Below, one piece after another: positions 1-64,000 of a stretch of DNA of 64,000 bases. The stretch's first letter is position 1, and each line of letters begins with the position of its first letter. The DNA is taken from NCBI RefSeq assembly GCF_019904175.1, contig NZ_CP061913.1:3968001-4032000 (forward strand). Direction: 5' to 3'. The stretch comes from Dactylosporangium vinaceum (GTDB lineage Bacteria > Actinomycetota > Actinomycetes > Mycobacteriales > Micromonosporaceae). Made by a program: the position numbers and the translations under genes. A model generated the notes under the pieces. The model made no database searches, had not been told where the DNA came from, and was given only the letters and a program-made list of their open reading frames with translations.

Positions 1-592
1 CACGGAAGGCGCCGTTGGCCCCGCGGACCACCGGCCCGATGGCGGGCGCCGACGTGGGGCCTACGAGGACCGCACCGGCGCCGTCGGCGAACATGAACGC
101 CACGCCCCGGTCGGCCGGGTCGATGATGTCGGTCATCCGTTCCACGCCGATCACCAGCACGTAGCGCACTTCACCGGCGCGGACCGTGTCGCCGGCGACG
201 GCCAGGGCATGGCAGAACCCGGCGCAGGCACCGGAGAGATCGAACGCGGCGGCCCGGCCGGCGCCGATTTCATCGGCGACCAGCACGGCCAGCGGCGGTG
301 TCTGGACCAAATTCGACATGCTGGCCACGATGACGCAGCCGACCGCGTCGGGTGTGACGCCGGCGTGCTGCAACGCCGCGCCGGCCGCCGCCACCGCCAT
401 GGCGCACAGGGTTTCCTCCGGCCCGGCGAACCGGCGACTGACGATGCCGGAGCGCGACTCGATCCACTCGGGTGTCGAGTCGAGACGCCGGCACACCTCG
501 TCGTTGGAAACCACCCGTCGCGGCCGGTATGCGCCTACGCCCAGGATGCCGCTGTGCGCAGCCGGTCTGACCTGGATCCGTTGTGCAGCCAT
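1..592 (-). CDS. 3-oxoacyl-ACP synthase III (KASIII/FabH-like), partial
   Basis: Condensing enzyme that would join an acyl-CoA starter to malonyl-ACP, here probably priming the neighbouring type II polyketide synthase. About 197 N-terminal residues are visible; the C-terminus, with the expected His and Asn, lies outside the window. The KASIII signature DLSGACAGFCHAL is present with the nucleophile at Cys123, followed by VIGVERMTDIIDPADRG and FADGAGAVLVGP, which match FabH closely. The start is the ATG at 592-590; I see no better one. It is divergent from the ACP operon, with 132 bases between them. A private KASIII together with two ACPs and an AT is the pattern of R1128-like clusters that use alkyl or other non-acetate starters (established for that family; inference here). 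Confidence 0.9.
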   Translation of the reverse strand, partial: MAAQRIQVRPAAHSGILGVGAYRPRRVVSNDEVCRRLDSTPEWIESRSGIVSRRFAGPEETLCAMAVAAAGAALQHAGVTPDAVGCVIVASMSNLVQTPPLAVLVADEIGAGRAAAFDLSGACAGFCHALAVAGDTVRAGEVRYVLVIGVERMTDIIDPADRGVAFMFADGAGAVLVGPTSAPAIGPVVRGANGAFR

Positions 593-614
593 GCCCCGAC
601 CCTCACGACGGCGA

Positions 615-666
615 CTCAAGCCCGGCTCAGGCGACCCGGTTAGGCGGTCCTTGAACCGGGCTTGAG
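615..666. promoter_or_regulatory. inverted repeat in the divergent KASIII/ACP promoter region
   Basis: A perfect 11-base inverted repeat, CTCAAGCCCGG at 615-625 and CCGGGCTTGAG at 656-666, separated by 30 bases. It fills the gap between the divergent KASIII and ACP starts, so it may be an operator for a cluster regulator or a folded leader. No regulator gene of the cluster is visible in the window. Confidence 0.45.
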
Positions 667-724
667 GCTGCGGCGGAACAGTCGGACGGGCCAAGCCAAC
701 CGCCGGTCTTCATGGGGAGCCGTG

Positions 725-1003
725 ATGCAGCAGCACTTCGACATCGCCGACCTGCAGCAGGTCGTGGCCAGCTGCGTCGGCGTCACCGACGTCGGCGTCA
801 TCAGTGTCGAGACACTCGACGAATCGTTCGCGGACCTCGGCGTCGACTCGCTCGCCCGCTACGAGGTGGCCACCCGGCTGCAGGACACCCTGACGGTGAC
901 AATCTCCGACGATGACATCGAGCGGGCCACCACACCGCGGCTGATGCTCGCCCTCGTCAACGAGCGCCTCAGCGGCCTTGCCCAGCAGGGCTCCGGGACA
1001 TGA
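725..1003 (+). CDS. acyl carrier protein (first ACP of the cluster)
   Basis: A 92-residue carrier protein. The 4'-phosphopantetheine attachment site is Ser42 in the motif [13 protein letters not shown]. The ATG at 725 is chosen because GGGGAG lies just upstream (714-719); a GTG at 722 is also possible. An upstream in-frame ATG would add about 20 basic residues with no homology. The stop overlaps the carboxylase start by four bases (ATGA). It is less like the classical minimal-PKS ACP than the second one at 5604, so it may serve the KASIII/starter branch. That split of labour is inferred from R1128-type clusters, not shown by the sequence. Confidence 0.88.
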
Positions 1004-2703
1004 CCACCGGGACGAGGTCCGCTCCGGCGCCGCTTGAGGCGAGCGACGCGGGCTGGATCCGGTGTCCACGCTGTCCCGCCGTCGTGTTCGGCAAACGATG
1101 GTTGCGGGCACTGCGGGTCTGCCCGGAGTGCGGGTTCCACGACGCCGTACCCGCTGCGGAGCGCCTCGAGCAGCTGCTCGATCCCGGCTCGGCCCGCCGG
1201 TTCGGCTCCGGCGTGGCGACCGAGGACGTACTGCGGTTCACAGATCTGCGGCCGTATCCGAGCCGCCTGGCCGCCGCGCGCGCGGCCACCGGGCTGGACG
1301 AGGCGGTTGTCGTTGCCCGTGGTCGCATCGAGGGCCACCCGGTCGTGGTGGCAGTGATGGACTTCCGGTTCCTCGGCGGCAGCCTCGGCGCGGCCGTCGG
1401 CGAGCTGGTCACGCTGGCCGCGGAGGCCGCCCTGGCCGACCGGGTGCCGCTGCTCCTGGTCACGGCCTCGGGTGGTGCCCGCATGCAGGAGGGCGCAGTT
1501 TCGCTCATGCAGATGGCGAAGACGAGCGCGGCGCTGGCGGCGCTCGATGAGGCCGGTGTGGCGACGCTCTCACTGATTACCGATCCGACCTATGGAGGGG
1601 TCGCGGCGTCGTTCGCCAGCCTCGGCGACCTGCTCCTCGCCGAACCGGGCGCCCGGATGGGGTTCGCGGGGCCACGAGTGATCCGGCAAACGGTGCGCGA
1701 GGAGCTGCCGCCCGGGTTTCAGACCGCCGAATTCCTAATGGAGCACGGCTTGCTGGACCTCATCGTGCCCCGGGCGCAGCTGCGCGAGCGGCTCGGGCGG
1801 TTGCTGGGGGCGCTCAGCCGTGCGGCCGTGGCCGGCCCGTCACTCGCACCCGGCATCGACGATCCACCGCAGGCCATCCGCGACCCCGCACTCCTGCCCG
1901 AGCCTGACCCGGCCGCGCAGGTCCGTGCGGCGCGATCCCTGGACCGGCCGACGTCGCTGGACTACTTCGGTCTCGTCTTCGACGACTTCGTGGAGCTTCA
2001 CGGTGACCGGATCGGCGCAGACTGCCCGGCCGTCGTCGGCGGGCTCGCGCGCCTTGCCGGCACCCCGGTCGTGGTGATCGGGCATCAGAAAGGCCATGAT
2101 GCGGCCGAGCTCGCCCGGCGCAACTTCGGCATGCCGACACCGCCGGGTTACCGCAAGGCCGCCCGGCTCATGGGCCTAGCCGCGAAGCTGACGCTGCCGG
2201 TCGTCACGCTTGTCGACACGCCCGGAGCCTATCCGGGAGCCCGGGCCGAGGAGCAGGGGCAGTCTCTGGCGATCGCGGGAAATCTTCGGCTCATGGCCAT
2301 GCTGCCGGTGCCGGTGGTCGCCGTAGTGACCGGTGAGGGCGGTAGCGGAGGCGCGCTCGCCTTGGCCGTCGCCGACCGCCTGCTGATGCTCTCCGGCAGC
2401 ACGTTTTCGGTTATCAGCCCGGAGGGCTGTGCCGCCATCCTATGGCATGACCGCGCCGAGGCCAGCCGGGCCGCGGCTGCGCTGAAGCTCACCCCACGTG
2501 ACCTGCTCGCGCTCGGGATCGTCGATGCTGTGATCCCCGAGCCGGAGGGCGGCGCCGGGTGCGACTGGGTTGCCACCGCACTGGTCGTGCGCCAAGCGGT
2601 CGTGACCAACCTGTGCGAACTGTCCGATGTGGAACCGGAGCGGCTGGTCGCCGAGCGGCGGGCCCGCCTGCGCGGGCCCGGCCCTGGTGGGAAGGGCCCA
2701 TGA
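1000..2703 (+). CDS. acetyl-CoA carboxylase carboxyltransferase, fused beta-alpha (AccD-AccA)
   Basis: A 567-residue fusion of both carboxyltransferase subunits; it moves CO2 from carboxybiotin to acetyl-CoA to make malonyl-CoA. The N-terminal AccD half starts with a zinc ribbon (Cys22, 25, 41, 44: CPRC and CPEC) and carries the [10 protein letters not shown] motif near residue 155. The AccA half begins near residue 305 ([18 protein letters not shown]) and contains [19 protein letters not shown] and the oxyanion region [16 protein letters not shown]. coli has these as separate proteins. It overlaps the ACP upstream and accB downstream by four bases each. With AccB and AccC it makes a complete private ACCase, so the operon can raise its own extender pool. 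Confidence 0.93.
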
Positions 2704-3167
2704 CCATGAGTGCAACGGAGCCGGGTGTCGACGGCGTCCTTGACGCTGTGCGCGCCTCGGTGCTGCAGGTTCTCGCGGCGGTGCCGGAGCGCCCGCATCG
2801 CCTGCGCGTGGACGCCAGCGGTGTCGCGATCGAGCTGGAGTGGCCGCCCGCGGCCGGGGCGGCACCCGCACCGGAGCCGGCGTCCGGACCGGTGACAAGC
2901 ACCGTCGCCGAACCGGACGGCCCGGCGGGATATCAGGTATGCGCACCGAGCGTCGGGACGTTCTACCGGGCACCCGAGCCCGGCGCGGCGCCGTTCGTGC
3001 AGGTAGGTGATGCCGTCACGCCGGGACAGCAAGTGGGCATCATCGAGGCGATGAAGCTCATGCTGCCGATCAACGCTGACCGGGCCGGCCTGGTGACGCA
3101 CGTACTCAAACAGGACAGCGAGTCCGTGCAGTATGGCGAGCCGCTGTTCATCCTCGACGCGGCATGA
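2700..3167 (+). CDS. accB: biotin carboxyl carrier protein of acetyl-CoA carboxylase
   Basis: A 155-residue biotin carrier. The C-terminal biotinyl domain (about residues 78-155) contains the canonical IIEAMKLM motif with biotinylated Lys119, preceded by [14 protein letters not shown], as in E. coli AccB. A Pro/Ala-rich linker spans about residues 48-75. The start ATG overlaps the carboxyltransferase stop (ATGA); a second in-frame ATG lies six bases on. It moves carboxybiotin between AccC and the fused AccD-AccA encoded on either side. Confidence 0.95.
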
Positions 3168-3179
3168 CCGGGAGGCGGC

Positions 3180-4541
3180 ATGTTCGACAAGGTGATGGTG
3201 GCGAACCGGGGCGAGATCGCACTGCGGGTCGTGCGCACCTGCCGTGAGATGAAAGTCCGATCGGTTGTCTGTTACTCCGAAGCCGATCAGGACTCGGCCG
3301 CCGTCCGGGCGGCTGACGAGGCGGTACGGATCGGACCCGCCCGCGCGAAGCGCAGCTACCTCAATGCGGCAGCGGTGCTGCAGGCGGCGCTGCAGTCGGG
3401 TGCGAAGGCCATTCATCCCGGCTACGGCTTCCTGTCGGAGGATGCGGACTTCGCCGAGGCGTGTGAGGACACCGGCATCGTGCTCATCGGCCCGCCCGCT
3501 CACGTCATGGCCCGGCTGGGCGACAAGAGCTCGGCCCGCCGGATCATGGCCTCGGCCGGGCTGCCCGTGCTGCCCGGTGGCACGGACCTGCGCAGCCCCG
3601 ATGCGGCGGCCGAGCTCGCAGCCGAGATCGGGTATCCGGTCATCATCAAGGCCGCGGCCGGCGGTGGCGGGCGAGGCATGACGGTTGTGCGGGATCCGGC
3701 GGACTTCGTCGCGGCGTACCGCACCACGCAGGCCACGGCCCACATGCTGTTCCAGGACCGCCGGGTCTATGTCGAGCGGTACCTTACCCGGGCGCGCCAC
3801 GTCGAGGTGCAGGTGCTGTGCGACAGCCACGGCAACGCGATCCACCTCGGCGAGCGGGACTGCTCCGTGCAGCGTCGCCAGCAGAAACTGATCGAGGAGA
3901 CCCCTGCCGCTCGGCTGTCGTCCGGGCTCGCCGAGCGGATCTGCGCGGCCGCGGTGCAGGGCGCCCTCGCCGCGCAGTACGTTGGCGCCGGGACGTTCGA
4001 GTTTCTGGTCGGCCCGGATGACGACTTCTATTTCATGGAGGTCAACTGCCGCATCCAGGTCGAGCACCCGGTGACCGAAATGGTGACGGGCGTGGACCTG
4101 GTACGCGAGCAGCTGCATGTGGCCGCGGGACGGTCGTTGCTGCTGCGGCAGGAGGACATCCAGCGGCGCGGCACCTCCATCGAATGCCGTATCAACGCCG
4201 AGGACCCGGACCGCGGGTTCGCTCCGACACCGGGCCGGCTGACCGACTTCCAGCCGCCCGGCGGACCGTTCGTTCGCGTCGACACGCACGCATCCACCGG
4301 CTACACCGTCCCACCGGACTACGACTCGCTGCTGGCGAAAGTCGTAGTGTGGGGCCCGGACCGCGACCAGGCCGTTGAGCGGATGCTGCGCGCCCTGGCG
4401 GAGCTGCGCGCCGACGGTCCCGGGATGGCCACCACGGCGGCGTTCGTGGCCGCGGTGCTCGACGACCCGACGTTCCGGGCGGCGGAGCACGGCACCCGAT
4501 TCGTCGACGAACTGCTGACGGCCCGGGGCGGGCTGAGGTGA
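3180..4541 (+). CDS. accC: biotin carboxylase subunit of acetyl-CoA carboxylase
   Basis: A 453-residue ATP-grasp enzyme that carboxylates the biotin on AccB. It begins MFDKVMVANRGEIALRVVR as usual. It contains IHPGYGFLSED, the glycine-rich ATP loop AAAGGGGRGM near residue 163, the EVNCRIQVEHPVTE active-site strand near residue 285, and the C-terminal ECRINAEDP motif. Length is normal for stand-alone bacterial AccC. GGGAGG precedes the ATG at 3180. Its stop overlaps the acyltransferase start, so transcription and translation are coupled through the ACCase-AT block. Confidence 0.95.
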   Translation: MFDKVMVANRGEIALRVVRTCREMKVRSVVCYSEADQDSAAVRAADEAVRIGPARAKRSYLNAAAVLQAALQSGAKAIHPGYGFLSEDADFAEACEDTGIVLIGPPAHVMARLGDKSSARRIMASAGLPVLPGGTDLRSPDAAAELAAEIGYPVIIKAAAGGGGRGMTVVRDPADFVAAYRTTQATAHMLFQDRRVYVERYLTRARHVEVQVLCDSHGNAIHLGERDCSVQRRQQKLIEETPAARLSSGLAERICAAAVQGALAAQYVGAGTFEFLVGPDDDFYFMEVNCRIQVEHPVTEMVTGVDLVREQLHVAAGRSLLLRQEDIQRRGTSIECRINAEDPDRGFAPTPGRLTDFQPPGGPFVRVDTHASTGYTVPPDYDSLLAKVVVWGPDRDQAVERMLRALAELRADGPGMATTAAFVAAVLDDPTFRAAEHGTRFVDELLTARGGLR

Positions 4542-5548
4542 TGACGCCAGGACCGCCGGTAGTGCTGCTCCTGCCCGGCCAGGGCGCTCAGCAGCCGGCC
4601 ATGGCGGCGGCGCTCTACGACGCGGATCCGACCTTCACGGCCGCCATGGACGCGTTTTTCGGGCCGCTCGGCGCGTGGGGGACACAGCTGCGCGCGGACT
4701 GGCTCGGCGGGTGCAGCGGGGCTGCGCTCGACGATGCGTCCCGGGCTCAGCCGCTGCTCTACGCAGTCGGCTACGCTCTCGGCGCGGCGCTGTCGGCTCA
4801 CGGCGTGCCGATCAGCGGCGTGCTCGGCCACAGCGTAGGCGAGTTGGCCGCGGCGGCCCTGGCGGGTGTCTTCACACCCGCCGACGGCGCGAGGCTGCTC
4901 CGGGCCCGCGTCGCGGCCCTGGCCGGGATCGCCGCGGGCGGGATGCTCGCGGTGGCCGCCTCCCCGGCCGACCTCACACCGTTCCTCGACTCGCCCGACC
5001 GTCCCGACGGCGTGGTGGTCGGGGCCGAGAACGCGCCGAAACAGACCGTGCTGGCCGGGACCGAGCCGCGACTGTCGGCAGTGGAGTTTGCGCTGCGACG
5101 CCATGGCATGACGTGCCGGCGGATTGCCGCGCGGCAGCCGTTTCACAGCCCCGCGGCGAGGCCGGCCGCACGCCGGTTCCAGCGAGCATTCGGCCGGGTC
5201 GAGCTGCGCCCGCCGCGACTGCCGATGTGGTCGGCCGGCTCCGGGGCGCGACTGGAAGCCGGTCAGGCGACCGACCCGGGCTTCTGGGCGGCGCAGCTTG
5301 CCGGCCGGATGCGGCTCTGGTCCGCGCTCGACGCGCTGCTGTGCTCCGGTGCCGTGACGCTCGTCGAGGCCGGCCCCGGCCAGGGACTCACCGGGATCGC
5401 GCGCCGGCATCCGGGAGTGCGCACCGGCGCGAGCCGGGTGGTGCCGCTGCTGCCGGCCGCCGCGGCTGGGACACCCGGCGCGGTGCGGGACGCGGTGGAA
5501 CGCCTGCGGGCGGACGCCGTCGCCCGACCGGCCGGTGGTGTTTCTTGA
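4541..5548 (+). CDS. malonyl-CoA:ACP acyltransferase (FabD/PKS AT type)
   Basis: A 335-residue acyltransferase that loads malonyl (or a starter acyl) units from CoA to ACP. LLLPGQGAQQ opens the fold, the nucleophile Ser98 sits in GHSVGELAAAALAG, and the catalytic His is in QPFHSP near residue 202. The late EAGPGQGL motif is present. Start is the ATG at 4541, overlapping the accC stop; a GTG directly before it is in frame. Most type II clusters borrow the primary-metabolism MCAT, so a cluster-resident AT is notable. In R1128-type systems such an AT edits or loads the starter branch (family knowledge; role here inferred). Confidence 0.88.
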   Translation: MTPGPPVVLLLPGQGAQQPAMAAALYDADPTFTAAMDAFFGPLGAWGTQLRADWLGGCSGAALDDASRAQPLLYAVGYALGAALSAHGVPISGVLGHSVGELAAAALAGVFTPADGARLLRARVAALAGIAAGGMLAVAASPADLTPFLDSPDRPDGVVVGAENAPKQTVLAGTEPRLSAVEFALRRHGMTCRRIAARQPFHSPAARPAARRFQRAFGRVELRPPRLPMWSAGSGARLEAGQATDPGFWAAQLAGRMRLWSALDALLCSGAVTLVEAGPGQGLTGIARRHPGVRTGASRVVPLLPAAAAGTPGAVRDAVERLRADAVARPAGGVS

Positions 5549-5603
5549 GCAGCCGTTGAGACGCCGGACAAAAGATCGAAACAAGACGATGAAGGAGATG
5601 CGC

Positions 5604-5855
5604 ATGACACTCGACGACGTACGGCGAATCCTGACCGAGGCCGCCGGTGCGGACGAATCGATCCTGCCCGGGCGCGACATCGCCGACGTGCCGTTCACGG
5701 AGCTCGGCTACGACTCGCTCGCCCTCCTCGAGACCGCCGCGCGGATCAACCAGGAGTTCGGCGTCGCGCTGCCGGACGACACCGTCGTTGCCCTCAGCAC
5801 GCCCCGCGAGCTCGTCGAGGCCGTCGAGCTGGCATCGGTCCCCGCTCAGCGCTGA
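5604..5855 (+). CDS. acyl carrier protein of the minimal type II PKS
   Basis: An 83-residue carrier protein with the sequence typical of aromatic PKS ACPs: FTELGYDSLALLETAARI, phosphopantetheine on Ser38. It carries the growing poly-beta-keto chain between AT, KS-alpha/KS-beta and the cyclases. The start at 5604 is chosen over upstream in-frame ATGs because AAGGAG lies six bases before it (5592-5597). About 55 non-coding bases separate it from the AT gene. Confidence 0.93.
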   Translation: MTLDDVRRILTEAAGADESILPGRDIADVPFTELGYDSLALLETAARINQEFGVALPDDTVVALSTPRELVEAVELASVPAQR

Positions 5856-5872
5856 ACCAGGAGGACATCGCC

Positions 5873-6235
5873 ATGATCGTGCACACCCTCATCTATCGGT
5901 TCCCGGACGATGTGTCGCCGCAGAGCCGCGCTGAGTTCTTCCAGGACATGGGCTCGCTCACGCTGGGCACCGGACTGGTTCGCGGCTACGACCACAAGCC
6001 GCACCTCTGGCTGCCGGCCGACAACCGGGCCCGCGGCCTGACGGCCGCCGCGATCGCCCAGTTCACCTGCGACGATTTGAAGGCACTGGAAACGTTCTCC
6101 GAGCTCCCGGAGGTCTACGACTTCGTGACCACATGGAAGGAGAAGCTGCGCTTCGAGGCCGCCTACGCCAACCACGAAGTGCTCACGCCCTACGGCGAGC
6201 AAGGCGCTCAGCCGTCCAATGCGCGCCGCGACTAG
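5873..6235 (+). CDS. small Dabb-like dimeric alpha/beta-barrel protein
   Basis: A 120-residue protein beginning MIVHTLIYRFPDDVS, the pattern of stress-responsive alpha/beta-barrel (Dabb) and related ferredoxin-like folds. These form dimeric barrels and in aromatic polyketide clusters can act as cyclases or cofactor-free monooxygenases. No catalytic residue can be assigned from sequence alone. AGGAGG precedes the ATG. The position between the ACP and the aromatase argues for action on the ACP-bound or newly released polyketide. The family call is moderately sure and the exact reaction is unknown. Confidence 0.65.
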   Translation: MIVHTLIYRFPDDVSPQSRAEFFQDMGSLTLGTGLVRGYDHKPHLWLPADNRARGLTAAAIAQFTCDDLKALETFSELPEVYDFVTTWKEKLRFEAAYANHEVLTPYGEQGAQPSNARRD

Positions 6236-6248
6236 ACGAGGAGCCACC

Positions 6249-6743
6249 ATGACGCACGCCGAACACGCCGTCACCGTCGAGGCCCCGGTCGAGCTCGTCT
6301 GGCAGATCCTGCTCGACGTCCGCGGCTACGCCGGCATCTTCCCGCCCACTCGGGCGGTCGATCTGCTCGAAGAGTCCGAGCGCCATCAACTGGCGCGACT
6401 GCACGTCGATGTCGGCGAGGAGGCTCAGTCTTGGGTATCGCGCCGCGACATCGACGCAGAGCTGCGGGTCATCACCTATCAGCAGGTCGAGACCGCCCCG
6501 ATCGTCGGGCGGATGGGCGGAGAGTGGCGCGCTTTCGCACTTGGAGCCGAGCGGACCCAGCTCGTGCTCACCCATGACTTCGCCACCCGGGAGCCGATCG
6601 ACGGCCAGGTGGCCGGGCGGTACACCTTCGAAGAGGCCGACCGGATGCTGCACGCCGCCGTGGAGCGCAACAGTGTCGCCGATCTGGAGGCGGTAAAGGC
6701 GGAGTCGGAACGCCGGGTCCGGCAGCCGGTGGACGCGCCATGA
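6249..6743 (+). CDS. polyketide aromatase/cyclase, single SRPBCC domain
   Basis: A 164-residue START-like (SRPBCC) protein. HAVTVEAPVELVWQILLDVRGYAGIFPPT, a WVSRRDID block, YQQVETAPIVGRMGGEW and TQLVLTHDFATRE resemble the C-terminal half of didomain aromatases more than TcmN. These enzymes bind the poly-beta-ketone in a deep pocket and guide first-ring aldol closure and aromatisation. ATG at 6249 has GAGGAG upstream; a longer in-frame start would add ten basic residues. It overlaps the next cyclase by four bases. It is a single domain, so any second function must come from a neighbour. Confidence 0.85.
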   Translation: MTHAEHAVTVEAPVELVWQILLDVRGYAGIFPPTRAVDLLEESERHQLARLHVDVGEEAQSWVSRRDIDAELRVITYQQVETAPIVGRMGGEWRAFALGAERTQLVLTHDFATREPIDGQVAGRYTFEEADRMLHAAVERNSVADLEAVKAESERRVRQPVDAP

Positions 6744-7495
6744 GCCGCGTAATCGATTTGAGCGTTACTACAAGGAACACGCCCAGCGAAGCTACTCCCG
6801 TCGTGGTGGAACCGCTCGATCACCGCACCGGTGCGGTAGTCCTCGGACTGCGCCCCGAGGACTTCCCCGACGGGATGGCGATCTCCAACGAGAGCGTGAC
6901 GCTCACCACCCACACCGGCACTCACATGGACGCACCGCTGCACTACGGCCCGTTCAGCGGCGGTGAGCCGGCCAAGAGCATCGACCAGGTGCCCATCGAG
7001 TGGTGTATCGGGCCCGGTGTCCGGCTGGACGTCCGGCACGTACCCCCCGGTGACGAAATCACTGTCGAGCACCTCGCCGATGCGCTCGACGCCGCCGGGC
7101 GGGCGCTGCAGCCGGGCGACATCGTCCTGCTGTGGACCGGCGCCGACGGCCTCTGGGGAACTGAGGATTACCTCACCACCTTCCCCGGACTGGGCGGCAA
7201 GGGCACGGCCTACCTCGTCGAACAAGGCGTCCGGGTCATCGGCATCGACGCCTGGGGTATGGATCGGCCCATGGCGGCGATGGTCGAGGAGTATCGGCGT
7301 ACCGGCGACAACTCCTGCCTGTGGCCCGCCCACGTATATGGCCGCACCCGCGAGTATCTGCAGCTGGAAAAGTTGGCCAACCTCGGCTCCCTGCCCGGCG
7401 CGACCGGCTTCACCGTCTGCTGCTTCCCCGTGGCGGTAGCCGGCGCCGGCGCCGGCTGGAGCCGGGTGGTCGCGCTGACCGAGGAGGTGCGGTGA
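6740..7495 (+). CDS. metal-dependent polyketide cyclase (putative cyclase / kynurenine formamidase-like family)
   Basis: A 251-residue member of the putative cyclase family. The metal-binding signature HTGTHMDAPLHY is at about residues 56-67, and the family core GIDAWGMDRP follows near residue 170. Family members in aromatic clusters close later rings; I recall DpsY, SnoaM and OxyN as examples, but could not verify this by search. It overlaps the aromatase upstream (ATGA) and the nitroreductase downstream (GTGA), so it belongs to the core operon. Confidence 0.83.
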   Translation: MSRVIDLSVTTRNTPSEATPVVVEPLDHRTGAVVLGLRPEDFPDGMAISNESVTLTTHTGTHMDAPLHYGPFSGGEPAKSIDQVPIEWCIGPGVRLDVRHVPPGDEITVEHLADALDAAGRALQPGDIVLLWTGADGLWGTEDYLTTFPGLGGKGTAYLVEQGVRVIGIDAWGMDRPMAAMVEEYRRTGDNSCLWPAHVYGRTREYLQLEKLANLGSLPGATGFTVCCFPVAVAGAGAGWSRVVALTEEVR

Positions 7496-8109
7496 GCGCT
7501 CCGGCCACGCACCACCTGTTGCTGGACCGCGCGGCGCAGGACCTGCTGTTCCGGGCCGCCCGCTCCTCATCGGCGTTCACCGCTGACCCGATCACCGACG
7601 AGCAGATCGAGGCCGTCTACGACCTGATCAAATACGCGCCGACATCAATGAACCAGCAGCCGCTGCGTATCGTGCTGGTGCGTACCGTGGCGGCCCGGAC
7701 TCGGCTGATCCGGCACATGCTCGGAACCAACGCGGCGAAGGTCGCCGAGGCACCGCTCGTCGCCATACTCGCGGTCGACCTGAACTTCCATCAAAAATTG
7801 CCACGGCTGTATCCGCACCGGCCGGAAGTCGCCGAACTCTTCGCCGACCCGGTGGTCCGCGAGGAGTCGGGCCGGTTCAACGCCACCCTGCAGCTGGCGT
7901 ATTTCATCCTCGGCGTCCGTGCTGCGGGTCTGGCCGTCCGGCCGCTGGCGGGCTTCGACGCCAAGGCGGTCGACCGCGACTTCTTCGGCCCGCCGCAGCA
8001 GCGTTCCACCGCGGTGCTCACCGTGGTCACGCTGGGCCGGCCGGCGGGTCCACCACGGTTCGACCGTCTGCCGCGCCTGGAGTTCGACGAGGTCGTCACG
8101 ACCGTCTGA
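7492..8109 (+). CDS. nitroreductase-family flavin oxidoreductase (RutE/HadB-like)
   Basis: A 205-residue FMN-dependent NAD(P)H oxidoreductase. The FMN-binding signature YAPTSMNQQPLRIVLV and the C-terminal FNATLQLAYFILGVRAAGLAVRPLAGFD match malonic-semialdehyde-reductase-like nitroreductases. The start is the GTG at 7492, giving a GTGA overlap with the cyclase; earlier in-frame starts would run through the cyclase gene. In this place it probably reduces a quinone, enone or keto group during tailoring. The substrate cannot be read from sequence. Confidence 0.82.
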   Translation: MSAPATHHLLLDRAAQDLLFRAARSSSAFTADPITDEQIEAVYDLIKYAPTSMNQQPLRIVLVRTVAARTRLIRHMLGTNAAKVAEAPLVAILAVDLNFHQKLPRLYPHRPEVAELFADPVVREESGRFNATLQLAYFILGVRAAGLAVRPLAGFDAKAVDRDFFGPPQQRSTAVLTVVTLGRPAGPPRFDRLPRLEFDEVVTTV

Positions 8110-8148
8110 CGTCCGGCGCCGTGCAAAGCCCAGCAGAGAGACGAGGAA

Positions 8149-9420
8149 ATGATGACGCAACGTCGTGCCGTGATCACCGGAATTGGAGTGCTGGCGCCGG
8201 GCGGGGAAGGCACCAAGGAATTCGTTGACCTGCTGTGCTCCGGCCGCACCGCGACCCGCCGCATATCGTTCTTTGACCCGTCGCTGTTCCGGTCGCAGGT
8301 GGCCGCCGAGTGCCGCTTCGATCCGCTGGCGTCCGGCCTGACCCACCGCGAGACTCGCCGCCTCGATCGAGCCGCACAACTTGCGCTGATCGCCACCCGC
8401 CACTGCCTGTCCGACAGCGGGCTGGACGTAGCGGCAATGTCACCGGAGCGGGTCGGCGTCAGCGTCGGTACTGCGGTCGGCGCCACGACGAGTCTCGAAC
8501 GCGAATATCTGGTGCTGTCCGACACCGGTCGCGAGTGGCTCGTCAACGACGGCTACCGCTCCCCGCACCTGTACGACTACTTCGTACCCAGCTCGCTCGC
8601 GGCCGAGGTGGCCCGCGAGGCCGGCGCGGAGGGCCCGGCCGCAATCGTCTCCTCCGGCTGCACGTCCGGCCTCGACTCGGTCGGCCACGCGTTCGCGCTC
8701 ATCACCGAGGGCACTGCCGACATCGTGGTGACCGGGGCGGCGGACGCGCCCATCTCACCCATCGCCGTATCCTGCTTCGACGCCATCAAGGCGACCACGC
8801 CGCGCAACGACGACCCCGAGCACGCCTCCCGCCCCTTCGACCGCACGCGGGACGGGTTCGTGCTCGCCGAGGGCGCGGCGATGCTCGTGCTCGAGGAGCG
8901 CGAACATGCGCGCAGGCGCGGCGCGCACATCTACGCGGAGATCACCGGATATGCGACGCGCTGCAACGCGTACCACATGACCGGGCTCAAGCCCGACGGG
9001 CGGGAGATGGCCGAGGCTATCGCGGCGGCCCTCGCCGAAGGGCGTACACCCGCGACCGACATCGGCTACATCAACGCGCACGGCTCGGGCACCAGGCAGA
9101 ATGACCGCCACGAGACGGCCGCCTTCAAACGCTCGCTCGGCGATCACGCGTACCGCATTCCGGTCAGCTCCATCAAGTCCATGGTCGGGCATTCGCTCGG
9201 CGCGATCGGCTCCATCGAGATCGCGGCGTGCGCGCTCGCCATCGAGCACGGCTTCGTACCGCCGACGGCGAACCTGCACGAGGCCGATCCCGAATGCGAT
9301 CTGGACTACGTCCCGCTGACCGCGCGGGAGATGCACATCGACACGGCGTTGAGCGTCGGTAGCGGATTCGGCGGCTTCCAGAGCGCGATGGTACTGCGCC
9401 GAGACGGAGCGGCACGATGA
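8149..9420 (+). CDS. type II PKS ketosynthase alpha subunit (KS-alpha)
   Basis: A 423-residue catalytic half of the minimal PKS; it performs the Claisen condensations. The nucleophile is Cys171 in [13 protein letters not shown], and the catalytic His residues lie in [14 protein letters not shown] and GHSLGAIG. Long stretches ([31 protein letters not shown]) are diagnostic of aromatic type II KS-alpha. Two ATGs lie in tandem (8149 and 8152); ACGAGGA just upstream fits 8152 slightly better. Unusually, the KS pair is near the end of the operon, after the cyclases. It overlaps the KS-beta start by four bases. Confidence 0.97.
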
Positions 9421-10628
9421 AGGCCCTGGTGACCGGGCTCGGCGTCGTCGCGCCTAATGGCATCGGCGGTGAGGCTTTCTGGCGCTCGACGCTGGAGGGC
9501 CGCAGCGGTGTCCGACCGCTGGCCCACCTCGCCGCGGGGGAGTACCCGGCGCGGCTCGCCGGGCAGATCAGCGACTTCGACGTCGAGGCGCACCTGCCCG
9601 GCCGGCTGCTGCCGCAGACCGATCGAAGCACCCGCCTGGCCCTCGTCGCTGCCGACCAGGCGCTTGCCGACGCCGGCGTCGACCCGACACAGCGGCTCGA
9701 CTACGACATGGGCGTAGTGACGTCCAACGCGACTGGTGGCTTCGAGTTCACCCACACCGAGATCAACAAACTGTGGAACCTCGGCCCCCGGCACGTGAGC
9801 GTGTACGAATCGTTCGCCTGGTTCTACGCTGTCAACACCGGCCAGATCTCCATCCGGCACGGCCTGCGCGGGCCGGGCGCTGTACTCGTCACCGAACAGG
9901 CCGGCGGCCTCGACGCGGTCGGACATGCGCGGCGCACGTTACGGAAGGGCGCGACGCTGAGTGTCACCGGCGGCGTCGAGTCGTCCTTCGACCCGTGGGG
10001 CTGGGTATGCCATATCGCGGCCGGGCGGCTCAGCACCGAGACAGATCCGGCCCGCGCCTACCGGCCGTTCACCGCAGACCATCGCGGGCACGTCCCGGGA
10101 GAGGGCGGCGCGATCCTCGTACTCGAAGAGGCCACCGCGGCCCGTGCGCGCGGCGCTCGGTTGTACGGCGAGATCGCCGGGTACGCGGCCACCTTCGACC
10201 CTCGCCCCGGCTCCGGCCGCCCACCCGGACTGCGCCGCGCCGCTGAGCTCGCCCTCGCCGACGCCGGCCTGAACCCGCCGGACATCGACGTGGTGTTCGC
10301 TGACGCTGCCGGTGACGCCGCGCTCGACCAGCAGGAAGCCGAGGCCCTCGCCGGGCTTTTCGGGCCCGGGGGCGTGCCGGTGACCGCCCCCAAGACGCTG
10401 ACCGGCCGCCTGCACGCCGGCGGCGGCCCGCTCGACATCGTCGCCGCCCTCTACACCATCCGCGACGGTCTCATCCCGCCGACGTTTCACGTCACCGAAG
10501 TGGCGCCGCAGTACCGGCTTGATCTGGTCCGCGGTCCGCACCCCCGCGCCCGCACTGTGCGGGCCGCCCTCGTGCTGGCCCGCGGCCAGGGCGGCTTCAA
10601 CGCCGCCATCGTGGTCCGGGCCGTCTGA
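9417..10628 (+). CDS. type II PKS chain-length factor (KS-beta/CLF)
   Basis: A 403-residue partner of KS-alpha. The active-site cysteine is replaced by glutamine ([13 protein letters not shown], Gln161), the hallmark of CLF, which decarboxylates malonyl-ACP and sets chain length. It is translationally coupled to KS-alpha (ATGA overlap). Chain length depends on residues lining the interface tunnel; I did not try to read it without an alignment. Confidence 0.97.
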
Positions 10629-10643
10629 CGACCGGAGGCCGAC

Positions 10644-11843
10644 ATGCTCCCCGAAACGCTGAGCGACCCGTACAGTGTGCTCGAGGCCCAGGCCCGGGCC
10701 AAGCTTCCCAACGCCGTCTTCGACTATGCCACCGGCGCCGCGGGGGACGAGACCACGATGCGGCGCAACGTCGAGGCCCTGGACGCCGTAACGTTCGTAC
10801 CGCGAGTCCTGCACGACGTGTCAACGGTGGACACGACCACCGACGTCATCGGCGGCCCGCTGGCCGCGCCGTTGCTCGTCGCGCCGATGGGTATGCAGGG
10901 CCTGTACGACGACGGCGCCGAGCGAGCGATGGCCGACGCCGCCGCGGACCTCGGGGTCGGCTTCTGCCTGTCGATGTTCGGCACCCGCTCGGCCGGAGAG
11001 ATCACCGCCAACGCCACGGCCGCGGTGCGGTGGCGCCAGGTGTACCTTACGCGCGACCCGGGCCTCACCGCCGCCCTCGCCAACGCCGCCCATGCCGCAC
11101 ACTTCCAGGCTCTTGTCGTCACAGTGGACCTTCCGGCCACCGCGACGCGCCGCCGCGACAGCACGGGCGCCTTCGAAACCTTCGATAATCCCGTTGCCGC
11201 AGCCGCCGCTCCGGCGCTGGTACGCGAACCGTACTTCCTGCAGCAGCTCGACCGGCGACGCCAGGACCGTCCAGGGACAACTGCGCAGCAGCTCATCGAC
11301 GCGCTGTTCCCAAATCCCTCGGCCACCTGGACCGACCTCGCCGACCTCGTTCGGCGCAGCCCGCTGCCCGTCATCGTGAAGGGTGTCCTGCACCCTGCCG
11401 ATGCGCGCCGGGCGGTCGATTGCGGTGCGGCCGCGGTCATCGTGTCCAATCACGGCGGCTCACAGCTGGACCGATGCGTCGCGACAGCCGAAGCGCTTCC
11501 GGCGGTCGTGGCGGGCGTCGGCGAGGCGGTACCCGTGTACGTCGATTCCGGCGTCCGGCGCGGCAATCACGTGGCCGTGGCCCTCGCGCTCGGTGCCTCC
11601 GCGGTACTGGTTGCCCGGCCGGCACTGTGGGGTCTGGCGACCGGCGGCCGCGAGGGTGCGCGAGCAGTCCTGGCCGGCCTGCTGGAAGAGCTGCGTCGAA
11701 CCATGGTGATGCTCGGTGTTCCGACGTCCGCGCGACTTCGCGACGTGCCGCTACGGTCCCTGCCCAGGCTCGACCAGGAGCGTCCGGCCACGGGCAGACA
11801 CCTGGAGAGACCAGCCCGGAAGCCGCCCGGCAAGTGGCGCTGA
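10644..11843 (+). CDS. FMN-dependent alpha-hydroxyacid oxidase/dehydrogenase
   Basis: A 399-residue TIM-barrel flavoenzyme of the glycolate oxidase/lactate dehydrogenase family. It has the N-terminal FDYATGAAGDETTMRRN block, LLVAPMGMQGL, VKGVLHPADARRA (FMN-contacting Lys), and the catalytic His270 in SNHGGSQLDR (SNHGGRQLD in most relatives). GGAGG lies before the ATG. It closes the operon, so it may oxidise a hydroxyacid starter or a tailored side chain; a few type II clusters carry such enzymes. The C-terminal 25 residues are basic and not conserved in the family. Downstream the DNA is decayed, so this is the right border of the cluster. Confidence 0.87.
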   Translation: MLPETLSDPYSVLEAQARAKLPNAVFDYATGAAGDETTMRRNVEALDAVTFVPRVLHDVSTVDTTTDVIGGPLAAPLLVAPMGMQGLYDDGAERAMADAAADLGVGFCLSMFGTRSAGEITANATAAVRWRQVYLTRDPGLTAALANAAHAAHFQALVVTVDLPATATRRRDSTGAFETFDNPVAAAAAPALVREPYFLQQLDRRRQDRPGTTAQQLIDALFPNPSATWTDLADLVRRSPLPVIVKGVLHPADARRAVDCGAAAVIVSNHGGSQLDRCVATAEALPAVVAGVGEAVPVYVDSGVRRGNHVAVALALGASAVLVARPALWGLATGGREGARAVLAGLLEELRRTMVMLGVPTSARLRDVPLRSLPRLDQERPATGRHLERPARKPPGKWR

Positions 11844-12125
11844 AGGAGAAGACGCGCCGCGTCGAGCGGGCCCGCCGCGCATTGAGGCCGCCGAGCAGCA
11901 GATTGGACGGTTCCCGGCCAGGGTTGACCAGGCGCAGGCTGCCCTCGCCCGGGCGCGCCGACGACTGGCCGAGGCCCGCGCCGAGCTGGCCCAAGCGACG
12001 GCGGAGGCCGAGGCGACCGCCCTCGACGAGGAGCGCCGGCGACCGGCCGCCGCAGCCGCGGTCCAGGTGGCCGACGACCGGACCCGGCAGATCGCGGCGG
12101 CCATCGCGGCGAGCCCCACCGGCCG
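11826..12125 (+). pseudogene. remnant of a coiled-coil protein gene
   Basis: The plus strand reads as an Ala/Arg/Glu-rich heptad-like helix (AEQQIGRFPARVDQAQ, then ARARRRLAEARAELAQATAE) with no start codon. The preceding VALKEKTRRVERARRA reads in a different frame, so a frameshift near 11880 would be needed to join them. This looks like a degraded gene for a long helical protein, perhaps from a mobile element; the family cannot be named. Confidence 0.35.
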
Positions 12126-12149
12126 CGGTACGATCGCGGCCCGCGGGGC

Positions 12150-12374
12150 AGAAGCCGGAAGGCCGGCCAGGACGACCTCCGCCAGCGCCGTTGTGTCGGT
12201 CTCGTCCTCAATGTCCCACAGATCAGACCAGTCGTCCGCGTCCAGCATCGACACGTAACACCAGTCGTCGATCAGCCCGACAATGACCACCTCATCCGGG
12301 GTGTAGGGGAACGTCGGACCGTTGTCGGCGGCGGTAGCGCCGTACACGGCCGGCAAGTCCTCCACCGAAACCAC
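12150..12374 (-). pseudogene. fragment of an acidic hypothetical protein
   Basis: About 75 codons on the minus strand from a GTG at 12374 read VVSVEDLPAVYG through an acidic segment (GLIDDWCYVSMLDADDWSDL) with protein-like composition. After about LAGLPAS the frame runs on without a stop into the antisense of the coiled-coil remnant and turns into low-complexity Ala/Arg, so the 3' end is probably lost. I do not recognise the family. Confidence 0.3.
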
Positions 12375-12585
12375 GCGGTCGTTCGTGCGGGCCGGAGAGT
12401 GTGCGCGGCCACGCCGGCATGGAGTATGACAGGGCGGCGGCACGCCCGGCGGCTGGAAGCCGGAGTCAGCCGGGGACGGCGGCCGAGCAATCCCCCTCGT
12501 GGTTCAGGAGGTGGTGTCGGCGGTGCCGCGTTCGGCGTGCGCAGCCGGGTAGTCGGCCTTCTCAGCCGACGTCAAGGAGCGTGCT

Positions 12586-13148
12586 ATGCCGATCCAAAGC
12601 CCCAAGGAAGCGTTTCTGTTCGACCTTGCCACGACCCGCGGCGGCAAGCGGGCCGCCCTCGAGATCATCCAGCAGGGGCAGAACGAGGTGCCCGACAACC
12701 GGGCCCGGACCCTGCTCAGCCGCAACGCCGAGGAGACCCGCGCGCAGATCCGCACACTGGACCAGGTGTTCTCGCTGGTCGGGTCCCAACCGAAGGACGC
12801 CCCCTGCCCGGGGGTCGAAGGCGTCCGCCAGGAGCTCGAGATGTTCCGGCAGCAGGAACCCGCGCCGTAGTTCACGACCGCGACGGTGCTGGCCGGCAAC
12901 CTGAAAATGAAGAAGAACGACATCGCCACCTACGAGCTGCTCACCGACAAAGCCTTCCTCCTCGGCCAGTCGGAGGCGGCGCAGATCTCAGCACGATGAA
13001 GAAGCAGGAGGAGGACAACGCGGGTACGACCGCACGACTGATCCACGAAATCATGATCGAGTCGGTCGGCGGGAACGACGTGGCCACCGAGGTTGCCACC
13101 GCCGGCGGCGGCGCGGTACCCCAGGCCATGAGCACCGGGGCCAGGTAG
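12586..13148 (+). pseudogene. broken DUF892 (YciE/YciF-like) ferritin-like gene
   Basis: A strong AAGGAG (12572-12577) precedes ATG 12586. The first 94 residues (PKEAFLFDLATTRGGKRAAL, then NAEETRAQIRTLDQVFSLVG) match the first half of DUF892 ferritin-like proteins. An in-frame TAG at 12868-12870 interrupts it, but the same frame goes on with family-like sequence (KMKKNDIATYELLTDKAFLL). A TGA at 12997 is then bypassed only by shifting frame: MKKQEEDNAGTTARLIHEI follows from 12996 to 13148. The gene therefore carries a nonsense codon and a frameshift. Intact relatives are helical, often stress-induced proteins of about 165 residues. Confidence 0.72.
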
Positions 13149-13149
13149 C

Positions 13150-13540
13150 CGTACCCGCGGGGCGGAGCGACGGCGCCCCGGTCCCGCCCCTCGACGGGCA
13201 CGACCGGGGCGCCGCGTTCGGTGTATACCGATCCGCGCCACCAGCGTGCTCGCCCGGGCCGCCGTCGAGTTGCTCGAGCGGCACGGGGCCACCCAGGACG
13301 GGACGTGTCCGTCGTGTGGCCGATCCGCTCGCTGCCCGTCTGCCGAGTCGTGCAGCGGGCCCGGCTTTCCGCAAGGCTTCAGGCGCCGACGAGCCTCGAC
13401 CTCACCGAGCTGGCGGCGCTGCGCGAGCGCGATCACCGGCCCGCGTGCCGAGCAGGGGTTATCAACGGTACGACCCGCTCCAGATGAAGCAACGGGCCGT
13501 GACCGTGCGCACGAGTACCCAGGCAGGCGGTGGATCGATG
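13150..13540. other. 391 bases without an intact gene; possible zinc-finger remnant
   Basis: On the plus strand, about 13240-13370 reads LARAAVELLERHGATQDGTC then PSCGRSARCPSAESC, a short helix followed by a CxxC...CxxxxxC pattern like small actinobacterial zinc-ribbon proteins. No start, ribosome site or clear end supports a working gene. The rest shows nothing I can name; together with 11844-13148 it looks like decayed DNA. Confidence 0.3.
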
Positions 13541-13541
13541 A

Positions 13542-14285
13542 TCAGATCGTGAAGCCCCCGTCGACGTTGACCGTCGCCCCGGTGATGTAGCGCCCGTCCG
13601 GGCTGGCGAGGAACGCCACCGCAGCAGCCACGTCCGCTGGCTTCGCGTAGTGGCCGAGGGCGGTGAACCCGTTGATCGTGTCGGCGTTGGGGCCGTCAGC
13701 CGGGTTCAGCTCGGTGTCCGTGGCTCCTGGATTTACCAGATTCACGGTGATCGCCCGACCGCCGAGTTCGCGCCCGAGTGCCTTGGTCAGGCCGATCAGG
13801 GCGGTCTTGCTCATCGCGTACAGCGAGAAGCCCGGGAAGACGGCCCGCTCGGCCACATTGCTGCCGATGTTGATGATCCGGCCACCGGCCGACATATGCC
13901 GCAGCGCGGCCTGCGAGGCGACGAACGGTGCCCGGACGTTGACCGCGACGGTCTGTTCGAACTCGTCGAGGCTCAACTGCTCCAGCGGTCCCAGCAGGAA
14001 GGCGCCGGCATTGTTGACCAGGATGTCCAACCGGCCCAGCTCACCGGCGGCACGGTCCACTGCCGCGACTACCGCGGCCGGGTCAGCGCTGTCGGCCTGC
14101 ACGGTGATTGCTCTGCGGCCCACCGCTTTGATCTGGTCCACCACGTCGTCGGCGCGTCGCTGGTTGTGCTGGAACGTCAGTGCCACATCGGCACCGTCCT
14201 TGGCCAGGCGCAGAGCCACGGCGGCGCCAATGCCACGACCACCACCAGTAACGAGAGCTACCTTGCCGTCAAGTGCGTTGTTCAT
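13542..14285 (-). CDS. short-chain dehydrogenase/reductase (3-oxoacyl-ACP reductase-like)
   Basis: A 247-residue classical SDR. It has the Rossmann motif TGGGRGIGAA near residue 14, NNAG near residue 92, a catalytic Ser in NIGSN, Tyr-x3-Lys in SLYAMSK, and a PGATDTELNP substrate loop. The ATG at 14285 is preferred over one seven codons earlier because MNNALDGKVALVTGG is the usual family start. It is alone on the minus strand. It reads as a generic SDR rather than the C9 ketoreductase of aromatic PKS, and the decayed region separates it from that operon. Confidence 0.85.
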   Translation of the reverse strand: MNNALDGKVALVTGGGRGIGAAVALRLAKDGADVALTFQHNQRRADDVVDQIKAVGRRAITVQADSADPAAVVAAVDRAAGELGRLDILVNNAGAFLLGPLEQLSLDEFEQTVAVNVRAPFVASQAALRHMSAGGRIINIGSNVAERAVFPGFSLYAMSKTALIGLTKALGRELGGRAITVNLVNPGATDTELNPADGPNADTINGFTALGHYAKPADVAAAVAFLASPDGRYITGATVNVDGGFTI

Positions 14286-14476
14286 GACGAAAGCCTGGCC
14301 GATCAACGTTCAGCCGTCTGGCGGTGATCGGACGACGCATTCGCGTTACCCAGCACCCACGACCCCAAGCCAAGCGGCAACCGACGGCATGAGCACCAAC
14401 GGGCCATCTTCCGGCCACGCGCCCCGGTCGGATACGGGTACCGGGCCGCGGTGTTACCGTTGCCCGCCGTCGAGTT

Positions 14477-14516
14477 CGGCGGCATGGTCCGCAGCATTCC
14501 GCGGACCATGCCGCCG
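14477..14516. terminator. strong hairpin after the PAP2 operon
   Basis: A perfect inverted repeat with 16-base arms (CGGCGGCATGGTCCGC at 14477-14492, its complement at 14501-14516) and an 8-base loop. It lies immediately downstream of the minus-strand PAP2 stop at 14523, the right place for a factor-independent terminator, though there is no clear T-run as is usual in high-GC actinomycetes. Confidence 0.7.
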
Positions 14517-14522
14517 ATGGGA

Positions 14523-15239
14523 TTATGCGTCTACCCGGTCATCGTCGGGCACACGCGGCCTGACCACGCGCCCTTGGAGCGGTCGTGCCTGCCCGGTCGT
14601 GGGGAGGAAGGCGTGCACGGCGATCGCCACCCAGACGATTCCGTTCGCCACGCCGAAGAGCACGTCCGACGGGTGGTGCATCCCGCGGTACAGGCGCGAC
14701 GCGCCGACGAGGAACGGCAGGCACAGCAGCACGGTGAGCAGCGCCGTCTTGAGCACCCCATTGCGCATCCGCCAGCCGACGATCACCGCCAGCGTGCCGT
14801 ACAGCGCGACGGCCGCGCCGGCGTGCCCGGACGGGAAGCTCGACGTCGGCGGCGCGGGGTCCAGGTGCGGCACGTCCGGCCGCTGCCTGTGAATCACGAA
14901 CACGACAAGCAGGAACACCGTCTCCTGCAGGGCCACGGCCGATATCAACGTCACCGCCTCCGCCCACCGGCGGAAGATCCACCGCAGCAGCAGCGCGAGC
15001 ACCACCAGCAGCGGAACGACCGTCGTGGTGTCGGACGCCATGCTCATCAGGTGGGTGGCGATGTTCCAGTCGTGGGTGCGGTGCTCGGCGAAGCTGCGGT
15101 TGATGTCGTCCTCGCCGGCGATGATCCCCCGAAGCGGACGGGTGATCAGCAGCCCGCACCCGACGAGGACCAGGTACACGATCAGGCCCGGCGCCACCAC
15201 CCGGCGCAGCACGTGCAAGGCTTCCGCCCGGTACTTCAT
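14523..15239 (-). CDS. PAP2-superfamily membrane phosphatase
   Basis: A 238-residue integral membrane protein of the PAP2 (phosphatidic acid phosphatase type 2) family. The three phosphatase motifs are visible: RQRPDVPHLD, FPSGHAGAAVALYG (catalytic His) and SRLYRGMHHPSDVLFG (second His). Several hydrophobic helices surround them. Likely substrates are lipid phosphates such as undecaprenyl or phosphatidyl pyrophosphates. It starts inside the stop of the second PAP2 gene (ATGA), so the two are translationally coupled and probably arose by tandem duplication with strong divergence. Confidence 0.87.
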   Translation of the reverse strand: MKYRAEALHVLRRVVAPGLIVYLVLVGCGLLITRPLRGIIAGEDDINRSFAEHRTHDWNIATHLMSMASDTTTVVPLLVVLALLLRWIFRRWAEAVTLISAVALQETVFLLVVFVIHRQRPDVPHLDPAPPTSSFPSGHAGAAVALYGTLAVIVGWRMRNGVLKTALLTVLLCLPFLVGASRLYRGMHHPSDVLFGVANGIVWVAIAVHAFLPTTGQARPLQGRVVRPRVPDDDRVDA

Positions 15240-16024
15240 GAGACCACCCTTTCAGCATCGTCAGGGTCGACACCCTCCAGCGGATCGTGCGGTGGCCTCC
15301 CGGCATCGCGTCGCCAGGTCTCGAACGCGGCGGCGGTCGCTGCGACAAGCGCCCCGGCCACCAGCCAGCCCGCGACCACATCGCTGAGGTAGTGGACGCC
15401 CAGGGCGATGCGGTCGAACCCGGTCAACACGATCACGAACGCCCCGGCCAGCCACAACATCAGCCGCGCCCGGGCGCCGCGCACCACAGGCACCAGCGCG
15501 AGCACCAGCACGAGGACGCCGACGGCGCTGTTCAACGCGTGCCCCGATGGGAAGCTGTAGCCGGGCGCGGTGTCCAGCGGCAGGTCGAACGTCGGACGGG
15601 CGCGGGCCACGACCAGCTTGAGGGCGAAGCCGAGAAAGCTGCCGGCGGCCATGGTGATCGCCGCCCACCAGGCAAGCCGGCGCGCGCCGCGCACGAACAG
15701 CACGACGACGAGCACGGCGACCGCGGCCCGGAAGACCTGCGGGTGCATCACGTCCTGCACGACGAGCAGCACCCTGAGCAGCGCCGGCCGCGACCCGACG
15801 ACTCCGTGCAGGTAATCGGCGACCCACAGGTCGATCCGGTGCACCGGCCCCCAGCCACTGCGCACGGCGAGGGTCAGCAGCGTCACCGGAACCGCGATCA
15901 CGAATCCGGCCAGCGCCGCCAGGGCAAGGCGCGGGCGCAATCGCAGGCGGTGCCAGCGCCCCGTCAACGTCGAATCGGCAGTGCGAACCACGCCGCAATG
16001 GTGCCCAGAAGGCGGCCAGATCAA
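15236..16024 (-). CDS. PAP2-superfamily membrane phosphatase (upstream paralogue)
   Basis: A protein of up to 262 residues with six hydrophobic segments and the PAP2 motifs KLVVARARPTFDLP, YSFPSGHALNSAVGV and RIALGVHYLSDVVAG. The start may be ATG 16024 or a GTG twelve codons inside (before RTADSTLTGRWHR). The C-terminal tail is acidic and probably cytoplasmic. It is the first gene of a two-gene PAP2 operon. Confidence 0.87.
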   Translation of the reverse strand: MIWPPSGHHCGVVRTADSTLTGRWHRLRLRPRLALAALAGFVIAVPVTLLTLAVRSGWGPVHRIDLWVADYLHGVVGSRPALLRVLLVVQDVMHPQVFRAAVAVLVVVLFVRGARRLAWWAAITMAAGSFLGFALKLVVARARPTFDLPLDTAPGYSFPSGHALNSAVGVLVLVLALVPVVRGARARLMLWLAGAFVIVLTGFDRIALGVHYLSDVVAGWLVAGALVAATAAAFETWRRDAGRPPHDPLEGVDPDDAERVVS

Positions 16025-16109
16025 TCAGAGCGCCTCCGCGATCACGGAAATACCGGCTCGCGACCTGCATCATCACGTACCGGCACGTCGCCCGACGTTG
16101 TTGGAACCT

Positions 16110-16910
16110 CTAGGGCGCCGCCGCCGCATCGCCCGGCGTCGCGCCGAGGCTTTCGCCGAACAGCTCGAGCACCGCCGCCCATGCCCGCGCGGCATGAGCG
16201 GCGTGGTAGCCGACGCCGGGCACGGTTGGGAGGTGGTGCTCGGTGCCGCCGGCGGGTGACCCGTCGGGCCGGGTCGGCGCGGCCCAGAAGGCGTGCTTGG
16301 CCCCGCCGTAGATGTGGGCCTGCCAGTCGACGCCGGCGTCCTGGAGCGCACCGCCGAACGCGAGCACCTGGGCGGGCGTACAGATCGGGTCAGCGGAGCC
16401 CGTGCAGAGCAGGAAGGTCCCGCCGGTGCCGGCCCAGTCCCCGGCCCGCGGGTCCGGCAGTCCGGGGTGGACGGCGGCGAGCGCCCGGAAGGACACACCG
16501 GTCCGGGCGAGCTCCAGCACGATCCGGCCACCGGCCCCATAGCCGAGCGCGCCCAGCCGCTCGGTGTCGGCGCCGGGCTCGGCGCGCAGCACGTCGAGCG
16601 CGGCCCGGCCGATGGTCAGCATGCGGGCCGGATCGCCGAGCAGCGGCAGGACCCGGTCCAGCATCGCCTGCGGCTCACCGAAGAACGTCCGGCCGCCGTG
16701 GTAGTCGAGCGCGAAGGCCAGGTAGCCGTGCCGGGCCAGGTCGTCGGCCCGGCCGCGCTGGTAGTCGTCGAGGCCGACGCCGTCGTGCCCGAGCAGCACG
16801 GCCGGCCACGGCCCCGCACCCGCGGGCCGGGCCAGGTGACCGGCCATCGTCAACCCGTCGACGTCGTACGTCACTTCCCGCGATGCGATCACGACATCGA
16901 CACTAGCCAC
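16110..16910 (-). CDS. dienelactone hydrolase-like alpha/beta hydrolase with altered nucleophile
   Basis: About 266 residues of dienelactone hydrolase fold: LARPAGAGPWPAVLLGHDGVGLDDY, AFALDYHGG, then GALGYGAGGRIVLELAR where family members usually have GYCFGG or GYCLGG. The nucleophile position (about residue 125) is therefore Gly, while the acid (GSADPICTPAQV) and His (GGAKHAFW) are in place. The protein may be non-catalytic or use another residue. The start is uncertain: GTG at 16910 and GTG at 16892 are both in frame, and an ATG at 16982 would add a basic stretch without homology. Confidence 0.75.
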   Translation of the reverse strand: MASVDVVIASREVTYDVDGLTMAGHLARPAGAGPWPAVLLGHDGVGLDDYQRGRADDLARHGYLAFALDYHGGRTFFGEPQAMLDRVLPLLGDPARMLTIGRAALDVLRAEPGADTERLGALGYGAGGRIVLELARTGVSFRALAAVHPGLPDPRAGDWAGTGGTFLLCTGSADPICTPAQVLAFGGALQDAGVDWQAHIYGGAKHAFWAAPTRPDGSPAGGTEHHLPTVPGVGYHAAHAARAWAAVLELFGESLGATPGDAAAAP

Positions 16911-17100
16911 GGCGAGCGCTCGGCCGGACCCCGTTCGCTCTGGGCAGACGGCCGGCCGCCGCCGGGAACAAGAACTCCTCACAGCATGATGACGCGGCCC
17001 CGGTGCGGGCGTCGCTACGGGATGTCGATGCCGTCACCGGCGACGGGCAGCCGTACCCTTCCCCGGCAACTGCCCGCCGGTCACTCCATAGACTTCACCC

Positions 17101-17907
17101 ATGACGTCCGCGAGCGCTTTTTGGATAGCGGCGGTTCGCGCCCGCGAGACCGGACGCGGTGCTCCGCTGTTCATCGATCCCTTTGCGCACGACCTGGCCG
17201 GTGACTCTGGCTACGCCACGATGGCCGCGTCGGAACAAGCGGCCGGCGGGGAGAATGCGTTCATCCCGGTTCGGGTCCGGTGGTTCGACGACCTCACCAT
17301 GACCAGCGCGGCCGCGGGTGTCCGGCAGATCGTCCTGCTCGGCGCCGGCCTGGACACCCGGGCCTACCGGCTCGACCTGCCGGCCGATGCCGACTGGTAC
17401 GAGGTCGACCGTCGGGAGATCTTCCAGCACAAGGAACCGGTCCTCGCTGAGCATTCCCCGCGATGCCAGCGCCACATCGTCGTTGCCGACCTCGGCGGCG
17501 ACTGGGCAGAGCCACTGCTGCACGCCGGTCTCGACCCGGCGGCACGCACTCTGTGGCTCGCCGAGGGCCTGTTCTTCTATCTGACCGAACCGATGATCGT
17601 CGACCTCCTGCACACCGCCGCGGCACTGTGCGGCCCGGCCAGCATCGTCGCGGCCGACATCATCGGCACGGCCGGCCTCGACGCCCCGGCAATGCAGGGC
17701 TACCGAGACTGGTGCGACCGCAACGGCGTACCGCCGCCGTTCGGCGCCGACGACCCGGTCGCGCTGCTGCACGCCGGCGGCTGGCGAACCGAGCACATCA
17801 CAACGCCCGGCGCCGCGGACGCGAATTACGGCCGGCTCCCCATCCAACCGGGCGGCCGGCAACCTGGGCGCACTCACCTCGTGACCGCGAGTCTCGCAAC
17901 GAGCTGA
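17101..17907 (+). CDS. class I SAM-dependent methyltransferase, Ppm1/TcmP-like family
   Basis: A 268-residue protein of the leucine carboxyl methyltransferase-like group (which includes TcmP). Typical blocks are ETGRGAPLFIDPFAHDLAGD, RVRWFDDL, QIVLLGAGLDTRAYRLDLP (SAM-binding loop), WYEVDRREIFQHK and LWLAEGLFFYLTEP. Members O-methylate carboxyl or hydroxyl groups of small molecules; the substrate here is unknown. It stands alone, divergent from the hydrolase and convergent with the AHSA1 gene. Confidence 0.87.
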   Translation: MTSASAFWIAAVRARETGRGAPLFIDPFAHDLAGDSGYATMAASEQAAGGENAFIPVRVRWFDDLTMTSAAAGVRQIVLLGAGLDTRAYRLDLPADADWYEVDRREIFQHKEPVLAEHSPRCQRHIVVADLGGDWAEPLLHAGLDPAARTLWLAEGLFFYLTEPMIVDLLHTAAALCGPASIVAADIIGTAGLDAPAMQGYRDWCDRNGVPPPFGADDPVALLHAGGWRTEHITTPGAADANYGRLPIQPGGRQPGRTHLVTASLATS

Positions 17908-17985
17908 CCCGCGCATGCTGCATGCTTGCGTCGTGGACCGGGCCAGGTGCTGCCCGCACGCGGGCAGTCGTCATGTGGTCGGTCG

Positions 17986-18852
17986 TCACCGTTGCTCCCG
18001 GCCGTTCGGGTCTGCGTCAGGGTGGGGCAGTGACGCGCCGGGGAAGCCGCGGCCGGTGTGCAGCTCGTAGGTGAAGATGCCGGCGCGGACGCCGGGATCG
18101 TCGTCCATGACGGCCCGCACGGTATCGGGGTCGGCGGCGAAGATGCCGATGCCGCTCAGCGGCGAGTCGTCGGTGACGGGGATGACGACCGCGAGCAAGC
18201 CGGCGTCGACGAGGGCCATGTTACGGCGGCCGTGTTCCCAGATGATGGGGTCGACGTCCGGGCGGACGCACCTGTCGGTGGCGTGGAGCAGGATCGGCGT
18301 GTATGCGGCGGACTGTTGCAGCCGGTCGCGCATGGTGTCGTCGGTGGGGAAGACGAGTTTCCGGCCGGCGGCAGTGTTCGCCGTCTGGATGCGGTCGGCG
18401 AAGCCGTCGAGCGACCAGCCGCCGGCGACGGCGTCGCGCATGCCTTCCCAGCCGTCGCCGTGCCGGTCGAGGTGGCGGTGAGTCAATACGACCCGGGTCC
18501 GGTCCGGGGTCAAGGCGGTGAAGGCGATCTCGATCTCGCTGGTCTTGGCCGGGTCCGTCTCGATCTGCCACTGCGGGTTGATGTCCCAGCTGAAGCAGAC
18601 CCGGTCAGGCGGCTGGTACGCCAGCACGCGGGCCCATCGGCATTCGCTGCCGTCGGTACCGCGGTCGATGATGTGCCCGCCGACGAACGGCTCGAACTCC
18701 ATCTGCGCCAGCGGCGCCGCCAGGATGTGCTTGTCCGGGTCCCACCAGGTCCCGATCTCGGCGGTGAAGACATGGAACGCACGCGCGATCGGTACGCCCA
18801 CCTCGGTGGCGACCCGCACGGTCGTGTCGTCGATGCGGCTGTCCATGGTCAT
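17986..18852 (-). CDS. AHSA1/SRPBCC domain fused to a YCII-related domain
   Basis: A 288-residue two-domain protein. Residues 1-160 are an AHSA1-type START fold (VRVATEVGVPIARAFHVFTA, VCFSWDIN, RVVLTHRHLDRHGDGWEGMR). Residues about 185-275 form a YCII-like alpha/beta domain (ILLHATDRCVRPDVDPIIWE, then GIGIFAADPDTVRAVMDDDP and GIFTYELHT). ATG at 18852 fits family starts; the longer frame adds a Ser/Pro-rich extension from the arsR end. It is 13 bases from an ArsR regulator; ArsR-SRPBCC pairs are common and usually co-transcribed. Molecular function is unknown. Confidence 0.8.
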   Translation of the reverse strand: MTMDSRIDDTTVRVATEVGVPIARAFHVFTAEIGTWWDPDKHILAAPLAQMEFEPFVGGHIIDRGTDGSECRWARVLAYQPPDRVCFSWDINPQWQIETDPAKTSEIEIAFTALTPDRTRVVLTHRHLDRHGDGWEGMRDAVAGGWSLDGFADRIQTANTAAGRKLVFPTDDTMRDRLQQSAAYTPILLHATDRCVRPDVDPIIWEHGRRNMALVDAGLLAVVIPVTDDSPLSGIGIFAADPDTVRAVMDDDPGVRAGIFTYELHTGRGFPGASLPHPDADPNGREQR

Positions 18853-18865
18853 CGGCTGCTCTCCG

Positions 18866-19180
18866 TCATTGGCTGCGCTCCGGGTGCTCGGCGGCATCCT
18901 TGAAGGCGGCCAGAGACCGCTTCCAGAATGCATCGAAGTAGGCACGTATCTCGGCCAGCGCATCGGGGTCCACGCGGTAGATCCGCCTGGTCCCCTCGGC
19001 CCGGTCGACGACCAGGCCGACGCCCTTGAGGAGCTGCAGGTGCTGCGACACCGCCGACCGGGAGATCGGCAGCTCCGCGGAGATCTCGGTAACCGAGGCG
19101 GGCCCGAGGGCCAGCCGTTCCAGGATCGTGCGGCGCGTGGGCTCGGTCAGAATGTCCAGCATTGCTGATACGTTAGCCAT
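18866..19180 (-). CDS. ArsR-family transcriptional regulator
   Basis: A 104-residue winged-helix repressor: ILTEPTRRTILERLALGPASVTEISAELPISRSAVSQHLQLLKGVGLV, then RIYRVDPDALAEIRAYFDAFW. There is no Cys cluster for metal sensing, so it belongs to the non-metal ArsR group paired with SRPBCC proteins. Start is ATG 19180, with a GTG directly upstream. CTAACG repeats overlap the start codon and suggest autoregulation of this two-gene operon. Confidence 0.9.
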   Translation of the reverse strand: MANVSAMLDILTEPTRRTILERLALGPASVTEISAELPISRSAVSQHLQLLKGVGLVVDRAEGTRRIYRVDPDALAEIRAYFDAFWKRSLAAFKDAAEHPERSQ

Positions 19181-19204
19181 CACTAACGATAGTAGCCACT
19201 AACG
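19171..19204. promoter_or_regulatory. candidate ArsR operator repeats
   Basis: CGTTAG at 19171-19176 and CTAACG at 19183-19188 form a 6-6-6 inverted repeat across the arsR start codon, and another CTAACG lies at 19199-19204, 16 bases on. The spacing of about one and a half helical turns and the position fit autorepression. Confidence 0.5.
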
Positions 19205-19367
19205 GAAGGAGGGCGCAATGGTGGATCGATGAATCCCCACGCTGCACGTTCGAAGACCGGAGAAGACGACGGCCGTACCCGGCGGGCAGTGACTGGCCCT
19301 CTTGTGCTTCTCCGCCCAGGCCGGTCGTGACCGACTCTGCCGGGGCACGGCCGCACCGGACCAGGCT

Positions 19368-19856
19368 TCACAGCCAGGTGAACCTGGCGACAATGAGCGC
19401 TACGACGAGTACGGCCAGCACTATCGGGCCGGTGTAGGTGGCCCAGCGCTTGTGCAGCGGACGGCCCGGGTCGAGCGTGCGGGCAGGAATTCGGCTCTGC
19501 GGTTCGCGAACTTTGGCCACGCCGCCACGGTCCACGGCAATCACGGAGCGGCCGGTGCCCGCGGACGGGTCTGGCACAGTCGGGTGGTCGAGGTTGCGTG
19601 ACTGCTGGGCGTTGCTGTGATTGAGCAGGACAACGAACGGGACGGCGAATCCCTGCACGCCCCACCAGCCCAGTTTCAGGGTCAGCTCGCTGAACTGCCG
19701 GTGCCGGGCCAGCGCGCACAAACGGCAGAAGTACTGCTCCTCCCAGGCCAGCCGCATCCCGACGAGGATGACGATCATCCACCGGAATTTCGCCTTGACG
19801 GCCGGCGAGCCGCCGCAGACCTGGCACGCGGCGGTCGCTGTCTTCGTATCCGTCAC
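19368..19856 (-). CDS. hypothetical membrane protein with two CxxC pairs
   Basis: A 162-residue protein. A zinc-ribbon-like N-terminus has CQVC at about 11-14 and CRLC at about 44-47; a hydrophobic segment near 20-36 lies between them. A second hydrophobic stretch (WGVQGFAVPFVVLL) follows, then a polar linker and a C-terminal transmembrane helix (GPIVLAVLVVALIVARF). The pattern resembles small actinobacterial TM proteins with a rubredoxin-like knuckle. No function can be assigned. Confidence 0.6.
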   Translation of the reverse strand: MTDTKTATAACQVCGGSPAVKAKFRWMIVILVGMRLAWEEQYFCRLCALARHRQFSELTLKLGWWGVQGFAVPFVVLLNHSNAQQSRNLDHPTVPDPSAGTGRSVIAVDRGGVAKVREPQSRIPARTLDPGRPLHKRWATYTGPIVLAVLVVALIVARFTWL

Positions 19857-20175
19857 GCTGCTCTACCCCTCCGTCACGGCACACCCCGACACCCCGTGCG
19901 GCAGCGTAACGGCGTGCCCGGCGGCACGGCTCACACCATGTGCGACCCGTGCCCGGTGCTGCGGTTCGCGGGTGGGGCCGCGCCTCAGCGGCGGCTCCGT
20001 CGGGGCGCAGGAGCGGTCGCTGTGGCCGGGTGCGGCGATGCCCGCGGACATCGCCGCACCCGCCTGTATACGCACCCGGACCGTGCCGGGATCGTGCTGC
20101 TCGGCGTCGGGGTCGCCCGCTACGCTGCGGGCGGGCGCGCGGACGGCGGCCGGCTGCGGTGTGCCGGGCCGAGGC
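19857..20175. other. 319 bases without a recognisable gene
   Basis: This lies between the start of the CxxC membrane protein and the stop of the mannanase. Open frames here are high-GC shadows with Arg/Ala/Gly-rich translations. I see no ribosome site, hairpin or conserved motif that supports a gene. Confidence 0.5.
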
Positions 20176-21996
20176 TCAACCGGCGGCGCAGGTGAGCACC
20201 GGGATGGTGGTGGGGCCGTTGGCGCTGAAGCCGAATGACGTGGCGGCGCCGGCGGCGAGAGCCGAGTTGTAGCTGACAGGCTTCGCGGTGACCGTGGCGC
20301 CGGCCGTGGTGAGCGTGGTGTTCCACGTGTTGGTGATGGTCTGACCGTTGGGGAGCGTCCAGGTGACGGTCCATGCGCTGATCGCCGTCGAGCCGGTGTT
20401 GCGCACGGCGACGTCGGCGTTGAACCCGCCGGCCCAGGAGTCGGTCACCCGGTAGCCTGCGCTGCATTGGCCCTGGCCGGCCGGCGGGGCCGTGGTCGGC
20501 GGAGGAGTGGTCGGCGGGGGCGTGGTCGGCGGGGGAGTGGTGCCGCCGCCGATCGAGACCTCACCGAGGTTGAGCGTCCAGGGGTCGTTCATGAGCGCGC
20601 CGGAGTTCTGGTTCTGCGGCGGACCCCACTTGTCGTTCCAGGCGAGGAAGTAGGAGGTCTTCGGGTAGTACTGCTTGATCGCGTTGATCCATTTGCTGTA
20701 ATCGAACGGCGTGTTGTCCGGGCCGATCTCGGTGAACGCGAACGGCTTGCCGAGGCCGGTCAGCTGGCTGTAGGTGTTCTGGATGCCGGACGCGGCGGGG
20801 TTGTCGTCGTAGGCGTCCATGCCGACGATGTCCACGGCGTTGCCGCCGGCGAAGTACCCGGTGGCGTTGCCGCGGCTGAAGTCGGGGGCGTAGACCCAGA
20901 TGAGGTTGTCGAGGCCGCGGGTGTTGACCAGGTAGTCGTACATAAAGTTCCAGACGTTCTTGAACGTGCCGGTGTCCTGGTTGCCCCACCAGAACCAGTC
21001 GCCGTTCATCTCGTGGAACGGCCGCCAGAGCACGACGACACCGGCGCTCTTGAGGTCCGCGAGGCCGTCGCCGACCTGCTTGAGGGAGTTGAGCCAGGTG
21101 CTGCCGACGGCGGTGCCGGGGTTGGTGATGTCGGCGAAGTTCGGCAGCTTGGTACCGAAGCCGCCGCTGCCCGGGTTGGGCCAGTGGATGCCGACGCTGA
21201 CCAGGCCGCCGCGCTGCGCCCAGCTTTTCAGCGTGCTGTTGCAGGAGCTGTTGACCTGTGTGTTGCTGCTGGTGACCCAGTTGCCGTAGTCACAGGCCAG
21301 CAGCGCCGGGTACTGCCCGGTCTGGTTGTGCAGCTGCTCGGTCTGGTCGAGGTTGAACGTGCCGCCGCTGTAGCCGCCGAAGAAGCCGGACGCGACCCGG
21401 TTGCTGCCGCCGGCGGGCAGGCCGGCCAGCCAGCTGAGCTCGCTGGCGCGGGTGACCTGGCCGGGCGTGGGCGGCGGTGTGGTCGGGCCGTCGCTGTAGA
21501 CCTCGAACTCGTACAGCGAGTAGCCCCAGCTGGTGTTGGCCCGTGCTGTGCCGTAGACGCGTACGTAGCGGCCGGTGCCGTTGACCGTGAGGTCGTTGAC
21601 GCCGCCGGGCCCGGTGGTCGTGCTGTACATCGTGGTCCAGGTGCTGCCGTCGGGGGAGGCCTGGACCTGGTAGCTCTTGGCGTAGGCGGCTTCCCACCGC
21701 AGCACCACACGCCTGATCGGCTGGCTGGTGCCGAGGTCGACCTGTATCCACTGCGGGTCGCTGTACGCGCTGCCCCACCGGGTCGAGGGGTTGCCGTCGA
21801 CCGCTTGGGCGGCGGCAAGGCTGCCGCTCTCGTCGGACGAGGACGTGACCGGGCGGTTCAGGGCCAGGTTTGCCGGTGTCCCGCCGGCAGCGTTGCCGGC
21901 GGTGAGGCTGAAGCCGTCGACCGCACCAGTGGCGGTGATGAGCACGCTGGTGGCCAGGATGGCACCGGCGAGCAGTGCTGTGCGGAACCTGTTCAT
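20176..21996 (-). CDS. secreted GH26 endo-mannanase, F5/8C-GH26-CBM2
   Basis: A 606-residue secreted enzyme. A Sec signal peptide (about residues 1-35) is followed by an F5/8 type C (discoidin-like) module near 42-170 (NLALNRPVTSSSDESG, WIQVDLG, GYSLYEFEVYS). The GH26 domain (about 185-485) has acid/base Glu in WRPFHEMNGDWFWW and nucleophile Glu in FAFTEIGPDN. A Pro/Thr linker (repeats of TTPPP) leads to a C-terminal CBM2 (CSAGYRVTDSWAGGFNADV). It should cleave beta-1,4-mannan outside the cell, with CBM2 binding cellulose or chitin. It is divergent from a second GH26 gene. Confidence 0.92.
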   Translation of the reverse strand: MNRFRTALLAGAILATSVLITATGAVDGFSLTAGNAAGGTPANLALNRPVTSSSDESGSLAAAQAVDGNPSTRWGSAYSDPQWIQVDLGTSQPIRRVVLRWEAAYAKSYQVQASPDGSTWTTMYSTTTGPGGVNDLTVNGTGRYVRVYGTARANTSWGYSLYEFEVYSDGPTTPPPTPGQVTRASELSWLAGLPAGGSNRVASGFFGGYSGGTFNLDQTEQLHNQTGQYPALLACDYGNWVTSSNTQVNSSCNSTLKSWAQRGGLVSVGIHWPNPGSGGFGTKLPNFADITNPGTAVGSTWLNSLKQVGDGLADLKSAGVVVLWRPFHEMNGDWFWWGNQDTGTFKNVWNFMYDYLVNTRGLDNLIWVYAPDFSRGNATGYFAGGNAVDIVGMDAYDDNPAASGIQNTYSQLTGLGKPFAFTEIGPDNTPFDYSKWINAIKQYYPKTSYFLAWNDKWGPPQNQNSGALMNDPWTLNLGEVSIGGGTTPPPTTPPPTTPPPTTAPPAGQGQCSAGYRVTDSWAGGFNADVAVRNTGSTAISAWTVTWTLPNGQTITNTWNTTLTTAGATVTAKPVSYNSALAAGAATSFGFSANGPTTIPVLTCAAG

Positions 21997-22101
21997 GAGC
22001 TCCTCTAACGCTGTCTCGAACGGATGGGGTGCTGTCGCAGGTGGCGGCTGCGGAGCCGGTCGATGGTGGGCGCCTCGCGGCGAACAGGATCGATACTGAT
22101 G

Positions 22102-22115
22102 CTTAATCGGTTAAG
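22102..22115. promoter_or_regulatory. LacI-type operator 1 (CTTAATCGGTTAAG)
   Basis: A palindrome with 5-base arms (CTTAA/TTAAG) around a central CG step, in the divergent promoter region of the two mannanases. It is typical in shape for LacI-family sugar repressors. A near copy lies at 22359. Confidence 0.55.
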
Positions 22116-22214
22116 TTTCAAGCGGTCGTCACGGCATCGGTCTCATTGCCGTGGTGGTGTGCATGGCGGGCTCGCCGGTTCCCGGCGTTGCTGGATGCGA
22201 CATGACTCGAGAGT

Positions 22215-22224
22215 GAAGCGCTTC
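22215..22224. promoter_or_regulatory. LacI-type palindrome GAAGCGCTTC
   Basis: A perfect 10-base palindrome with the central GCGC found in many LacI-family (CcpA/CebR-like) operators. It is midway between the divergent mannanase genes and different in sequence from the two flanking CTTAnnCGGTTAA elements, so a second regulator is possible. Confidence 0.45.
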
Positions 22225-22358
22225 GATGGTAATTCGCCAAAGACGCTGATCAGATGCACGGCACGCCGCGTGATATGTAGGCGGTAATGGCGGCGGAGTC
22301 TGCGGCGGAGTGGAAGTTTCACGCGCTGTACCACGCACGCGACCGTTCGGATTGACAA

Positions 22359-22372
22359 CTTACCCGGTTAAT
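22359..22372. promoter_or_regulatory. LacI-type operator 2 (CTTACCCGGTTAAT)
   Basis: Matches the element at 22102 at 11 of 14 positions (CTTA..CGGTTAA). It lies 124 bases upstream of the plus-strand mannanase, while the other copy lies 106 bases upstream of the minus-strand one, consistent with joint control by one repressor. Confidence 0.5.
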
Positions 22373-22495
22373 CACGACGATCGCCTCTCGCAGCCGGTGA
22401 GCGCAGCGCACGCACGTCCGGGCCCGGGCGCTCCGGCTGCCGGTCATGCCCGTGCCGTCCATCCGCGGCCCACCGATCTGCCTCAGGAGACCACC

Positions 22496-24283
22496 ATGAG
22501 ATGTCGCGCACCCGTCCGGGGCGTGCTGGCCGGGGCGGCCGCCGCCGCCGTCCTCGCCGCCGCGCTTGTCACGATCCCGTCCGCGCACGCCGCCACGGGC
22601 GGCTGCCAGGTGCAGTACCAGGTCACCAACGACTGGGGAGCCGGGGCCACGGCGAACGTCGTCGTCACCAACACCGGCCCGACCGCCGTCAGCGGCTGGA
22701 CGCTCGCCTGGACCTTCCCCGGCAGCCAGACGATCACCGATATGTGGAGCGCCACCAAGACCCAGTCCGGCGCCGCCGCCACGGCGACCAATGTCAGCTA
22801 CAACCCGGTTATCGCCGCCAACGGCGGCTCGGTCACCTTCGGGTTCAACGTCACCTACACGGGGTCCGATCCGGCCCCGACCGGCTTCGAGCTCAACGGC
22901 ACGGCCTGCGGCGGACCCGACCCAACCCCGCCGTCCAGCCCGTCCCCCCCGTCCAGCCCCGGCCCGACGTCCGGCCCCAGCCAGCCGGGCAGCCCGAGCC
23001 CGAGCGGCCCGGGCGCACCGCTGGGGAATTTGGCGCTTCGGCGGCCGGTGACCGCCTCGTCGGCGGAGGGCACCGGCCTGTCCGCCGCCAACGCAGTCGA
23101 CGGCGACCGTGGCACCCGCTGGTCCAGTGCGTACACGGACCCGCAGTGGATTCAGGTCGACCTGGGCGCTGTGCGCCCGGTGCGCCAGGTGATCCTGCGA
23201 TGGGAGGCCGCCTACGCCCGCTCGTACCAGGTGCAGACCTCCGTGGACGGCACGACCTGGACGACGCTCGCGGGTACCGTCGCCGGTGACGGCGGCGACG
23301 ACGTGCTCGCCGTGGACGGCAGCGGCCGCTACGTGCGGATGTCCGGTACCACCCGCGGGACGGCCTGGGGGTATTCCCTCTACGAACTCGAGGTCTACGC
23401 CGTGCCGGTCGCGGTGCCACCGGGCCCCGACTGCGGCCAGGCGCCGGCCGATCCCAGTGCGAATAGCAAAGCCCGCAACCTCATCTGCTACCTCCGGACG
23501 CACGCCTACGTCAGCGGGCAGACCGATGTCGCCGACGCCGACAAGGTGCAGCAGCTGACCGGCCGCTACCCGGCGATCGTCGCGTTCGACTTCATGGAGT
23601 ACACCCGCGGCAGCATCCAGACCCAGCAGGTCATCGACTGGGCGAGGCAGCGCAAGGGCATCGTCGCGTTCCAGTGGCACTGGTACTGCCCCCACGGCGG
23701 CAACTACTCCGCGCCGTGCGACTTCACGCCCGACCTGAGCAACCCGTCGTCCAAGCTGTACCAGGACATCGACCTGGTCGTCGGCGAGCTGAAAAAGATC
23801 GGCGACGCCGGCGTGCCGGTGCTGTTCCGCCCGCTGCACGAGTCCAACAACAACTACATGTGGTGGACCAAGCGGGGCCAGGCCGCCTACCAGCAGCTCT
23901 GGCGGCTCATCTATCAGCGCGCCCAGCTCGCCGGTGCGCACAACATCGTGTGGGTGTTCAACGGCATGGCCAGCGGCCAGGGCACTGCCCTGTCGTCGTG
24001 GTACCCGGGCGACGGCTACGTCGACCTGGTCACCTCCGACTACTTCCAGAGCGGCGGCGACTTCAGCACCTGCAAAGCGATCGGCAGCGCGAAGACCGTC
24101 GGCGTCGCCGAGACGTTCAGCCCGCTCAACCCGTCAACCGACCCGGCCTGGCCGTACTACGTCGTGTGGGCCTCGCGCGACTGGGCCGGCAGCGGCAAGG
24201 ACGTCGCCGGACTCTGGAAGAGCGCCATGGCCGATCCCCGCACCATCGCCGTCAACCAGCTCCCGGACATGAGCGCCTGGTAG
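22496..24283 (+). CDS. secreted GH26 endo-mannanase, CBM2-F5/8C-GH26
   Basis: A 595-residue secreted enzyme. The signal peptide ends near SAHAATGG (about residue 33). CBM2 comes first (CQVQYQVTNDWGAGATANVVV, to about residue 140), then a Pro/Ser linker, an F5/8C module near 178-300 (NLALRRPVTASSAEG, GYSLYELEVYA), and a C-terminal GH26 domain with acid/base Glu in LFRPLHESNNNYMWW and nucleophile Glu in VGVAETFSPL. Start ATG 22496 is preceded by AGGAGA. Module order is changed from the divergent enzyme and the GH26 domains are of different subtypes, so this is module shuffling rather than simple duplication. A hairpin follows the stop. Confidence 0.92.
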   Translation: MRCRAPVRGVLAGAAAAAVLAAALVTIPSAHAATGGCQVQYQVTNDWGAGATANVVVTNTGPTAVSGWTLAWTFPGSQTITDMWSATKTQSGAAATATNVSYNPVIAANGGSVTFGFNVTYTGSDPAPTGFELNGTACGGPDPTPPSSPSPPSSPGPTSGPSQPGSPSPSGPGAPLGNLALRRPVTASSAEGTGLSAANAVDGDRGTRWSSAYTDPQWIQVDLGAVRPVRQVILRWEAAYARSYQVQTSVDGTTWTTLAGTVAGDGGDDVLAVDGSGRYVRMSGTTRGTAWGYSLYELEVYAVPVAVPPGPDCGQAPADPSANSKARNLICYLRTHAYVSGQTDVADADKVQQLTGRYPAIVAFDFMEYTRGSIQTQQVIDWARQRKGIVAFQWHWYCPHGGNYSAPCDFTPDLSNPSSKLYQDIDLVVGELKKIGDAGVPVLFRPLHESNNNYMWWTKRGQAAYQQLWRLIYQRAQLAGAHNIVWVFNGMASGQGTALSSWYPGDGYVDLVTSDYFQSGGDFSTCKAIGSAKTVGVAETFSPLNPSTDPAWPYYVVWASRDWAGSGKDVAGLWKSAMADPRTIAVNQLPDMSAW

Positions 24284-24304
24284 CCCGGCGTCTCCGGGGC
24301 GCCT

Positions 24305-24337
24305 GCGGGCCGGGTCGCGCAACGCGAGCCGGCCCGC
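24305..24337. terminator. hairpin after the plus-strand mannanase
   Basis: GCGGGCCGG (24305-24313) pairs with CCGGCCCGC (24329-24337), and the inner TCGC/GCGA extend the stem. It starts 22 bases after the mannanase stop and separates it from the exopolysaccharide operon. Confidence 0.6.
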
Positions 24338-24543
24338 GCGGGGCTGCCCGGCTCATCCCTCCGGGGCCGGGAAGCCCACCCCCGAAGTCATGCTCAGACC
24401 GGCCCGCCGTGGGTTTTCGCGCTCGTAACATCGGCTCGTTCCACAAAACCTCGCCGCCACGCACGCCGTCGCGCTGCCTGGCCCGGGCTTCGTGCGCCCT
24501 TCTCGTGGTCGCGCACGCTGCCAGTCCAAACCGGAGTCGCCAC

Positions 24544-26667
24544 ATGGGCCTGCTCAAGTTGTTCACCGCCGCCGTCGTCAGTTCCGCCATCGTCCTGAGC
24601 ACCGCGCAGGGTGCCGCCGCCGCGCCGCCCCGGCCGCCGAAGCCCGATCGAGGTCACGACCACGCCGTGATCCTGGGCCGGCCCGGCACCACCCGGGCCG
24701 CGAAGCCCGGCGCCCCGCTGCCCAAGGTCACGGGGTCGGTGCCGCTGCAGCGCGACCTGTCCGTGCGCCCCAACGCGAAGACGCTCGCAACTCCCGCCGC
24801 AGGCCCGGCCAAGGTCGGGCTGCGCGCGCTCGTCGTCGGCGTCGACGCCGGCGACTGGGGCGTCGACACCTGGCGCTCGACCCTCGACCGCGTCGGCGCC
24901 GCCTACGACGTGCTGCTCACCCGCGACCAACCCCTGACCGCGGCGTCGCTGACCCGGCCCGACGGCGCCGGGAGGTACAACGCGATACTGCTCACCAGCA
25001 GCATGCTGCTGTACAACAGCGACGGAACCTACGTCAGCGGCCTCGACGGCACCGAGTGGAACATCCTGTGGGCCTACGAGCGCGACTTCGCGGTGCGCCA
25101 GGCGACCCTCTACACCAGCTACGGCACCTACCCCGAGGACTACTGCCTGTCCGCGTCGAGCGAGGCCGCCGTCGGCGACGCGATCCTGCCCGCGTCGCTG
25201 ACCACGGCCGGGGCCGGCGTGTTCGACACCCTCAAGTCCACCGCCAAGGTCCCGATTCTGCAGTCGTACGTCTACCGCACCCGCGTCACCGCCGGCTGCG
25301 CCGCCGACCCGGTGCTCGTCAACGGGTCCGACGTGCTCGGGGTGCGCACCACGTCCGCGGACGGGCGGGAGCGCCTCGCCCTGACCTTCACCTCCAACCA
25401 GTACCTCACCCAGTCCTACCTGCTCGCCTACGGCATGTTCCGCTGGGCCAGCCGCGGGCTCTTCCTCGGCGAGCAGCGCCACTTCCTCGACGTGGACGTC
25501 GACGACTGGTTCAACACCGCCGACCACTACTACCCGGACGGGCGCGTCGAATCCGACCCGGGCTGGGCGATGACCGGCCACGAGGCCTACAACGCCGGCC
25601 AGCGGCAGGTCGCGCTGCGCGCCGCCTACCCGCTGGCCTCGGGCCTCACCCTGAACCTCGCCTACAACGGCGGCGACGCGGATCTCGGCGCCGGCACGGC
25701 GTGCAGCCCCAACGGCGGCGTCAGCACCCTCACCGCGACGAGCCGCTGCCTGGCCACGAAGTTCCGCTGGATCAACCACACACTGACCCACCCGGAGCTC
25801 AACCACACCGACTACGCCACCAGCAGCGCCGAGATCTCCGGCAACCGGACCGTCGCGACACGCCTCGGCCTGCCGCAGCCGGACGCGATCCTCAAGACGG
25901 GGGAGTACTCCGGCCTCGGCGTCTACAACGACAACCCGGACGACGACGTCGACCCGCCGACCGACCACGGCCTCGCCGCCTCCAACGCGCAGTTCCTGGC
26001 CGCCGCGCGCGACCTCGGCGTGCGCTACGTGCACGGCAACATGTCGTTCCCGAGCCAGGTGCCGAGCTGCTTCAACTGCGGCATCGTGCACCCGATGGAG
26101 CCGAGCATCACCGTGGTGCCGGACTGGCCGACGAACATCGCCTACCACACGACCACCCCGGCCGAGCAGACCGCGTTCTACAACTCCTTCTACGGGCCGA
26201 GCGGCAAGTTCCCGTTCTGGCCGGCGAACCTGACGTACGCGCAGATGCTCGACGCCGAGGCCGAGGTCGGGCTGACCCACCTGGCCACCGGGTCGCTCTA
26301 CACGCACACCTTCCACATCGCCAACCTGCACGACTACGGCGCCGGCAAGACGCTGCTCACCGACTGGCTGGACCGGGTGCTGGCCAAGTACAGCGCCTTC
26401 TACGCCGTGCCCGTGCTCAGCCCCGACTGGACGGCCCTGGCCGCGTACGCCACCCAGCGCAACGCCCACTTCGCGGCCCTGCACGGTGGCGTGGACGCCG
26501 TCTACGACCCGGCGGCACGCACGATCACGGTCACGGCCCCGGCGGCCGGCTCAGTGACGGTCAGCGGCGCGGCGGGTACCGGCGCGGTCACCTACGGGCC
26601 CGAGGTCTCGGCCCGGCTGACGATCGGCGCCGCCGCCGTGACCGCCCCCGCGAGCCCGCGCTCATGA
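24544..26667 (+). CDS. secreted polysaccharide N-deacetylase, CE18/Agd3-like
   Basis: A 707-residue exported protein; signal peptide about residues 1-27 (MGLLKLFTAAVV to QGAAAAPP). The core matches Agd3/PelA-type deacetylases: a Rossmann-like N-domain (KVGLRALVVGVDAGDWGVDT), the metal Asp motif DVDVDDWF at 316-323, and the metal pair H412-x3-H416 in NHTLTHPELN. Further conserved blocks are TGEYSGLGVYN and NMSFPSQVPSCFNCGI. The C-terminus is a small beta domain. Agd3 partly deacetylates alpha-1,4-GalNAc polymers; the substrate here is inferred. Start ATG 24544 follows GGAGTCGCC. It is first gene of a nine-gene operon and overlaps the glycosyltransferase by four bases. Family call is from memory of Agd3, so verify. 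Confidence 0.8.
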   Translation: MGLLKLFTAAVVSSAIVLSTAQGAAAAPPRPPKPDRGHDHAVILGRPGTTRAAKPGAPLPKVTGSVPLQRDLSVRPNAKTLATPAAGPAKVGLRALVVGVDAGDWGVDTWRSTLDRVGAAYDVLLTRDQPLTAASLTRPDGAGRYNAILLTSSMLLYNSDGTYVSGLDGTEWNILWAYERDFAVRQATLYTSYGTYPEDYCLSASSEAAVGDAILPASLTTAGAGVFDTLKSTAKVPILQSYVYRTRVTAGCAADPVLVNGSDVLGVRTTSADGRERLALTFTSNQYLTQSYLLAYGMFRWASRGLFLGEQRHFLDVDVDDWFNTADHYYPDGRVESDPGWAMTGHEAYNAGQRQVALRAAYPLASGLTLNLAYNGGDADLGAGTACSPNGGVSTLTATSRCLATKFRWINHTLTHPELNHTDYATSSAEISGNRTVATRLGLPQPDAILKTGEYSGLGVYNDNPDDDVDPPTDHGLAASNAQFLAAARDLGVRYVHGNMSFPSQVPSCFNCGIVHPMEPSITVVPDWPTNIAYHTTTPAEQTAFYNSFYGPSGKFPFWPANLTYAQMLDAEAEVGLTHLATGSLYTHTFHIANLHDYGAGKTLLTDWLDRVLAKYSAFYAVPVLSPDWTALAAYATQRNAHFAALHGGVDAVYDPAARTITVTAPAAGSVTVSGAAGTGAVTYGPEVSARLTIGAAAVTAPASPRS

Positions 26668-28130
26668 GGGTGGCGCTGGTGTCGGAGGGCACCTACCCGC
26701 AGGCGCTCGGCGGGGTGAGCGTCTGGTGCGATCAGCTCGTGCACGGCCTGCCCGAGCACCAGTGGGAGGCGGTGGCGCTGACCGTCGACGGCACCGAGCC
26801 GGTGCGCTGGGAACTGCCACCGAACCTCGAGCGGGTATTGACCATTCCACTGTGGAGCACCGAGCGCCGCCGCACCCGGCTGCGCCGCCCGGGCCGGGCC
26901 ACACGCACGATGTTCCACGCCGCGCTCGACGCGTTCCTGGCCGCGCTCGTCACGGCGCCCGAGCCCGACCCGCAGCGGGGGGCCGTGCAGCGCAGCCGGT
27001 TCCTGCTGGCGCTGCGGGGGCTGTACGAGTACGCCGCCGACGGCGGGGACCTGGCCGGCGCGCTGCACGCCGACGCGGCCCTCGCCCGGCTCCAGCGGCG
27101 CTGGCAGGAGGCCGACCGGGGGCGGCTCACGCTCGCCGACGCGGCCCAGGCGACCGGGCTGATCGGCAACATGCTGCGGCCGCTGACCGTCGCACCGCCG
27201 CGCGCCGACGTGGTGCACTGCGCGATGAACGGGCTGTCGACGCTCGTCGCGATGGCGGCGAAGTGGGCCTACGACACCCCGATGATCATGTCGGAGCACG
27301 GGGTCTATCTGCGGGAACGCTACCTGGAGCAGGTCAGCGGCGACCTGCCCCACACGGTCGCCGTGCTGCTGCTGGGCTTCCAGCGGGGGCTGGCCGGCGC
27401 CGCGTACCACCTCGCCGACGCGCTGGCGCCGCACTCGGCGTACAACCGGCGCTGGCAGCTGCGCAACGGCGCCGACCCGGATCGCATGTGGACGATGTAC
27501 AACGGCATCGCACCCGAGCGGTTCCCCAGCGCGCACACCGAGCCGGACGAGCCGACGATCGTCTACGTCGGGCGGATCGACCAGCTCAAGGACCTGCACA
27601 CGCTGATCCGCGCGTTCGCGCTGGTCCGCCGCCAGGTGCCCGACGCCCGGCTGCGCATCTACGGCGCGGCGATCGACCTGCCCTACCGCGACAGCTGCCA
27701 CGCGCTGATCGACACCCTGGGGCTGGCCGGCTCGGCCCGGCTCGAGGGCAGCGCACCCGACGCGGTCGCGGCCTACCACAGCGGCAGCGTCGTCGCGCTC
27801 ACGAGCATCTCCGAGGGGTTCCCGTACTCGGTCATCGAGGCGATGGCGTGCGGCCGGACGATGGTGTGCACGAACGTCGGCGGCGTGGCCGAGGCGGTCG
27901 GCGACACCGGGTTCGTGGTGCCGCCCCGCGACCCGGCCGCCGTCGCCGAGGCGTGCGTGACGCTGCTGCTCGACCCGGACCGGCGCCGGGAGCTCGCGGC
28001 CCGGGCCCGGCAGCGGGTCCTCGACCGGTTCACGCTGGCGCGGTCGCTCGACGCGTACCGCAGCCTGTACCGGCGGATCGCCGCGCCGGCCGGGCTGGGC
28101 GGACGGGTACCGGCCGGGGCGCTGCAATGA
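26664..28130 (+). CDS. PelF-type family 4 glycosyltransferase (DUF3492 N-domain)
   Basis: A 488-residue GT-B enzyme. The N-terminus MRVALVSEGTYPQALGGVSVWCDQLVHGLP is the DUF3492/PelF signature, and PTPs of this type are cytosolic Pel polymerases. The C-domain has TIVYVGRIDQLKDLHTLIRA and the EX7E motif in SISEGFPYSVIEAMACGR, then GGVAEAVGDTGFVVPPRDP. It is likely to use UDP-HexNAc to extend the polymer on the inner membrane face. Length is near PelF (about 500). It is coupled by overlap to the deacetylase before and the membrane protein after. Confidence 0.85.
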   Translation: MRVALVSEGTYPQALGGVSVWCDQLVHGLPEHQWEAVALTVDGTEPVRWELPPNLERVLTIPLWSTERRRTRLRRPGRATRTMFHAALDAFLAALVTAPEPDPQRGAVQRSRFLLALRGLYEYAADGGDLAGALHADAALARLQRRWQEADRGRLTLADAAQATGLIGNMLRPLTVAPPRADVVHCAMNGLSTLVAMAAKWAYDTPMIMSEHGVYLRERYLEQVSGDLPHTVAVLLLGFQRGLAGAAYHLADALAPHSAYNRRWQLRNGADPDRMWTMYNGIAPERFPSAHTEPDEPTIVYVGRIDQLKDLHTLIRAFALVRRQVPDARLRIYGAAIDLPYRDSCHALIDTLGLAGSARLEGSAPDAVAAYHSGSVVALTSISEGFPYSVIEAMACGRTMVCTNVGGVAEAVGDTGFVVPPRDPAAVAEACVTLLLDPDRRRELAARARQRVLDRFTLARSLDAYRSLYRRIAAPAGLGGRVPAGALQ

Positions 28131-29533
28131 TGGCGCTGGCCGCCCGTGGCTGGGCGACGGCGGACACGGTCGCGCTGCCGCTCCTGGTGCCCGGGCCACA
28201 GCCCGGGTCCGGGCCCGGTGACCCCGTCGAGGCGCTCGCGGCCGAGCTGTCCGGGCGGGTGCGGGGGGCGTTCGTGGACGGGCTGCAGGTCGCCGCGCTG
28301 CTGGAGGCCCAGGGCGTCACGGACCGCGACGCCCGTGTCCGCTACGGGCACCCGGACGTGTTCGCGCTCGCGGCCGCGGTCCACCTCCTGCTCGGGGATC
28401 GCCAGGACCCCGCGCCGCCCCGCCCGGCCCCGCGGCGCGGGTGGCGGGAGCTGCTGCACGGCGGCCTCTACCTGCTGCCGAGCGTGCTGTTCCCGGCCGT
28501 GATCACCGCCGCGCACCGCCCACCCGTGACCGCCGTCGTCACCGCCGGCCTGCTCGGCTGGGTGTGGGCGGGCGCCCTGACCTGGCTGGCCCAGCAGCAC
28601 CTGAACGCCGGCGACGAGCCGGCCGCCGGCCGGCTGCTGGCCCGCGGCTCGGTGCTCGGGGTCGCGGTGGCCGGTGCGGCCGGGGCCGCGGTCACCGCGG
28701 CGGGCGGCGACCGGGTGGCCGTGCTGCTCGTACCGGTCGTGACGGCCTACCAGCTCGCCGCGACCGTGCTGCTGTTCTTCCGCGCCGAGGCGTGGCTGGT
28801 GACCCTGATGGCGCCCGCGGCCGTGGCCGGCGGCGGGTTCGTGCTGGCCGGCGACTGGCCGCCGGCCGCCGCGATCGTGCCGGCGGTGCTCGGCACGGCG
28901 GTGAGCTTCGGGGTCGCGCTGCACCGGGCGGCGCCCGGGACCGGCGCGGCCCGGGCCGGGCGGCTGCGCGCGGTGATGCGCGGCCGCTGGAGCACCTTCG
29001 CACTCGTCGTGCTCTCCACCGCACTGCTGGCCGCGCTCGTGCTGCTGCCCCAGGTGCCGCTGCTCACCGACCGCTTCGACGCGCTGCTGGCCACGCTGCC
29101 CCTCGTGGTGTCGATGGGGTTCGTGGAGTGGCGCGCCCGCCGCTTCGGTGAGCGGGCCCGGGAGCTGCTGCACGGCGACCTCGGGCCGGCGCGCTACCGG
29201 CGGCGGCTGTGGCGCTGGCTCGCCCTGGACGTCGGGGCGTGCGCGCTCGTCGCCGGGGCCGGCGCAGCGCTCGTGCTCGCCGCCCTGCACCGGTCGGGCC
29301 GCCTCACCCCGGCCGCGGAGGCGATGGCCACCGCGAGCGTGCTGCTCGCCGGGGCCGTGCTGCTCGCCTTCGTCCTGGCCGCGCACGGCGGCTACGGACG
29401 GCTCTGCGTGGCCATGGCCGCCGCGCTCGCCGCCTACGCCACCACACCGTTCCCCGGCAGCGTCGCGCTGCTGCTCGGGCTGCTCGCCGCGGCCCTCACC
29501 CCGTCGCTGGGCCGCGTGCGGCACCACCGGTGA
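28127..29533 (+). CDS. polytopic membrane protein, candidate PelG-like exporter
   Basis: A 468-residue protein. The first 110 residues are soluble and contain LLEAQGVTDRDARVRYGHPD, a short block I recall from actinobacterial polysaccharide proteins but cannot name. About 11-12 hydrophobic helices follow, interrupted by a cytosolic loop MGFVEWRARRFGERARELLHGD. In Pel systems the gene next to pelF encodes PelG, a MOP-like flippase of similar size and helix count; by position this protein should do that job. Sequence similarity to PelG is not obvious by eye, so the call rests on context and topology. Confidence 0.6.
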   Translation: MMALAARGWATADTVALPLLVPGPQPGSGPGDPVEALAAELSGRVRGAFVDGLQVAALLEAQGVTDRDARVRYGHPDVFALAAAVHLLLGDRQDPAPPRPAPRRGWRELLHGGLYLLPSVLFPAVITAAHRPPVTAVVTAGLLGWVWAGALTWLAQQHLNAGDEPAAGRLLARGSVLGVAVAGAAGAAVTAAGGDRVAVLLVPVVTAYQLAATVLLFFRAEAWLVTLMAPAAVAGGGFVLAGDWPPAAAIVPAVLGTAVSFGVALHRAAPGTGAARAGRLRAVMRGRWSTFALVVLSTALLAALVLLPQVPLLTDRFDALLATLPLVVSMGFVEWRARRFGERARELLHGDLGPARYRRRLWRWLALDVGACALVAGAGAALVLAALHRSGRLTPAAEAMATASVLLAGAVLLAFVLAAHGGYGRLCVAMAAALAAYATTPFPGSVALLLGLLAAALTPSLGRVRHHR

Positions 29534-29570
29534 CCTCCCCTTCGATCCACACGAGAGCAGGCAATCACAT

Positions 29571-30299
29571 ATGCACGCGGTCATCATGGCCGGTGGCAAG
29601 GGCGTCAGGCTGCGCCCCTTCACCACCGCGCTGCCCAAGCCGTTGATGCCGATCGGCGAGCGGCACGCGATCCTCGGCATCGTCCTGGAGCAGCTGGCGG
29701 CGCGGGGCTTCGGCTCCGTCACGCTCTGCATCAACCACCACGGCCCGCTCATCCACGCGTTCGTCGGCGACGGGTCCCGCTGGGGTCTCGAGGTCGGCTA
29801 CGCCGAGGAGACGGTACCGCTGTCCACCGCCGGCCCGCTGTTCCTGGTCAAGGACCTGCTGCCCGAGCACTTCCTGGTCATGAACGGCGACCTGCTCACC
29901 GACCTCGACTACGCCGACCTGCTGGCCCGGCACCGCCGCGGCGGGGCGCCGCTGACGATCGCGACGGCGGCGCAGACGACCCGGATGGAGTTCGGCGTCC
30001 TCGACGTCGTGGAGGGCCGGGTGATCGGGTTCACCGAGAAGCCGGCGTACCGCCACCGCGTCTCGATGGGCATCTACGGCATGGCCCGCAAGACCCTGGA
30101 GCCCTACCCGCCCGGCCTGACCCTCGGCTTCGACCGGCTCATCCAGGACCTGCTGCGCCAGGGCGAGTTCCCCGACAGCTACGACTTCGAGGGGGTCTGG
30201 CTCGACATCGGCCGGCCGGAGGAGTACGACGAGGCCAACCGCCGCTTCGGCGAGCTCGAGACCGCGCTGCTGCCCGTGCGGAGCGGGGCGGCCGCATGA
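29571..30299 (+). CDS. sugar-1-phosphate nucleotidyltransferase
   Basis: A 242-residue NTP_transferase enzyme. The N-terminus AVIMAGGKGVRLRPFT is the nucleotide-binding signature, KPLMPIGERHAI the following loop, and MNGDLLTDLDYADLL carries the metal-binding Asp. GFTEKPAYRHRVSMGIY and DIGRPEEYDEA complete the fold. It makes an NDP-sugar from a sugar-1-phosphate and NTP; base and sugar cannot be told from motifs alone. It starts after a 37-base gap, the only real gap in the first half of the operon, and overlaps the next epimerase by four bases. Confidence 0.87.
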   Translation: MHAVIMAGGKGVRLRPFTTALPKPLMPIGERHAILGIVLEQLAARGFGSVTLCINHHGPLIHAFVGDGSRWGLEVGYAEETVPLSTAGPLFLVKDLLPEHFLVMNGDLLTDLDYADLLARHRRGGAPLTIATAAQTTRMEFGVLDVVEGRVIGFTEKPAYRHRVSMGIYGMARKTLEPYPPGLTLGFDRLIQDLLRQGEFPDSYDFEGVWLDIGRPEEYDEANRRFGELETALLPVRSGAAA

Positions 30300-31204
30300 A
30301 CCGCCTCCGTGTGCTGCTCTTCGGCGGGTCCGGCTTCGTCGGCTCCAGCGTCACCGCCGCACTCGCCGCCGACCCGCGGGTCACGCGCCTCACCTGCCCA
30401 CCCCGCGCCCAGCACGACCTCGTCACCGGCGGCATCGCGGCACTCACCGCGCTCGTGCGCCAGGCCGGCCCCGACGTCGTCGTCAACTGCACCGGCCGGC
30501 TCAGCGGCACGGCGCTGGACCTGCTGGAAGCGAACACGGTGGCGACCACCCGGCTCATCGACGCCGTCGCGGCGGCCGCGCCGGGCGCCCGGCTCGTCCG
30601 GCTCGGGTCGGCGTCGGAGTACGGACCGGTGGCGCACGGCGTCAGCGTCGCCGAGGACCACCCGTGCGCCCCCGTCGGCGAGTACGGCACGACCCACCTC
30701 GCCGGCACCCGCCTGCTGCAGCTGGCCACCGCGGCCGGCCAGGTCGACGGGGTCACGCTGCGGGTGTTCAACCCGATCGGGCCGAACCTCAACAGCGACA
30801 ACCTGCTCGGCCGGGCCGCGGTGCTCATCGGCCACGCCCTCGCCGGTGTCACCGGGCCGGTGCAGCTCGGCCCGCTCGGCGCGTACCGCGACTTCGTCGA
30901 CGTGCGTGACGTGGCCGCGGCGGTCGTCGCGGCCGCCACCTCGCCGGAGCCCGGCGCCGACGTGGTGAACATCGGCAGCGGCCACGCGGTGACCGCCCGC
31001 GAGGCCGTGCGCCGGCTCGCGGAGACGGCCGGCTACGGCGGCCCGATCCTCGAGCGGGGCAGCGGCCCGGCCCGGTCCGCCGGGGTCGACTGGGTCTGCG
31101 CCGACATCACCCGGGCCGAGGCGGTGCTGGGCTGGGTGCCGACGCACACGCTCGCCGAGTCGGTCAAGCAGATCTGGTCGGCGCTGGACGGCGGCCGCCG
31201 GTGA
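30296..31204 (+). CDS. NAD-dependent epimerase/dehydratase (extended SDR), first copy
   Basis: A 302-residue extended SDR acting on NDP-sugars. It has LLFGGSGFVGSSVTAAL (NAD loop), LGSASEYGP with the catalytic Ser region, then GEYGTTHLAGTRLLQLA, where the usual Tyr-x3-Lys reads YGTTH, so the Lys is replaced by His; RVFNPIGPNLNSDNLLG and YRDFVDVRDVAAAVV follow. The Lys change makes an altered mechanism or a non-epimerase role possible. It overlaps both neighbours by four bases and is not a close copy of the second epimerase at 33406. Confidence 0.8.
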   Translation: MNRLRVLLFGGSGFVGSSVTAALAADPRVTRLTCPPRAQHDLVTGGIAALTALVRQAGPDVVVNCTGRLSGTALDLLEANTVATTRLIDAVAAAAPGARLVRLGSASEYGPVAHGVSVAEDHPCAPVGEYGTTHLAGTRLLQLATAAGQVDGVTLRVFNPIGPNLNSDNLLGRAAVLIGHALAGVTGPVQLGPLGAYRDFVDVRDVAAAVVAAATSPEPGADVVNIGSGHAVTAREAVRRLAETAGYGGPILERGSGPARSAGVDWVCADITRAEAVLGWVPTHTLAESVKQIWSALDGGRR

Positions 31205-32079
31205 AGCGCCGGGCGGCCGCCGTCGCGGTGACCGCGGCGCTCGCCGTGCCCGGCTGCTCCGCACCGTCCGGCCCGGCGGGGTCGGCCGAGGGTTGGGTGT
31301 ACCAGCTGCAGGGCTACGACCACGCCGGGCTCACGGCACTCGCGAAGGCCCCGCAGCGCACCGCCGTCATCGACCTGGCCCGTGACGCCGGCTCCGGCTG
31401 GTTCCGGCCCGACGAGATCACCGCGCTGCGGCGGTCGGGCAAGCGTGTCCTGGCGTACTTCGAGATCGGCAGCATCGAGCGGTTCCGGCCCGAGTACCCG
31501 GGCCTGGTCCGCGACGCCGGCGACCTCGTGCTCAACCGCTGGGGCGAGTGGCCCGACGAGTACTTCGTGCGGTACTGGGACGAACGCTGGTGGGACCGGG
31601 TCGTGCGGCCCCGCCTCGACCGGGCCCTCGCCGCCGGGTTCGACGGCGTCTACCTCGACACCCTGCTCGCCTACGAGGAGGTACACGCCGGAGGGGAGCG
31701 CGAGCGGCTCGCGGCCGCGATGGTCGGGCTGCTCGCCCGGGTCGCCCGCTACGCCCGCGATCGACGCCCCGGCTTCTGGGTGGTGCCGCAGAACTCGCCG
31801 GAGCTGCGCCGCTACCCCGGCTACACCGACGCGATCGACGGTATCGGCATCGAAGAACTGTTCTACCGCGCCACCGACCGGCCCTGCACGGAGGAGTACT
31901 GCACCGAGAACCTCGCCGACGTCCGGGCGCTGCGCGGGGCCGGCAAGGTCGTCCTCGCCGTCGACTACGCCCGGACCGCCGCCGCCGTCAAGGCCGCCTG
32001 CACGCACTACCGCACCGAAGGCTTCATCGGCACCGTCACCACGCGAGAACTCGACCGGGTCGCCGCGCCCTGCGGCTGA
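31201..32079 (+). CDS. secreted GH114-family glycosidase (polygalactosaminidase-like)
   Basis: A 292-residue protein with a short N-terminal signal and a possible lipobox (AVPGCSA, Cys about residue 19; Pro at -2 is atypical). The TIM-barrel follows the endo-alpha-1,4-polygalactosaminidase (GH114) pattern: WVYQLQGYD, TAVIDLARDAGSGWF, KRVLAYFEIGSIERFRPEYP, AGFDGVYLDTLLAYEEV (catalytic Asp region) and FWVVPQNSPEL. In PelA a GH domain is fused to the deacetylase; here hydrolase and deacetylase are separate. It probably trims or releases the partly deacetylated polymer. GTG start overlaps the epimerase stop. Confidence 0.8.
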   Translation: MKRRAAAVAVTAALAVPGCSAPSGPAGSAEGWVYQLQGYDHAGLTALAKAPQRTAVIDLARDAGSGWFRPDEITALRRSGKRVLAYFEIGSIERFRPEYPGLVRDAGDLVLNRWGEWPDEYFVRYWDERWWDRVVRPRLDRALAAGFDGVYLDTLLAYEEVHAGGERERLAAAMVGLLARVARYARDRRPGFWVVPQNSPELRRYPGYTDAIDGIGIEELFYRATDRPCTEEYCTENLADVRALRGAGKVVLAVDYARTAAAVKAACTHYRTEGFIGTVTTRELDRVAAPCG

Positions 32080-32104
32080 CCGTCCGACACTGAGAGGAAC
32101 GCAC

Positions 32105-33409
32105 ATGGTCCGCACCATCGGCGTGATCGGGATGGGCTACGTCGGCCTGACCCTCACCGCCGCCCTGGCCCGCAAGGGCTTCACCGTCCACGGCGTGGAC
32201 GTCCAGCCGTCAGTCGTCGACTCCCTCAACCGCGGCCACCCGCACATCTACGAACCCGGCGTCGCCGAGGCGTTCGCCGAGCACGTGGGCCGCTCCATCT
32301 TCGTCGGCACCGCCCTGCCCACGGGCGCGGTCGACGCCGCTGTCATCTGCGTGTCGACCCCCGTCGACGAGCGCACCCGCCACCCCGACCTGACAAACCT
32401 CGCGGCCGCGGCCCGCCACGTCGCCGAAGCCTGCGCGCCGGACACGCTCGCCGTCGTGCGCAGCACCGTGCCGGTCGGCGCGAGTCGCAGCATCGTGCTG
32501 CCGCCGCTGCGCGCCGCCTGGGGCGAGGCCCGGCTCGTCATGGCGCCCGAGCGCACGATCCAGGGCCAGGCGCTGCGGGAGCTCGTGGAGCTGCCACAGG
32601 TCGTCGGCGGCCTCGACGAGGACAGCCTGTACGCCGGGCTCGACCTCTTCGGCGGCCTCGCCGAGCGGCTCGTCCCCGTCTCCGGGCTGGAGACCGCCGA
32701 GCTCGTGAAGCTGTCCAACAACTGCCACACCGATCTCATCTACGCGTACGGCAACGAGATCGCACTCATCGCCGAGCGGCACGGCCTCGACCCGCTCGAG
32801 GTGATCGGCGCGGCCAACGTGGACTACCCGCGCCCCGACCTCGCCCGGCCCGGCTACGTCGGCGGCGGGTGCCTGTCGAAGGACCCGTACATCATGCTGA
32901 GCGAGACCGGCGACCGCGCGCCGTTCCTCATCGAGCCGGCCCGCCGCCTCAACGAGCACCTGCCCGTGCACGTTGCCCGGACCGTCGTGGAGCTGATCCG
33001 GCAGGAGTGCGGCACCACCGAGGGCACGACGCTTGCCGTGCTGGGGTGGGCGTACAAGGGCTGGCCGGCCACCGACGACATGCGCGGCACGCCGATCGCC
33101 GCAATGATGCCGGCCTTCGCCGGCGCCGGCCTCACCGTCCTGGGCCACGACCCGCTTGTCGCCGACGCGGTCATGCGGCAGTACGGCGGGCAGCCCACCA
33201 GTATCGACAAGGCCTTCAGCGAGGCGGACGCGGTGCTGGTGCTCACCGACCATCCGGACTACCGCGCGATCGAGCCGGCGTCGGTGCTCGGCGCCCGGCG
33301 CCCGGCGGTCGTCTTCGACTCGTGGCGCATCCTCGACGAGGCCGCGCTGCGGGCCGCCGGCGTGCGCTACGCCGGCATCGGCTACCTGGCGCAGGGGGTG
33401 GCGGCATGA
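32105..33409 (+). CDS. UDP-sugar 6-dehydrogenase (UDP-glucose/GDP-mannose DH family)
   Basis: A 434-residue NAD-dependent enzyme making a UDP-hexuronate or hexosaminuronate. It has IGVIGMGYVGLTLTAALA, CVSTPVDERTRHPDL and VVRSTVPVG. VELPQVVGGLDEDS and ELVKLSNNCHTDLIYAYGNEIA follow, then the nucleophile Cys in GYVGGGCLSKDPY. The sequence looks nearer to the UDP-N-acetylmannosaminuronate (WecC-like) group than to UDP-glucose DH, a judgement by eye. It implies an acidic residue in the polymer or a uronate branch. GAGAGGAA precedes ATG 32105. It overlaps the following epimerase. Confidence 0.88.
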   Translation: MVRTIGVIGMGYVGLTLTAALARKGFTVHGVDVQPSVVDSLNRGHPHIYEPGVAEAFAEHVGRSIFVGTALPTGAVDAAVICVSTPVDERTRHPDLTNLAAAARHVAEACAPDTLAVVRSTVPVGASRSIVLPPLRAAWGEARLVMAPERTIQGQALRELVELPQVVGGLDEDSLYAGLDLFGGLAERLVPVSGLETAELVKLSNNCHTDLIYAYGNEIALIAERHGLDPLEVIGAANVDYPRPDLARPGYVGGGCLSKDPYIMLSETGDRAPFLIEPARRLNEHLPVHVARTVVELIRQECGTTEGTTLAVLGWAYKGWPATDDMRGTPIAAMMPAFAGAGLTVLGHDPLVADAVMRQYGGQPTSIDKAFSEADAVLVLTDHPDYRAIEPASVLGARRPAVVFDSWRILDEAALRAAGVRYAGIGYLAQGVAA

Positions 33410-34359
33410 GGGCGCTGCTGCTGGGCGGGGCGGGGTTCATCGGCCTGCACCTGGCCCGCCGCCTGCTCGACGACGGCGGCGACGTCACCATCGTCGACGA
33501 CTTCTCCCGCGGCCGCAACGACCCGGACCTCGGCGAGCTCGCCCGCGGGCCGCACCTGGGCGTCCAGCACGGTGACCTCACCGACCCGGCCACCTGGCGG
33601 GTGCTCCCGCACGGCTGGGACCAGATCTACCTGCTGGCCGCAGTCGTCGGCGTGCGCAACGTCGAGGCCGACCCGGCCCGGGCCGTCCGCGTCAACAGCC
33701 TCGCGGTGCTGCACCTGCTCGACTGGATCACCGCCGGCGAACACGTCTTCTTCGCCTCCACCAGTGAGGTGTACGCCGGTGCCGTCGACGCCGGCATCGC
33801 CCCCGTGCCCACGGGGGAGTCGGTGCCGGTGGCGATCGGCGACGTGACAGCGCCCCGGTACGCCTACGCGGTGAGCAAGCTGCTCGGCGAGGCGGCGATC
33901 ATCCACGGGGCCCGGGCGAAACACTTCCGGGCCGTCGTGGGCCGGTTCCACAACGTGTACGGGCCGCGGATGGGCACAGCCCACGCCATCCCCGAGCTGA
34001 CCCTGCGGGCGCTGCGCGGCGAGCGGCCGCTGCGGGTGCCGGGCGCCGAGCAGACCCGCGCGTTCTGCTACGTCGACGACGCCGTCGAGGCGATAGTGCG
34101 CCTCATGGCCACCTCACGGGCCGACGGGCGGATCGTGCACATCGGCGACGACACCGCCGAGACCGGCATCGCCGACCTCGCCAAGCTGGTGCTGCGCCTC
34201 ACCGGCGCCGACACCGAGATCGCGCCGGCCGCGGGGGCGCCCGGCGCGGTCACCCGCCGCTGCCCGGACCTGACGCTGCTGCGGTCGCTGACGGGCTATC
34301 AGCCGGCGGTACCGCTGGAGGAGGGCGTGCGGCGGACCGTGGAGTGGTACCGCCGATGA
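33406..34359 (+). CDS. NAD-dependent epimerase/dehydratase (extended SDR), second copy
   Basis: A 317-residue NDP-sugar epimerase, decarboxylase or dehydratase. It has LLLGGAGFIGLHLARRLL, an acidic loop after VTIVDDFSRG, LAAVVGVRNVEADPARAVRVN, FASTSEVY and canonical Tyr-x3-Lys in YAYAVSKLLGEAA. VGRFHNVYGPRMG and TRAFCYVDDAVEAIVRLM close the fold. The RFHNVYGPRMG block recalls UDP-glucuronate decarboxylases and GalE-like enzymes; following the dehydrogenase, a UDP-uronate substrate is plausible. It overlaps the last gene by four bases. Confidence 0.85.
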   Translation: MRALLLGGAGFIGLHLARRLLDDGGDVTIVDDFSRGRNDPDLGELARGPHLGVQHGDLTDPATWRVLPHGWDQIYLLAAVVGVRNVEADPARAVRVNSLAVLHLLDWITAGEHVFFASTSEVYAGAVDAGIAPVPTGESVPVAIGDVTAPRYAYAVSKLLGEAAIIHGARAKHFRAVVGRFHNVYGPRMGTAHAIPELTLRALRGERPLRVPGAEQTRAFCYVDDAVEAIVRLMATSRADGRIVHIGDDTAETGIADLAKLVLRLTGADTEIAPAAGAPGAVTRRCPDLTLLRSLTGYQPAVPLEEGVRRTVEWYRR

Positions 34360-35036
34360 TCGTGTTCTACTACGGCGCCGGCCGGGTCCCGGAGCTCGCC
34401 GGCTACTCGCGGGCGGTCCTGCAGCCGGAGTTCTACCAGCCGCCGGAGCTGCACCGGCTGCGGGCGGCCGGGACCGAACCGCTGGCGTACCTGTCGCTGT
34501 CGGAGGACCAGGGCCCGCCGGCGCCATGGCAGCGCCCGGAGCGCAACCCGGACTGGGGCGGCGCCTTCGTGCACGTCGGGCACCCGGGCTGGCACGGGCA
34601 CGTGCTGGCGCAGGCCCGCGCCGCCATCGACGCGGGCTTCGCCGGGCTGTTCCTCGACACCCTCAACGTCGAGCTGACGTATCCGGAAGACCTGCCGCCG
34701 CTGCTGGAGCTCATCGCCGCCCTGCGCGCGCTGCCCGGCTCCGGCTACGTGCTGGCCAACCGGGGCTTCGGGCTGCTGCCCGAGCTGGCCGGCCACGTCG
34801 ACGGCATCCTGTTCGAGTCGTTCTCGGCCCGCTGGACGGCCGAGGGCTACGGCCCGTGGCCGCCCGACGTGCTCGAGGGCCACGCGCGGGTCGCCGAGGA
34901 GCTGCCGCGCTACGGCCTCGACCTGTACGCGCTGGACTACGCCGACTCGCCGGGGCTGGCCGACTTCGCCCGCCGGCGGGCCGCGCTGTTCGGGATGGAG
35001 TGCGTCATCAGCGACCGGGCCCTGTCCTTGGTGTGA
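34356..35036 (+). CDS. cytosolic GH114/TM1410-like barrel protein
   Basis: A 226-residue protein without a signal peptide, start ATG 34356 coupled to the epimerase. The pattern (MIVFYYGAGRVPELAGYSRAV, GTEPLAYLSLSEDQG, AAIDAGFAGLFLDTLNVELT, GYVLANRGFGLLPELAG) is that of a minimal GH114/TM1410-like TIM barrel. The Asp of GLFLDT is kept, but the usual FEIG strand reads LSLSEDQG. It may be a cytosolic hydrolase acting on lipid- or nucleotide-linked intermediates, or a sugar-binding relic. A second GH114-like gene in one operon is unusual. It is last gene of the operon, facing a bidirectional terminator. Confidence 0.6.
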   Translation: MIVFYYGAGRVPELAGYSRAVLQPEFYQPPELHRLRAAGTEPLAYLSLSEDQGPPAPWQRPERNPDWGGAFVHVGHPGWHGHVLAQARAAIDAGFAGLFLDTLNVELTYPEDLPPLLELIAALRALPGSGYVLANRGFGLLPELAGHVDGILFESFSARWTAEGYGPWPPDVLEGHARVAEELPRYGLDLYALDYADSPGLADFARRRAALFGMECVISDRALSLV

Positions 35037-35141
35037 CGATCGTCGCGGCGGCGAACGCGTGAGAGCAGCGGCGTGTACGCGACGATCTCACCCCGAGTCC
35101 GCGGACGCCTTCGACGCGTACGTGACCCGGCACGGGGCCCG

Positions 35142-35173
35142 GCGGGCCGGACGGTGAGACACGTCCGGCCCGC
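35142..35173. terminator. bidirectional hairpin terminator
   Basis: Perfect 12-base arms, GCGGGCCGGACG at 35142-35153 and CGTCCGGCCCGC at 35162-35173, with an 8-base loop. It lies between the convergent exopolysaccharide operon and the HAF-repeat-like gene that ends at 35181, so it can end transcription both ways. Confidence 0.75.
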
Positions 35174-35180
35174 GACGACG

Positions 35181-36356
35181 TCAGCCGCGCCCGCACGTCC
35201 ACACGACCGGCAGCGGGGTAGTGCCGACCTGCCCAGCGAGCGTGGTTCCGGCATCACTGATCGATGTCACGATGGTCTGGCGAGGGTCCTCGGGGCCCGG
35301 CACCGGCAGCGCCACTGTGGCACCGCCGGCGACGAGGCTCGGCGATCCGGCTATCCAGCCGTTCGGGTTGACCACCTGGAAGAATCCCGGCGTGCTGCTG
35401 ACGTCACCCGTGCCGAGGTTCCACACGACGCCGTCGATGTACTTGCCGCCGGTCCAGTCATAGAGCGCTTTGCCGAGCACGAGGCCGCCGCGGATCGCGA
35501 TCCCCGAATAGTCGTTGCTCACCTGATCGTGTCCGCGCGGCGCGGGCATGCGCTGCAGGGTCCCGTCGGGGTGCCACACCACGGCGACCCGCTCGGCCCC
35601 CCTGGCGGCGGTGCCGACGATCGTGCCGTCCTCGTCGATCGCCCGGGCTTCGGCCTTCCAACCCGCTCCGGCCGACGCGAGCGGCACCGGGTCGTCGGTC
35701 GGCGAGCGCCACCGGGCCGGGCCGTCCGCGGTCGTGCCGGCCATCATGCCCGCGTCGTTGATGCCCACGACCTGCGCCTCCCGGCCCTTCACCCGGCTGA
35801 CCGTGCCGTCGGCGACCACCCAACCGACGTGCTTGCCGTTCACCAGACTGCCGCCGACAGCGACGCCGTGCGAGTTGATGTCGCTGAGCCCGCGCTCCAC
35901 GCCGGGCATCGCCACCGTCTTCGGGTCGTGGGCATCCACCCATATCACCGGCGTCGGCTCGGCCGCCTGCGGGTATGTCCGCCCGACGATGTAGTGCCCG
36001 GTCGGATCGGCGCCGCTGACGATGCCCTTGGGAGGCTGTCCGGCCGGCACGGGAAGCTGGGCGGCCCGGCAGACCGGCGGTCCGCTCGGCGCACCGCTCG
36101 GGCTCGGGTCCGGCCGGCCGCTGCCCGAGGCTGCGACCTGCGGTGGGACGCCGCCGCGCCAGCCGCTTGTGGCGAGCCAGCCCGTGGCGAGGATCGCGAC
36201 CACCGCGGCGGCGACGCCGGCCGAGCCGGCCAGCCGCGCCCGGCGATGACGGCGCTCACCCTCGGTGACCGCCCGCATGACGTTCACGGTGGACGGGCCC
36301 GGCTCCCCGTCCAGGACGCGGAACACCGCCGCGCCGTACTGCTCGTCGGTAGTCAC
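35181..36356 (-). CDS. membrane-anchored protein with extracellular HAF-like repeats, sigma-factor partner
   Basis: A 391-residue single-pass protein. The N-terminal 40 residues are cytosolic, one helix (GSAGVAAAVVAILATGWLA) follows, then a Pro/Ser spacer and a repeated beta-rich ectodomain. The repeats carry GLSDINSHGVAVGGS, VVGINDAGMMAGTT, EARAIDEDGTIVGTAA and SISDAGTTLAGQVG, the HAF-repeat style that forms propellers. Eight bases separate it from the SigE-type sigma factor upstream, so it is likely its co-expressed regulator or output. There is no classical zinc anti-sigma motif. Role inferred from context. Confidence 0.65.
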   Translation of the reverse strand: MTTDEQYGAAVFRVLDGEPGPSTVNVMRAVTEGERRHRRARLAGSAGVAAAVVAILATGWLATSGWRGGVPPQVAASGSGRPDPSPSGAPSGPPVCRAAQLPVPAGQPPKGIVSGADPTGHYIVGRTYPQAAEPTPVIWVDAHDPKTVAMPGVERGLSDINSHGVAVGGSLVNGKHVGWVVADGTVSRVKGREAQVVGINDAGMMAGTTADGPARWRSPTDDPVPLASAGAGWKAEARAIDEDGTIVGTAARGAERVAVVWHPDGTLQRMPAPRGHDQVSNDYSGIAIRGGLVLGKALYDWTGGKYIDGVVWNLGTGDVSSTPGFFQVVNPNGWIAGSPSLVAGGATVALPVPGPEDPRQTIVTSISDAGTTLAGQVGTTPLPVVWTCGRG

Positions 36357-36363
36357 GTCGGCC

Positions 36364-36939
36364 TCAGCCGCCCTTCCGCTCGATGATGGAGTCGCCCAGC
36401 ACGCGGCGCAGTGTGGCCAGCCCGCGGGACGACTGGCTGCGGACCGTCCCGGCCGAGCACTCCAGTGCCGCCGCGACCTCCTCGACCGTCATGTCGCACA
36501 GGAATCGCAGAATCAGCACGGCGCGCTGCCGGCTCGGCACGTGTTGCAGTGCCGAGCGCACGGTCACCTCGTCGACCACGCGCTCATGGAACCCACCGCC
36601 GGGGTCGGGCCGCTCGGGCAGGTCCCCGGGCAGCACCGTGCGCGACCAGGGCCGTCGCTTCTCGTCGACGAACGCGCGCACGAGCATCGTGCGCACGTAC
36701 TGGTCGAGGTGCTCCACCTCGCTCACGCGCAGCCAGCGGGTGTACAGGCGCGTGATCGTCTGTTGCACCAGATCGTCGGCTCGCTGCCCGTCGCCGCACA
36801 GCACGTAGGCCAGCTTGCGCAGCATCGGCATACGCCCGGTCACGTACTCGACGTACTGCTGCTGTTTGTCGGTCCGCAAAGATCGGTATCCCTTCTTGCG
36901 TCCCGACTTCAACGGCCGAACCATGGCCCGGCGTTGCAC
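36364..36939 (-). CDS. SigE-family ECF RNA polymerase sigma factor
   Basis: A 191-residue sigma factor of the actinobacterial SigE-like ECF group. Region 2 reads RMPMLRKLAYVLCGDGQRADDLVQQTITRLYTRW; region 4 reads ALQHVPSRQRAVLILRFLCDMTVEEVAAALECSAGTVRSQSSRGLATLR. The N-terminus is basic. GTG at 36939 has GGAG upstream; an ATG five codons later is possible. It is transcribed with the membrane-anchored repeat protein, a common arrangement for envelope-signal circuits. Confidence 0.88.
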   Translation of the reverse strand: MQRRAMVRPLKSGRKKGYRSLRTDKQQQYVEYVTGRMPMLRKLAYVLCGDGQRADDLVQQTITRLYTRWLRVSEVEHLDQYVRTMLVRAFVDEKRRPWSRTVLPGDLPERPDPGGGFHERVVDEVTVRSALQHVPSRQRAVLILRFLCDMTVEEVAAALECSAGTVRSQSSRGLATLRRVLGDSIIERKGG

Positions 36940-37220
36940 CGGATCTCCAGAAATTTTCCACCGCGGGTATGGAGTGCGTCGCCCGCCTCACCCGGAACGG
37001 TCGACCATGGCATCACCGCGGTGAGCATCGCCCGGCAGCGGGCACGACGTCGACAAGTGCCGGTACGCAGTCAGCCACCGAGGCGTTCTGGCAGGTCCTC
37101 TGGCTCGACCGGGCGGCGGCAACGCCGCACGACGGTGGACAGCTACGGTAGGCGCGCTGCACGCCATCCGCCATCCGCGATCAGGGTCGCGGGGGCGGCC
37201 GCGGACCCGCGCCGGGGCCG
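36940..37220. other. 281-base divergent intergenic region
   Basis: Contains the promoters of the sigma factor (minus) and the histidine kinase (plus). No clear -35/-10 pair, palindrome or small gene could be picked out. Confidence 0.4.
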
Positions 37221-39311
37221 GTGCGCATGCCGACATCGCCGACCATGACGCGCCTACCACCCGATCCGGGTGATGATTCGGCGCGGCTGGGGACGAACGG
37301 TCGGGATGTGGGGAACGGCCAGAGGTACCCGTTCGAACCGCACGCGGGAGCGGCCAGGCGAGCTGTAGATCACCGACGACCGCGACGAGCCGCGATCACC
37401 CGCGGGCTCACCTCCCTGCTGCTGCCGGCGGCACTGCTCCCGGCGCCGATCAAGGTGATCGTCGCCCTGACGGTCGTCACCGCGGAGACCGCCGTCGTGG
37501 GTGTGTTGTACCACCTGTCCGCACCAAACCCTCCCGGCGCGGCCATCTACATGCTCGGCGTCCTGGCGATCACGATCCTCTGGGGCGACCGCTTCGGCTT
37601 CCTCACCGCACTGATCAGCACCGTTGCCTTCAACTACTTCTACGTCCCGCCGGCCGGTCTCCACCTGACCTCGCTCCACGACGCCGTGCGGCTTCTGCTC
37701 TTCACCATTGCGGTGATGGTGGGTGGCGCGTTGGCCGGCTTGGCGCGAGGCAACGCCGAGGAGGCGCGGCGGCGCGCGTTGGAGGCCGAGACCATCGCGC
37801 GGCTGACCCAACTCTTCCTCGACAATGACCTCGAGCAGGGACTGCGAGAGGCGTCGCGGTGCCTCGAGGAACAATTCGGGCTGCGTTCGGCGGCGCTCGT
37901 CGTCGCCGGGCCTGACCAATCCGGCCCGGCGCCCGGCGACATTGCGATCGGCATAGGCGACCGGGCCGAGCCGGATGCGCTGCTCCTGGTGCCCGGCGAC
38001 ACGCCGCCCGACGACTGCCGGAGGATTCGCGCCTGGGTCGGTGAGCCGCTGGCGGCGATGGTGAGTGCGGCGCTGGAACGGGATCGGCTGATCAACTCGC
38101 TGCGCGGCAGCCGCGCACGAACCGAGGCGGTGCTCGCCGAACAGACCGCGCTACGACGGGTCGCCACACTTGTCGCCATGGGCGGATCACCGGATCGGGT
38201 GTTCGCCGCTGTCACGGCGGAGCTGCACCGGCTGTTCACGGACTGTCGTACGGCGCTGGTGCGGTATGAGCCGAATGGCGAGGTGTTCGTCGCGTCCGAG
38301 CGTGACGAGCGGGGCACCCTCATGCCGGCCCGCCGGAATCAGCCGATCAGCCGGTACAGCATCGTGGGCAACGTCGAGCGCTTGAAACGCACCGTGCAAG
38401 TCGACTACGACACCCTCCCCGGGCCGGTCGCCGCCGAAGTGCGCCAGCTCGGCGTGCACCGGGGTATCGGCGTACCGGTCTTCGTCGACGGCCGGCTGTG
38501 GGGTGCGTTGCTGGTCCTGTCCTCCCGGGTGGATCCGATACCGGCCGGTGCGCAGTCACGTCTGCAGGCCTTCAACGAACTGGTAGCCACGGCCATCGCC
38601 GTCGCCGACAACCGAGCCGCGCTCGCCGCCTCCAGGTCGCGGCTGGTCTCCGCCGCGGACGACGCGCGGCGCCGCATCGAACGCGACCTGCACGACGGTG
38701 CGCAGCAACGGATCATTTCGCTGGCCTTACAGCTGCGGCTCGCCACGGATACCGTCACGAGCCTGGCCGAGGCGCAGCGGCTGCTGTCGAACGCCGTGCA
38801 GGGGCTCACGGAGATCCACCAGAGTCTTTCGGACCTTGCTCGGGGCATTCACCCGGTGCTGCTGGCCCAGGGGGGCCTGGGCCCGACCATTCGGATGCTG
38901 GCCCGGCGCAGTGTGGTCCCCTGCGAGCTGGACCTGGACATCTCCCGAAGACTGCCGGAGCCCGTCGAGGTCGCCATCTACTACGTCGTTGCCGAAGCGC
39001 TGACCAACATCGCGAAACACAGCGGAGCGTCGCTCGCCTGTATATCGGTCATCGCTGATGATCGATGCGTACGGGTGCGGGTGTCCGACGACGGCGCGGG
39101 CTCAGCCGATCCGGCGCGGGGCACGGGACTCGTCGGTCTGCGGGACCGGCTCGAGGCACTCGGCGGTGGACTCAGCGTCGCCAGCCCGCCGGGAGGGGGC
39201 ACGACGCTGCACGCCGAGCTACCACTTGTGAGGCCCGGGATGGTCTCGGTGCCGGACGACCCGCGCGACAGAATGGCGACGCGCGGCGAGGGATCTGGAA
39301 GCCGGGTCTGA
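37221..39311 (+). CDS. orphan sensor histidine kinase (DUF4118, GAF, HisKA_3)
   Basis: Up to 696 residues. A KdpD-like DUF4118 membrane domain (LTSLLLPAALLPAP to LLLFTIAVMVGGALAG, about residues 60-175) is followed by a coiled coil and two GAF-like domains (the second with RTALVRYEPNGEVFVAS and HRGIGVPVFVDGRLWGALLV). Then comes a HisKA_3 box RRRIERDLHDGAQQR with phospho-acceptor His491, and a HATPase_c domain (EALTNIAKHSGAS, DDGAGSADPARGTGLVGLRDRLEALGG). No response regulator is adjacent, so it is an orphan of the NarL-partner type. Three in-frame starts (37221 GTG, 37227 ATG, 37245 ATG) cannot be separated by ribosome sites. Confidence 0.88.
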   Translation: MRMPTSPTMTRLPPDPGDDSARLGTNGRDVGNGQRYPFEPHAGAARRAVDHRRPRRAAITRGLTSLLLPAALLPAPIKVIVALTVVTAETAVVGVLYHLSAPNPPGAAIYMLGVLAITILWGDRFGFLTALISTVAFNYFYVPPAGLHLTSLHDAVRLLLFTIAVMVGGALAGLARGNAEEARRRALEAETIARLTQLFLDNDLEQGLREASRCLEEQFGLRSAALVVAGPDQSGPAPGDIAIGIGDRAEPDALLLVPGDTPPDDCRRIRAWVGEPLAAMVSAALERDRLINSLRGSRARTEAVLAEQTALRRVATLVAMGGSPDRVFAAVTAELHRLFTDCRTALVRYEPNGEVFVASERDERGTLMPARRNQPISRYSIVGNVERLKRTVQVDYDTLPGPVAAEVRQLGVHRGIGVPVFVDGRLWGALLVLSSRVDPIPAGAQSRLQAFNELVATAIAVADNRAALAASRSRLVSAADDARRRIERDLHDGAQQRIISLALQLRLATDTVTSLAEAQRLLSNAVQGLTEIHQSLSDLARGIHPVLLAQGGLGPTIRMLARRSVVPCELDLDISRRLPEPVEVAIYYVVAEALTNIAKHSGASLACISVIADDRCVRVRVSDDGAGSADPARGTGLVGLRDRLEALGGGLSVASPPGGGTTLHAELPLVRPGMVSVPDDPRDRMATRGEGSGSRV

Positions 39312-39366
39312 CGATCCGGGCACGCCTGCCAGCCAGATGCGCAGCGCCGGCCAAGCCGGACCCCGA

Positions 39367-40992
39367 TCAGTACACCCGGAAGTCGAAGGTGCCGGTGAAC
39401 TGTCGTGAGTCGCTCGCCTCGATGGTCAGCGTACCGGTCCAGGCACCGCTTGACGGCACGGTGACGGCGCCTCCGGCGAATGCGACAGGGGTCGGCTCGC
39501 CGGGCCGGAGCGCCCCCGGCAGGCGGTACGGGAAGCGGACGCCGGGTGTCGGACCCGCATGGCCCGGCTGGCTGAGCACGAGCTGTACCGACCGGGCCGG
39601 CGGGGTAGCCTCGGCCCGGCCGGTGATGGTGACGCGGTGGCTCTGCGGCCCGCGGCGCAGGGGGGCGATGTCCACGGCGACGATGTACGGGTCGACGGTG
39701 ATGGTGGCGTGCAGCTCCGGCGCGTAAGCGGCCTCGGCGGGGGTGATGGAGGACAGCATACCGGACAGCGCCACGATGAGCGCGCCGAGTCCGGCCTCGG
39801 TGCGGACCCAGCCGCGTAGCCTGGCGGTCTGTCCCGCAGCGGCCCCGCCGGCGGCGGCTTGCCGGCGGACCCAGCGGTTGCCGGCGACGCCCAGCGCGAC
39901 CGCGCCGGCCACGAGGAGGAGCTTGGCCGTCAGGGTGAGGCCGTATGCCGTGGTGAGCAGGGCGCCGGGGTAGCGGACCTGGATCAGGGCCTGGAGCAGG
40001 CCGGAGACGGTCAGTGCGGCGACCGCGCCGGCGGCGTAGCGCGACCACCGGGGCAGCCTGCGGAGCCGTTCGCCGCTGATCCGCCGGCGCAGCAGGAGCC
40101 AGCCGAGCGCCGCCAGGCCGCCGAGCCAGGCGGTAACGGCGACGACGTGCAGGAGTGTCGTCGCGAACTGCCACCACTGCCCGGCCCCGCCGTGACCGTT
40201 GCGCACCACGGTGCCGAGCACGGCCACGGCGAGCAGGCCGCCGGTCACCCGGAGGAGCCGGTCAGGGAGGCGCAGGACGGCGGGCACGGCGGCGAGCAGC
40301 GTCAGCCGGAGCCAGACGGCGGTGGCGTACGCGGTGCCGGCGAACGCGCCGAAGTCCGCCCCGCCCTGCCATTCGTGCTGCGCGACGAGCTGCAGCAGCG
40401 ATCCGGCGGCGGTCGTCCCGGCGCCGATGCGGGCGGCTCGCCACAGTGTCCGCCGCTCGTGCGGGTCGGCTCCGAGCACCATGGCGGCGGGGACCAGGCC
40501 GAGCGCGACCACCAGCCCGAGGTACACGATGGCCTTGCCGGCGGCCGCGCCGAGCTCCCACCCGGTGCGTGGTGCGTTGTCCGCTGCCGCGGTGGCCGTG
40601 CCGGTGGCGGGTACGCCGTAGCCGAACTGCATGGAGCCGCCGGCCGGGTGCGAGTCGGCGGAGACCACTGACCAGCTGACGGTGTAGATGCCCGGCGGAA
40701 GGCCGGGCCGCAGGCCGATGACGACGGTCGTCCGCCCGGCCTCGAGCCGGGGCGAGCCGGTGTCGGCCCGGGTGCCCTGCGCGTCGAGCACGCGGGCGCC
40801 CCCGGCGGGCGGCAGCACCACCGGCTCGTCGAACGTCACCCGGACGACGGTCGGCATGGCTGACAGCTGCGCACCGTTGGCGGGGTCGGTGGCGACCAGG
40901 GTGGCGTGGGCCTGCGCGGGGGCCACCCACAGCAGCACGGCGAAGAGCGCGGCGAAGAGCGCGGCGACGACCGCCCCGGCCGTGCGGGTCAT
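39367..40992 (-). CDS. copper resistance/import protein, CopC-CopD fusion
   Basis: A 541-residue envelope protein. A Sec signal ends at APAQA|HATL, leaving an N-terminal His that binds Cu(II) in CopC; TFDEPVVL and SADSHPAGGSMQFG (second Cu ligands) follow. About eight helices from residue 145 to 420 form the CopD part (LHVVAVTAWLGGLAALGWLLL is its usual His-containing helix). A periplasmic-type beta domain (HATITVDPYIVAVDIAPLR) ends it. Fused CopC-CopD proteins are common in Actinobacteria. The start overlaps the stop of the ABC ATPase gene by four bases, so copper handling is tied to that transporter operon, which is unusual. Confidence 0.85.
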   Translation of the reverse strand: MTRTAGAVVAALFAALFAVLLWVAPAQAHATLVATDPANGAQLSAMPTVVRVTFDEPVVLPPAGGARVLDAQGTRADTGSPRLEAGRTTVVIGLRPGLPPGIYTVSWSVVSADSHPAGGSMQFGYGVPATGTATAAADNAPRTGWELGAAAGKAIVYLGLVVALGLVPAAMVLGADPHERRTLWRAARIGAGTTAAGSLLQLVAQHEWQGGADFGAFAGTAYATAVWLRLTLLAAVPAVLRLPDRLLRVTGGLLAVAVLGTVVRNGHGGAGQWWQFATTLLHVVAVTAWLGGLAALGWLLLRRRISGERLRRLPRWSRYAAGAVAALTVSGLLQALIQVRYPGALLTTAYGLTLTAKLLLVAGAVALGVAGNRWVRRQAAAGGAAAGQTARLRGWVRTEAGLGALIVALSGMLSSITPAEAAYAPELHATITVDPYIVAVDIAPLRRGPQSHRVTITGRAEATPPARSVQLVLSQPGHAGPTPGVRFPYRLPGALRPGEPTPVAFAGGAVTVPSSGAWTGTLTIEASDSRQFTGTFDFRVY

Positions 40993-41753
40993 GCCGGTGC
41001 GAACTCGTCGAGCAGGCCCAGGATGTGCTCCCGGAGAGCGATGAACGCCCCGGCGGACTGGTCGCGCGGATGATCGAGGCCGACCTCGATCACCTCCTGG
41101 ATGCGGGCCGGGCGCGGCGACAGCACGACGACCCGGTCGGCCAGGACCAGCGCCTCGCTCACGTCATGGGTGATGAGCACCGCGGTGAACCCGCGGTTGC
41201 GCCACAGCCGGTGCAGTTCCTGCTGCAGCGAACGCCGGGTGAGCGCGTCGAGCTTGCCGAGCGGCTCGTCCAGCAGCAGCACGGACGGGTCGTTGACCAG
41301 CGCGCGGGCCAGCGCCGCCCGCTGGGCCATGCCGCCGGACAGCTGCGCCGGCCACACGTCGGCGAAGTCGGCCAGGCCGACCAGCTCCAGGGACTCGTCG
41401 ACACGGTGCCTGGCGTCCCGGGCCGGCAGCCCGCGGGCCTGCGGGCCGATGGCGACGTTGCCCCGTACCGTGCGCCACGGCAGCAGCGTCGGGTCCTGGA
41501 AGACCAGGGCCCGGCTCGGGTGCGGCCCGCTCACGCGTTCGCCGCCGACGTGCACGGCGCCGAAGAGCGGCCGGTCGAGGCCGGCGAGCAGCCGGATCAG
41601 GGTCGACTTGCCGCTGCCGCTCGGGCCGATCAGCGCAACGAACTCGCCGGCTCCGACGGACAGCGTGACGTCGTCGAGCACCGGCAGGTCGCGGCCGCCG
41701 CTGCGGAAGGCCTGGGTGACGTGGACGATGTCGACGGCCTGCGCGCCTACCAT
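40989..41753 (-). CDS. ABC transporter ATP-binding protein (SsuB/TauB/NrtD type)
   Basis: A 254-residue ATPase of the sulfonate/nitrate/taurine group. Walker A is GPSGSGKST, Q-loop VFQDPTLLPWRTV, signature LSGGMAQRAALARAL, Walker B VLLLDEPLGKLD and switch ITHDVSEAL. LLPWRTVRGNV is typical of this subfamily. ATG 41753 overlaps the permease stop by seven bases. It powers uptake of an oxyanion, probably a sulfonate given the neighbouring sulfur genes; ligand not proven. Confidence 0.9.
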   Translation of the reverse strand: MVGAQAVDIVHVTQAFRSGGRDLPVLDDVTLSVGAGEFVALIGPSGSGKSTLIRLLAGLDRPLFGAVHVGGERVSGPHPSRALVFQDPTLLPWRTVRGNVAIGPQARGLPARDARHRVDESLELVGLADFADVWPAQLSGGMAQRAALARALVNDPSVLLLDEPLGKLDALTRRSLQQELHRLWRNRGFTAVLITHDVSEALVLADRVVVLSPRPARIQEVIEVGLDHPRDQSAGAFIALREHILGLLDEFAPA

Positions 41754-42829
41754 CGGGTCAGCTCCTTCTCCCATCGCAGCACCCAGTTGCGGGCCCGGAA
41801 CAGGGCCGTCAGCAGGATGCCGCAGACGACGACGAGCACGGCGATACCGGCGTACACGGCCGGGAAGTCGCCCCAGCCCTTCTTCCAGTTGAGGTACCAG
41901 CCGAGGCCGGAGTTGACGCCGAAGTTCTCGGCGACCGTAAGGCTGACGAACGATACGCCGAGGGCCATGAACGCGCCGGTGAAGATGCTCGGCAGCGCCG
42001 CCGGCAGGCTGACCCGCAGGACCAGGAACCGGGCGCGGGCGCCGAGGGTCTGCGCGACGTCGAAGTAGGAGCGGGGCACGCCGAGGATGCCGGCGCGGGT
42101 CAGCACCGTGATCGGGAACCAGACGCTCAGCGCGATGAGGAACACGGCGCCGGCATAGGCGGTCGGGAACGCCACGAAGATGATCGGCACCCACGCCATC
42201 GACGGCACGGGGCCCAGGAAGACGAGGATGGGGTGTACCCAGTAGTTGGCCGACTGGAACCAGCCGATGAGCACGCCGGTGAGCAGACCGGCGACGAGTC
42301 CGACGGCGTAGCCGCAGGCGAGCAGGAGCAGTGAGTTGCCGAGGCTCTCGGCCAGGATGGCGCGGTCGTCCCACATCCGGTCGGCGATCTGCTGGGGCGC
42401 GGCGAAGTACGGCGGCGCCAGGACGAGGGTCTTCGCCGTGGAGATCTCCCAGAACAGCATCCACAAGCCCGATCCGAAAAGCCAGGCGGCGCCGTGCGAC
42501 ACCCGGCCCACGGCCCAGGCCCCGGTCCGCCCGCGCAGCGCGGTGAGGACCCAGACGGCGGCCCCCGCGGCGGCCACGGCGAGGCCGGCCGCGACGGTGA
42601 ACGCAGTGGTCGCCTCGACCGAGTCGGTGTCGCGCATCGGCAGGTCGGCGCTGTTGGGCACGGCACCGGAGACGATGGCGAAGACGATCCAGGCAACGAT
42701 GCCCGCCGCGGCCAGGATCGGGTTGACCCGCGCCGGGTTGGCGACCTTCTCGAGCGCGGCGTGGATGCGCGCCTCACCCTGCACGGTCGTATCGGATCGC
42801 GGCGGGGCGGTGGTGATGTCGCTGGTCAC
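41747..42829 (-). CDS. ABC transporter permease (SsuC/TauC type)
   Basis: A 360-residue BPD_transp_1 permease. Two helices and a loop come first (VNPILAAAGIVAWIVFAIVSG and a segment to about 130), which is longer than SsuC. The core has ESLGNSLLLLACGYAVGLVAGLLTGVL, GPVPSMAWVPIIFVAFPTAYAG and the EAA-like loop SYFDVAQTLGARARFLVLRVSLPAALPSIFTGA. It sits between the binding protein and ATPase genes. The N-terminal extra helices are an oddity whose purpose cannot be read. Confidence 0.88.
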   Translation of the reverse strand: MTSDITTAPPRSDTTVQGEARIHAALEKVANPARVNPILAAAGIVAWIVFAIVSGAVPNSADLPMRDTDSVEATTAFTVAAGLAVAAAGAAVWVLTALRGRTGAWAVGRVSHGAAWLFGSGLWMLFWEISTAKTLVLAPPYFAAPQQIADRMWDDRAILAESLGNSLLLLACGYAVGLVAGLLTGVLIGWFQSANYWVHPILVFLGPVPSMAWVPIIFVAFPTAYAGAVFLIALSVWFPITVLTRAGILGVPRSYFDVAQTLGARARFLVLRVSLPAALPSIFTGAFMALGVSFVSLTVAENFGVNSGLGWYLNWKKGWGDFPAVYAGIAVLVVVCGILLTALFRARNWVLRWEKELTRW

Positions 42830-42836
42830 GGGAGTC

Positions 42837-44006
42837 CTAGAAGTTCAGGCCGAGGTCGACGAAGACCTTGTCGGCCAGCGCGGGGACGTCGACGCCGGCG
42901 GGCAGGAAGCCGGTCTTGACGTACTTCTCGATACCGGGCTGCAGGGACTGGCGCAGGTTGCGCGGCGACGGGTCGAAGGTGAGGGTCTTGAGCACCTGCA
43001 GGATCTCCGCAGGCGTGCCGGCGACGTAGTTCTTGCTGGACTCGATCTGGGCGGTCTCCTCGAGGTTGGCGCCGGCCCATCGGGCGCCCTGGGCCCAGGC
43101 GGTGACGAGCTTGGCCGCGGTGACCGGGTCCTCGCTCACGAACTGGTTGTTGAGCACGACGGCGCAGCACGGCTGGTTGGCGTTGGCGCTGATGTCGCGG
43201 TTGTTCGACAACTCCTTGGCCCAGCCGTCGGCGACGCCCTGGATGATCGGCAGGTAGCCGCCGGCGGTGGCGATGGCGTCGACCTTCTTGTCCTTGAGGG
43301 CCTGGGGGAGCAGGGGCTGCTCGATGACGACCCACTCGACCTGTTTGGCCGCCGGGCTGGAGTTGATGCCGGCGTCGAGCAGGTCCAGGGAGAAGAAGTT
43401 GGTCGCCGAGCCCTGCAGGTTGCTGACGCCGATCTTCTTGCCCTTGAGCGAGGCGACCGTCGGCACCGAGCCGTCGTTGCGCACGTACAGGTCGAGGCAG
43501 CCGTGGTGCAGGCCGCCGCTGAGTTTGACCGGGGTGCCGTTGTAGATGGGGCCGAGGTAGTTGAAGAAGATGCCGTTGGAGGCGACGTACTTGCCGGATC
43601 CGACGGCCGTGATGACGTCCTCGCCGGTGCCGGACTTCTTCAGCACGACGTTGAGGCCGGCCTGCCGGAACAGGCCCTTCTCGTAGGCCACGACCAGAGG
43701 GGCGTCGCACACGCCGCTGGGCGTGGTCAGCGTGAGCTCCCGGTCGGCCCAGGACCTGGTCACGGTCAGCCCACCGGCCGTGGCCTTCGGCTTGTCCCGG
43801 CCGCGCACGAACGCCCAGCCCCCGAGGCCACCCGCGACGAGCACGCCGGCGCCGATGCCGGCCGCCGTGAGCAGGCGCCGCCGCGAGATGCCCTGCGACG
43901 CGTCGAGGTCGACATTGGCCTCGACCAGTTCGTCCGTTGCGTCGGCTCCGGCCGGCGCAGGCGCTTCGGTGGTGGCCGGGTCGTCCTGGGCCGGGTTGTC
44001 CGTCAT
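42837..44006 (-). CDS. ABC transporter substrate-binding protein (sulfonate/nitrate type), Tat-exported
   Basis: A 389-residue binding protein. A 38-residue acidic leader precedes a twin-arginine motif SRRRLLTAAGIGAGVLVAGG, so export is probably by Tat. The mature domain shows the SsuA/NMT1-like fold (PLVVAYEKGLFRQAGLNVVLKKSG, KKIGVSNLQGSATNFFSLDLL, PLLPQALKDKKVDAIATAG, VLNNQFVSEDPVTAAKLVTAW). ATG 44006 has AAGGTG upstream; an ATG three codons earlier is possible. First gene of the operon with permease, ATPase and CopCD. Confidence 0.87.
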   Translation of the reverse strand: MTDNPAQDDPATTEAPAPAGADATDELVEANVDLDASQGISRRRLLTAAGIGAGVLVAGGLGGWAFVRGRDKPKATAGGLTVTRSWADRELTLTTPSGVCDAPLVVAYEKGLFRQAGLNVVLKKSGTGEDVITAVGSGKYVASNGIFFNYLGPIYNGTPVKLSGGLHHGCLDLYVRNDGSVPTVASLKGKKIGVSNLQGSATNFFSLDLLDAGINSSPAAKQVEWVVIEQPLLPQALKDKKVDAIATAGGYLPIIQGVADGWAKELSNNRDISANANQPCCAVVLNNQFVSEDPVTAAKLVTAWAQGARWAGANLEETAQIESSKNYVAGTPAEILQVLKTLTFDPSPRNLRQSLQPGIEKYVKTGFLPAGVDVPALADKVFVDLGLNF

Positions 44007-44078
44007 GGGGATCACCTTCTGCAGTCACGGGAACGGATCGATGTGGACCGTAGCGCGTGGCGCTCGCAAACTCAATCT

Positions 44079-44099
44079 TTCCTATATGGTAACTAGCAA
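44079..44099. promoter_or_regulatory. weak copy of the sulfur-locus palindrome
   Basis: In the divergent region between the binding-protein gene and the cystathionine beta-synthase-like gene, TTCCTATA-N5-ACTAGCAA keeps the core of one half of the AACCTATC-N5-GATAGGTT element seen at 58073 and 61627, but the other half is poor. It is a half-site at best. Confidence 0.25.
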
Positions 44100-44127
44100 T
44101 TAGGCCGAGCGGGAGGTCGCCTTCGCG

Positions 44128-45471
44128 ATGGAGTACATCTATGAGTCAGTCCTGGACGCCGTCGGCCGGACGCCGCTGATCCGGCTGACCCGCGTCACCC
44201 AGGGGATCAGCACGCCGGTCTACCTCAAAGCGGAGTTCCTCAACCCCGGCGGCAGCGTCAAGGACCGGGCGGCCCGGCACATGGTCGCCGCGGCCGAGCG
44301 CGACGGCCTGCTGCGTCCTGGTGGGGTCATCGTCGAGGGCACCTCCGGCAACACCGGGATCGGCCTGGCGATCGTGGCCGCGCAGCGCGGCTACCGGGCG
44401 GTCGTGGTGGTGCCCGACAAGACGAGCGAGGACAAGATCGCGGTGTTGCGGGCCTACGGCGCCGAGGTCGTCGTCACGCCCGGCGGCCGCCCCCGCGAGC
44501 ACCCCGAGCACGTCAGCCAGCTGGCCCGGCGCATCGCCGAGGAGACGCCGGGCGGGTGGTTCGCCAACCAGTACGACAACCCGGCCAATCCCCAGGCGCA
44601 CGTCGACACGACCGGCCCCGAGATCTGGGCCCAGACCGCCGGCCGGATCACCCACTACGTGGCCGGGATCGGCACCGGCGGCACGGTGTCGGGCACGGGC
44701 GCCCACCTCAAGCGGGTCAGCGACGGCGCGGTCCGCGTCATCGGCGTCGATCCGGAGCACTCGACCTACGGCGGCGGCGACGGCAGCCCCTACTACGTCG
44801 AGAGCATCGGCCACTACCGGCACCCGGACACCACCGAGGATCTCTGGCCGGAGTCGTACCACCCCGGCGTCCTCGACGCCGTCGAGCGTGTGGCCGACCG
44901 CGACGCCATCACGCTCACCCGGGACCTGGCCCGCCGCGAGGGCCTGCTGGTCGGCGCGTCCGGCGGCGCCGCGGTGGCCGCCGCCCTGCGGGTCGCCCGC
45001 GGCCTCGGCCCCGAGGACCTGGTCGTCGTCGTCGCTCCCGACTCCGGCCGCAACTACCTGTCGAAGTACTTCGACGACGGCTGGCTGCGGCGCAACGGCT
45101 TCCTCGACGGCGACGGCACCCGCCCGGTCCTCGGCGATCTGCTGCCCGCCGCAGCGCCGCTCGCCGTCGTGCCGGTCACGGCGAGCGTGGCCCGCGCGCG
45201 GGAGGTGTTCGCCGCGACCGGCGCCGACGTGGCCCTCGTCGTTCTCGAACGCGCCCCGGCCGCGCCGACCCGCGCGGCCGGTGACGTGGTCGGCGCGCTG
45301 TGGCGCGACGCGCTCAAGGGCGACACCATCGAGCCGTTGATCGCCCCGTCCCTGCCGACGGCCGGCGTCGGTGAACCGGTCGACGCCGCCTGGGCCCGGA
45401 TCGACGAGGACTGGCTGGCCGTCCTCGCCGACGGCCGGGTCCGCGCCGTCCTACGCCGTCCGGCCGGCTGA
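44128..45471 (+). CDS. PLP-dependent cystathionine beta-synthase/cysteine synthase-like enzyme
   Basis: A 447-residue fold-type II PLP enzyme. It starts MEYIYESVLDAVGRTPLIRL, has the PLP lysine in NPGGSVKDRAA, the substrate loop EGTSGNTGIGLAI, the phosphate-binding GIGTGGTVSGTG, and DSGRNYLSKYFDDGWL, which is typical of cystathionine beta-synthases. The C-terminal 120 residues are in the place of CBS domains but are reduced to one degenerate repeat. It condenses serine (or O-acetylserine) with homocysteine or sulfide. It is divergent from the sulfonate-type transporter, fitting assimilation of imported sulfur. Confidence 0.87.
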   Translation: MEYIYESVLDAVGRTPLIRLTRVTQGISTPVYLKAEFLNPGGSVKDRAARHMVAAAERDGLLRPGGVIVEGTSGNTGIGLAIVAAQRGYRAVVVVPDKTSEDKIAVLRAYGAEVVVTPGGRPREHPEHVSQLARRIAEETPGGWFANQYDNPANPQAHVDTTGPEIWAQTAGRITHYVAGIGTGGTVSGTGAHLKRVSDGAVRVIGVDPEHSTYGGGDGSPYYVESIGHYRHPDTTEDLWPESYHPGVLDAVERVADRDAITLTRDLARREGLLVGASGGAAVAAALRVARGLGPEDLVVVVAPDSGRNYLSKYFDDGWLRRNGFLDGDGTRPVLGDLLPAAAPLAVVPVTASVARAREVFAATGADVALVVLERAPAAPTRAAGDVVGALWRDALKGDTIEPLIAPSLPTAGVGEPVDAAWARIDEDWLAVLADGRVRAVLRRPAG

Positions 45472-45475
45472 GGCG

Positions 45476-46063
45476 ATGTACACCTGGGACACGGTGTTCC
45501 TGGCCCGGCACGGTCAGACCGAATGGAACGTGCTGCACCGCGGACAGGGCCGCCTCGACTCGCCGCTCACACCGGCCGGCCTCGCACAGGCGCACCGCCA
45601 CGCGTCGGCCCTGCGGCACCGCGCCGTGGACGGCGTCTTCGCCAGCCCGCTCGGCCGGGCCGTCGCGACGGCCCGCATCATCGGCGATGCCCTCGGCCTG
45701 GCGATCGAGATCGTCGACGAGCTGACCGAGATCGACCACGGAGCGTTCAGCGGCCTGCTCGAGGAGGAGATCGACGCCCGGTTCCCCGGGGAACGCCGGC
45801 GCCGGTCCGCTGACAAGTACCGGTGGCGGTACCCCGGCGGCGAAAGCTATGCCGATACTGACACTCGAGCCGCCGTGGCGCTGCGCCGGATCGCCCGGAG
45901 TCCGGCTCGACGACCGCTCATCATCTCGCACGAGATGATCGGCCGGATGCTACAACGCAACCTGCTCGCACTCGATCCAAAGGTCGCCCTGGCCCGATCG
46001 CATCCGCACGATGTGGTCTTCGTGATCGATCCGGTCACCCGGGAGCGCCATCGCCTCGAGTGA
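45476..46063 (+). CDS. histidine phosphatase family protein (phosphoglycerate mutase-like)
   Basis: A 195-residue enzyme with the RHG motif FLARHGQTEWN near residue 9, ASPLGRAVATARII, EIDHGAFSGLLEEEI and the second catalytic His in PLIISHEMIGR. Family members dephosphorylate small molecules such as sugar phosphates, alpha-ribazole phosphate or nucleotides. ATG 45476 lies four bases after the upstream stop, so it is co-transcribed with the cystathionine beta-synthase-like gene; earlier in-frame starts would run into it. Confidence 0.86.
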   Translation: MYTWDTVFLARHGQTEWNVLHRGQGRLDSPLTPAGLAQAHRHASALRHRAVDGVFASPLGRAVATARIIGDALGLAIEIVDELTEIDHGAFSGLLEEEIDARFPGERRRRSADKYRWRYPGGESYADTDTRAAVALRRIARSPARRPLIISHEMIGRMLQRNLLALDPKVALARSHPHDVVFVIDPVTRERHRLE

Positions 46064-46158
46064 GCCTTGCGCCTGGCGTCTTCGGTTGCGGTCCGGCCCC
46101 CGGCCCTCGAGCCGGATGGCCAGAGGCTGCCCCGACGGCCAGGAGCATGCGGTCGATG

Positions 46159-47130
46159 CTACGACAGGTCGAGGTGGTCCAGCGGCAGGGAGCCCAAGAA
46201 GTCCGCCGCCGGGAACGCCTGCCCGGCGGTGACCAGGCCGGTCGCCCTGACGTCGCCGTGCACCACACGGACGGCCGCCTCGGCGGCCATCGCGGCGCTG
46301 AACGCGTAGATGTCGCGGCCGCTCGCCGAAACCCGGTGCTCCCCGCCACCCCGGTGGATGGTCACCTCGACCACGAACCGTTGTTCGCGGTGGGGCTCGG
46401 CGGCGGTTGGCGCCGTGTGGAGGTAGGTGCGAATCTCCCGTGTCAGCAGGTGACGCGCGATGGTCACGACGTCGGCGGTGGGGAACTCGGTCTCAGCCTC
46501 CCGCGGCCCGAACGGTGGCGGAAACGTCCAGTGCGCGGTCGGTGCCGCAGCGCCGGTCCGCAGGTGTAGCCGGCCGTTGCTGAAGACGACCCGCCGGCCG
46601 GCGCGAAGCTTGCCCGCCAGCCGTGATCCTCTGGTCGGCACCCAGCCGTCCAGCGCGACCGCCACGCTGACGGCGTCGGCGGGTGGGCCGGAGCCGTAGG
46701 CCGCGGTGGCCAGCAGGTCGCCGAGGCCACCGAAGAATCCGACGGCCGGTACGGCCAACAGGTCGGCCGGCGGTTCGGGCCTCTCGAACATCCGCCAGAC
46801 CACCAGGGTCTCGCCGGCGACATCGAGGTAGTGCGCTCCGGCGCGCAGCGCCGCGTCGACGAGGGCGGGTGGGGTGTCGCCGAACGGTCCGGCGCAGTTC
46901 ACCACGATCGTCGCCCCGTCCAGCGCCCGATCCAACTCGGCGGGTACGTCGAGGGCGGCGGGCCGCACCTTCGCGCCGGGGTGGCGCGCTGCCAGCGCAT
47001 GGAGGCGCGCGGCGTCCCGGCCGCTCAGCACGAGGGCGATGCCGCGCCGGTGCAGTGCGGCGACCAGGAACTGGGCGGTGTGGCCGTAGGCGCCGTAGAC
47101 GGCAACCGCCGGTCCGGAGGGGGATGTCAT
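46159..47130 (-). CDS. saccharopine dehydrogenase-like NAD(P)-binding protein
   Basis: A 323-residue Rossmann protein: AVYGAYGHTAQFLVAALHRRG, LSGRDAARLHALAARHPG and VVNCAGPFGDTPPALVDAALRAGAHYLDVAGE match the saccharopine dehydrogenase/trans-acting enoyl reductase-like group, which usually reduces or isomerises lipid or small-molecule substrates. A C-terminal hydrophobic block (AVGFFGGLGDLLATAAYG) is also family-typical. It stands alone on the minus strand. Confidence 0.8.
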   Translation of the reverse strand: MTSPSGPAVAVYGAYGHTAQFLVAALHRRGIALVLSGRDAARLHALAARHPGAKVRPAALDVPAELDRALDGATIVVNCAGPFGDTPPALVDAALRAGAHYLDVAGETLVVWRMFERPEPPADLLAVPAVGFFGGLGDLLATAAYGSGPPADAVSVAVALDGWVPTRGSRLAGKLRAGRRVVFSNGRLHLRTGAAAPTAHWTFPPPFGPREAETEFPTADVVTIARHLLTREIRTYLHTAPTAAEPHREQRFVVEVTIHRGGGEHRVSASGRDIYAFSAAMAAEAAVRVVHGDVRATGLVTAGQAFPAADFLGSLPLDHLDLS

Positions 47131-47200
47131 GAGCTGATCATGACGGCCCGGAAGAGGCCAGGGCAGTGTCGCAAACGACGACTTCCGCTAGATTCGCGAC

Positions 47201-47443
47201 ATGCGGGCACATCGAGTCGTGATGGCACTGGTCGGCCTGTCACCGCTGCAGTGGCTGCTGCGGCAACGTGTGCGCCGGGCTCAGCAGCTGCTCGAGACGA
47301 CCGGCCATCCGGTCGCCGCCATCGCAACCCTGTGCGGCTTCGGCACGCCCGCAAGCCTCAGGGCTCACTTCACCCGCATCGTCGGCACCGCACCGGCCGC
47401 CTACCGGCGCGCCTTCGCGACCGCGCCGGCGGCCGTCCACTGA
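47201..47443 (+). pseudogene. truncated AraC/GlxA-family regulator (HTH end only)
   Basis: An 80-residue frame holds only the second half of an AraC-type DNA-binding domain: GLSPLQWLLRQRVRRAQQLLETTG, then IATLCGFGTPASLRAHFTRIVGTAPAAYRRAF. The first helix-turn-helix and the whole sensor domain are missing, and no matching sequence is seen upstream. A protein of this size is unlikely to work as a regulator, so I call it a remnant, perhaps of a GlxA-like regulator once controlling the neighbouring dehydrogenase. Confidence 0.7.
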
Positions 47444-47827
47444 ACGGCGGGCGCACCCACCTCCTCGACAGGCGGCGTGGACCGCCCGCAATGGCTCGCG
47501 GTGCTCAACGGCGCAACGCCAGTGCGAGGCGCCGAGCGGCCTGGCGGAGGTCGGCATGAGGGAATGGCCCGGAGAAGGCCGTCGGCGCCGCCATCGAGGC
47601 CGCGGCGGCCGGGCTGACACGGCGCAGCTGCGCCGCCGGTTCGACGATCTCGCCGAGCGGGCCGAAGTACTGGCCGCCAGCTGCCCGCCGCGGGAGGCGC
47701 TGGGCTCGGCGTTCGGCCGTGACAGGCATAGCGGCGCGGCTGCTCGACCGGGTCGGTCCGCTGGACTTGCCCGACGCCGTGGACCGCCCGGGGTGCTGCG
47801 CGGTCGGCCCGCACGGTGACGCGGCTG
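47444..47827. other. 384 bases of probably decayed sequence
   Basis: Follows the AraC remnant. On the minus strand, AAGGQYFGPLGEIVEP (about 47670-47620) recalls the C-terminal loop of some short-chain dehydrogenases, but no core or start is present. No intact gene, repeat or regulatory palindrome was seen. Confidence 0.3.
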
Positions 47828-48391
47828 TTACCGGCGCATACCGGCGATGGCGAAGTTCAGCAGCCGGTCGGCCTGCTCGGCGTTGCCGTGTCCGAGCAGC
47901 CAGGCGGCCGCGTTCATCAGGGCAAACACGTCAGTTCCCCGGACGTCGGGGCTGATCGCGCCCGCGTCCCGGGCTCTGGCGACGAGGTGTTCGCCGATCG
48001 CAGCCATGCGGACGCAGCTCGCATGCAGCTCCGACGCCTCGTCGTCGACGCCCGCGGCGATGACGCCGGCCAAGCCCTGATACGCGGCGGCGTGCTCGAC
48101 TGCCGCGCGGATCCACGCGACGAGGGCGTCGCCGGCGGCCTCGCCGCCGAGCTGATCACCGCGGGCGAACAGCGCCTCGTTGCGCTCGTGCAGGAGCGCG
48201 CCGAGCAGCGCCCGGCGGTTCGGGAAGTGGCTGTACAGCGTTCCGATCGCCACTTCGGCCCGTCTGGCGACGTGTTCCAGAGGGGCGTCCACGCCGTGCT
48301 CACGGAACACCGTCTCGGCCGCGGCGAGCAGGCGTTCCGCATTGCGGCGAGCGTCCGCCCGGGGGCGGCGCGGCGGTGTCGTGCTCGCCAA
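47828..48391 (-). CDS. TetR-family repressor
   Basis: A 187-residue regulator. The N-terminal helix-turn-helix is LLAAAETVFREHGVDAPLEHVARRAEVAIGTLYSHFPNRRALL; the rest is a variable ligand-binding helix bundle. It is divergent from an NmrA-like gene with 82 bases between, and two palindromes in that gap make control of both genes likely. Confidence 0.9.
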   Translation of the reverse strand: MASTTPPRRPRADARRNAERLLAAAETVFREHGVDAPLEHVARRAEVAIGTLYSHFPNRRALLGALLHERNEALFARGDQLGGEAAGDALVAWIRAAVEHAAAYQGLAGVIAAGVDDEASELHASCVRMAAIGEHLVARARDAGAISPDVRGTDVFALMNAAAWLLGHGNAEQADRLLNFAIAGMRR

Positions 48392-48416
48392 CAGTCCTCC
48401 GATCGGTTGCTAATTC

Positions 48417-48451
48417 GAGGGTGCCTCAATATATTTCCCGAGGGACCCTCA
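48417..48451. promoter_or_regulatory. tandem TetR-type operators
   Basis: GAGGGTGCCTCA (48417-48428) and GAGGGACCCTCA (48440-48451) match at 10 of 12 positions and lie 23 bases apart. The second contains a perfect GAGGG-A-CCCTC palindrome. They fill the gap between the divergent TetR and NmrA-like genes. Confidence 0.6.
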
Positions 48452-48473
48452 TCTTAGACGACGGGAGTACGGG

Positions 48474-49321
48474 ATGATCCTGGTAACCGGTGCGACCGGC
48501 GCGATCGGCGGTCAGCTGGTGCGGCGGCTGCGCGAGTTCGACGTGCCGATCCGCGCCATGGTCCGCCACCCGTCCAAGGCGGCGGCGCTGGACTGCGACG
48601 TCGTCATCGGCGACTTCGACGATCCCGACTCGCTGGCCGGCGCCCTCGCAGGTGTCGACCGGCTCTTCCTGAACTCCGCCGGCGCGGTGCCGGTGGAGGG
48701 CCCGCAGCCGATGATCCGTCAGCAGGTCGCCGCGATCGACGCGGCCGTTGCGGCCGGGGTCGCGTCGATCGTGAAGGTGTCCGTGTGGGGTGCGCGGCCG
48801 GGCGGCAAGCTCGCCGAGGGTGCCCACTGGGAGATCGAGCAGCACCTGCGGGCCGCACCGGTCGCGGCGACGGTGCTGCAGCCGAGCGGGTTCATGCAGA
48901 ACTTCCTGACCGGTGCTGCCGCGTCGATCGACGCCGGGGAGGTCATCGGGCTGGGGGGGACTGGCGGGTGTCCTACATCGACTGCTTCGACATCGCGGCC
49001 AGCGCGGCTGCCCTGCTGACCCGGCCCGTCGATGACGGCGGCACATTCGTGCTGACCGGTCCGGAGGCTCTGAGCCAGGCGGCGATCGCGGCGAAGCTGT
49101 CCGCCGCGTTCGGCCGGCCGGTGCGGTCCGTGGAGCTGACCGCGGCCGAGATGGCGAGCACGATCGCCGCGCAGGGTCTGCCGGAGGAGTTCGCCGCCGA
49201 CGTGGTCGAGCTGTGGAGCAACGTCGCTGCCGGCTCACTGTCCGCCGTCACCACCGCCGTACGCGACCTCACCGGCCGCGGTCCGCGTACCTTCGACGAC
49301 TTCCTCGCAGCATCCACATGA
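48474..49321 (+). pseudogene. NmrA-like NAD(P)H-binding protein gene with a frameshift
   Basis: An NmrA/HSCARG-type oxidoreductase: MILVTGATGAIGGQLVRRLRE, VVIGDFDDPDSLAGALAGVDRLF, VAATVLQPSGFMQNF. In the first frame the protein is cut at residue 181. From about 48965 the correct C-terminus (VSYIDCFDIAASAAALLTRP to TFDDFLAAST) continues in the +2 frame. The break sits in a run of seven G (48954-48960); one more G would restore EVIGLGGDWRVSYID and a protein of about 282 residues. This is either a real slip mutation, possible phase variation, or a sequencing error. Likely target of the divergent TetR. Confidence 0.8.
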
Positions 49322-50200
49322 ATGCTGCACCGGGCGTTCCGCGCGCCGTGCTTGGATGTCGGGGTGCCTCAGCCGACGGACGCTCCGGACCCGATCGTGT
49401 ACATGGACACGGCCGCGCGGACGGCGGTGGGCCAGGACTACAAGGAACGCCTGGCCGCTGCTCTGGACCTGCGATCCGGCCAGGCGGTGGCGGACATCGG
49501 CTGCGGTCCGGGCACTGACCTGGCGCGGCTCGCCGATGCGGTCACCGCTGCAGGCTCGGTCGTGGGGATCGATCGGGAGCCGAGGATGCTCGCCGAGGCC
49601 GGCCGCCGGCTGGCCGCGCGGCCGAACGTCGAGCTGCGCCTGGGCGACGTGCATGCGCTGCCGCTGGCCGACGCGAGCGTGGACCGGGCCAAGGCGGACC
49701 GGGTCCTGCAGCACGTCGATGACCCCGCCTCGGCGGTCGCGGAGGCCTTTCGGGTGCTGCGGCCAGGCGGGCTGTTCGGCGCGGCGGAGCCGGACTGGGA
49801 CACGCTGGCGGTCGCAGACGACGATGTGCGGACCAGTCGCGGGTTCGCTCGGTTCGTCGCAGCCACGGTCCGCAACCAGACCATCGGCCGCCAGCTGGCC
49901 CGCCTCTGCACCCGGGCCGGCTTCCGGATCAGGTCCGTCGACGCCGTCGCCGTGCTGTTCCGCGATTTCGACGTGGCCGACCAGATCCTGGGCCTGCGCC
50001 GTCTCTCGGCCCGCGCGGTCGAGGCGGGGGAGCTGCCGGCAGCCGACGTCCGGGCCTGGTTGCGGCGCCTCGCGGACGAGCCGTTCCTCGCGGGGTTCAC
50101 GTTCTACCTCGTCACCGGCCAGGTGCCGCCGGAGACCCGCGGTGATGAGCCCGGCATGTCGTCGATGACCCGGCCGGCCGCGGCCGGCGGAGGGTCCTGA
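49322..50200 (+). CDS. class I SAM-dependent methyltransferase
   Basis: Up to 292 residues. Motif I is VADIGCGPGTDLARLA, followed by VGIDREPRMLAEAGRRL, LGDVHALPLADASVDRAKADRVLQHVDDP and FRVLRPGGLFGAAEPDWDTL. It resembles UbiE/COQ5-like small-molecule methyltransferases; the substrate is unknown. ATG 49322 follows the NmrA-like stop directly; GTG 49364 would give a tidier N-terminus (PQPTDAPDPIVYMD). Confidence 0.82.
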   Translation: MLHRAFRAPCLDVGVPQPTDAPDPIVYMDTAARTAVGQDYKERLAAALDLRSGQAVADIGCGPGTDLARLADAVTAAGSVVGIDREPRMLAEAGRRLAARPNVELRLGDVHALPLADASVDRAKADRVLQHVDDPASAVAEAFRVLRPGGLFGAAEPDWDTLAVADDDVRTSRGFARFVAATVRNQTIGRQLARLCTRAGFRIRSVDAVAVLFRDFDVADQILGLRRLSARAVEAGELPAADVRAWLRRLADEPFLAGFTFYLVTGQVPPETRGDEPGMSSMTRPAAAGGGS

Positions 50201-50537
50201 TCTGGGCGCACTGTGTGCTGGATGGGGCGGGCTGGTGACGGCAGGAGGGGCGGCAGAACCCGGCTCGGATCGCGATGGACCGGACCGGTCCAGTCTCGCG
50301 ATGTCCAGCTTCGGGAACACCGGCTCCAGATCGTGGTGCTCGGAGGAGTCCGCCGGCAGGGTCGGCAACGCGGTCTTCATGATCGATTCGCTCGCGCAGG
50401 AGTGCCGTCGTCTCGGGTGATGGCCGCGTCCGGCCGCCAGCGGCGGGCCGCAACCGCCAGCATCGTGGAATCGTGCTGAACCAGCGCTCGTACTCCGTCC
50501 ACTCCTCGGCCGGCCGGATGCGGCGCGTCCGTTCGCG
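50201..50537. other. 337 bases without an intact gene
   Basis: Between the methyltransferase and carbonic anhydrase stops. A minus-strand ATG at 50380 begins MKTALPTLPADSSEHHDLEP then VFPKLDIARLDRS, faintly like the start of a SigB/SigF-type sigma factor, but it degenerates at once. No hairpin terminator was evident. Confidence 0.3.
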
Positions 50538-51035
50538 CTACTCGGAGGGCACCTCGCGCAGCTTCCCGCTCGTCACGTCGTACACGAAGCCGCGGACCGA
50601 ATCCTTGTGCGGGATGAACGGGTCGACCAGGATGCGCCGGAGCGACTGGCGGACGTCGTCGTCCAGGTCGGTGAAGGCCTCGGCCGACCACGCCGGTTTG
50701 ATGCCGATCTCGGCCTGGATCGTGGCCTTGAACCCGTCGTCGGTGAACGTCAGCATGCCGCAGTCCGTGTGGTGGATGAGCACGATCTCGCGGGTGCCCA
50801 GCAGTCTTTGGCTGATCGCGAGGCTGCGCAGCTCGCCGGCGGTGACGACGCCGCCGGCGTTGCGTATGACGTGGGCGTCACCCTCCTCCAGGCCGAGCAG
50901 GCCGTAGGGGTTGAGCCGCGCGTCCATGCACGCGACGATCGCGATGTGCTTGGCGGGGGGCAGGGGCAGATCGCCCTTGGTGAAGCCGGCGGCGTATCGC
51001 TCGGCGTTGCTCAGGAGTTCATCGGTTACGCTCAT
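50538..51035 (-). CDS. beta-class carbonic anhydrase
   Basis: A 165-residue enzyme that interconverts CO2 and bicarbonate. Zinc ligands are in CMDARLNPYG (Cys, Asp/Arg dyad) and HHTDCGML (His, Cys), with RNAGGVVT between them. It is the short actinobacterial type. A CTATTC-N9-GAATAG repeat (51052-51072) lies just upstream of the start. Confidence 0.9.
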   Translation of the reverse strand: MSVTDELLSNAERYAAGFTKGDLPLPPAKHIAIVACMDARLNPYGLLGLEEGDAHVIRNAGGVVTAGELRSLAISQRLLGTREIVLIHHTDCGMLTFTDDGFKATIQAEIGIKPAWSAEAFTDLDDDVRQSLRRILVDPFIPHKDSVRGFVYDVTSGKLREVPSE

Positions 51036-51051
51036 GCCCGTACCCTAAACC

Positions 51052-51072
51052 CTATTCAGCTGATCGGAATAG
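51052..51072. promoter_or_regulatory. inverted repeat upstream of carbonic anhydrase
   Basis: CTATTC (51052-51057) and GAATAG (51067-51072) with nine bases between, 17 bases upstream of the minus-strand start at 51035. It is an operator candidate; the spacing differs from the AACCTATC element of the sulfur genes. Confidence 0.35.
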
Positions 51073-51212
51073 CGATTCTGGAGCCCGTTCGGGTGGTCGT
51101 CGGTGAGCACGGCGTACACGGCGCCGGGCTGAGGCTGGGGCTGTGACGCCGGACGCTCGTTGCCACCGGGCCTGCTGTGCTCGGCCGGAAGGACGGTGCG
51201 TGAATATCACAT

Positions 51213-51246
51213 CTTACACATAGAAAAGATAGGATATAATCGGGGC
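51213..51246 (+). promoter_or_regulatory. consensus-like promoter giving a leaderless transcript
   Basis: CTTACA (51213-51218), 16 bases, then a perfect TATAAT (51235-51240), with the monooxygenase ATG only six bases on. Transcription should start at or next to the A of the ATG. GATAGGAT at 51228-51235 overlaps the -10 box and resembles the GATAGGTT half of the sulfur-locus palindrome. Confidence 0.6.
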
Positions 51247-52524
51247 ATGGCTGTACGTCCGCCCCGCACCCTGGGCATCGTCACCGGCGCCGGAGGCTTC
51301 CCCGGCCCCTATGAGCTCGCCCTCGACCCCGGCAAGTCCACGGTGGACACCGCCCGCACGGTGGCCGCCCTGGCCGAGGCGGCCCGCATCGACGCGCTCT
51401 TCGTGCCGGATCTGCTGAGCTTCGGAGCCCAGGGGACGATCGGGGCGCAGGAGCCGCTGGTGTACGTCGCCGCGCTGAGCCAGGTGACCACCAGCATCGG
51501 GCTCATCGCGACCGTGTCGACGACCTTCCACCACCCGTACAACCTGGCCCGGCTCTTCGGCACGCTCGACCATGTCAGCAACGGCCGGGCGGCCTGGAAC
51601 CTCGTCACCTCCTCCATCGGCGAGGAGAACTTCGGTCCGGACGGCCTGCCGAGCCCCGAGGAGCGCTACGCCCGGGCGGCCGAGACCCTCGACATCGTCA
51701 ACGCGCTGTGGGATAGCTGGCAACCCGGGGCGCTGCGCCTCGGCGCGGACGGCCGCGCGGTCCTGGACCCCAGCAAGGTCCGGGCGATCGACCACGTGGG
51801 GAAGTACTTCAGCGTCGCCGGCCCGCTGAACCTGCCGCCGCTGCCGCAGGGCCGCCCGGTGCTCATCCAGGCCGGCCAGTCGGCGGCCGGGATCGAGCTG
51901 GGGGCGACCTACGCCGAGGTCGTCTTCACGGCCCTCGCCACCCTGGACAGCGCCCGCGAGTTCACCGGCCGGATTCGCGGCCGCGCGGCCGAGCTGGGGC
52001 GCCAGCCGGGTCTGCCGCTCATCTTCAGCTCGTTCCACGCCACGTTCGGCGCGACCGAGGCCGAGGCCCGACGGTTGGTCCGCGAGCGGCACGAGGCAAT
52101 CGACTTCCAGGCCGGGCGCGGCTGGCTGGCCGAGATGCTGGGCGGGCACGTCGACCTCTCGGAAGCTCCGCTGGACGAGCCGTTGCCGGAGAGCCTGCTG
52201 CCCGACGTGGCCGCGATCGGGCGGCGCCGGGGGCGGGCGGAGATCTTCAGCGGGTTCATCAAGCAGGGGTACACGCTGCGCGAGCTGATCATCGCCGCCC
52301 AGGACACCGGCCACTGGAACGTCGCCGGCACGCCCGAGCAGCTCGCCGACGCGGTGGAGGAGCGGTTCCGCGCCGGCGTGCTCGACGTGCTGTCGGTCGG
52401 CGGACTGCACGACCCGGTCCAGCACGACTACGTCGTCAACGGCCTCCTGCATCACCTGCGCAAGCGCGGCATCGTCAAGGAGGACTACCTGGGCCCGACC
52501 CTGCGCGACAACCTCGGCCTCTGA
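51247..52524 (+). CDS. FMN-dependent monooxygenase of the NtaA/SnaA/DszA (luciferase-like) family
   Basis: A 425-residue two-component flavin monooxygenase: LALDPGKSTVDTARTVAALAEAA, ATVSTTFHHPYNLARLFGTLDHVSNGRAAWNLVTS, GKYFSVAGPLNLPPLPQGRPVLIQAGQS and YVVNGLLHHLRKRG are typical of the NtaA/SnaA/SoxA/DszA group. These use reduced FMN from a partner reductase to cleave C-S or C-N bonds, for example in sulfonates, sulfones or nitrilotriacetate. No reductase is adjacent. The promoter is of leaderless type. The sulfur context suggests desulfonation or sulfone cleavage; this is inference. Confidence 0.87.
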   Translation: MAVRPPRTLGIVTGAGGFPGPYELALDPGKSTVDTARTVAALAEAARIDALFVPDLLSFGAQGTIGAQEPLVYVAALSQVTTSIGLIATVSTTFHHPYNLARLFGTLDHVSNGRAAWNLVTSSIGEENFGPDGLPSPEERYARAAETLDIVNALWDSWQPGALRLGADGRAVLDPSKVRAIDHVGKYFSVAGPLNLPPLPQGRPVLIQAGQSAAGIELGATYAEVVFTALATLDSAREFTGRIRGRAAELGRQPGLPLIFSSFHATFGATEAEARRLVRERHEAIDFQAGRGWLAEMLGGHVDLSEAPLDEPLPESLLPDVAAIGRRRGRAEIFSGFIKQGYTLRELIIAAQDTGHWNVAGTPEQLADAVEERFRAGVLDVLSVGGLHDPVQHDYVVNGLLHHLRKRGIVKEDYLGPTLRDNLGL

Positions 52525-52765
52525 CCGCCAAGCCGCCCTTCGCCGCCGCGCCGCCGATCCGCGCCGCGATCGACGACCCGCCTCGTGAGACGCCGGCCGC
52601 GTGCCGGTTGACCCGGACCGTGGCGAAGGTCCGGGTCAGGTGCCGGAACCGGACGCCAGCAGTACCGCGGCGCTCGCGCCGGCCGGGCCCCAATCCAGCC
52701 GATGTACATACCTGCTTTCAAGATGGGAATACTATGCATCGGGCGCCGAACGGCTTGGAGGGCGG

Positions 52766-53848
52766 ATGACCACCACGCAGACCGGCCGGGTGATACCGGT
52801 ACTCGACATCTCGCAGTTGCGTGCCGGCCCCGGACCGCGGGCGGCCCTCCTCGACGAGCTGCGGGCCGCCGCCCATGACATCGGGTTCTTTGCGGTGGTC
52901 GGCCACGGCATCCCCGACGACGCCGCCGAAGGGGTACTGTCGGCGGCCCGGGAGTTCTTCGCCCTGCCGCTGCCCGACCGGCTGGCCATCGAGAACGTCA
53001 ACTCGCCGCAGTTCCGCGGATACACCCGTGTCGGTGCCGAGGTGACCGCCGGCGTGGCCGACCAGCGCGATCAGCTCGACATCGGACCGGAGCGCGAGGC
53101 GTTGGCGCTGGGCCCCGGCGACCCGCCGTACCTGCGGCTGATCGGCCCCAACCAATGGCCGACCGCCGTTGCGGCACTGCGACCGGCCGTGCTGCGCTGG
53201 CTCGCCGAGGCCGACCGCGCCGCGCGCGAGGTGCTGCGGGCGCTCGCGGCTGCCCTCGGCCAGTCCGAGGAGTACTTCGACACCTGGTTCGACAGCGAGG
53301 CGTCGGTGTCGCTGAAGGTGGTCCGGTACCCGGGTGGGGGCGGTGGTCCGTCGGCCGGCCCACGGCAGGGGGTCGGGGCCCACAAGGACTACGGCTACCT
53401 CGCGTTCGTCCTGCAGGACGAGGTCGGCGGCCTGCAGGTGGAGGTGGAGCCGGGGCGTTGGCTGGATGTGCCGCCAGTGCCGGGTGCGCTCGTGTGCAAC
53501 ATCGGTGAGATGCTGGAGGTCGCCACCCGGGGGTACCTGCGGGCCACGGTCCACCGGGTGGTAAGCCCGCCGTCCGATGTGGATCGGTACTCGGTGCCGT
53601 TCTTCCTCGGACCCAGACTCGATGCGGTCGTCGAGCCGATACCGCTACCGCCCGAGCTGGCGGACCGGGCGCGTGGCGTCAGCGACGATCCCGACAACCC
53701 GCTGCTGGCCGCGTACGGCGAGAAGGCGCTCATCGGCTGGCTGCGCTCCCACCCGCGGGTGGCCCGCCGATGGTGGTCCGACGTCCTCGCCACCCGGCCC
53801 GACCTACCGCAACCACCACAGGGTGCTGACGGCAACGGCGACCGATGA
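52766..53848 (+). CDS. 2-oxoglutarate/Fe(II)-dependent oxygenase (isopenicillin N synthase-like)
   Basis: A 360-residue enzyme with the DIOX_N domain (VIPVLDISQLRAG, HDIGFFAVVGHGIPDDAAEG) and the double-stranded beta-helix. Fe ligands are HKD in GAHKDYGYLAF and His in RATVHRV; the 2-oxoglutarate-binding Arg/Ser is RYSVPFF. ATG 52766 has GGAGGG before it. An 11-codon frame (ATG 52734) ends by overlapping this start and might couple translation. It could hydroxylate or desulfurise a small molecule, following the flavin monooxygenase. Confidence 0.87.
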   Translation: MTTTQTGRVIPVLDISQLRAGPGPRAALLDELRAAAHDIGFFAVVGHGIPDDAAEGVLSAAREFFALPLPDRLAIENVNSPQFRGYTRVGAEVTAGVADQRDQLDIGPEREALALGPGDPPYLRLIGPNQWPTAVAALRPAVLRWLAEADRAAREVLRALAAALGQSEEYFDTWFDSEASVSLKVVRYPGGGGGPSAGPRQGVGAHKDYGYLAFVLQDEVGGLQVEVEPGRWLDVPPVPGALVCNIGEMLEVATRGYLRATVHRVVSPPSDVDRYSVPFFLGPRLDAVVEPIPLPPELADRARGVSDDPDNPLLAAYGEKALIGWLRSHPRVARRWWSDVLATRPDLPQPPQGADGNGDR

Positions 53849-53933
53849 GCCGTGTGTCCATCAGAGCCATTCCGCCTCGTTGATCTCATGATGTGCGCGC
53901 CGCCGGGCCGGGCGTAGGCGGTAGCCTGAGTCG

Positions 53934-54443
53934 GTGAGCCCTGCGGTGTCGCCCCAGCCCGATGCGGTCGCGGCGCCATCGCTGGATCGGTTCGAGGCGG
54001 GTGTCTCGGCAATGGTGCGATGGGCCGAAAGCCGTCATGTCCGCGGCGAGGTCGCGAGCCGCTCGGGCAGTGATCTTCAACCGAGCGAGCTGCGGCTGCT
54101 GGAGTTCTTCGACCTGGCCGAGCCGATGCGGATCTCCGACATCGCCGAGTGCCTGCAGATCGACATCTCGACGACCTCGCTGCAGCTGCGGCAGCTGCGC
54201 AAGAAGCAGCTGGTCGAGGCGGTCCCGATGGAGCGTGACCGCCGGGCCACCATGATCGTCATCACCGACGACGGGCGCCGGATGGTCGCGAGGGTACGCG
54301 CGGCCCGGCTGGAGCTGCTGCGCGAGATCTTCGCCGGCATCCCGGGCGACCGGCTCGACCAGGTGGCCGAGGTGCTGCTGCTCGTCGAGGAGCACATGCT
54401 CGAAGGTATGCGCCGGCTCATCGGGGCCGACACGACCGGCTAG
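53934..54443 (+). CDS. MarR-family transcriptional regulator
   Basis: A 169-residue winged-helix protein: LQPSELRLLEFFDLAEPMRISDIAECLQIDISTTSLQLRQLRKKQLVEAVPMERDRRATMIVITDDGRRM. The helices after it form the dimer interface. GTG 53934 is the start. A perfect 18-base palindrome lies between it and the following SDR gene, so the SDR is the probable target. Confidence 0.88.
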   Translation: MSPAVSPQPDAVAAPSLDRFEAGVSAMVRWAESRHVRGEVASRSGSDLQPSELRLLEFFDLAEPMRISDIAECLQIDISTTSLQLRQLRKKQLVEAVPMERDRRATMIVITDDGRRMVARVRAARLELLREIFAGIPGDRLDQVAEVLLLVEEHMLEGMRRLIGADTTG

Positions 54444-54471
54444 CCCGGACCGCTGCATCGTCGCCGAACAT

Positions 54472-54489
54472 GCTTTGATTATTCAAAGC
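54472..54489. promoter_or_regulatory. 18-base MarR-type palindrome
   Basis: GCTTTGATTATTCAAAGC, 7-base perfect arms with TTAT between, 22 bases upstream of the SDR start at 54512 and 28 after the marR stop. AT-rich palindromes of this size are typical MarR sites. Confidence 0.65.
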
Positions 54490-54511
54490 ACTTTGGGGAA
54501 GGGGCGCGCGC

Positions 54512-55315
54512 ATGGGTACGGCAGTGGTCACGGGCGGTACCGACGGCATCGGGCGGGCGCTCGCCGAGGAGTACCTGCGCCGCGGCTTCGAGGTGCTCGT
54601 CGTCGGCCGCAGCGCCCGCAAGGGCAAGTCGTTCGCGGACTCCAGCGAGCGGGCGCACTTCGTGGCCGCGGATCTGAGCCTGGTGGCCGAGAACCGCCGC
54701 CTGGCCGAACAGCTCGCGCAGCGGTTCCCGGTCATCGATGTGCTCGTGCTGGGCGCCCGCTACCACCGCTCCGTGCGCACCGTCACGGCCGAGGGGTTCG
54801 AGACCAACTTCGCCCTGTTCTACCTCAGCCGGTTCCTGCTCAGTCATGGCCTGGCTGCCCCGCTCGGCCGCGCGGAGCACCCGGTCGTACTCAACTTCGG
54901 CGGAGCCGGGCAGACCGGACCGGTGCAGTGGGACGACCTGCAGCTCGAGCGGTCGTACCACGGCGTGCGGGCGATGGGCCACGCCGGCCGGCTCAACGAC
55001 CTGCTCGGCGTCGACCATGTCGACCGCCACGCCGGCGCCGGCATCCGGTACGTCCTCAACCACCCGGGCGTGGTCGTCACCAGCTTCGCCGGTGAGTACG
55101 ACCCGGTGACCGCCGCCGAGGTCGACCACCTGCGCATCATCGGCAAGCCGGTGGCCACGGCCGTCGCACAGATCCTGCCGTTCCTGGAGCCGCGCGTACC
55201 CGGGCCGCTCACCGCCGTGCTCGAGGGTCGCCGGGTGGCCCTGGAGCCGGGACTGTGGGACCTGCGCGACGCCCGCCTGCTGCATGACATCACGTCAGCG
55301 CTGCTGGCGGCCTGA
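54512..55315 (+). CDS. SDR-family oxidoreductase lacking the usual Tyr-Lys pair
   Basis: A 267-residue Rossmann protein: AVVTGGTDGIGRALAEEYLRRG, VVGRSARKGKSF, FVAADLSLV, VDVLVLGARYHRSVRTVTAEGFETNFALFYLSRFLL. Where classical members have Tyr-x3-Lys it reads YHGVRAMGHAGRLNDLLGVD; aligning AGRLNDLL with SKLANLL puts Gly in place of Tyr and Arg in place of Lys. It resembles the retinol/protochlorophyllide reductase-like branch. It may use the Tyr of SYHG or have lost catalysis. It follows a MarR gene and palindrome. Confidence 0.78.
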   Translation: MGTAVVTGGTDGIGRALAEEYLRRGFEVLVVGRSARKGKSFADSSERAHFVAADLSLVAENRRLAEQLAQRFPVIDVLVLGARYHRSVRTVTAEGFETNFALFYLSRFLLSHGLAAPLGRAEHPVVLNFGGAGQTGPVQWDDLQLERSYHGVRAMGHAGRLNDLLGVDHVDRHAGAGIRYVLNHPGVVVTSFAGEYDPVTAAEVDHLRIIGKPVATAVAQILPFLEPRVPGPLTAVLEGRRVALEPGLWDLRDARLLHDITSALLAA

Positions 55316-55483
55316 AACGCTACAGGAAACCTCGCCCCAGCGCCTTGGCTGTCAGCTGCGCCGCTCGGGCGAACGCGCCGGCGATCTGGGCATCATGTCC
55401 CTTTCGGCGGGGGAGTAGGCCGAGGGATCGGGCCCTTGTGCTCTCGGCCGTCCGTGGGCTGGCGAGACGCGATGGGGAAATGC

Positions 55484-56152
55484 TCACCCAGCGGTCTGCT
55501 GGCTGCGGTGCATGGCTCGGAGGAGGGCTCCGCGCTGCGGTGGCGCGGGCAGTTCGCGGGCGTGTTCGGTGGTGAATGCCTGCAGCAGGTATTCGACGAT
55601 GCGTTGCCAGGCGTGCGGGGCGATGCCGGCGGTGGCGGCGACGACGCCGGCGTTGGCCATGAGCAGCAGGATCATGTCGTCGGGGTGGAAGTCGGTGCGC
55701 AGGTGCCCGGAGGCTTTGGCGCGGCGCACGATGGTGACCCAGTCGCGGTAGGCGCGAGCGCGGCGGCCCTCGAGGTCCTCGATCGCGGGATTGGTGGCGG
55801 CGAAGGTCAGGGTGAGCAGCTCGGCGAAGCCGCGGTCACCGGACTGCATCGCGCACACCCGGCGCACATAGCCGCAGAACCCGGCCCACGGATCAGGGTC
55901 CGCGAGCGCTTGTGTTGCGGCGTCGGCGTAGTCGGCCATCTTGTCGCTGAACGCGGCCGCGATCAAGGACTCGCGGTCCGGGAACCGCCGGTGCAGTGTT
56001 GCCTCCCCGACGCCGGCTCGCCGGGCGATCTCGTCGAGCGGCACCTGGAGCCCTTGTTCGGCGAACGCGTGCCGGGCGGCGGCGATGATCGCGTTGCGGT
56101 TGCGCAAAGCGTCGGCACGCATCGGCTTCTCGATGGGTGTCCGGCTCGTCAC
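55484..56152 (-). CDS. TetR-family repressor
   Basis: About 222 residues. The DNA-binding part is AIIAAARHAFAEQGLQVPLDEIARRAGVGEATLHRRFPDRESLI, followed by a TetR C-terminal helix bundle (PWAGFCGYVRRVCAMQSGDRGFAELL). The start is GTG 56152 or ATG 56122; the longer upstream frame has no homology. It is divergent from an SDR gene and two repeated half-sites lie between. Confidence 0.88.
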   Translation of the reverse strand: MTSRTPIEKPMRADALRNRNAIIAAARHAFAEQGLQVPLDEIARRAGVGEATLHRRFPDRESLIAAAFSDKMADYADAATQALADPDPWAGFCGYVRRVCAMQSGDRGFAELLTLTFAATNPAIEDLEGRRARAYRDWVTIVRRAKASGHLRTDFHPDDMILLLMANAGVVAATAGIAPHAWQRIVEYLLQAFTTEHARELPAPPQRGALLRAMHRSQQTAG

Positions 56153-56168
56153 ATGCTCAGGATCGCAC

Positions 56169-56225
56169 AAGTGGAGCCGAGGCGCCACTTCGGTGCTATG
56201 TTGAAATGGAGGAAAGGCACCACTT
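56169..56225. promoter_or_regulatory. repeated operator between TetR and SDR
   Basis: AAGTGG (56169-56174) and CCACTT (56185-56190) form an inverted repeat; GGCGCCACTT (56181-56190) recurs as GGCACCACTT at 56216-56225, nine of ten bases identical and 35 bases on. Candidate TetR sites controlling both divergent genes. Confidence 0.5.
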
Positions 56226-56318
56226 AAGCCGGACGTGATCGGGAGACGGCGGTGACCCCGCCGGCCCGGACAACGCTGCACCTGGGAACCCACTGTCCGC
56301 CCCCGAAAGGAAACAACC

Positions 56319-56999
56319 ATGCCCGCTATCGCCATCGTCGGCGCCGGCCCCGGCCTCGGCCGGTCCATCGCGAAGACCTTCGGCAGCAACGGCTTCTCCG
56401 TCGCGCTCGTGTCCCGTACCCAGAGCAAACTCGACACCCTCGCCGCCGAACTCGGCCAGGCCGGCATCGACGCCGCCGGTTTCGCCGCTGACGTCATGGA
56501 CCGCGCCTCGCTTGTCGGCGCCTTCGCCAGGATCAAGCAGCGGTTCGGCACCGTCGACGTCCTGGAGTACTCGCCCGCCCCGCACAGCCCGGTGCCCGGC
56601 ATCACCATGGCGAGTCCGCTGGACGTCACCGTCGAGAACATCCAGCCGCAGCTCGACTACTACCTCTACGGTGGCATCACCGCCGCCCAGCAGGTCCTGC
56701 CCGACATGCTCGAACGCGGCAGCGGTACCCTGCTGTTCACCACCGGTGCGTCATCGGTCGACCCCACCCCGGCACCGCCGGAGTTCGCCAACATCGCACT
56801 CGCCAGCGCCGCCCTGCGCTCCTGGGTCCTCAAGCTGCACCAGGTCACCGACGGCACCGGCGTCTACGCCGCCCACATCCCCCTCTCGGTCTGGATCGGC
56901 ACCGGCGGCCTCGAGACCCAGCCCGACACGATCGCCCAGCTCTACTGGGACCTCTACACCAAACGAGAAGGCGCCGAGCACCACTACAACACCTTCTGA
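56319..56999 (+). CDS. SDR-family NAD(P)-binding protein with atypical active site
   Basis: A 226-residue protein: AIVGAGPGLGRSIAKTFGSNG (Rossmann loop), LVSRTQSKLDTLAAEL, FAADVMDRASL. It belongs to a group in which the Tyr-x3-Lys active site is missing: after FTTGASSVDPTP comes FANIALASAALRSWVLKLHQ. It has a GAAAGGAA ribosome site. It is controlled most likely by the divergent TetR. Many related proteins are annotated as SDRs of unknown function. Confidence 0.78.
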   Translation: MPAIAIVGAGPGLGRSIAKTFGSNGFSVALVSRTQSKLDTLAAELGQAGIDAAGFAADVMDRASLVGAFARIKQRFGTVDVLEYSPAPHSPVPGITMASPLDVTVENIQPQLDYYLYGGITAAQQVLPDMLERGSGTLLFTTGASSVDPTPAPPEFANIALASAALRSWVLKLHQVTDGTGVYAAHIPLSVWIGTGGLETQPDTIAQLYWDLYTKREGAEHHYNTF

Positions 57000-57033
57000 C
57001 GACCCAGGACCGCCACGGCCGCGACACCCGCAT

Positions 57034-57639
57034 TCACCCACGCGGGCGCGCGGCTCCCGGGGGTTGCGGGTCCAGGCGGCGGAGCAGCTCCTCGATGAAG
57101 GGGGCCTTGCCGGCGCGGTAGCGAGGGCGGTCGCGGTCGTCGGCAGCGGCCAGGCGCTGCTTGAGGCGGGCGTACTCGGCGGCCTGGGTCGGGTGCGTGC
57201 GCAGGTGGTCGCGGAACCGCAGCAGGATCGCCGGGTTCGGCGCGGCGGCCTCGTAGATGTGCAGGTGGTGGCTGCGGTGGGCGATGCCCGGGTAGCAGAA
57301 CGACCACTTGCGCGACTCCTCGTCGCCGGGCTCCGGGGCGTGGACCCAGCCGATCGGGGCCAGGTGGGCCGCGAGTCCGGCCGAGTCGTCGTAGTCGGCG
57401 ATGGTGGCCAGCATGTCGATGATCGGCTTGGCCGGCAGGCCCGGGATCGCGGTGCTGCCGACGTGCTCGACCCGGCCGACGAGGTGCCCGTGCAGGGCGG
57501 CCTCGACGAGGCGGCGTTCGCGGTCGAAGCGGGCCGGCCACTGCTCGTCGTAGGGGACGATGACGATCGGGTCGCGGCGGAGGGTGGCCGCCGCGGCGAT
57601 CCGGCGCGGGTCGGGCGGGCGTCTGGTGTCGTGGGTCAT
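57034..57639 (-). CDS. GrpB/UPF0157 family nucleotidyltransferase-like protein
   Basis: A 201-residue protein. VIVPYDEQWPARFDRERRLVEAAL and the nucleotidyltransferase-like signature VEHVGSTAIPGLPAKPIIDML, with HHLHIYEAA later, are the GrpB hallmarks. The biochemical role of the family is not settled. Its start overlaps the stop of a 59-codon frame by four bases, and that frame follows a cysteine-type leader peptide and a sulfur-locus palindrome, so this gene may respond to sulfur supply. Confidence 0.85.
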   Translation of the reverse strand: MTHDTRRPPDPRRIAAAATLRRDPIVIVPYDEQWPARFDRERRLVEAALHGHLVGRVEHVGSTAIPGLPAKPIIDMLATIADYDDSAGLAAHLAPIGWVHAPEPGDEESRKWSFCYPGIAHRSHHLHIYEAAAPNPAILLRFRDHLRTHPTQAAEYARLKQRLAAADDRDRPRYRAGKAPFIEELLRRLDPQPPGAARPRG

Positions 57640-57815
57640 GGGTGGCGGTTGTGGTCCAGCCGGCCGTGGCGGAGGCGGGTCCGGTAGACAAGCGGCGGAG
57701 CCACGCCGTCGTCATCTCCGGCGTCCGGGATGGGCAGGGCGACCACGACGTACGCCGAGTCGTAGCGGTGCGAGTCCACTGTGGACTGTGGTGTGCGAGC
57801 GGTTGGGGCTGACAT
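57636..57815 (-). CDS. small 59-residue protein coupled to GrpB
   Basis: ATG 57815 opens a 59-codon frame ending with a TGA that overlaps the grpB-like ATG (ATGA). It has a Ser/Thr-rich start, then HRYDSAYVVVALPIPDAGDD and a basic end (YRTRLRHGRLDHNRHP). The overlap is the same coupling used by true operons in this window. The ribosome site is weak. I do not recognise the family. Confidence 0.5.
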   Translation of the reverse strand: MSAPTARTPQSTVDSHRYDSAYVVVALPIPDAGDDDGVAPPLVYRTRLRHGRLDHNRHP

Positions 57816-57854
57816 CTCAAATCCTCACGAGCGGCCGGGATGGGGCAGAGAGTG

Positions 57855-57923
57855 TCAGTCCGGACACGAGGCCGACCACACGCGACCGAAGTCGATGTGG
57901 TGCCGGGCCCAGAGCCGTGTCAT
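57855..57923 (-). CDS. cysteine-type leader peptide (22 residues)
   Basis: ATG 57923 to TGA 57855 encodes a short peptide containing RHHIDFGRVWSASC followed by two residues. This fits the actinobacterial leader consensus (R-x-HIDL-x-RV-x-SA-x-C) found before sulfur-assimilation genes, where translation of the terminal Cys codon senses cysteine. It lies 40 bases before the small coupled gene and about 30 bases after an AACCTATC element on the same strand. Confidence 0.6.
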   Translation of the reverse strand: MTRLWARHHIDFGRVWSASCPD

Positions 57924-57973
57924 AGCTCAAGTGCAGCGCGGCGATGCGGCGCCTGTCAACGGTTCTCGCCAAA

Positions 57974-57994
57974 ATGCTATTAAGCCGATAGGTT
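57974..57994. promoter_or_regulatory. sulfur-locus palindrome, site upstream of the leader peptide
   Basis: ATGCTATT-N5-GATAGGTT. The right half is identical to those at 58073 and 61627 and the left half matches at five of eight positions. On the minus strand it reads AACCTATC-N5-AATAGCAT and lies about 50 bases before the leader-peptide ATG. Confidence 0.5.
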
Positions 57995-58072
57995 TTATAG
58001 GCATGACGCCGCCGCCACCTGATTGATGAAGGCCCCGGTGATCGCGCCACGGCCGCCGCCGGAGCATGCCTC

Positions 58073-58093
58073 AACCTATCAAGATGATAGGTT
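58073..58093. promoter_or_regulatory. perfect sulfur-locus palindrome AACCTATC-N5-GATAGGTT
   Basis: Perfect 8-base arms with a 5-base spacer. A TATTGT at 58101-58106 is followed by six bases and the hydrolase ATG (58113), so the palindrome covers the -35 to -10 space of a leaderless promoter and should act as a repressor or activator site. Confidence 0.7.
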
Positions 58094-58112
58094 TAGCGGA
58101 TATTGTGGGCGC

Positions 58113-58988
58113 ATGGCCAACGAGTTCGCGCTGCTTGCCGCGACCGCCCGGGATGTCTGCTACACCGGGCTCCTGCCGCGGGTCCGCCGGACCGACACCG
58201 GCACCATCGGCGGCCGGGTCAGCGCCCTGATCTGGGGCGACCGGCCGGAGGTGACGTTCCTGCACGGCGCCGCCCTCAACGCCCACACCTGGGACTCGAC
58301 CCTGCTCCTGCTGGCCCGCCCGGCCCTCGCCCTGGACCTGCCCGGCCACGGCGACTCCGAGTGGCGGGCCGACTTCGACTACGCCCCGCGCACCGTCGCC
58401 CCGGCCGTGGCCGCCGCCGTCGAGGCCCTGACCGACCGGCCGCAGGTGCTGGTCGGCCAGTCACTCGGCGGCCTGGTCGCCCTCGCCGTCGCCCAGCTGC
58501 GCCCCGACCTGGTCGCCGGGCTCGTCCTGGTCGACGTCTCGCCCGGGCAGCGGGCCGAGGACGCCCAGCAGGTGCGCTCGTTCCTGGCCGGCCCGCTGAT
58601 CTTCGAGTCCCGGGCCCAGGTGGCCGAGCTCGCGGTGGCCGCCGGGATCGCCGGCCCCGGCCCCGCCCTGGACCGCGGTGTGCTGTTCAACACCCGGGTC
58701 CGCCCCGACGGCAAGGTGATCTTCAAGCACCACTTCGGCAGCCCGCCGCCGGACGCCGCGGGGCTGCTGCGGGCCGAATTCACCGATCTGTGGCCGGTGC
58801 TGGAAGCGGCGACGGTACCGGTCCTGCTCATCCGGGCCGTGCACGGCTACCTGCCGCCGGACGTGGTCGCCGAGTTCGCGGCCCGCGTCCCGAAAGCCCG
58901 CATCGAGGAGCTCGACTCGCGGCACAACATCCAGGAGCAGCGCCCGGCCGAGCTGGCCGCGCTCATCGCAGCCTTCATCGAGCGCTGA
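58113..58988 (+). CDS. alpha/beta hydrolase
   Basis: A 291-residue alpha/beta-fold enzyme. VTFLHGAALNAHTWDS is the oxyanion strand, nucleophile Ser is in VLVGQSLGGLVALAVA, the acid is in the LLIRAVHGYLP to ARIEELDSRHN region and His in DSRHNIQEQRP. It resembles small-ester or haloperoxidase-type hydrolases. The promoter looks leaderless and carries the perfect sulfur palindrome, so it may release a sulfur-containing substrate such as a thioester or sulfonate ester (inference). Its 3' end overlaps the convergent MFS gene by 14 bases. Confidence 0.86.
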   Translation: MANEFALLAATARDVCYTGLLPRVRRTDTGTIGGRVSALIWGDRPEVTFLHGAALNAHTWDSTLLLLARPALALDLPGHGDSEWRADFDYAPRTVAPAVAAAVEALTDRPQVLVGQSLGGLVALAVAQLRPDLVAGLVLVDVSPGQRAEDAQQVRSFLAGPLIFESRAQVAELAVAAGIAGPGPALDRGVLFNTRVRPDGKVIFKHHFGSPPPDAAGLLRAEFTDLWPVLEAATVPVLLIRAVHGYLPPDVVAEFAARVPKARIEELDSRHNIQEQRPAELAALIAAFIER

Positions 58989-60171
58989 CCGGCACGTCGG
59001 CCGCGCGACCGGCCCGGACGCTCAGCCCGGTGAGCGCGGTGGCCGCGGCGACCGTCGCGATGATCGGTGCGGGCCCGCCTCCCGCCGCGGCCAGGGCCAT
59101 CGCCGCCGCCCCGACGCCGGCGAAGCCGCTCATCGTCATCGCGGTCAGCCCGCCGACGGCGCCGCGCACCTCGTCCGGGGTGATCTGCTGGACCCGGGTC
59201 AGGGTGTGGACCTGGGCCGCGCTGACGGCGATCGACCCGAACGTGAGCAGTACGAACGCGACGGCCAGCCAGGGTGCGAACGGCACGGCCGCGAGGGCCG
59301 CGGCGGCCGCGGCGACGCACAGCGCGATCGTGCGGCCCGGTGCGGCGGGGGCGCTGCCTCGGGCCAGGACCAGGCCGGCGGCCACCGCGGCCAGGCCGGG
59401 CGCGGTGCGCAGCAGGCCGTAGCCGACCGAGCCGCCGTGCCAGCGGTCGGCGTCGAGCACGGGTAGCAGCGTCTCCACCCCGATGACCAGGGCGCCGGTG
59501 GTGAGCAGGACCGCCTGCAGGCGCAGCAGGACCCGGTGGCGGCCGGCGAACCGCAGGCCGTCGCCCAGGCGGACCTGGTCCCGGTGCCCGCGGCCGCGGG
59601 GCATGCCCCGGAACGCGGCCAGCGCGACCAGGCAGCTCACCCCGTTGACCGCGAACACCCAGGCCGGCCCGGCCGCGGCGAGCAGCAGCCCGCCGATCGC
59701 CGGCCCGAGCAGGGCGGAGGCGCTGTAGACCGTTGAGGACAGCGACTGGGCGCTGTGCAGGTCGGCGGGCGGCACCACGGTGACGATCAGCGCGCCGCGG
59801 GCCGGGATGTCGACGGCGAGCCGGGTCGCCTCCAGGGCGGCGGTGGCGAAGAGCAGCCACGGCGTCAGCGTGCCGGTGGCCGCCGCGACGGCCAGCCCGG
59901 CGGCCATGGCGGCCTCCGCGGCCATCGCCCACCGCAGCAGCGCAGCCCGGTCGCCGCGATCGGCAAGGGGTCCGGTGAGCAGCGGCAGGACCATCATCGG
60001 GATGGAGAAGCAAAGGCCCTCGACGCCGAGTGCGGCGGCCGAGCCGGTCAGCTCGTACAGCATCCAGATCTTGGCGACGTTGCTCATCTGGGTGCCGACC
60101 GCGGACACCACGCCACCCGCCCAGAGCCGCACGAACAACGGGTGGCGTAGCGCCGGCCAGCCGGCGCTCAT
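58975..60171 (-). CDS. MFS transporter (EntS-like efflux type)
   Basis: A 398-residue protein with twelve predicted helices of the MFS_3 type: HPLFVRLWAGGVVSAVGTQMSNVAKIWMLYELTGSAAALG, LPLLTGPLADRGDRAALLRW, PARGALIVTVVPPADLHSAQSLSSTVYSASALLGPAIGG. ATG 60171 overlaps the PadR stop by four bases, so repressor and pump are one operon, a usual drug- or metabolite-efflux layout. Confidence 0.88.
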   Translation of the reverse strand: MSAGWPALRHPLFVRLWAGGVVSAVGTQMSNVAKIWMLYELTGSAAALGVEGLCFSIPMMVLPLLTGPLADRGDRAALLRWAMAAEAAMAAGLAVAAATGTLTPWLLFATAALEATRLAVDIPARGALIVTVVPPADLHSAQSLSSTVYSASALLGPAIGGLLLAAAGPAWVFAVNGVSCLVALAAFRGMPRGRGHRDQVRLGDGLRFAGRHRVLLRLQAVLLTTGALVIGVETLLPVLDADRWHGGSVGYGLLRTAPGLAAVAAGLVLARGSAPAAPGRTIALCVAAAAAALAAVPFAPWLAVAFVLLTFGSIAVSAAQVHTLTRVQQITPDEVRGAVGGLTAMTMSGFAGVGAAAMALAAAGGGPAPIIATVAAATALTGLSVRAGRAADVPVSAR

Positions 60172-60734
60172 GAGCGCGCCTCCGGAGCCCGGGCGAGGAC
60201 GGCGTCCCACTCGTCGTGCCAGGCCAGCTCGGCCCGGGCCCGCAGCTCGCTGCGCCGGAACGCGGCCGCCTGCAGCGCCGAGACCTCCGGCCGCAGGTAC
60301 CCCTCACGCTCGCCCCGTTCGCGCTCGCCGGCCAGTCGGTCCAGCTCCTGTTCCACGGCGCGGCGGTGGCGGCCCAGGAGGCCGGCGAGTGCGTCGCGCC
60401 CGACGGAGCCGGCGAAGATCAGGCCGGCGGCGAGGGGGTCGGCGCCGTTGTGCAGATCGGCGACGGCGCGGTCGCGCAGGAGGTCCAGCTCGGCCCGTCC
60501 GGCCTCGGTGACCTGGTAGACGGTCCGCTCCGGGCGCCGGTCGACCCGCTCCACGCGCAGCGGCTCGATCAGCTCGTCGTCCGCGAGTTTGCGCAGCTCC
60601 CGGTGCAGCGACCCGGCGCCGACACCGGCCCACTCGTCGGCCTTTGTCGCCTGCACCGCGCGCCGCAGCTCATGGCCGTGCTGCGCGCCGCGCTCAACCA
60701 AGAGCCCGAGAATCACCAAACGCGTTAGATTCAT
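60168..60734 (-). CDS. PadR-family transcriptional regulator
   Basis: A 188-residue regulator: VILGLLVERGAQHGHELRRAVQATKADEWAGVGAGSLHRELRKLADDELIEPLRVE, the winged helix of PadR-like proteins, followed by a helical C-terminal arm. A TAGATTC/GAATCTA repeat covers its start codon, consistent with autorepression of the PadR-MFS operon. Confidence 0.88.
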   Translation of the reverse strand: MNLTRLVILGLLVERGAQHGHELRRAVQATKADEWAGVGAGSLHRELRKLADDELIEPLRVERVDRRPERTVYQVTEAGRAELDLLRDRAVADLHNGADPLAAGLIFAGSVGRDALAGLLGRHRRAVEQELDRLAGERERGEREGYLRPEVSALQAAAFRRSELRARAELAWHDEWDAVLARAPEARS

Positions 60735-60755
60735 GAAGCTAGCGTACTGAATCTA
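60726..60755. promoter_or_regulatory. PadR operator candidate
   Basis: TAGATTC (60726-60732) and GAATCTA (60749-60755) with 16 bases between; the left arm touches the ATG at 60734-60732. AT-rich inverted repeats with long spacers are usual for PadR. Confidence 0.55.
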
Positions 60756-60963
60756 TACGGCCGCGCAAGCTGCCGCACGCCTCGGACATGAGCAGCAGCG
60801 CGAGCTCGCGCCGGTCAGCAGCGAAGGGCGGCACGGCCCTCCGGCGGCCCACGCCCTGACCCGCCGTCTCGAGCGGGACGGCCAGACCTCCGTAGCCCGC
60901 CACCGTCGGGGCGCACCCGCCATGCCACGTCCCCGTCCGTCGAGGCGGTCCAGCGCCACGACC

Positions 60964-61620
60964 CTAGAGAATCTGTGTCAGCAGGAGCAGTTCCTCGTCG
61001 GTCAGGCCGTGGGCGCGGGCGTAGCCGGCCACGGAGCCGTGCCGCTCGTCGATGCGCCGGAGGATCCGCTCCAGAGCGGCCGGCGGGCTCAGCCGGACCA
61101 GCGTCGCGATGTTCGCGCCCGGGGGCCAGCGGGCGAGGATGGCCTCCACGTGGGCCGAGGGCAGGTGTTGCTCGGACGCGGCGTAGTCGGCCACGACCGC
61201 GGCCCGGTCGACGCCGGCCAGGGCTAGGGCAAGGGCCACCACGAGGCCGGTGCGGTCCTTGCCGGAGGTGCAGTGTACGAGCACCGGCGTCGGGCCCGAG
61301 GCGGCCAGCAGTCGCAGCACGGCGGCGAGGGCGTGGCCGCGCTCCTCCACGATGTGATCGTAGAAGGCGTCCAGGCTCGTGTCCGCGGCCAGGAACACCG
61401 CGGGCGGTTGGGCCAGCACCGGAGCGTGCACCACCGTGGCCTCGACGCCGCGCAGGTCGCTGGGGGAGTCGGCGCGTTCGGCCGGGTCGCGCAGGTCGAC
61501 GATCAGGCCGATGCGCAGCGCCGCCAGGTCGCGGCGGTCGGCGTCGTCGAGCTGGTGCAGGGAGCCGGAGCGGTAGAGCTTGCCGGGCCGGGGGCCCGCC
61601 GGGCGCAACGGAATCAGCAT
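60964..61620 (-). CDS. protein-tyrosine phosphatase-like protein (DUF442/Y_phosphatase3 type)
   Basis: A 218-residue phosphatase. The N-terminus LRPAGPRPGKLYRSGSLHQLDDADRRDLAALRIGLIVDLRDPAER and the catalytic loop VLVHCTSGKDRTG (C-x5-R) are typical of bacterial tyrosine/phosphoinositide phosphatases. It is divergent from the O-acetylhomoserine sulfhydrylase gene with only 47 bases between, and these hold a sulfur-locus palindrome, so both may be under one control. Confidence 0.87.
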   Translation of the reverse strand: MLIPLRPAGPRPGKLYRSGSLHQLDDADRRDLAALRIGLIVDLRDPAERADSPSDLRGVEATVVHAPVLAQPPAVFLAADTSLDAFYDHIVEERGHALAAVLRLLAASGPTPVLVHCTSGKDRTGLVVALALALAGVDRAAVVADYAASEQHLPSAHVEAILARWPPGANIATLVRLSPPAALERILRRIDERHGSVAGYARAHGLTDEELLLLTQIL

Positions 61621-61626
61621 CTCTAT

Positions 61627-61647
61627 ACCCTAGCTAACTGATAGGTT
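61627..61647. promoter_or_regulatory. sulfur-locus palindrome, sulfhydrylase promoter
   Basis: ACCCTAGC-N5-GATAGGTT: the right half is identical to the 58073 site and six of eight match on the left. TAATAT/TATTAA (61653-61661) follows and the sulfhydrylase ATG is at 61668, so this too may be a leaderless promoter. Confidence 0.6.
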
Positions 61648-61667
61648 TAGTGTAATATTAAGCGACG

Positions 61668-62969
61668 ATGGCGACGAATGACGAGTGGGGCTTCGACACC
61701 CTGCAGGTGCACGCCGGGGCCGCTCCCGATCCAGCGACCGGGGCGCGGGCGACCCCGATCTTCGCAACGACCAGCTTCGTGTTCGACGATGCCGCCCACG
61801 CGGCGGCGTCGTTCCGGCTCGACGACCTCGAGCAGCACGCCTACACCCGGCTGTCCAACCCCACCTCGGCCGTCGCCGAGCAGCGCATCGCCGCCCTGGA
61901 GCGTGGCTCGGCCGCCGTGACCGTGGCCAGCGGGCAGGCCGCGACCACCCTGGCCCTGCTCAACCTGCTGCGCAGCGGCGACCACGTCGTCGCCTCGGGC
62001 CAGGTCTACGGCGGCACGGTCCTGCTCCTGCGGGAGCGCTTCGCCGAGCTGGGCATCGAGACGACCCTGCTGCCGGACGTGAACGACACCGACGCCTGGC
62101 GCCGGGCAGTGCGGCCGAGCACGCGGGCCTTCTTCGCCGAGAGCATCGGCAACCCGACAGGCGTCGTGCTGGACATCGAGGCGGTCGCCCGGATCGCGCA
62201 CGAGCACGCCCGGGTGCCGCTGATCGTCGACAACACCCTGGCCACGCCGTACCTGCTGCGGCCGCTCGAGCACGGCGCCGACATCGTCGTGCACTCCACG
62301 ACGAAGTTCCTGGCCGGGCACGGCACCGCGATCGGCGGGGTCGTCGTCGACGGCGCCACGTTCGACTTCGGGGCCGAGCCCGAACGCTGGCCCGGCTTCC
62401 ACACCGCCGATCCCAGCCACGGCGACGTCGGCTACTGGGAGCGCTTCGCCGGCCTCGGCCTGGCCTACGCGCTGCGGCTGCGCACCACCGTGCTGCGCGG
62501 CTACGGCCCGGCGCCGTCGCCGTTCAACAGCTTCCTGCTCCTGCAGGGCCTGGAGACGCTGAGCCTGCGGGTCCGCCAGCACGTCGCCAACGCCGAGGCG
62601 GTCGCGGCCTACCTCGAGGACCGCCCAGAGGTGACCCGGGTGCACTACGCGGCGCTGCCGTCGAGCCCGTCGGCCACCCTCGCCAAGCGCTACCTGCCCC
62701 GTGGCGCCGGGGCGGTCGTCGCGTTCGAGCTGGCCGCGGGCCTGGACGGTGGCCGCCGGTTCGTCGAGGCGGTCCGGCTGTTCAGCCACCTGGCCAACAT
62801 CGGCGACGTGCGCAGCCTGATCATCCACCCCGCGTCCACGGTCAGCTCCGGCGCGGGCGAGCAGGCCGGGGTCGCCCCGGGCCTGGTCCGCCTGTCCGTC
62901 GGCATCGAGGATGCCCGCGACCTGCTGGCCGACCTGGACCGCGGATTCACAGCGCTCTCCACCTCCTGA
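61668..62969 (+). CDS. O-acetylhomoserine sulfhydrylase / cystathionine gamma-synthase family
   Basis: A 433-residue fold-type I PLP enzyme. FDTLQVHAGAAPDPATGARATPIFATTSFVFDD, YTRLSNPTSAVAEQRIAALE, PLIVDNTLATPYLLRPLEHGADIVVHSTTKFLAGHG (PLP Lys), and SLIIHPASTVSS match O-acetylhomoserine aminocarboxypropyltransferases, which make homocysteine from O-acetylhomoserine and sulfide. Eleven bases downstream starts a family 5 binding protein, so sulfide fixation and import of a sulfur source may be co-transcribed. Confidence 0.93.
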   Translation: MATNDEWGFDTLQVHAGAAPDPATGARATPIFATTSFVFDDAAHAAASFRLDDLEQHAYTRLSNPTSAVAEQRIAALERGSAAVTVASGQAATTLALLNLLRSGDHVVASGQVYGGTVLLLRERFAELGIETTLLPDVNDTDAWRRAVRPSTRAFFAESIGNPTGVVLDIEAVARIAHEHARVPLIVDNTLATPYLLRPLEHGADIVVHSTTKFLAGHGTAIGGVVVDGATFDFGAEPERWPGFHTADPSHGDVGYWERFAGLGLAYALRLRTTVLRGYGPAPSPFNSFLLLQGLETLSLRVRQHVANAEAVAAYLEDRPEVTRVHYAALPSSPSATLAKRYLPRGAGAVVAFELAAGLDGGRRFVEAVRLFSHLANIGDVRSLIIHPASTVSSGAGEQAGVAPGLVRLSVGIEDARDLLADLDRGFTALSTS

Positions 62970-62980
62970 AGGAATCCGAT

Positions 62981-64000
62981 ATGAGTGACAGCACCGACCC
63001 CACCTTGCAGGACCAGCGCGAGGTCAACGCCGCCTCCCGGCGCCGGCGGACCATCCTGATCGGCGCCGTGACGGCCGTCGTCGTGCTCGGCGCGGCCGGC
63101 CTGACCGCCTGGGCGGCCCGCGGCGGCGACAAGGACGGCGAGGCAGCGGCCACGACCGACACGACGCTCACCGTGGCGCTGCGGCTGTTCCCGGAGAACC
63201 TCGACATCCGCAGCACCGCCGGGGCCGCCCTCGACCAGACGCTCATCGACAACGTCTTCCAGCCCCTCGTCACCAGCGACCCGAAGGGGACGATCCAGCC
63301 CAGTGTCGCCAAGAGCTGGGCGGTGTCACCGGACGCGCTGACCTACACGTTCACGCTGTTGCCGGACCAGAGGTTCAGCAACGGCGACCCGCTCACGGCC
63401 AAGGACGTCGCCTGGTCAATCGGTGAGGTGACGGCCAAGCAGTACAAGGACTACCAGAAACTGGCGAGCGTCGAGTCGGTCACCGCACCCGACGACCAGA
63501 CCGTCGTCATCAAGGTCAAGCAGCCCGACCCGACCCTGCTGTACAACCTCTCCGGCCGGGTCGGCCTCGTGCTCGACCGGAAGGCCACCAACGACCCCAA
63601 GTCCACCGCGATCGGGTCCGGGCCGTTCACGGTCGCCTCGTTCAAGCCCGGCGCCACCCTGACCCTGGCCCGCGACCCCGGCTACCGGGGCGAGAAGGCC
63701 CAGGTCGGCTCGGTCGTGTTCAAGCTGTTCAGCGACACCAACGCGGTCGTCAACGCGGTCCAGGGCGGCACCGTCGACGTGGCCGGCATCGACCCGAACC
63801 TGGTCCCGCAGGTCCGGAGCAACGCGAAGTACGACCTGGTGACCGGATTCGCCTCGGACAAGTACGTGCTGGCCTTCAACAACGCGGCCAAGCCGTTCAC
63901 CGACATCCGGGTCCGCCAGGCGATCCGGACCGCGATCGACCACGACGCGCTCGTCAAGGCGGCCGGCGGCGGCAAGACGCTCTTCGGCCCGATCGTCGAC
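62981..64000 (+). CDS. ABC transporter substrate-binding protein, family 5 (peptide/nickel type), partial
   Basis: The first 340 residues of a family 5 binding protein; the rest lies beyond the window. A cytosolic Arg-rich start (SRRRRTILIGAVTAVVVLG) may be an uncleaved anchor or signal. Then TLTVALRLFPENLDIRSTAG, IQPSVAKSWAVSPDALTYTFTLLPDQRFSNGDPLTAKDVAWSI, and FTDIRVRQAIRTAIDHDALV, all usual for SBP_bac_5. GAAGGAA precedes ATG 62981. After a sulfhydrylase and with the sulfur palindrome upstream, it may import a sulfur-containing peptide or glutathione-like compound. Confidence 0.9.
   Translation, partial: MSDSTDPTLQDQREVNAASRRRRTILIGAVTAVVVLGAAGLTAWAARGGDKDGEAAATTDTTLTVALRLFPENLDIRSTAGAALDQTLIDNVFQPLVTSDPKGTIQPSVAKSWAVSPDALTYTFTLLPDQRFSNGDPLTAKDVAWSIGEVTAKQYKDYQKLASVESVTAPDDQTVVIKVKQPDPTLLYNLSGRVGLVLDRKATNDPKSTAIGSGPFTVASFKPGATLTLARDPGYRGEKAQVGSVVFKLFSDTNAVVNAVQGGTVDVAGIDPNLVPQVRSNAKYDLVTGFASDKYVLAFNNAAKPFTDIRVRQAIRTAIDHDALVKAAGGGKTLFGPIVD

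Follow-up and report, generated by a model that had tools for sequence, protein, structure and literature searches.

A nine-gene operon of Dactylosporangium vinaceum probably directs the synthesis and modification of an exopolysaccharide of the Pel/galactosaminogalactan (GAG) class, most likely one rich in alpha-1,4-GalNAc. The window, a 64,000-nt stretch of DNA, is C1:3968001-4032000 of the 12-Mb single-contig genome of this member of the Micromonosporaceae. Its operon lies on the plus strand at 24544-35036, and all nine gene calls hold up as real (Table 1). A first-pass annotation had described nine genes on one strand with mostly 4-base overlaps; such overlaps are found at six of the eight junctions, and the other two, 3/4 and 6/7, have gaps of 37 and 25 bases, respectively. 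Searches of the window for RNA families and tRNAs found none. The annotation had also read the locus as a Pel/GAG-type operon in which the functions of PelA are split into a deacetylase and hydrolases, a reading that is supported here. Gene content, families, conservation, and predicted folds are established by the analysis; from them we infer the substrate, the direction of transport, and every catalytic step.

Table 1. Genes of the D. vinaceum operon (positions are those of the window).
Gene	Assignment	Position	Strand	Basis
1	Secreted Agd3-type deacetylase (CBM87 + CE18-like domain)	24544..26667	+	PF25116/PF25115, 6nwz
2	PelF-type GT4 polysaccharide synthase, DUF3492 N-domain	26664..28130	+	DUF3492, NF038011
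3	Polytopic MOP-superfamily flippase-like protein with N-terminal helical domain (predicted)	28127..29533	+	AF2 model
4	Sugar-1-phosphate nucleotidyltransferase	29571..30299	+	PF00483, 6e-36
5	SDR "epimerase," altered YxxxK	30296..31204	+	PF01370, 4.8e-34
6	GH191-type endo-galactosaminidase, probable lipoprotein	31201..32079	+	9ep5, 1e-97
7	Nucleotide-sugar 6-dehydrogenase	32105..33409	+	TIGR03026, GGGCLSKD active-site Cys motif
8	Extended SDR, UDP-glucuronate-decarboxylase-like	33406..34359	+	UXS1, 6.8e-35
9	GH166/PelA-hydrolase-like TIM barrel without signal peptide	34356..35036	+	5tcb, AF2 model

The proposed CE18/Agd3-like deacetylase is borne out, as gene 1 exceeds the Pfam cut-offs for both Agd3 domains (CBM87_Agd3, 36.5 bits versus 27.6; Agd3_CE, 35.5 versus 27.6). 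A profile of 30 gene 1 orthologues has Agd3 as its sole match in the PDB (6nwz, 1e-29), and the N terminus is hydrophobic (maximum 15-residue Kyte-Doolittle value of 2.03). When gene 1 residues are mapped onto the Agd3 residues named in PMC7229062, D320/D321 correspond to D377/D378, H412/H416 to H510/H514, and H591 to H668; all five are invariant in 30 of 30 orthologues, and motifs CM1 (DD), CM2 (HxxxH), and CM4 (acid His) are thus present. Among the catalytic residues suggested earlier, H412-x3-H416 stands, while D316 is not conserved and the catalytic aspartates are D320/D321. The CE18 arginine of CM3 (R613 in Agd3) is D527 in gene 1 and is missing across the clade, its column reading D in 26, C in 3, and A in 1 of the 30 orthologues. 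The position of Agd3 Met666 is Thr in every one of them. According to the main text of PMC7229062, Agd3 activity requires both R613 and Met666, and the CM3 arginine is present in most, not all, bacterial homologues; PelA likewise lacks it, yet is an active deacetylase (PMC12022489). Because of these two replacements, the substrate or mechanism of the gene 1 clade may differ from that of Agd3, and both count against a Pel/GAG product. Judged by its sequence, gene 1 represents a divergent Agd3-like clade and not obviously a dead enzyme.

Gene 2 scores 149.6 bits against DUF3492 (cut-off, 23.3; E value, 1.9e-43) and 146.2 bits against the NCBIfam PelF equivalog NF038011 (cut-off, 100), which confirms the earlier call of a PelF-like glycosyltransferase with DUF3492 and GT4 domains. 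Two outcomes had been named beforehand as contrary to the reading of the operon, a 24544 product unlike CE18/Agd3 and a 26664 product without a PelF-type N-domain. Neither occurred, and both products match.

The membrane domain of gene 3 is predicted to have a MOP-superfamily flippase fold. Its AF2 model (pLDDT 84.8, pTM 0.80) aligns with WzxE and MATE structures at Z scores of about 18 (WzxE, Z 18.0, rmsd 4.7 over 336 residues); by sequence, nothing in the PDB matched, and profile searches assigned the protein to no family. The PelG profile PF16933, whose control was positive, matched nowhere in the genome, and profile-profile comparison of gene 3 with PelG by hhalign gave a probability of ∼0.5%. 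Membership of gene 3 in the PelG family is ruled out by these two tests, and the missing sequence-level relation counts against the preferred explanation; agreement is confined to the fold of the superfamily, to which we take PelG to belong. The PelD profile PF16963 likewise found no match in the genome, though no control genome matched either. These genome-wide absences are those of family profile searches, and the outer-membrane parts of Pel systems are not expected in a Gram-positive organism. The earlier claim that export must differ from that in Pseudomonas is not supported: since gene 3 is a predicted MOP flippase, a mode of export distinct in principle from that of PelG need not be assumed. 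At its N terminus, gene 3 also has a conserved helical domain of some 70 residues (∼29-100), which contains 16 of the protein's 36 invariant residues. Close homologues of gene 3 in the searched genome contigs are limited to D. aurantiacum and Amorphoplanes because the protein diverges fast.

Both hydrolases had been assigned to GH114, and neither assignment survived at the family level. The profile of gene 6 matches Env-GH191 (9ep5) and TM1410 (4e-40) far better than the GH114 enzyme Ega3 (7e-9), although the protein also passes the Pfam Glyco_hydro_114 model; it is placed in GH191 instead. Its catalytic Asp/Glu pair, D153 and E218, is invariant among orthologues. The N terminus (maximum Kyte-Doolittle value of 1.92 over 15 residues) has a lipobox-like VPGC, and a lipobox is found in many orthologues; by sequence, gene 6 is a probable membrane-anchored lipoprotein. 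Its nearest solved relative, Env-GH191, cleaves Pel, and soluble bacterial GH114 enzymes could not be produced in that work (PMC12054363). Two further GH114-family genes are present in the genome (C1:86761-87405 and 9228868-9229524).

Gene 9 has no match in Pfam, Glyco_hydro_114 included. It is closest to the hydrolase domain of PelA, GH166 (5tcb, 8e-22), and its AF2 model (pLDDT 93) agrees, with a Z score of 26.1 to PelA versus 24.4 to GH191 and 20.8 to Ega3; the catalytic pair D101 and E154 is invariant among orthologues. Its location was judged from the start codon, the first barrel strand, and Kyte-Doolittle values in the window gene and 15 orthologues. Strand 1 of the modelled barrel begins at residue 2, which leaves no room for a signal peptide, and the N terminus is not hydrophobic (maximum 15-residue value of 0.80). 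The start codon lies 3 to 8 codons ahead of the barrel in 14 of the 15 orthologues; the remaining one (L065) has none in that range. Gene 9 is therefore predicted to be cytosolic and departs from the extracytoplasmic location of GH166 in Pel.

Four genes of the operon concern nucleotide sugars. The nucleotidyltransferase call for gene 4 stands (Table 1), and its nearest PDB sequences are mannose-1-phosphate guanylyltransferases and one UTP-glucose-1-phosphate uridylyltransferase. The epimerase call for gene 5 stands as far as the SDR fold family goes. Its glycine motif is intact, but the canonical YxxxK is not: the lysine is His in gene 5, and its column holds His in 19, Arg in 3, and Lys in 2 of 24 aligned rows, a loss in 22 of them. 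With this Lys-to-His change it is doubtful that gene 5 is the operon's UDP-GlcNAc 4-epimerase, and since its active site is non-canonical, no gene of the operon is clearly such an enzyme, which also counts against the preferred explanation. Gene 7 is a sugar dehydrogenase, as first proposed (TIGR03026, 295 bits against a cut-off of 190). Its GGGCLSKD motif is invariant across the aligned rows, its nearest PDB entries are the UDP-ManNAcA dehydrogenase 4r16 and CalS8, and its nearest matches mix UDP-ManNAc, NDP-glucose, and UDP-glucose dehydrogenases, leaving the donor among several nucleotide sugars. Gene 8, annotated as a second epimerase, resembles UDP-glucuronate decarboxylases instead: UXS1 is the top of 58 PDB sequences, and the TSE and YxxxK motifs are intact and conserved. 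The uronate component predicted for the polymer is consequently tentative, as the decarboxylase-like SDR encoded downstream of the dehydrogenase would yield a pentose. The second sugar may thus be a pentose, and a uronate or pentose constituent is plausible from the gene content.

These genes bear on the question of whether the operon makes a different polymer, the PelF-like GT4 of this clade using another donor, such as a uronate, a pentose, or GlcNAc, with a corresponding shift in substrate for the hydrolases and the CE18-like enzyme. The four additional nucleotide-sugar genes travel with the operon, the CM3 arginine is lost across the whole clade, and a GAG-type operon of the same genome (see below) showed no relatives of genes 7 and 8. 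We nevertheless consider this unlikely, given that four independent families (CE18, PelF, GH191, and GH166) indicate alpha-1,4-GalNAc/GalN and that the nearest solved hydrolase cuts Pel, as reported in PMC12054363.

Matches to PF25115 occur in 33 of 201 family genomes, and 29 genomes, including D. vinaceum, have the nine-gene type as counted from retrieved neighbourhoods. The full set is present in identical order in 18 sampled Micromonosporaceae genomes (16 retrieved stretches, Amorphoplanes auranticolor, and the D. vinaceum window). Among the other nine-type genomes, three are collinear to the limit of the stretch and one is interrupted by a contig end; gene 6 is missing from the operon in 2 of the 29, and in 5 of the 29, genes 1-5 and the 6-9 group form two convergent blocks. 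All gene pairs co-diverge (pairwise identity matrices of the nine genes, r of 0.82 to 0.96). The operon genes have dN/dS values of 0.23 to 0.48 versus D. aurantiacum, and by this measure all nine are under purifying selection. Conserved order in 18 genomes, co-divergence, and dN/dS together argue that the association of the genes exceeds chance. In the phylum samples, the nine-type deacetylase profile has matches in 13 of 396 genomes, and close relatives of gene 9 (>400 bits) are found only in the two matching Micromonosporaceae. Solitary nine-type deacetylase genes without PelF occur in one genome (L046, L047), and a tandem pair of deacetylases occurs in another (L057).

A second Agd3-type operon is present in the D. 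vinaceum genome at C1 ∼817295-825408. It is GAG-like, with GalE, CE18, PelF, a MOP-like membrane protein, spherulin-4 without a signal peptide, and a secreted GH114 enzyme. The membrane protein owes the term MOP-like to its detection by the gene 3 profile (86 bits), and the N-terminal helical domain of gene 3 is recognisable in it by eye. In Streptomyces-like genomes, CE18, PelF, a membrane protein, and spherulin-4 occur together, joined in some by GH114; several of their operons also include an SDR resembling dehydratases, along with close relatives of genes 4 and 5. PelF, PelG, and an Agd3-type deacetylase adjoin in a distant actinobacterial lineage (L101, L102), an arrangement that amounts to a Pel operon with an Agd3-type deacetylase, and these deacetylases resemble the nine-type clade. 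Spherulin-4 was examined in 12 GAG- and Streptomyces-type operons; in all 12, its start codon lies at most ∼10 codons from the barrel and there is no hydrophobic leader, although one of the proteins (L111) starts fairly hydrophobic (1.79). In the two distant PelF-PelG-CE18 genomes, spherulin-4 has a hydrophobic, signal-peptide-like leader. Because the leader is absent in all 12, we tentatively suggest, as something short of an even chance, that actinomycete Agd3-type operons have a dedicated slot for a cytosolic endo-N-acetylgalactosaminidase, filled by a GH166-like enzyme in the nine-gene operon of the Micromonosporaceae or by spherulin-4 (GH135-like) in the GAG and Streptomyces types, and that GH191/GH114 enzymes are exported. 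If true, the PelF polymer would undergo intracellular cleavage, either ahead of export or while it proceeds; no description of such a step was found for Pel or GAG in the literature examined.

In the mechanism that we propose, PelF (gene 2) would polymerise an NDP-hexosamine in the cytosol and the MOP-type protein (gene 3) would carry the chain outward, its N-terminal domain possibly serving, instead of PelD/PelE, as the site at which PelF docks. Secreted gene 1 would strip some of the acetyl groups to give a cationic, adhesive chain, and the GH191 lipoprotein (gene 6) would cut deacetylated stretches, releasing or remodelling the polymer. The cytosolic GH166-like enzyme (gene 9) probably cuts the still-acetylated chain and clears stalled or over-long product. 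Genes 4, 5, 7, and 8 would supply a second nucleotide sugar, a uronate or, after decarboxylation, a pentose. Characterised relatives of Agd3, PelF, GH191, and GH166 either synthesise alpha-1,4-GalNAc/GalN polymers or act on them, and such a polymer is favoured because the four families co-occur in one conserved operon. Support also comes from the invariance of the Asp/Glu pairs in both hydrolases and of motifs CM1, CM2, and CM4 in gene 1, from the predicted flippase fold of gene 3, co-divergence, and purifying selection, and from the adjacency of nine-type-like deacetylases to genuine PelF/PelG in the distant lineage. A single glycosyltransferase for what may be a two-sugar polymer counts against it.

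Just upstream of the operon are two GH26 mannanase genes on opposite strands (20176-21996, minus; 22310-24283, plus), both of which encode CBM2 and F5/8 type C domains. Their presence, and the activity on GAG or Pel shown by the nearest relatives of genes 1, 6, and 9, would suit a scavenging operon whose secreted enzymes degrade fungal GAG or other soil polymers for recycling of the sugars. This is very improbable: the operon has conserved genes for a PelF synthase, a flippase-like protein, and the synthesis of nucleotide sugars, and the importers and catabolic kinases expected for scavenging are absent from the nine genes. At the other end, a sigma-factor-like gene and a downstream gene (35181-36939, minus), read by eye, are convergent with the operon, and a GAF/kinase-like gene lies beyond at 37221, also by eye.

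In bacteria as well as fungi, cationic galactosamine polymers are drivers of adhesion and biofilm formation. Dactylosporangium, like Actinoplanes, forms sporangia. The polymer could accordingly be a developmental (sporangium or spore) matrix and not a biofilm adhesin, a matter of role that is compatible with the preferred chemistry. Actinoplanes, of the same family, embeds its spores in a polysaccharide sporangium matrix, and its imp cluster of seven genes encodes four glycosyltransferases and Wzx/Wzy-like proteins (PMC12691653, PMC13390465). That cluster has none of the genes that define the nine-gene operon, and we regard a developmental role as rather improbable. Identity of the operon with the imp/wps/gsf sporangium-matrix clusters of Actinoplanes was rejected on gene content. 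As a probable Pel/GAG-class locus, the operon provides a tractable system for asking how a PelF product leaves the cell without PelG, PelD, or PelE, and its conservation as a variant of filamentous soil actinobacteria with a second nucleotide sugar of its own lets one ask why one hydrolase stays intracellular and how an Agd3-type enzyme does its chemistry when the arginine is missing. The encoded hydrolases are candidate biofilm-dispersing enzymes.

The GAG cluster of Aspergillus fumigatus (uge3, agd3, gtb3, ega3, sph3) shares an Agd3 deacetylase, two endo-hydrolases, and a synthase with the nine-gene operon, but its content is better matched by the second operon of D. vinaceum. Gram-positive pelDEADAFG of Bacillus cereus (PMC7112168) has in common a PelF synthase, a membrane transporter, and a separate deacetylase; the nine-gene operon differs in having no match to PelD or PelG profiles (the PelD search being without a positive control), an Agd3-type and not PelA-type deacetylase, and extra hydrolases and sugar genes. 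The Pseudomonas Pel operon (PelA-G) shares PelF and the two activities of PelA, which are on one polypeptide there and on separate ones, genes 1 and 9, here; in addition, PelG is undetectable by sequence in the nine-gene operon, and the GH166-like hydrolase is predicted to be cytosolic where that of Pseudomonas is periplasmic. Env-GH191 and TmGH191 share the family and catalytic Asp/Glu of gene 6, and no tie to an Agd3/PelF operon was found in the portions of PMC12054363 used. The operon had been called undescribed, which is not the case for its general kind: the main text of Bamford et al. 2020 (PMC7229062) describes bacterial Agd3 operons, from Actinobacteria among others, with genes for a cytoplasmic glycosyltransferase, a multi-span membrane protein, and GH114 or spherulin-4. 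An agd3 homologue, these two proteins, and one or more endo-galactosaminidase genes are shared, and an identical example may be among the operons in the figure or supplement of that paper. In comparison with its main text, which names GH114/spherulin-4, the nine-gene operon encodes GH191 and GH166-like hydrolases, the latter predicted to be cytosolic, together with four additional nucleotide-sugar enzymes and a deacetylase that lacks the CM3 arginine. New, then, are a Micromonosporaceae variant that encodes its own supply of a second nucleotide sugar and whose composition and conservation were not found in the literature examined, and the proposed slot for a cytosolic hydrolase, GH166-like here and spherulin-4 in the Streptomyces-type operons.
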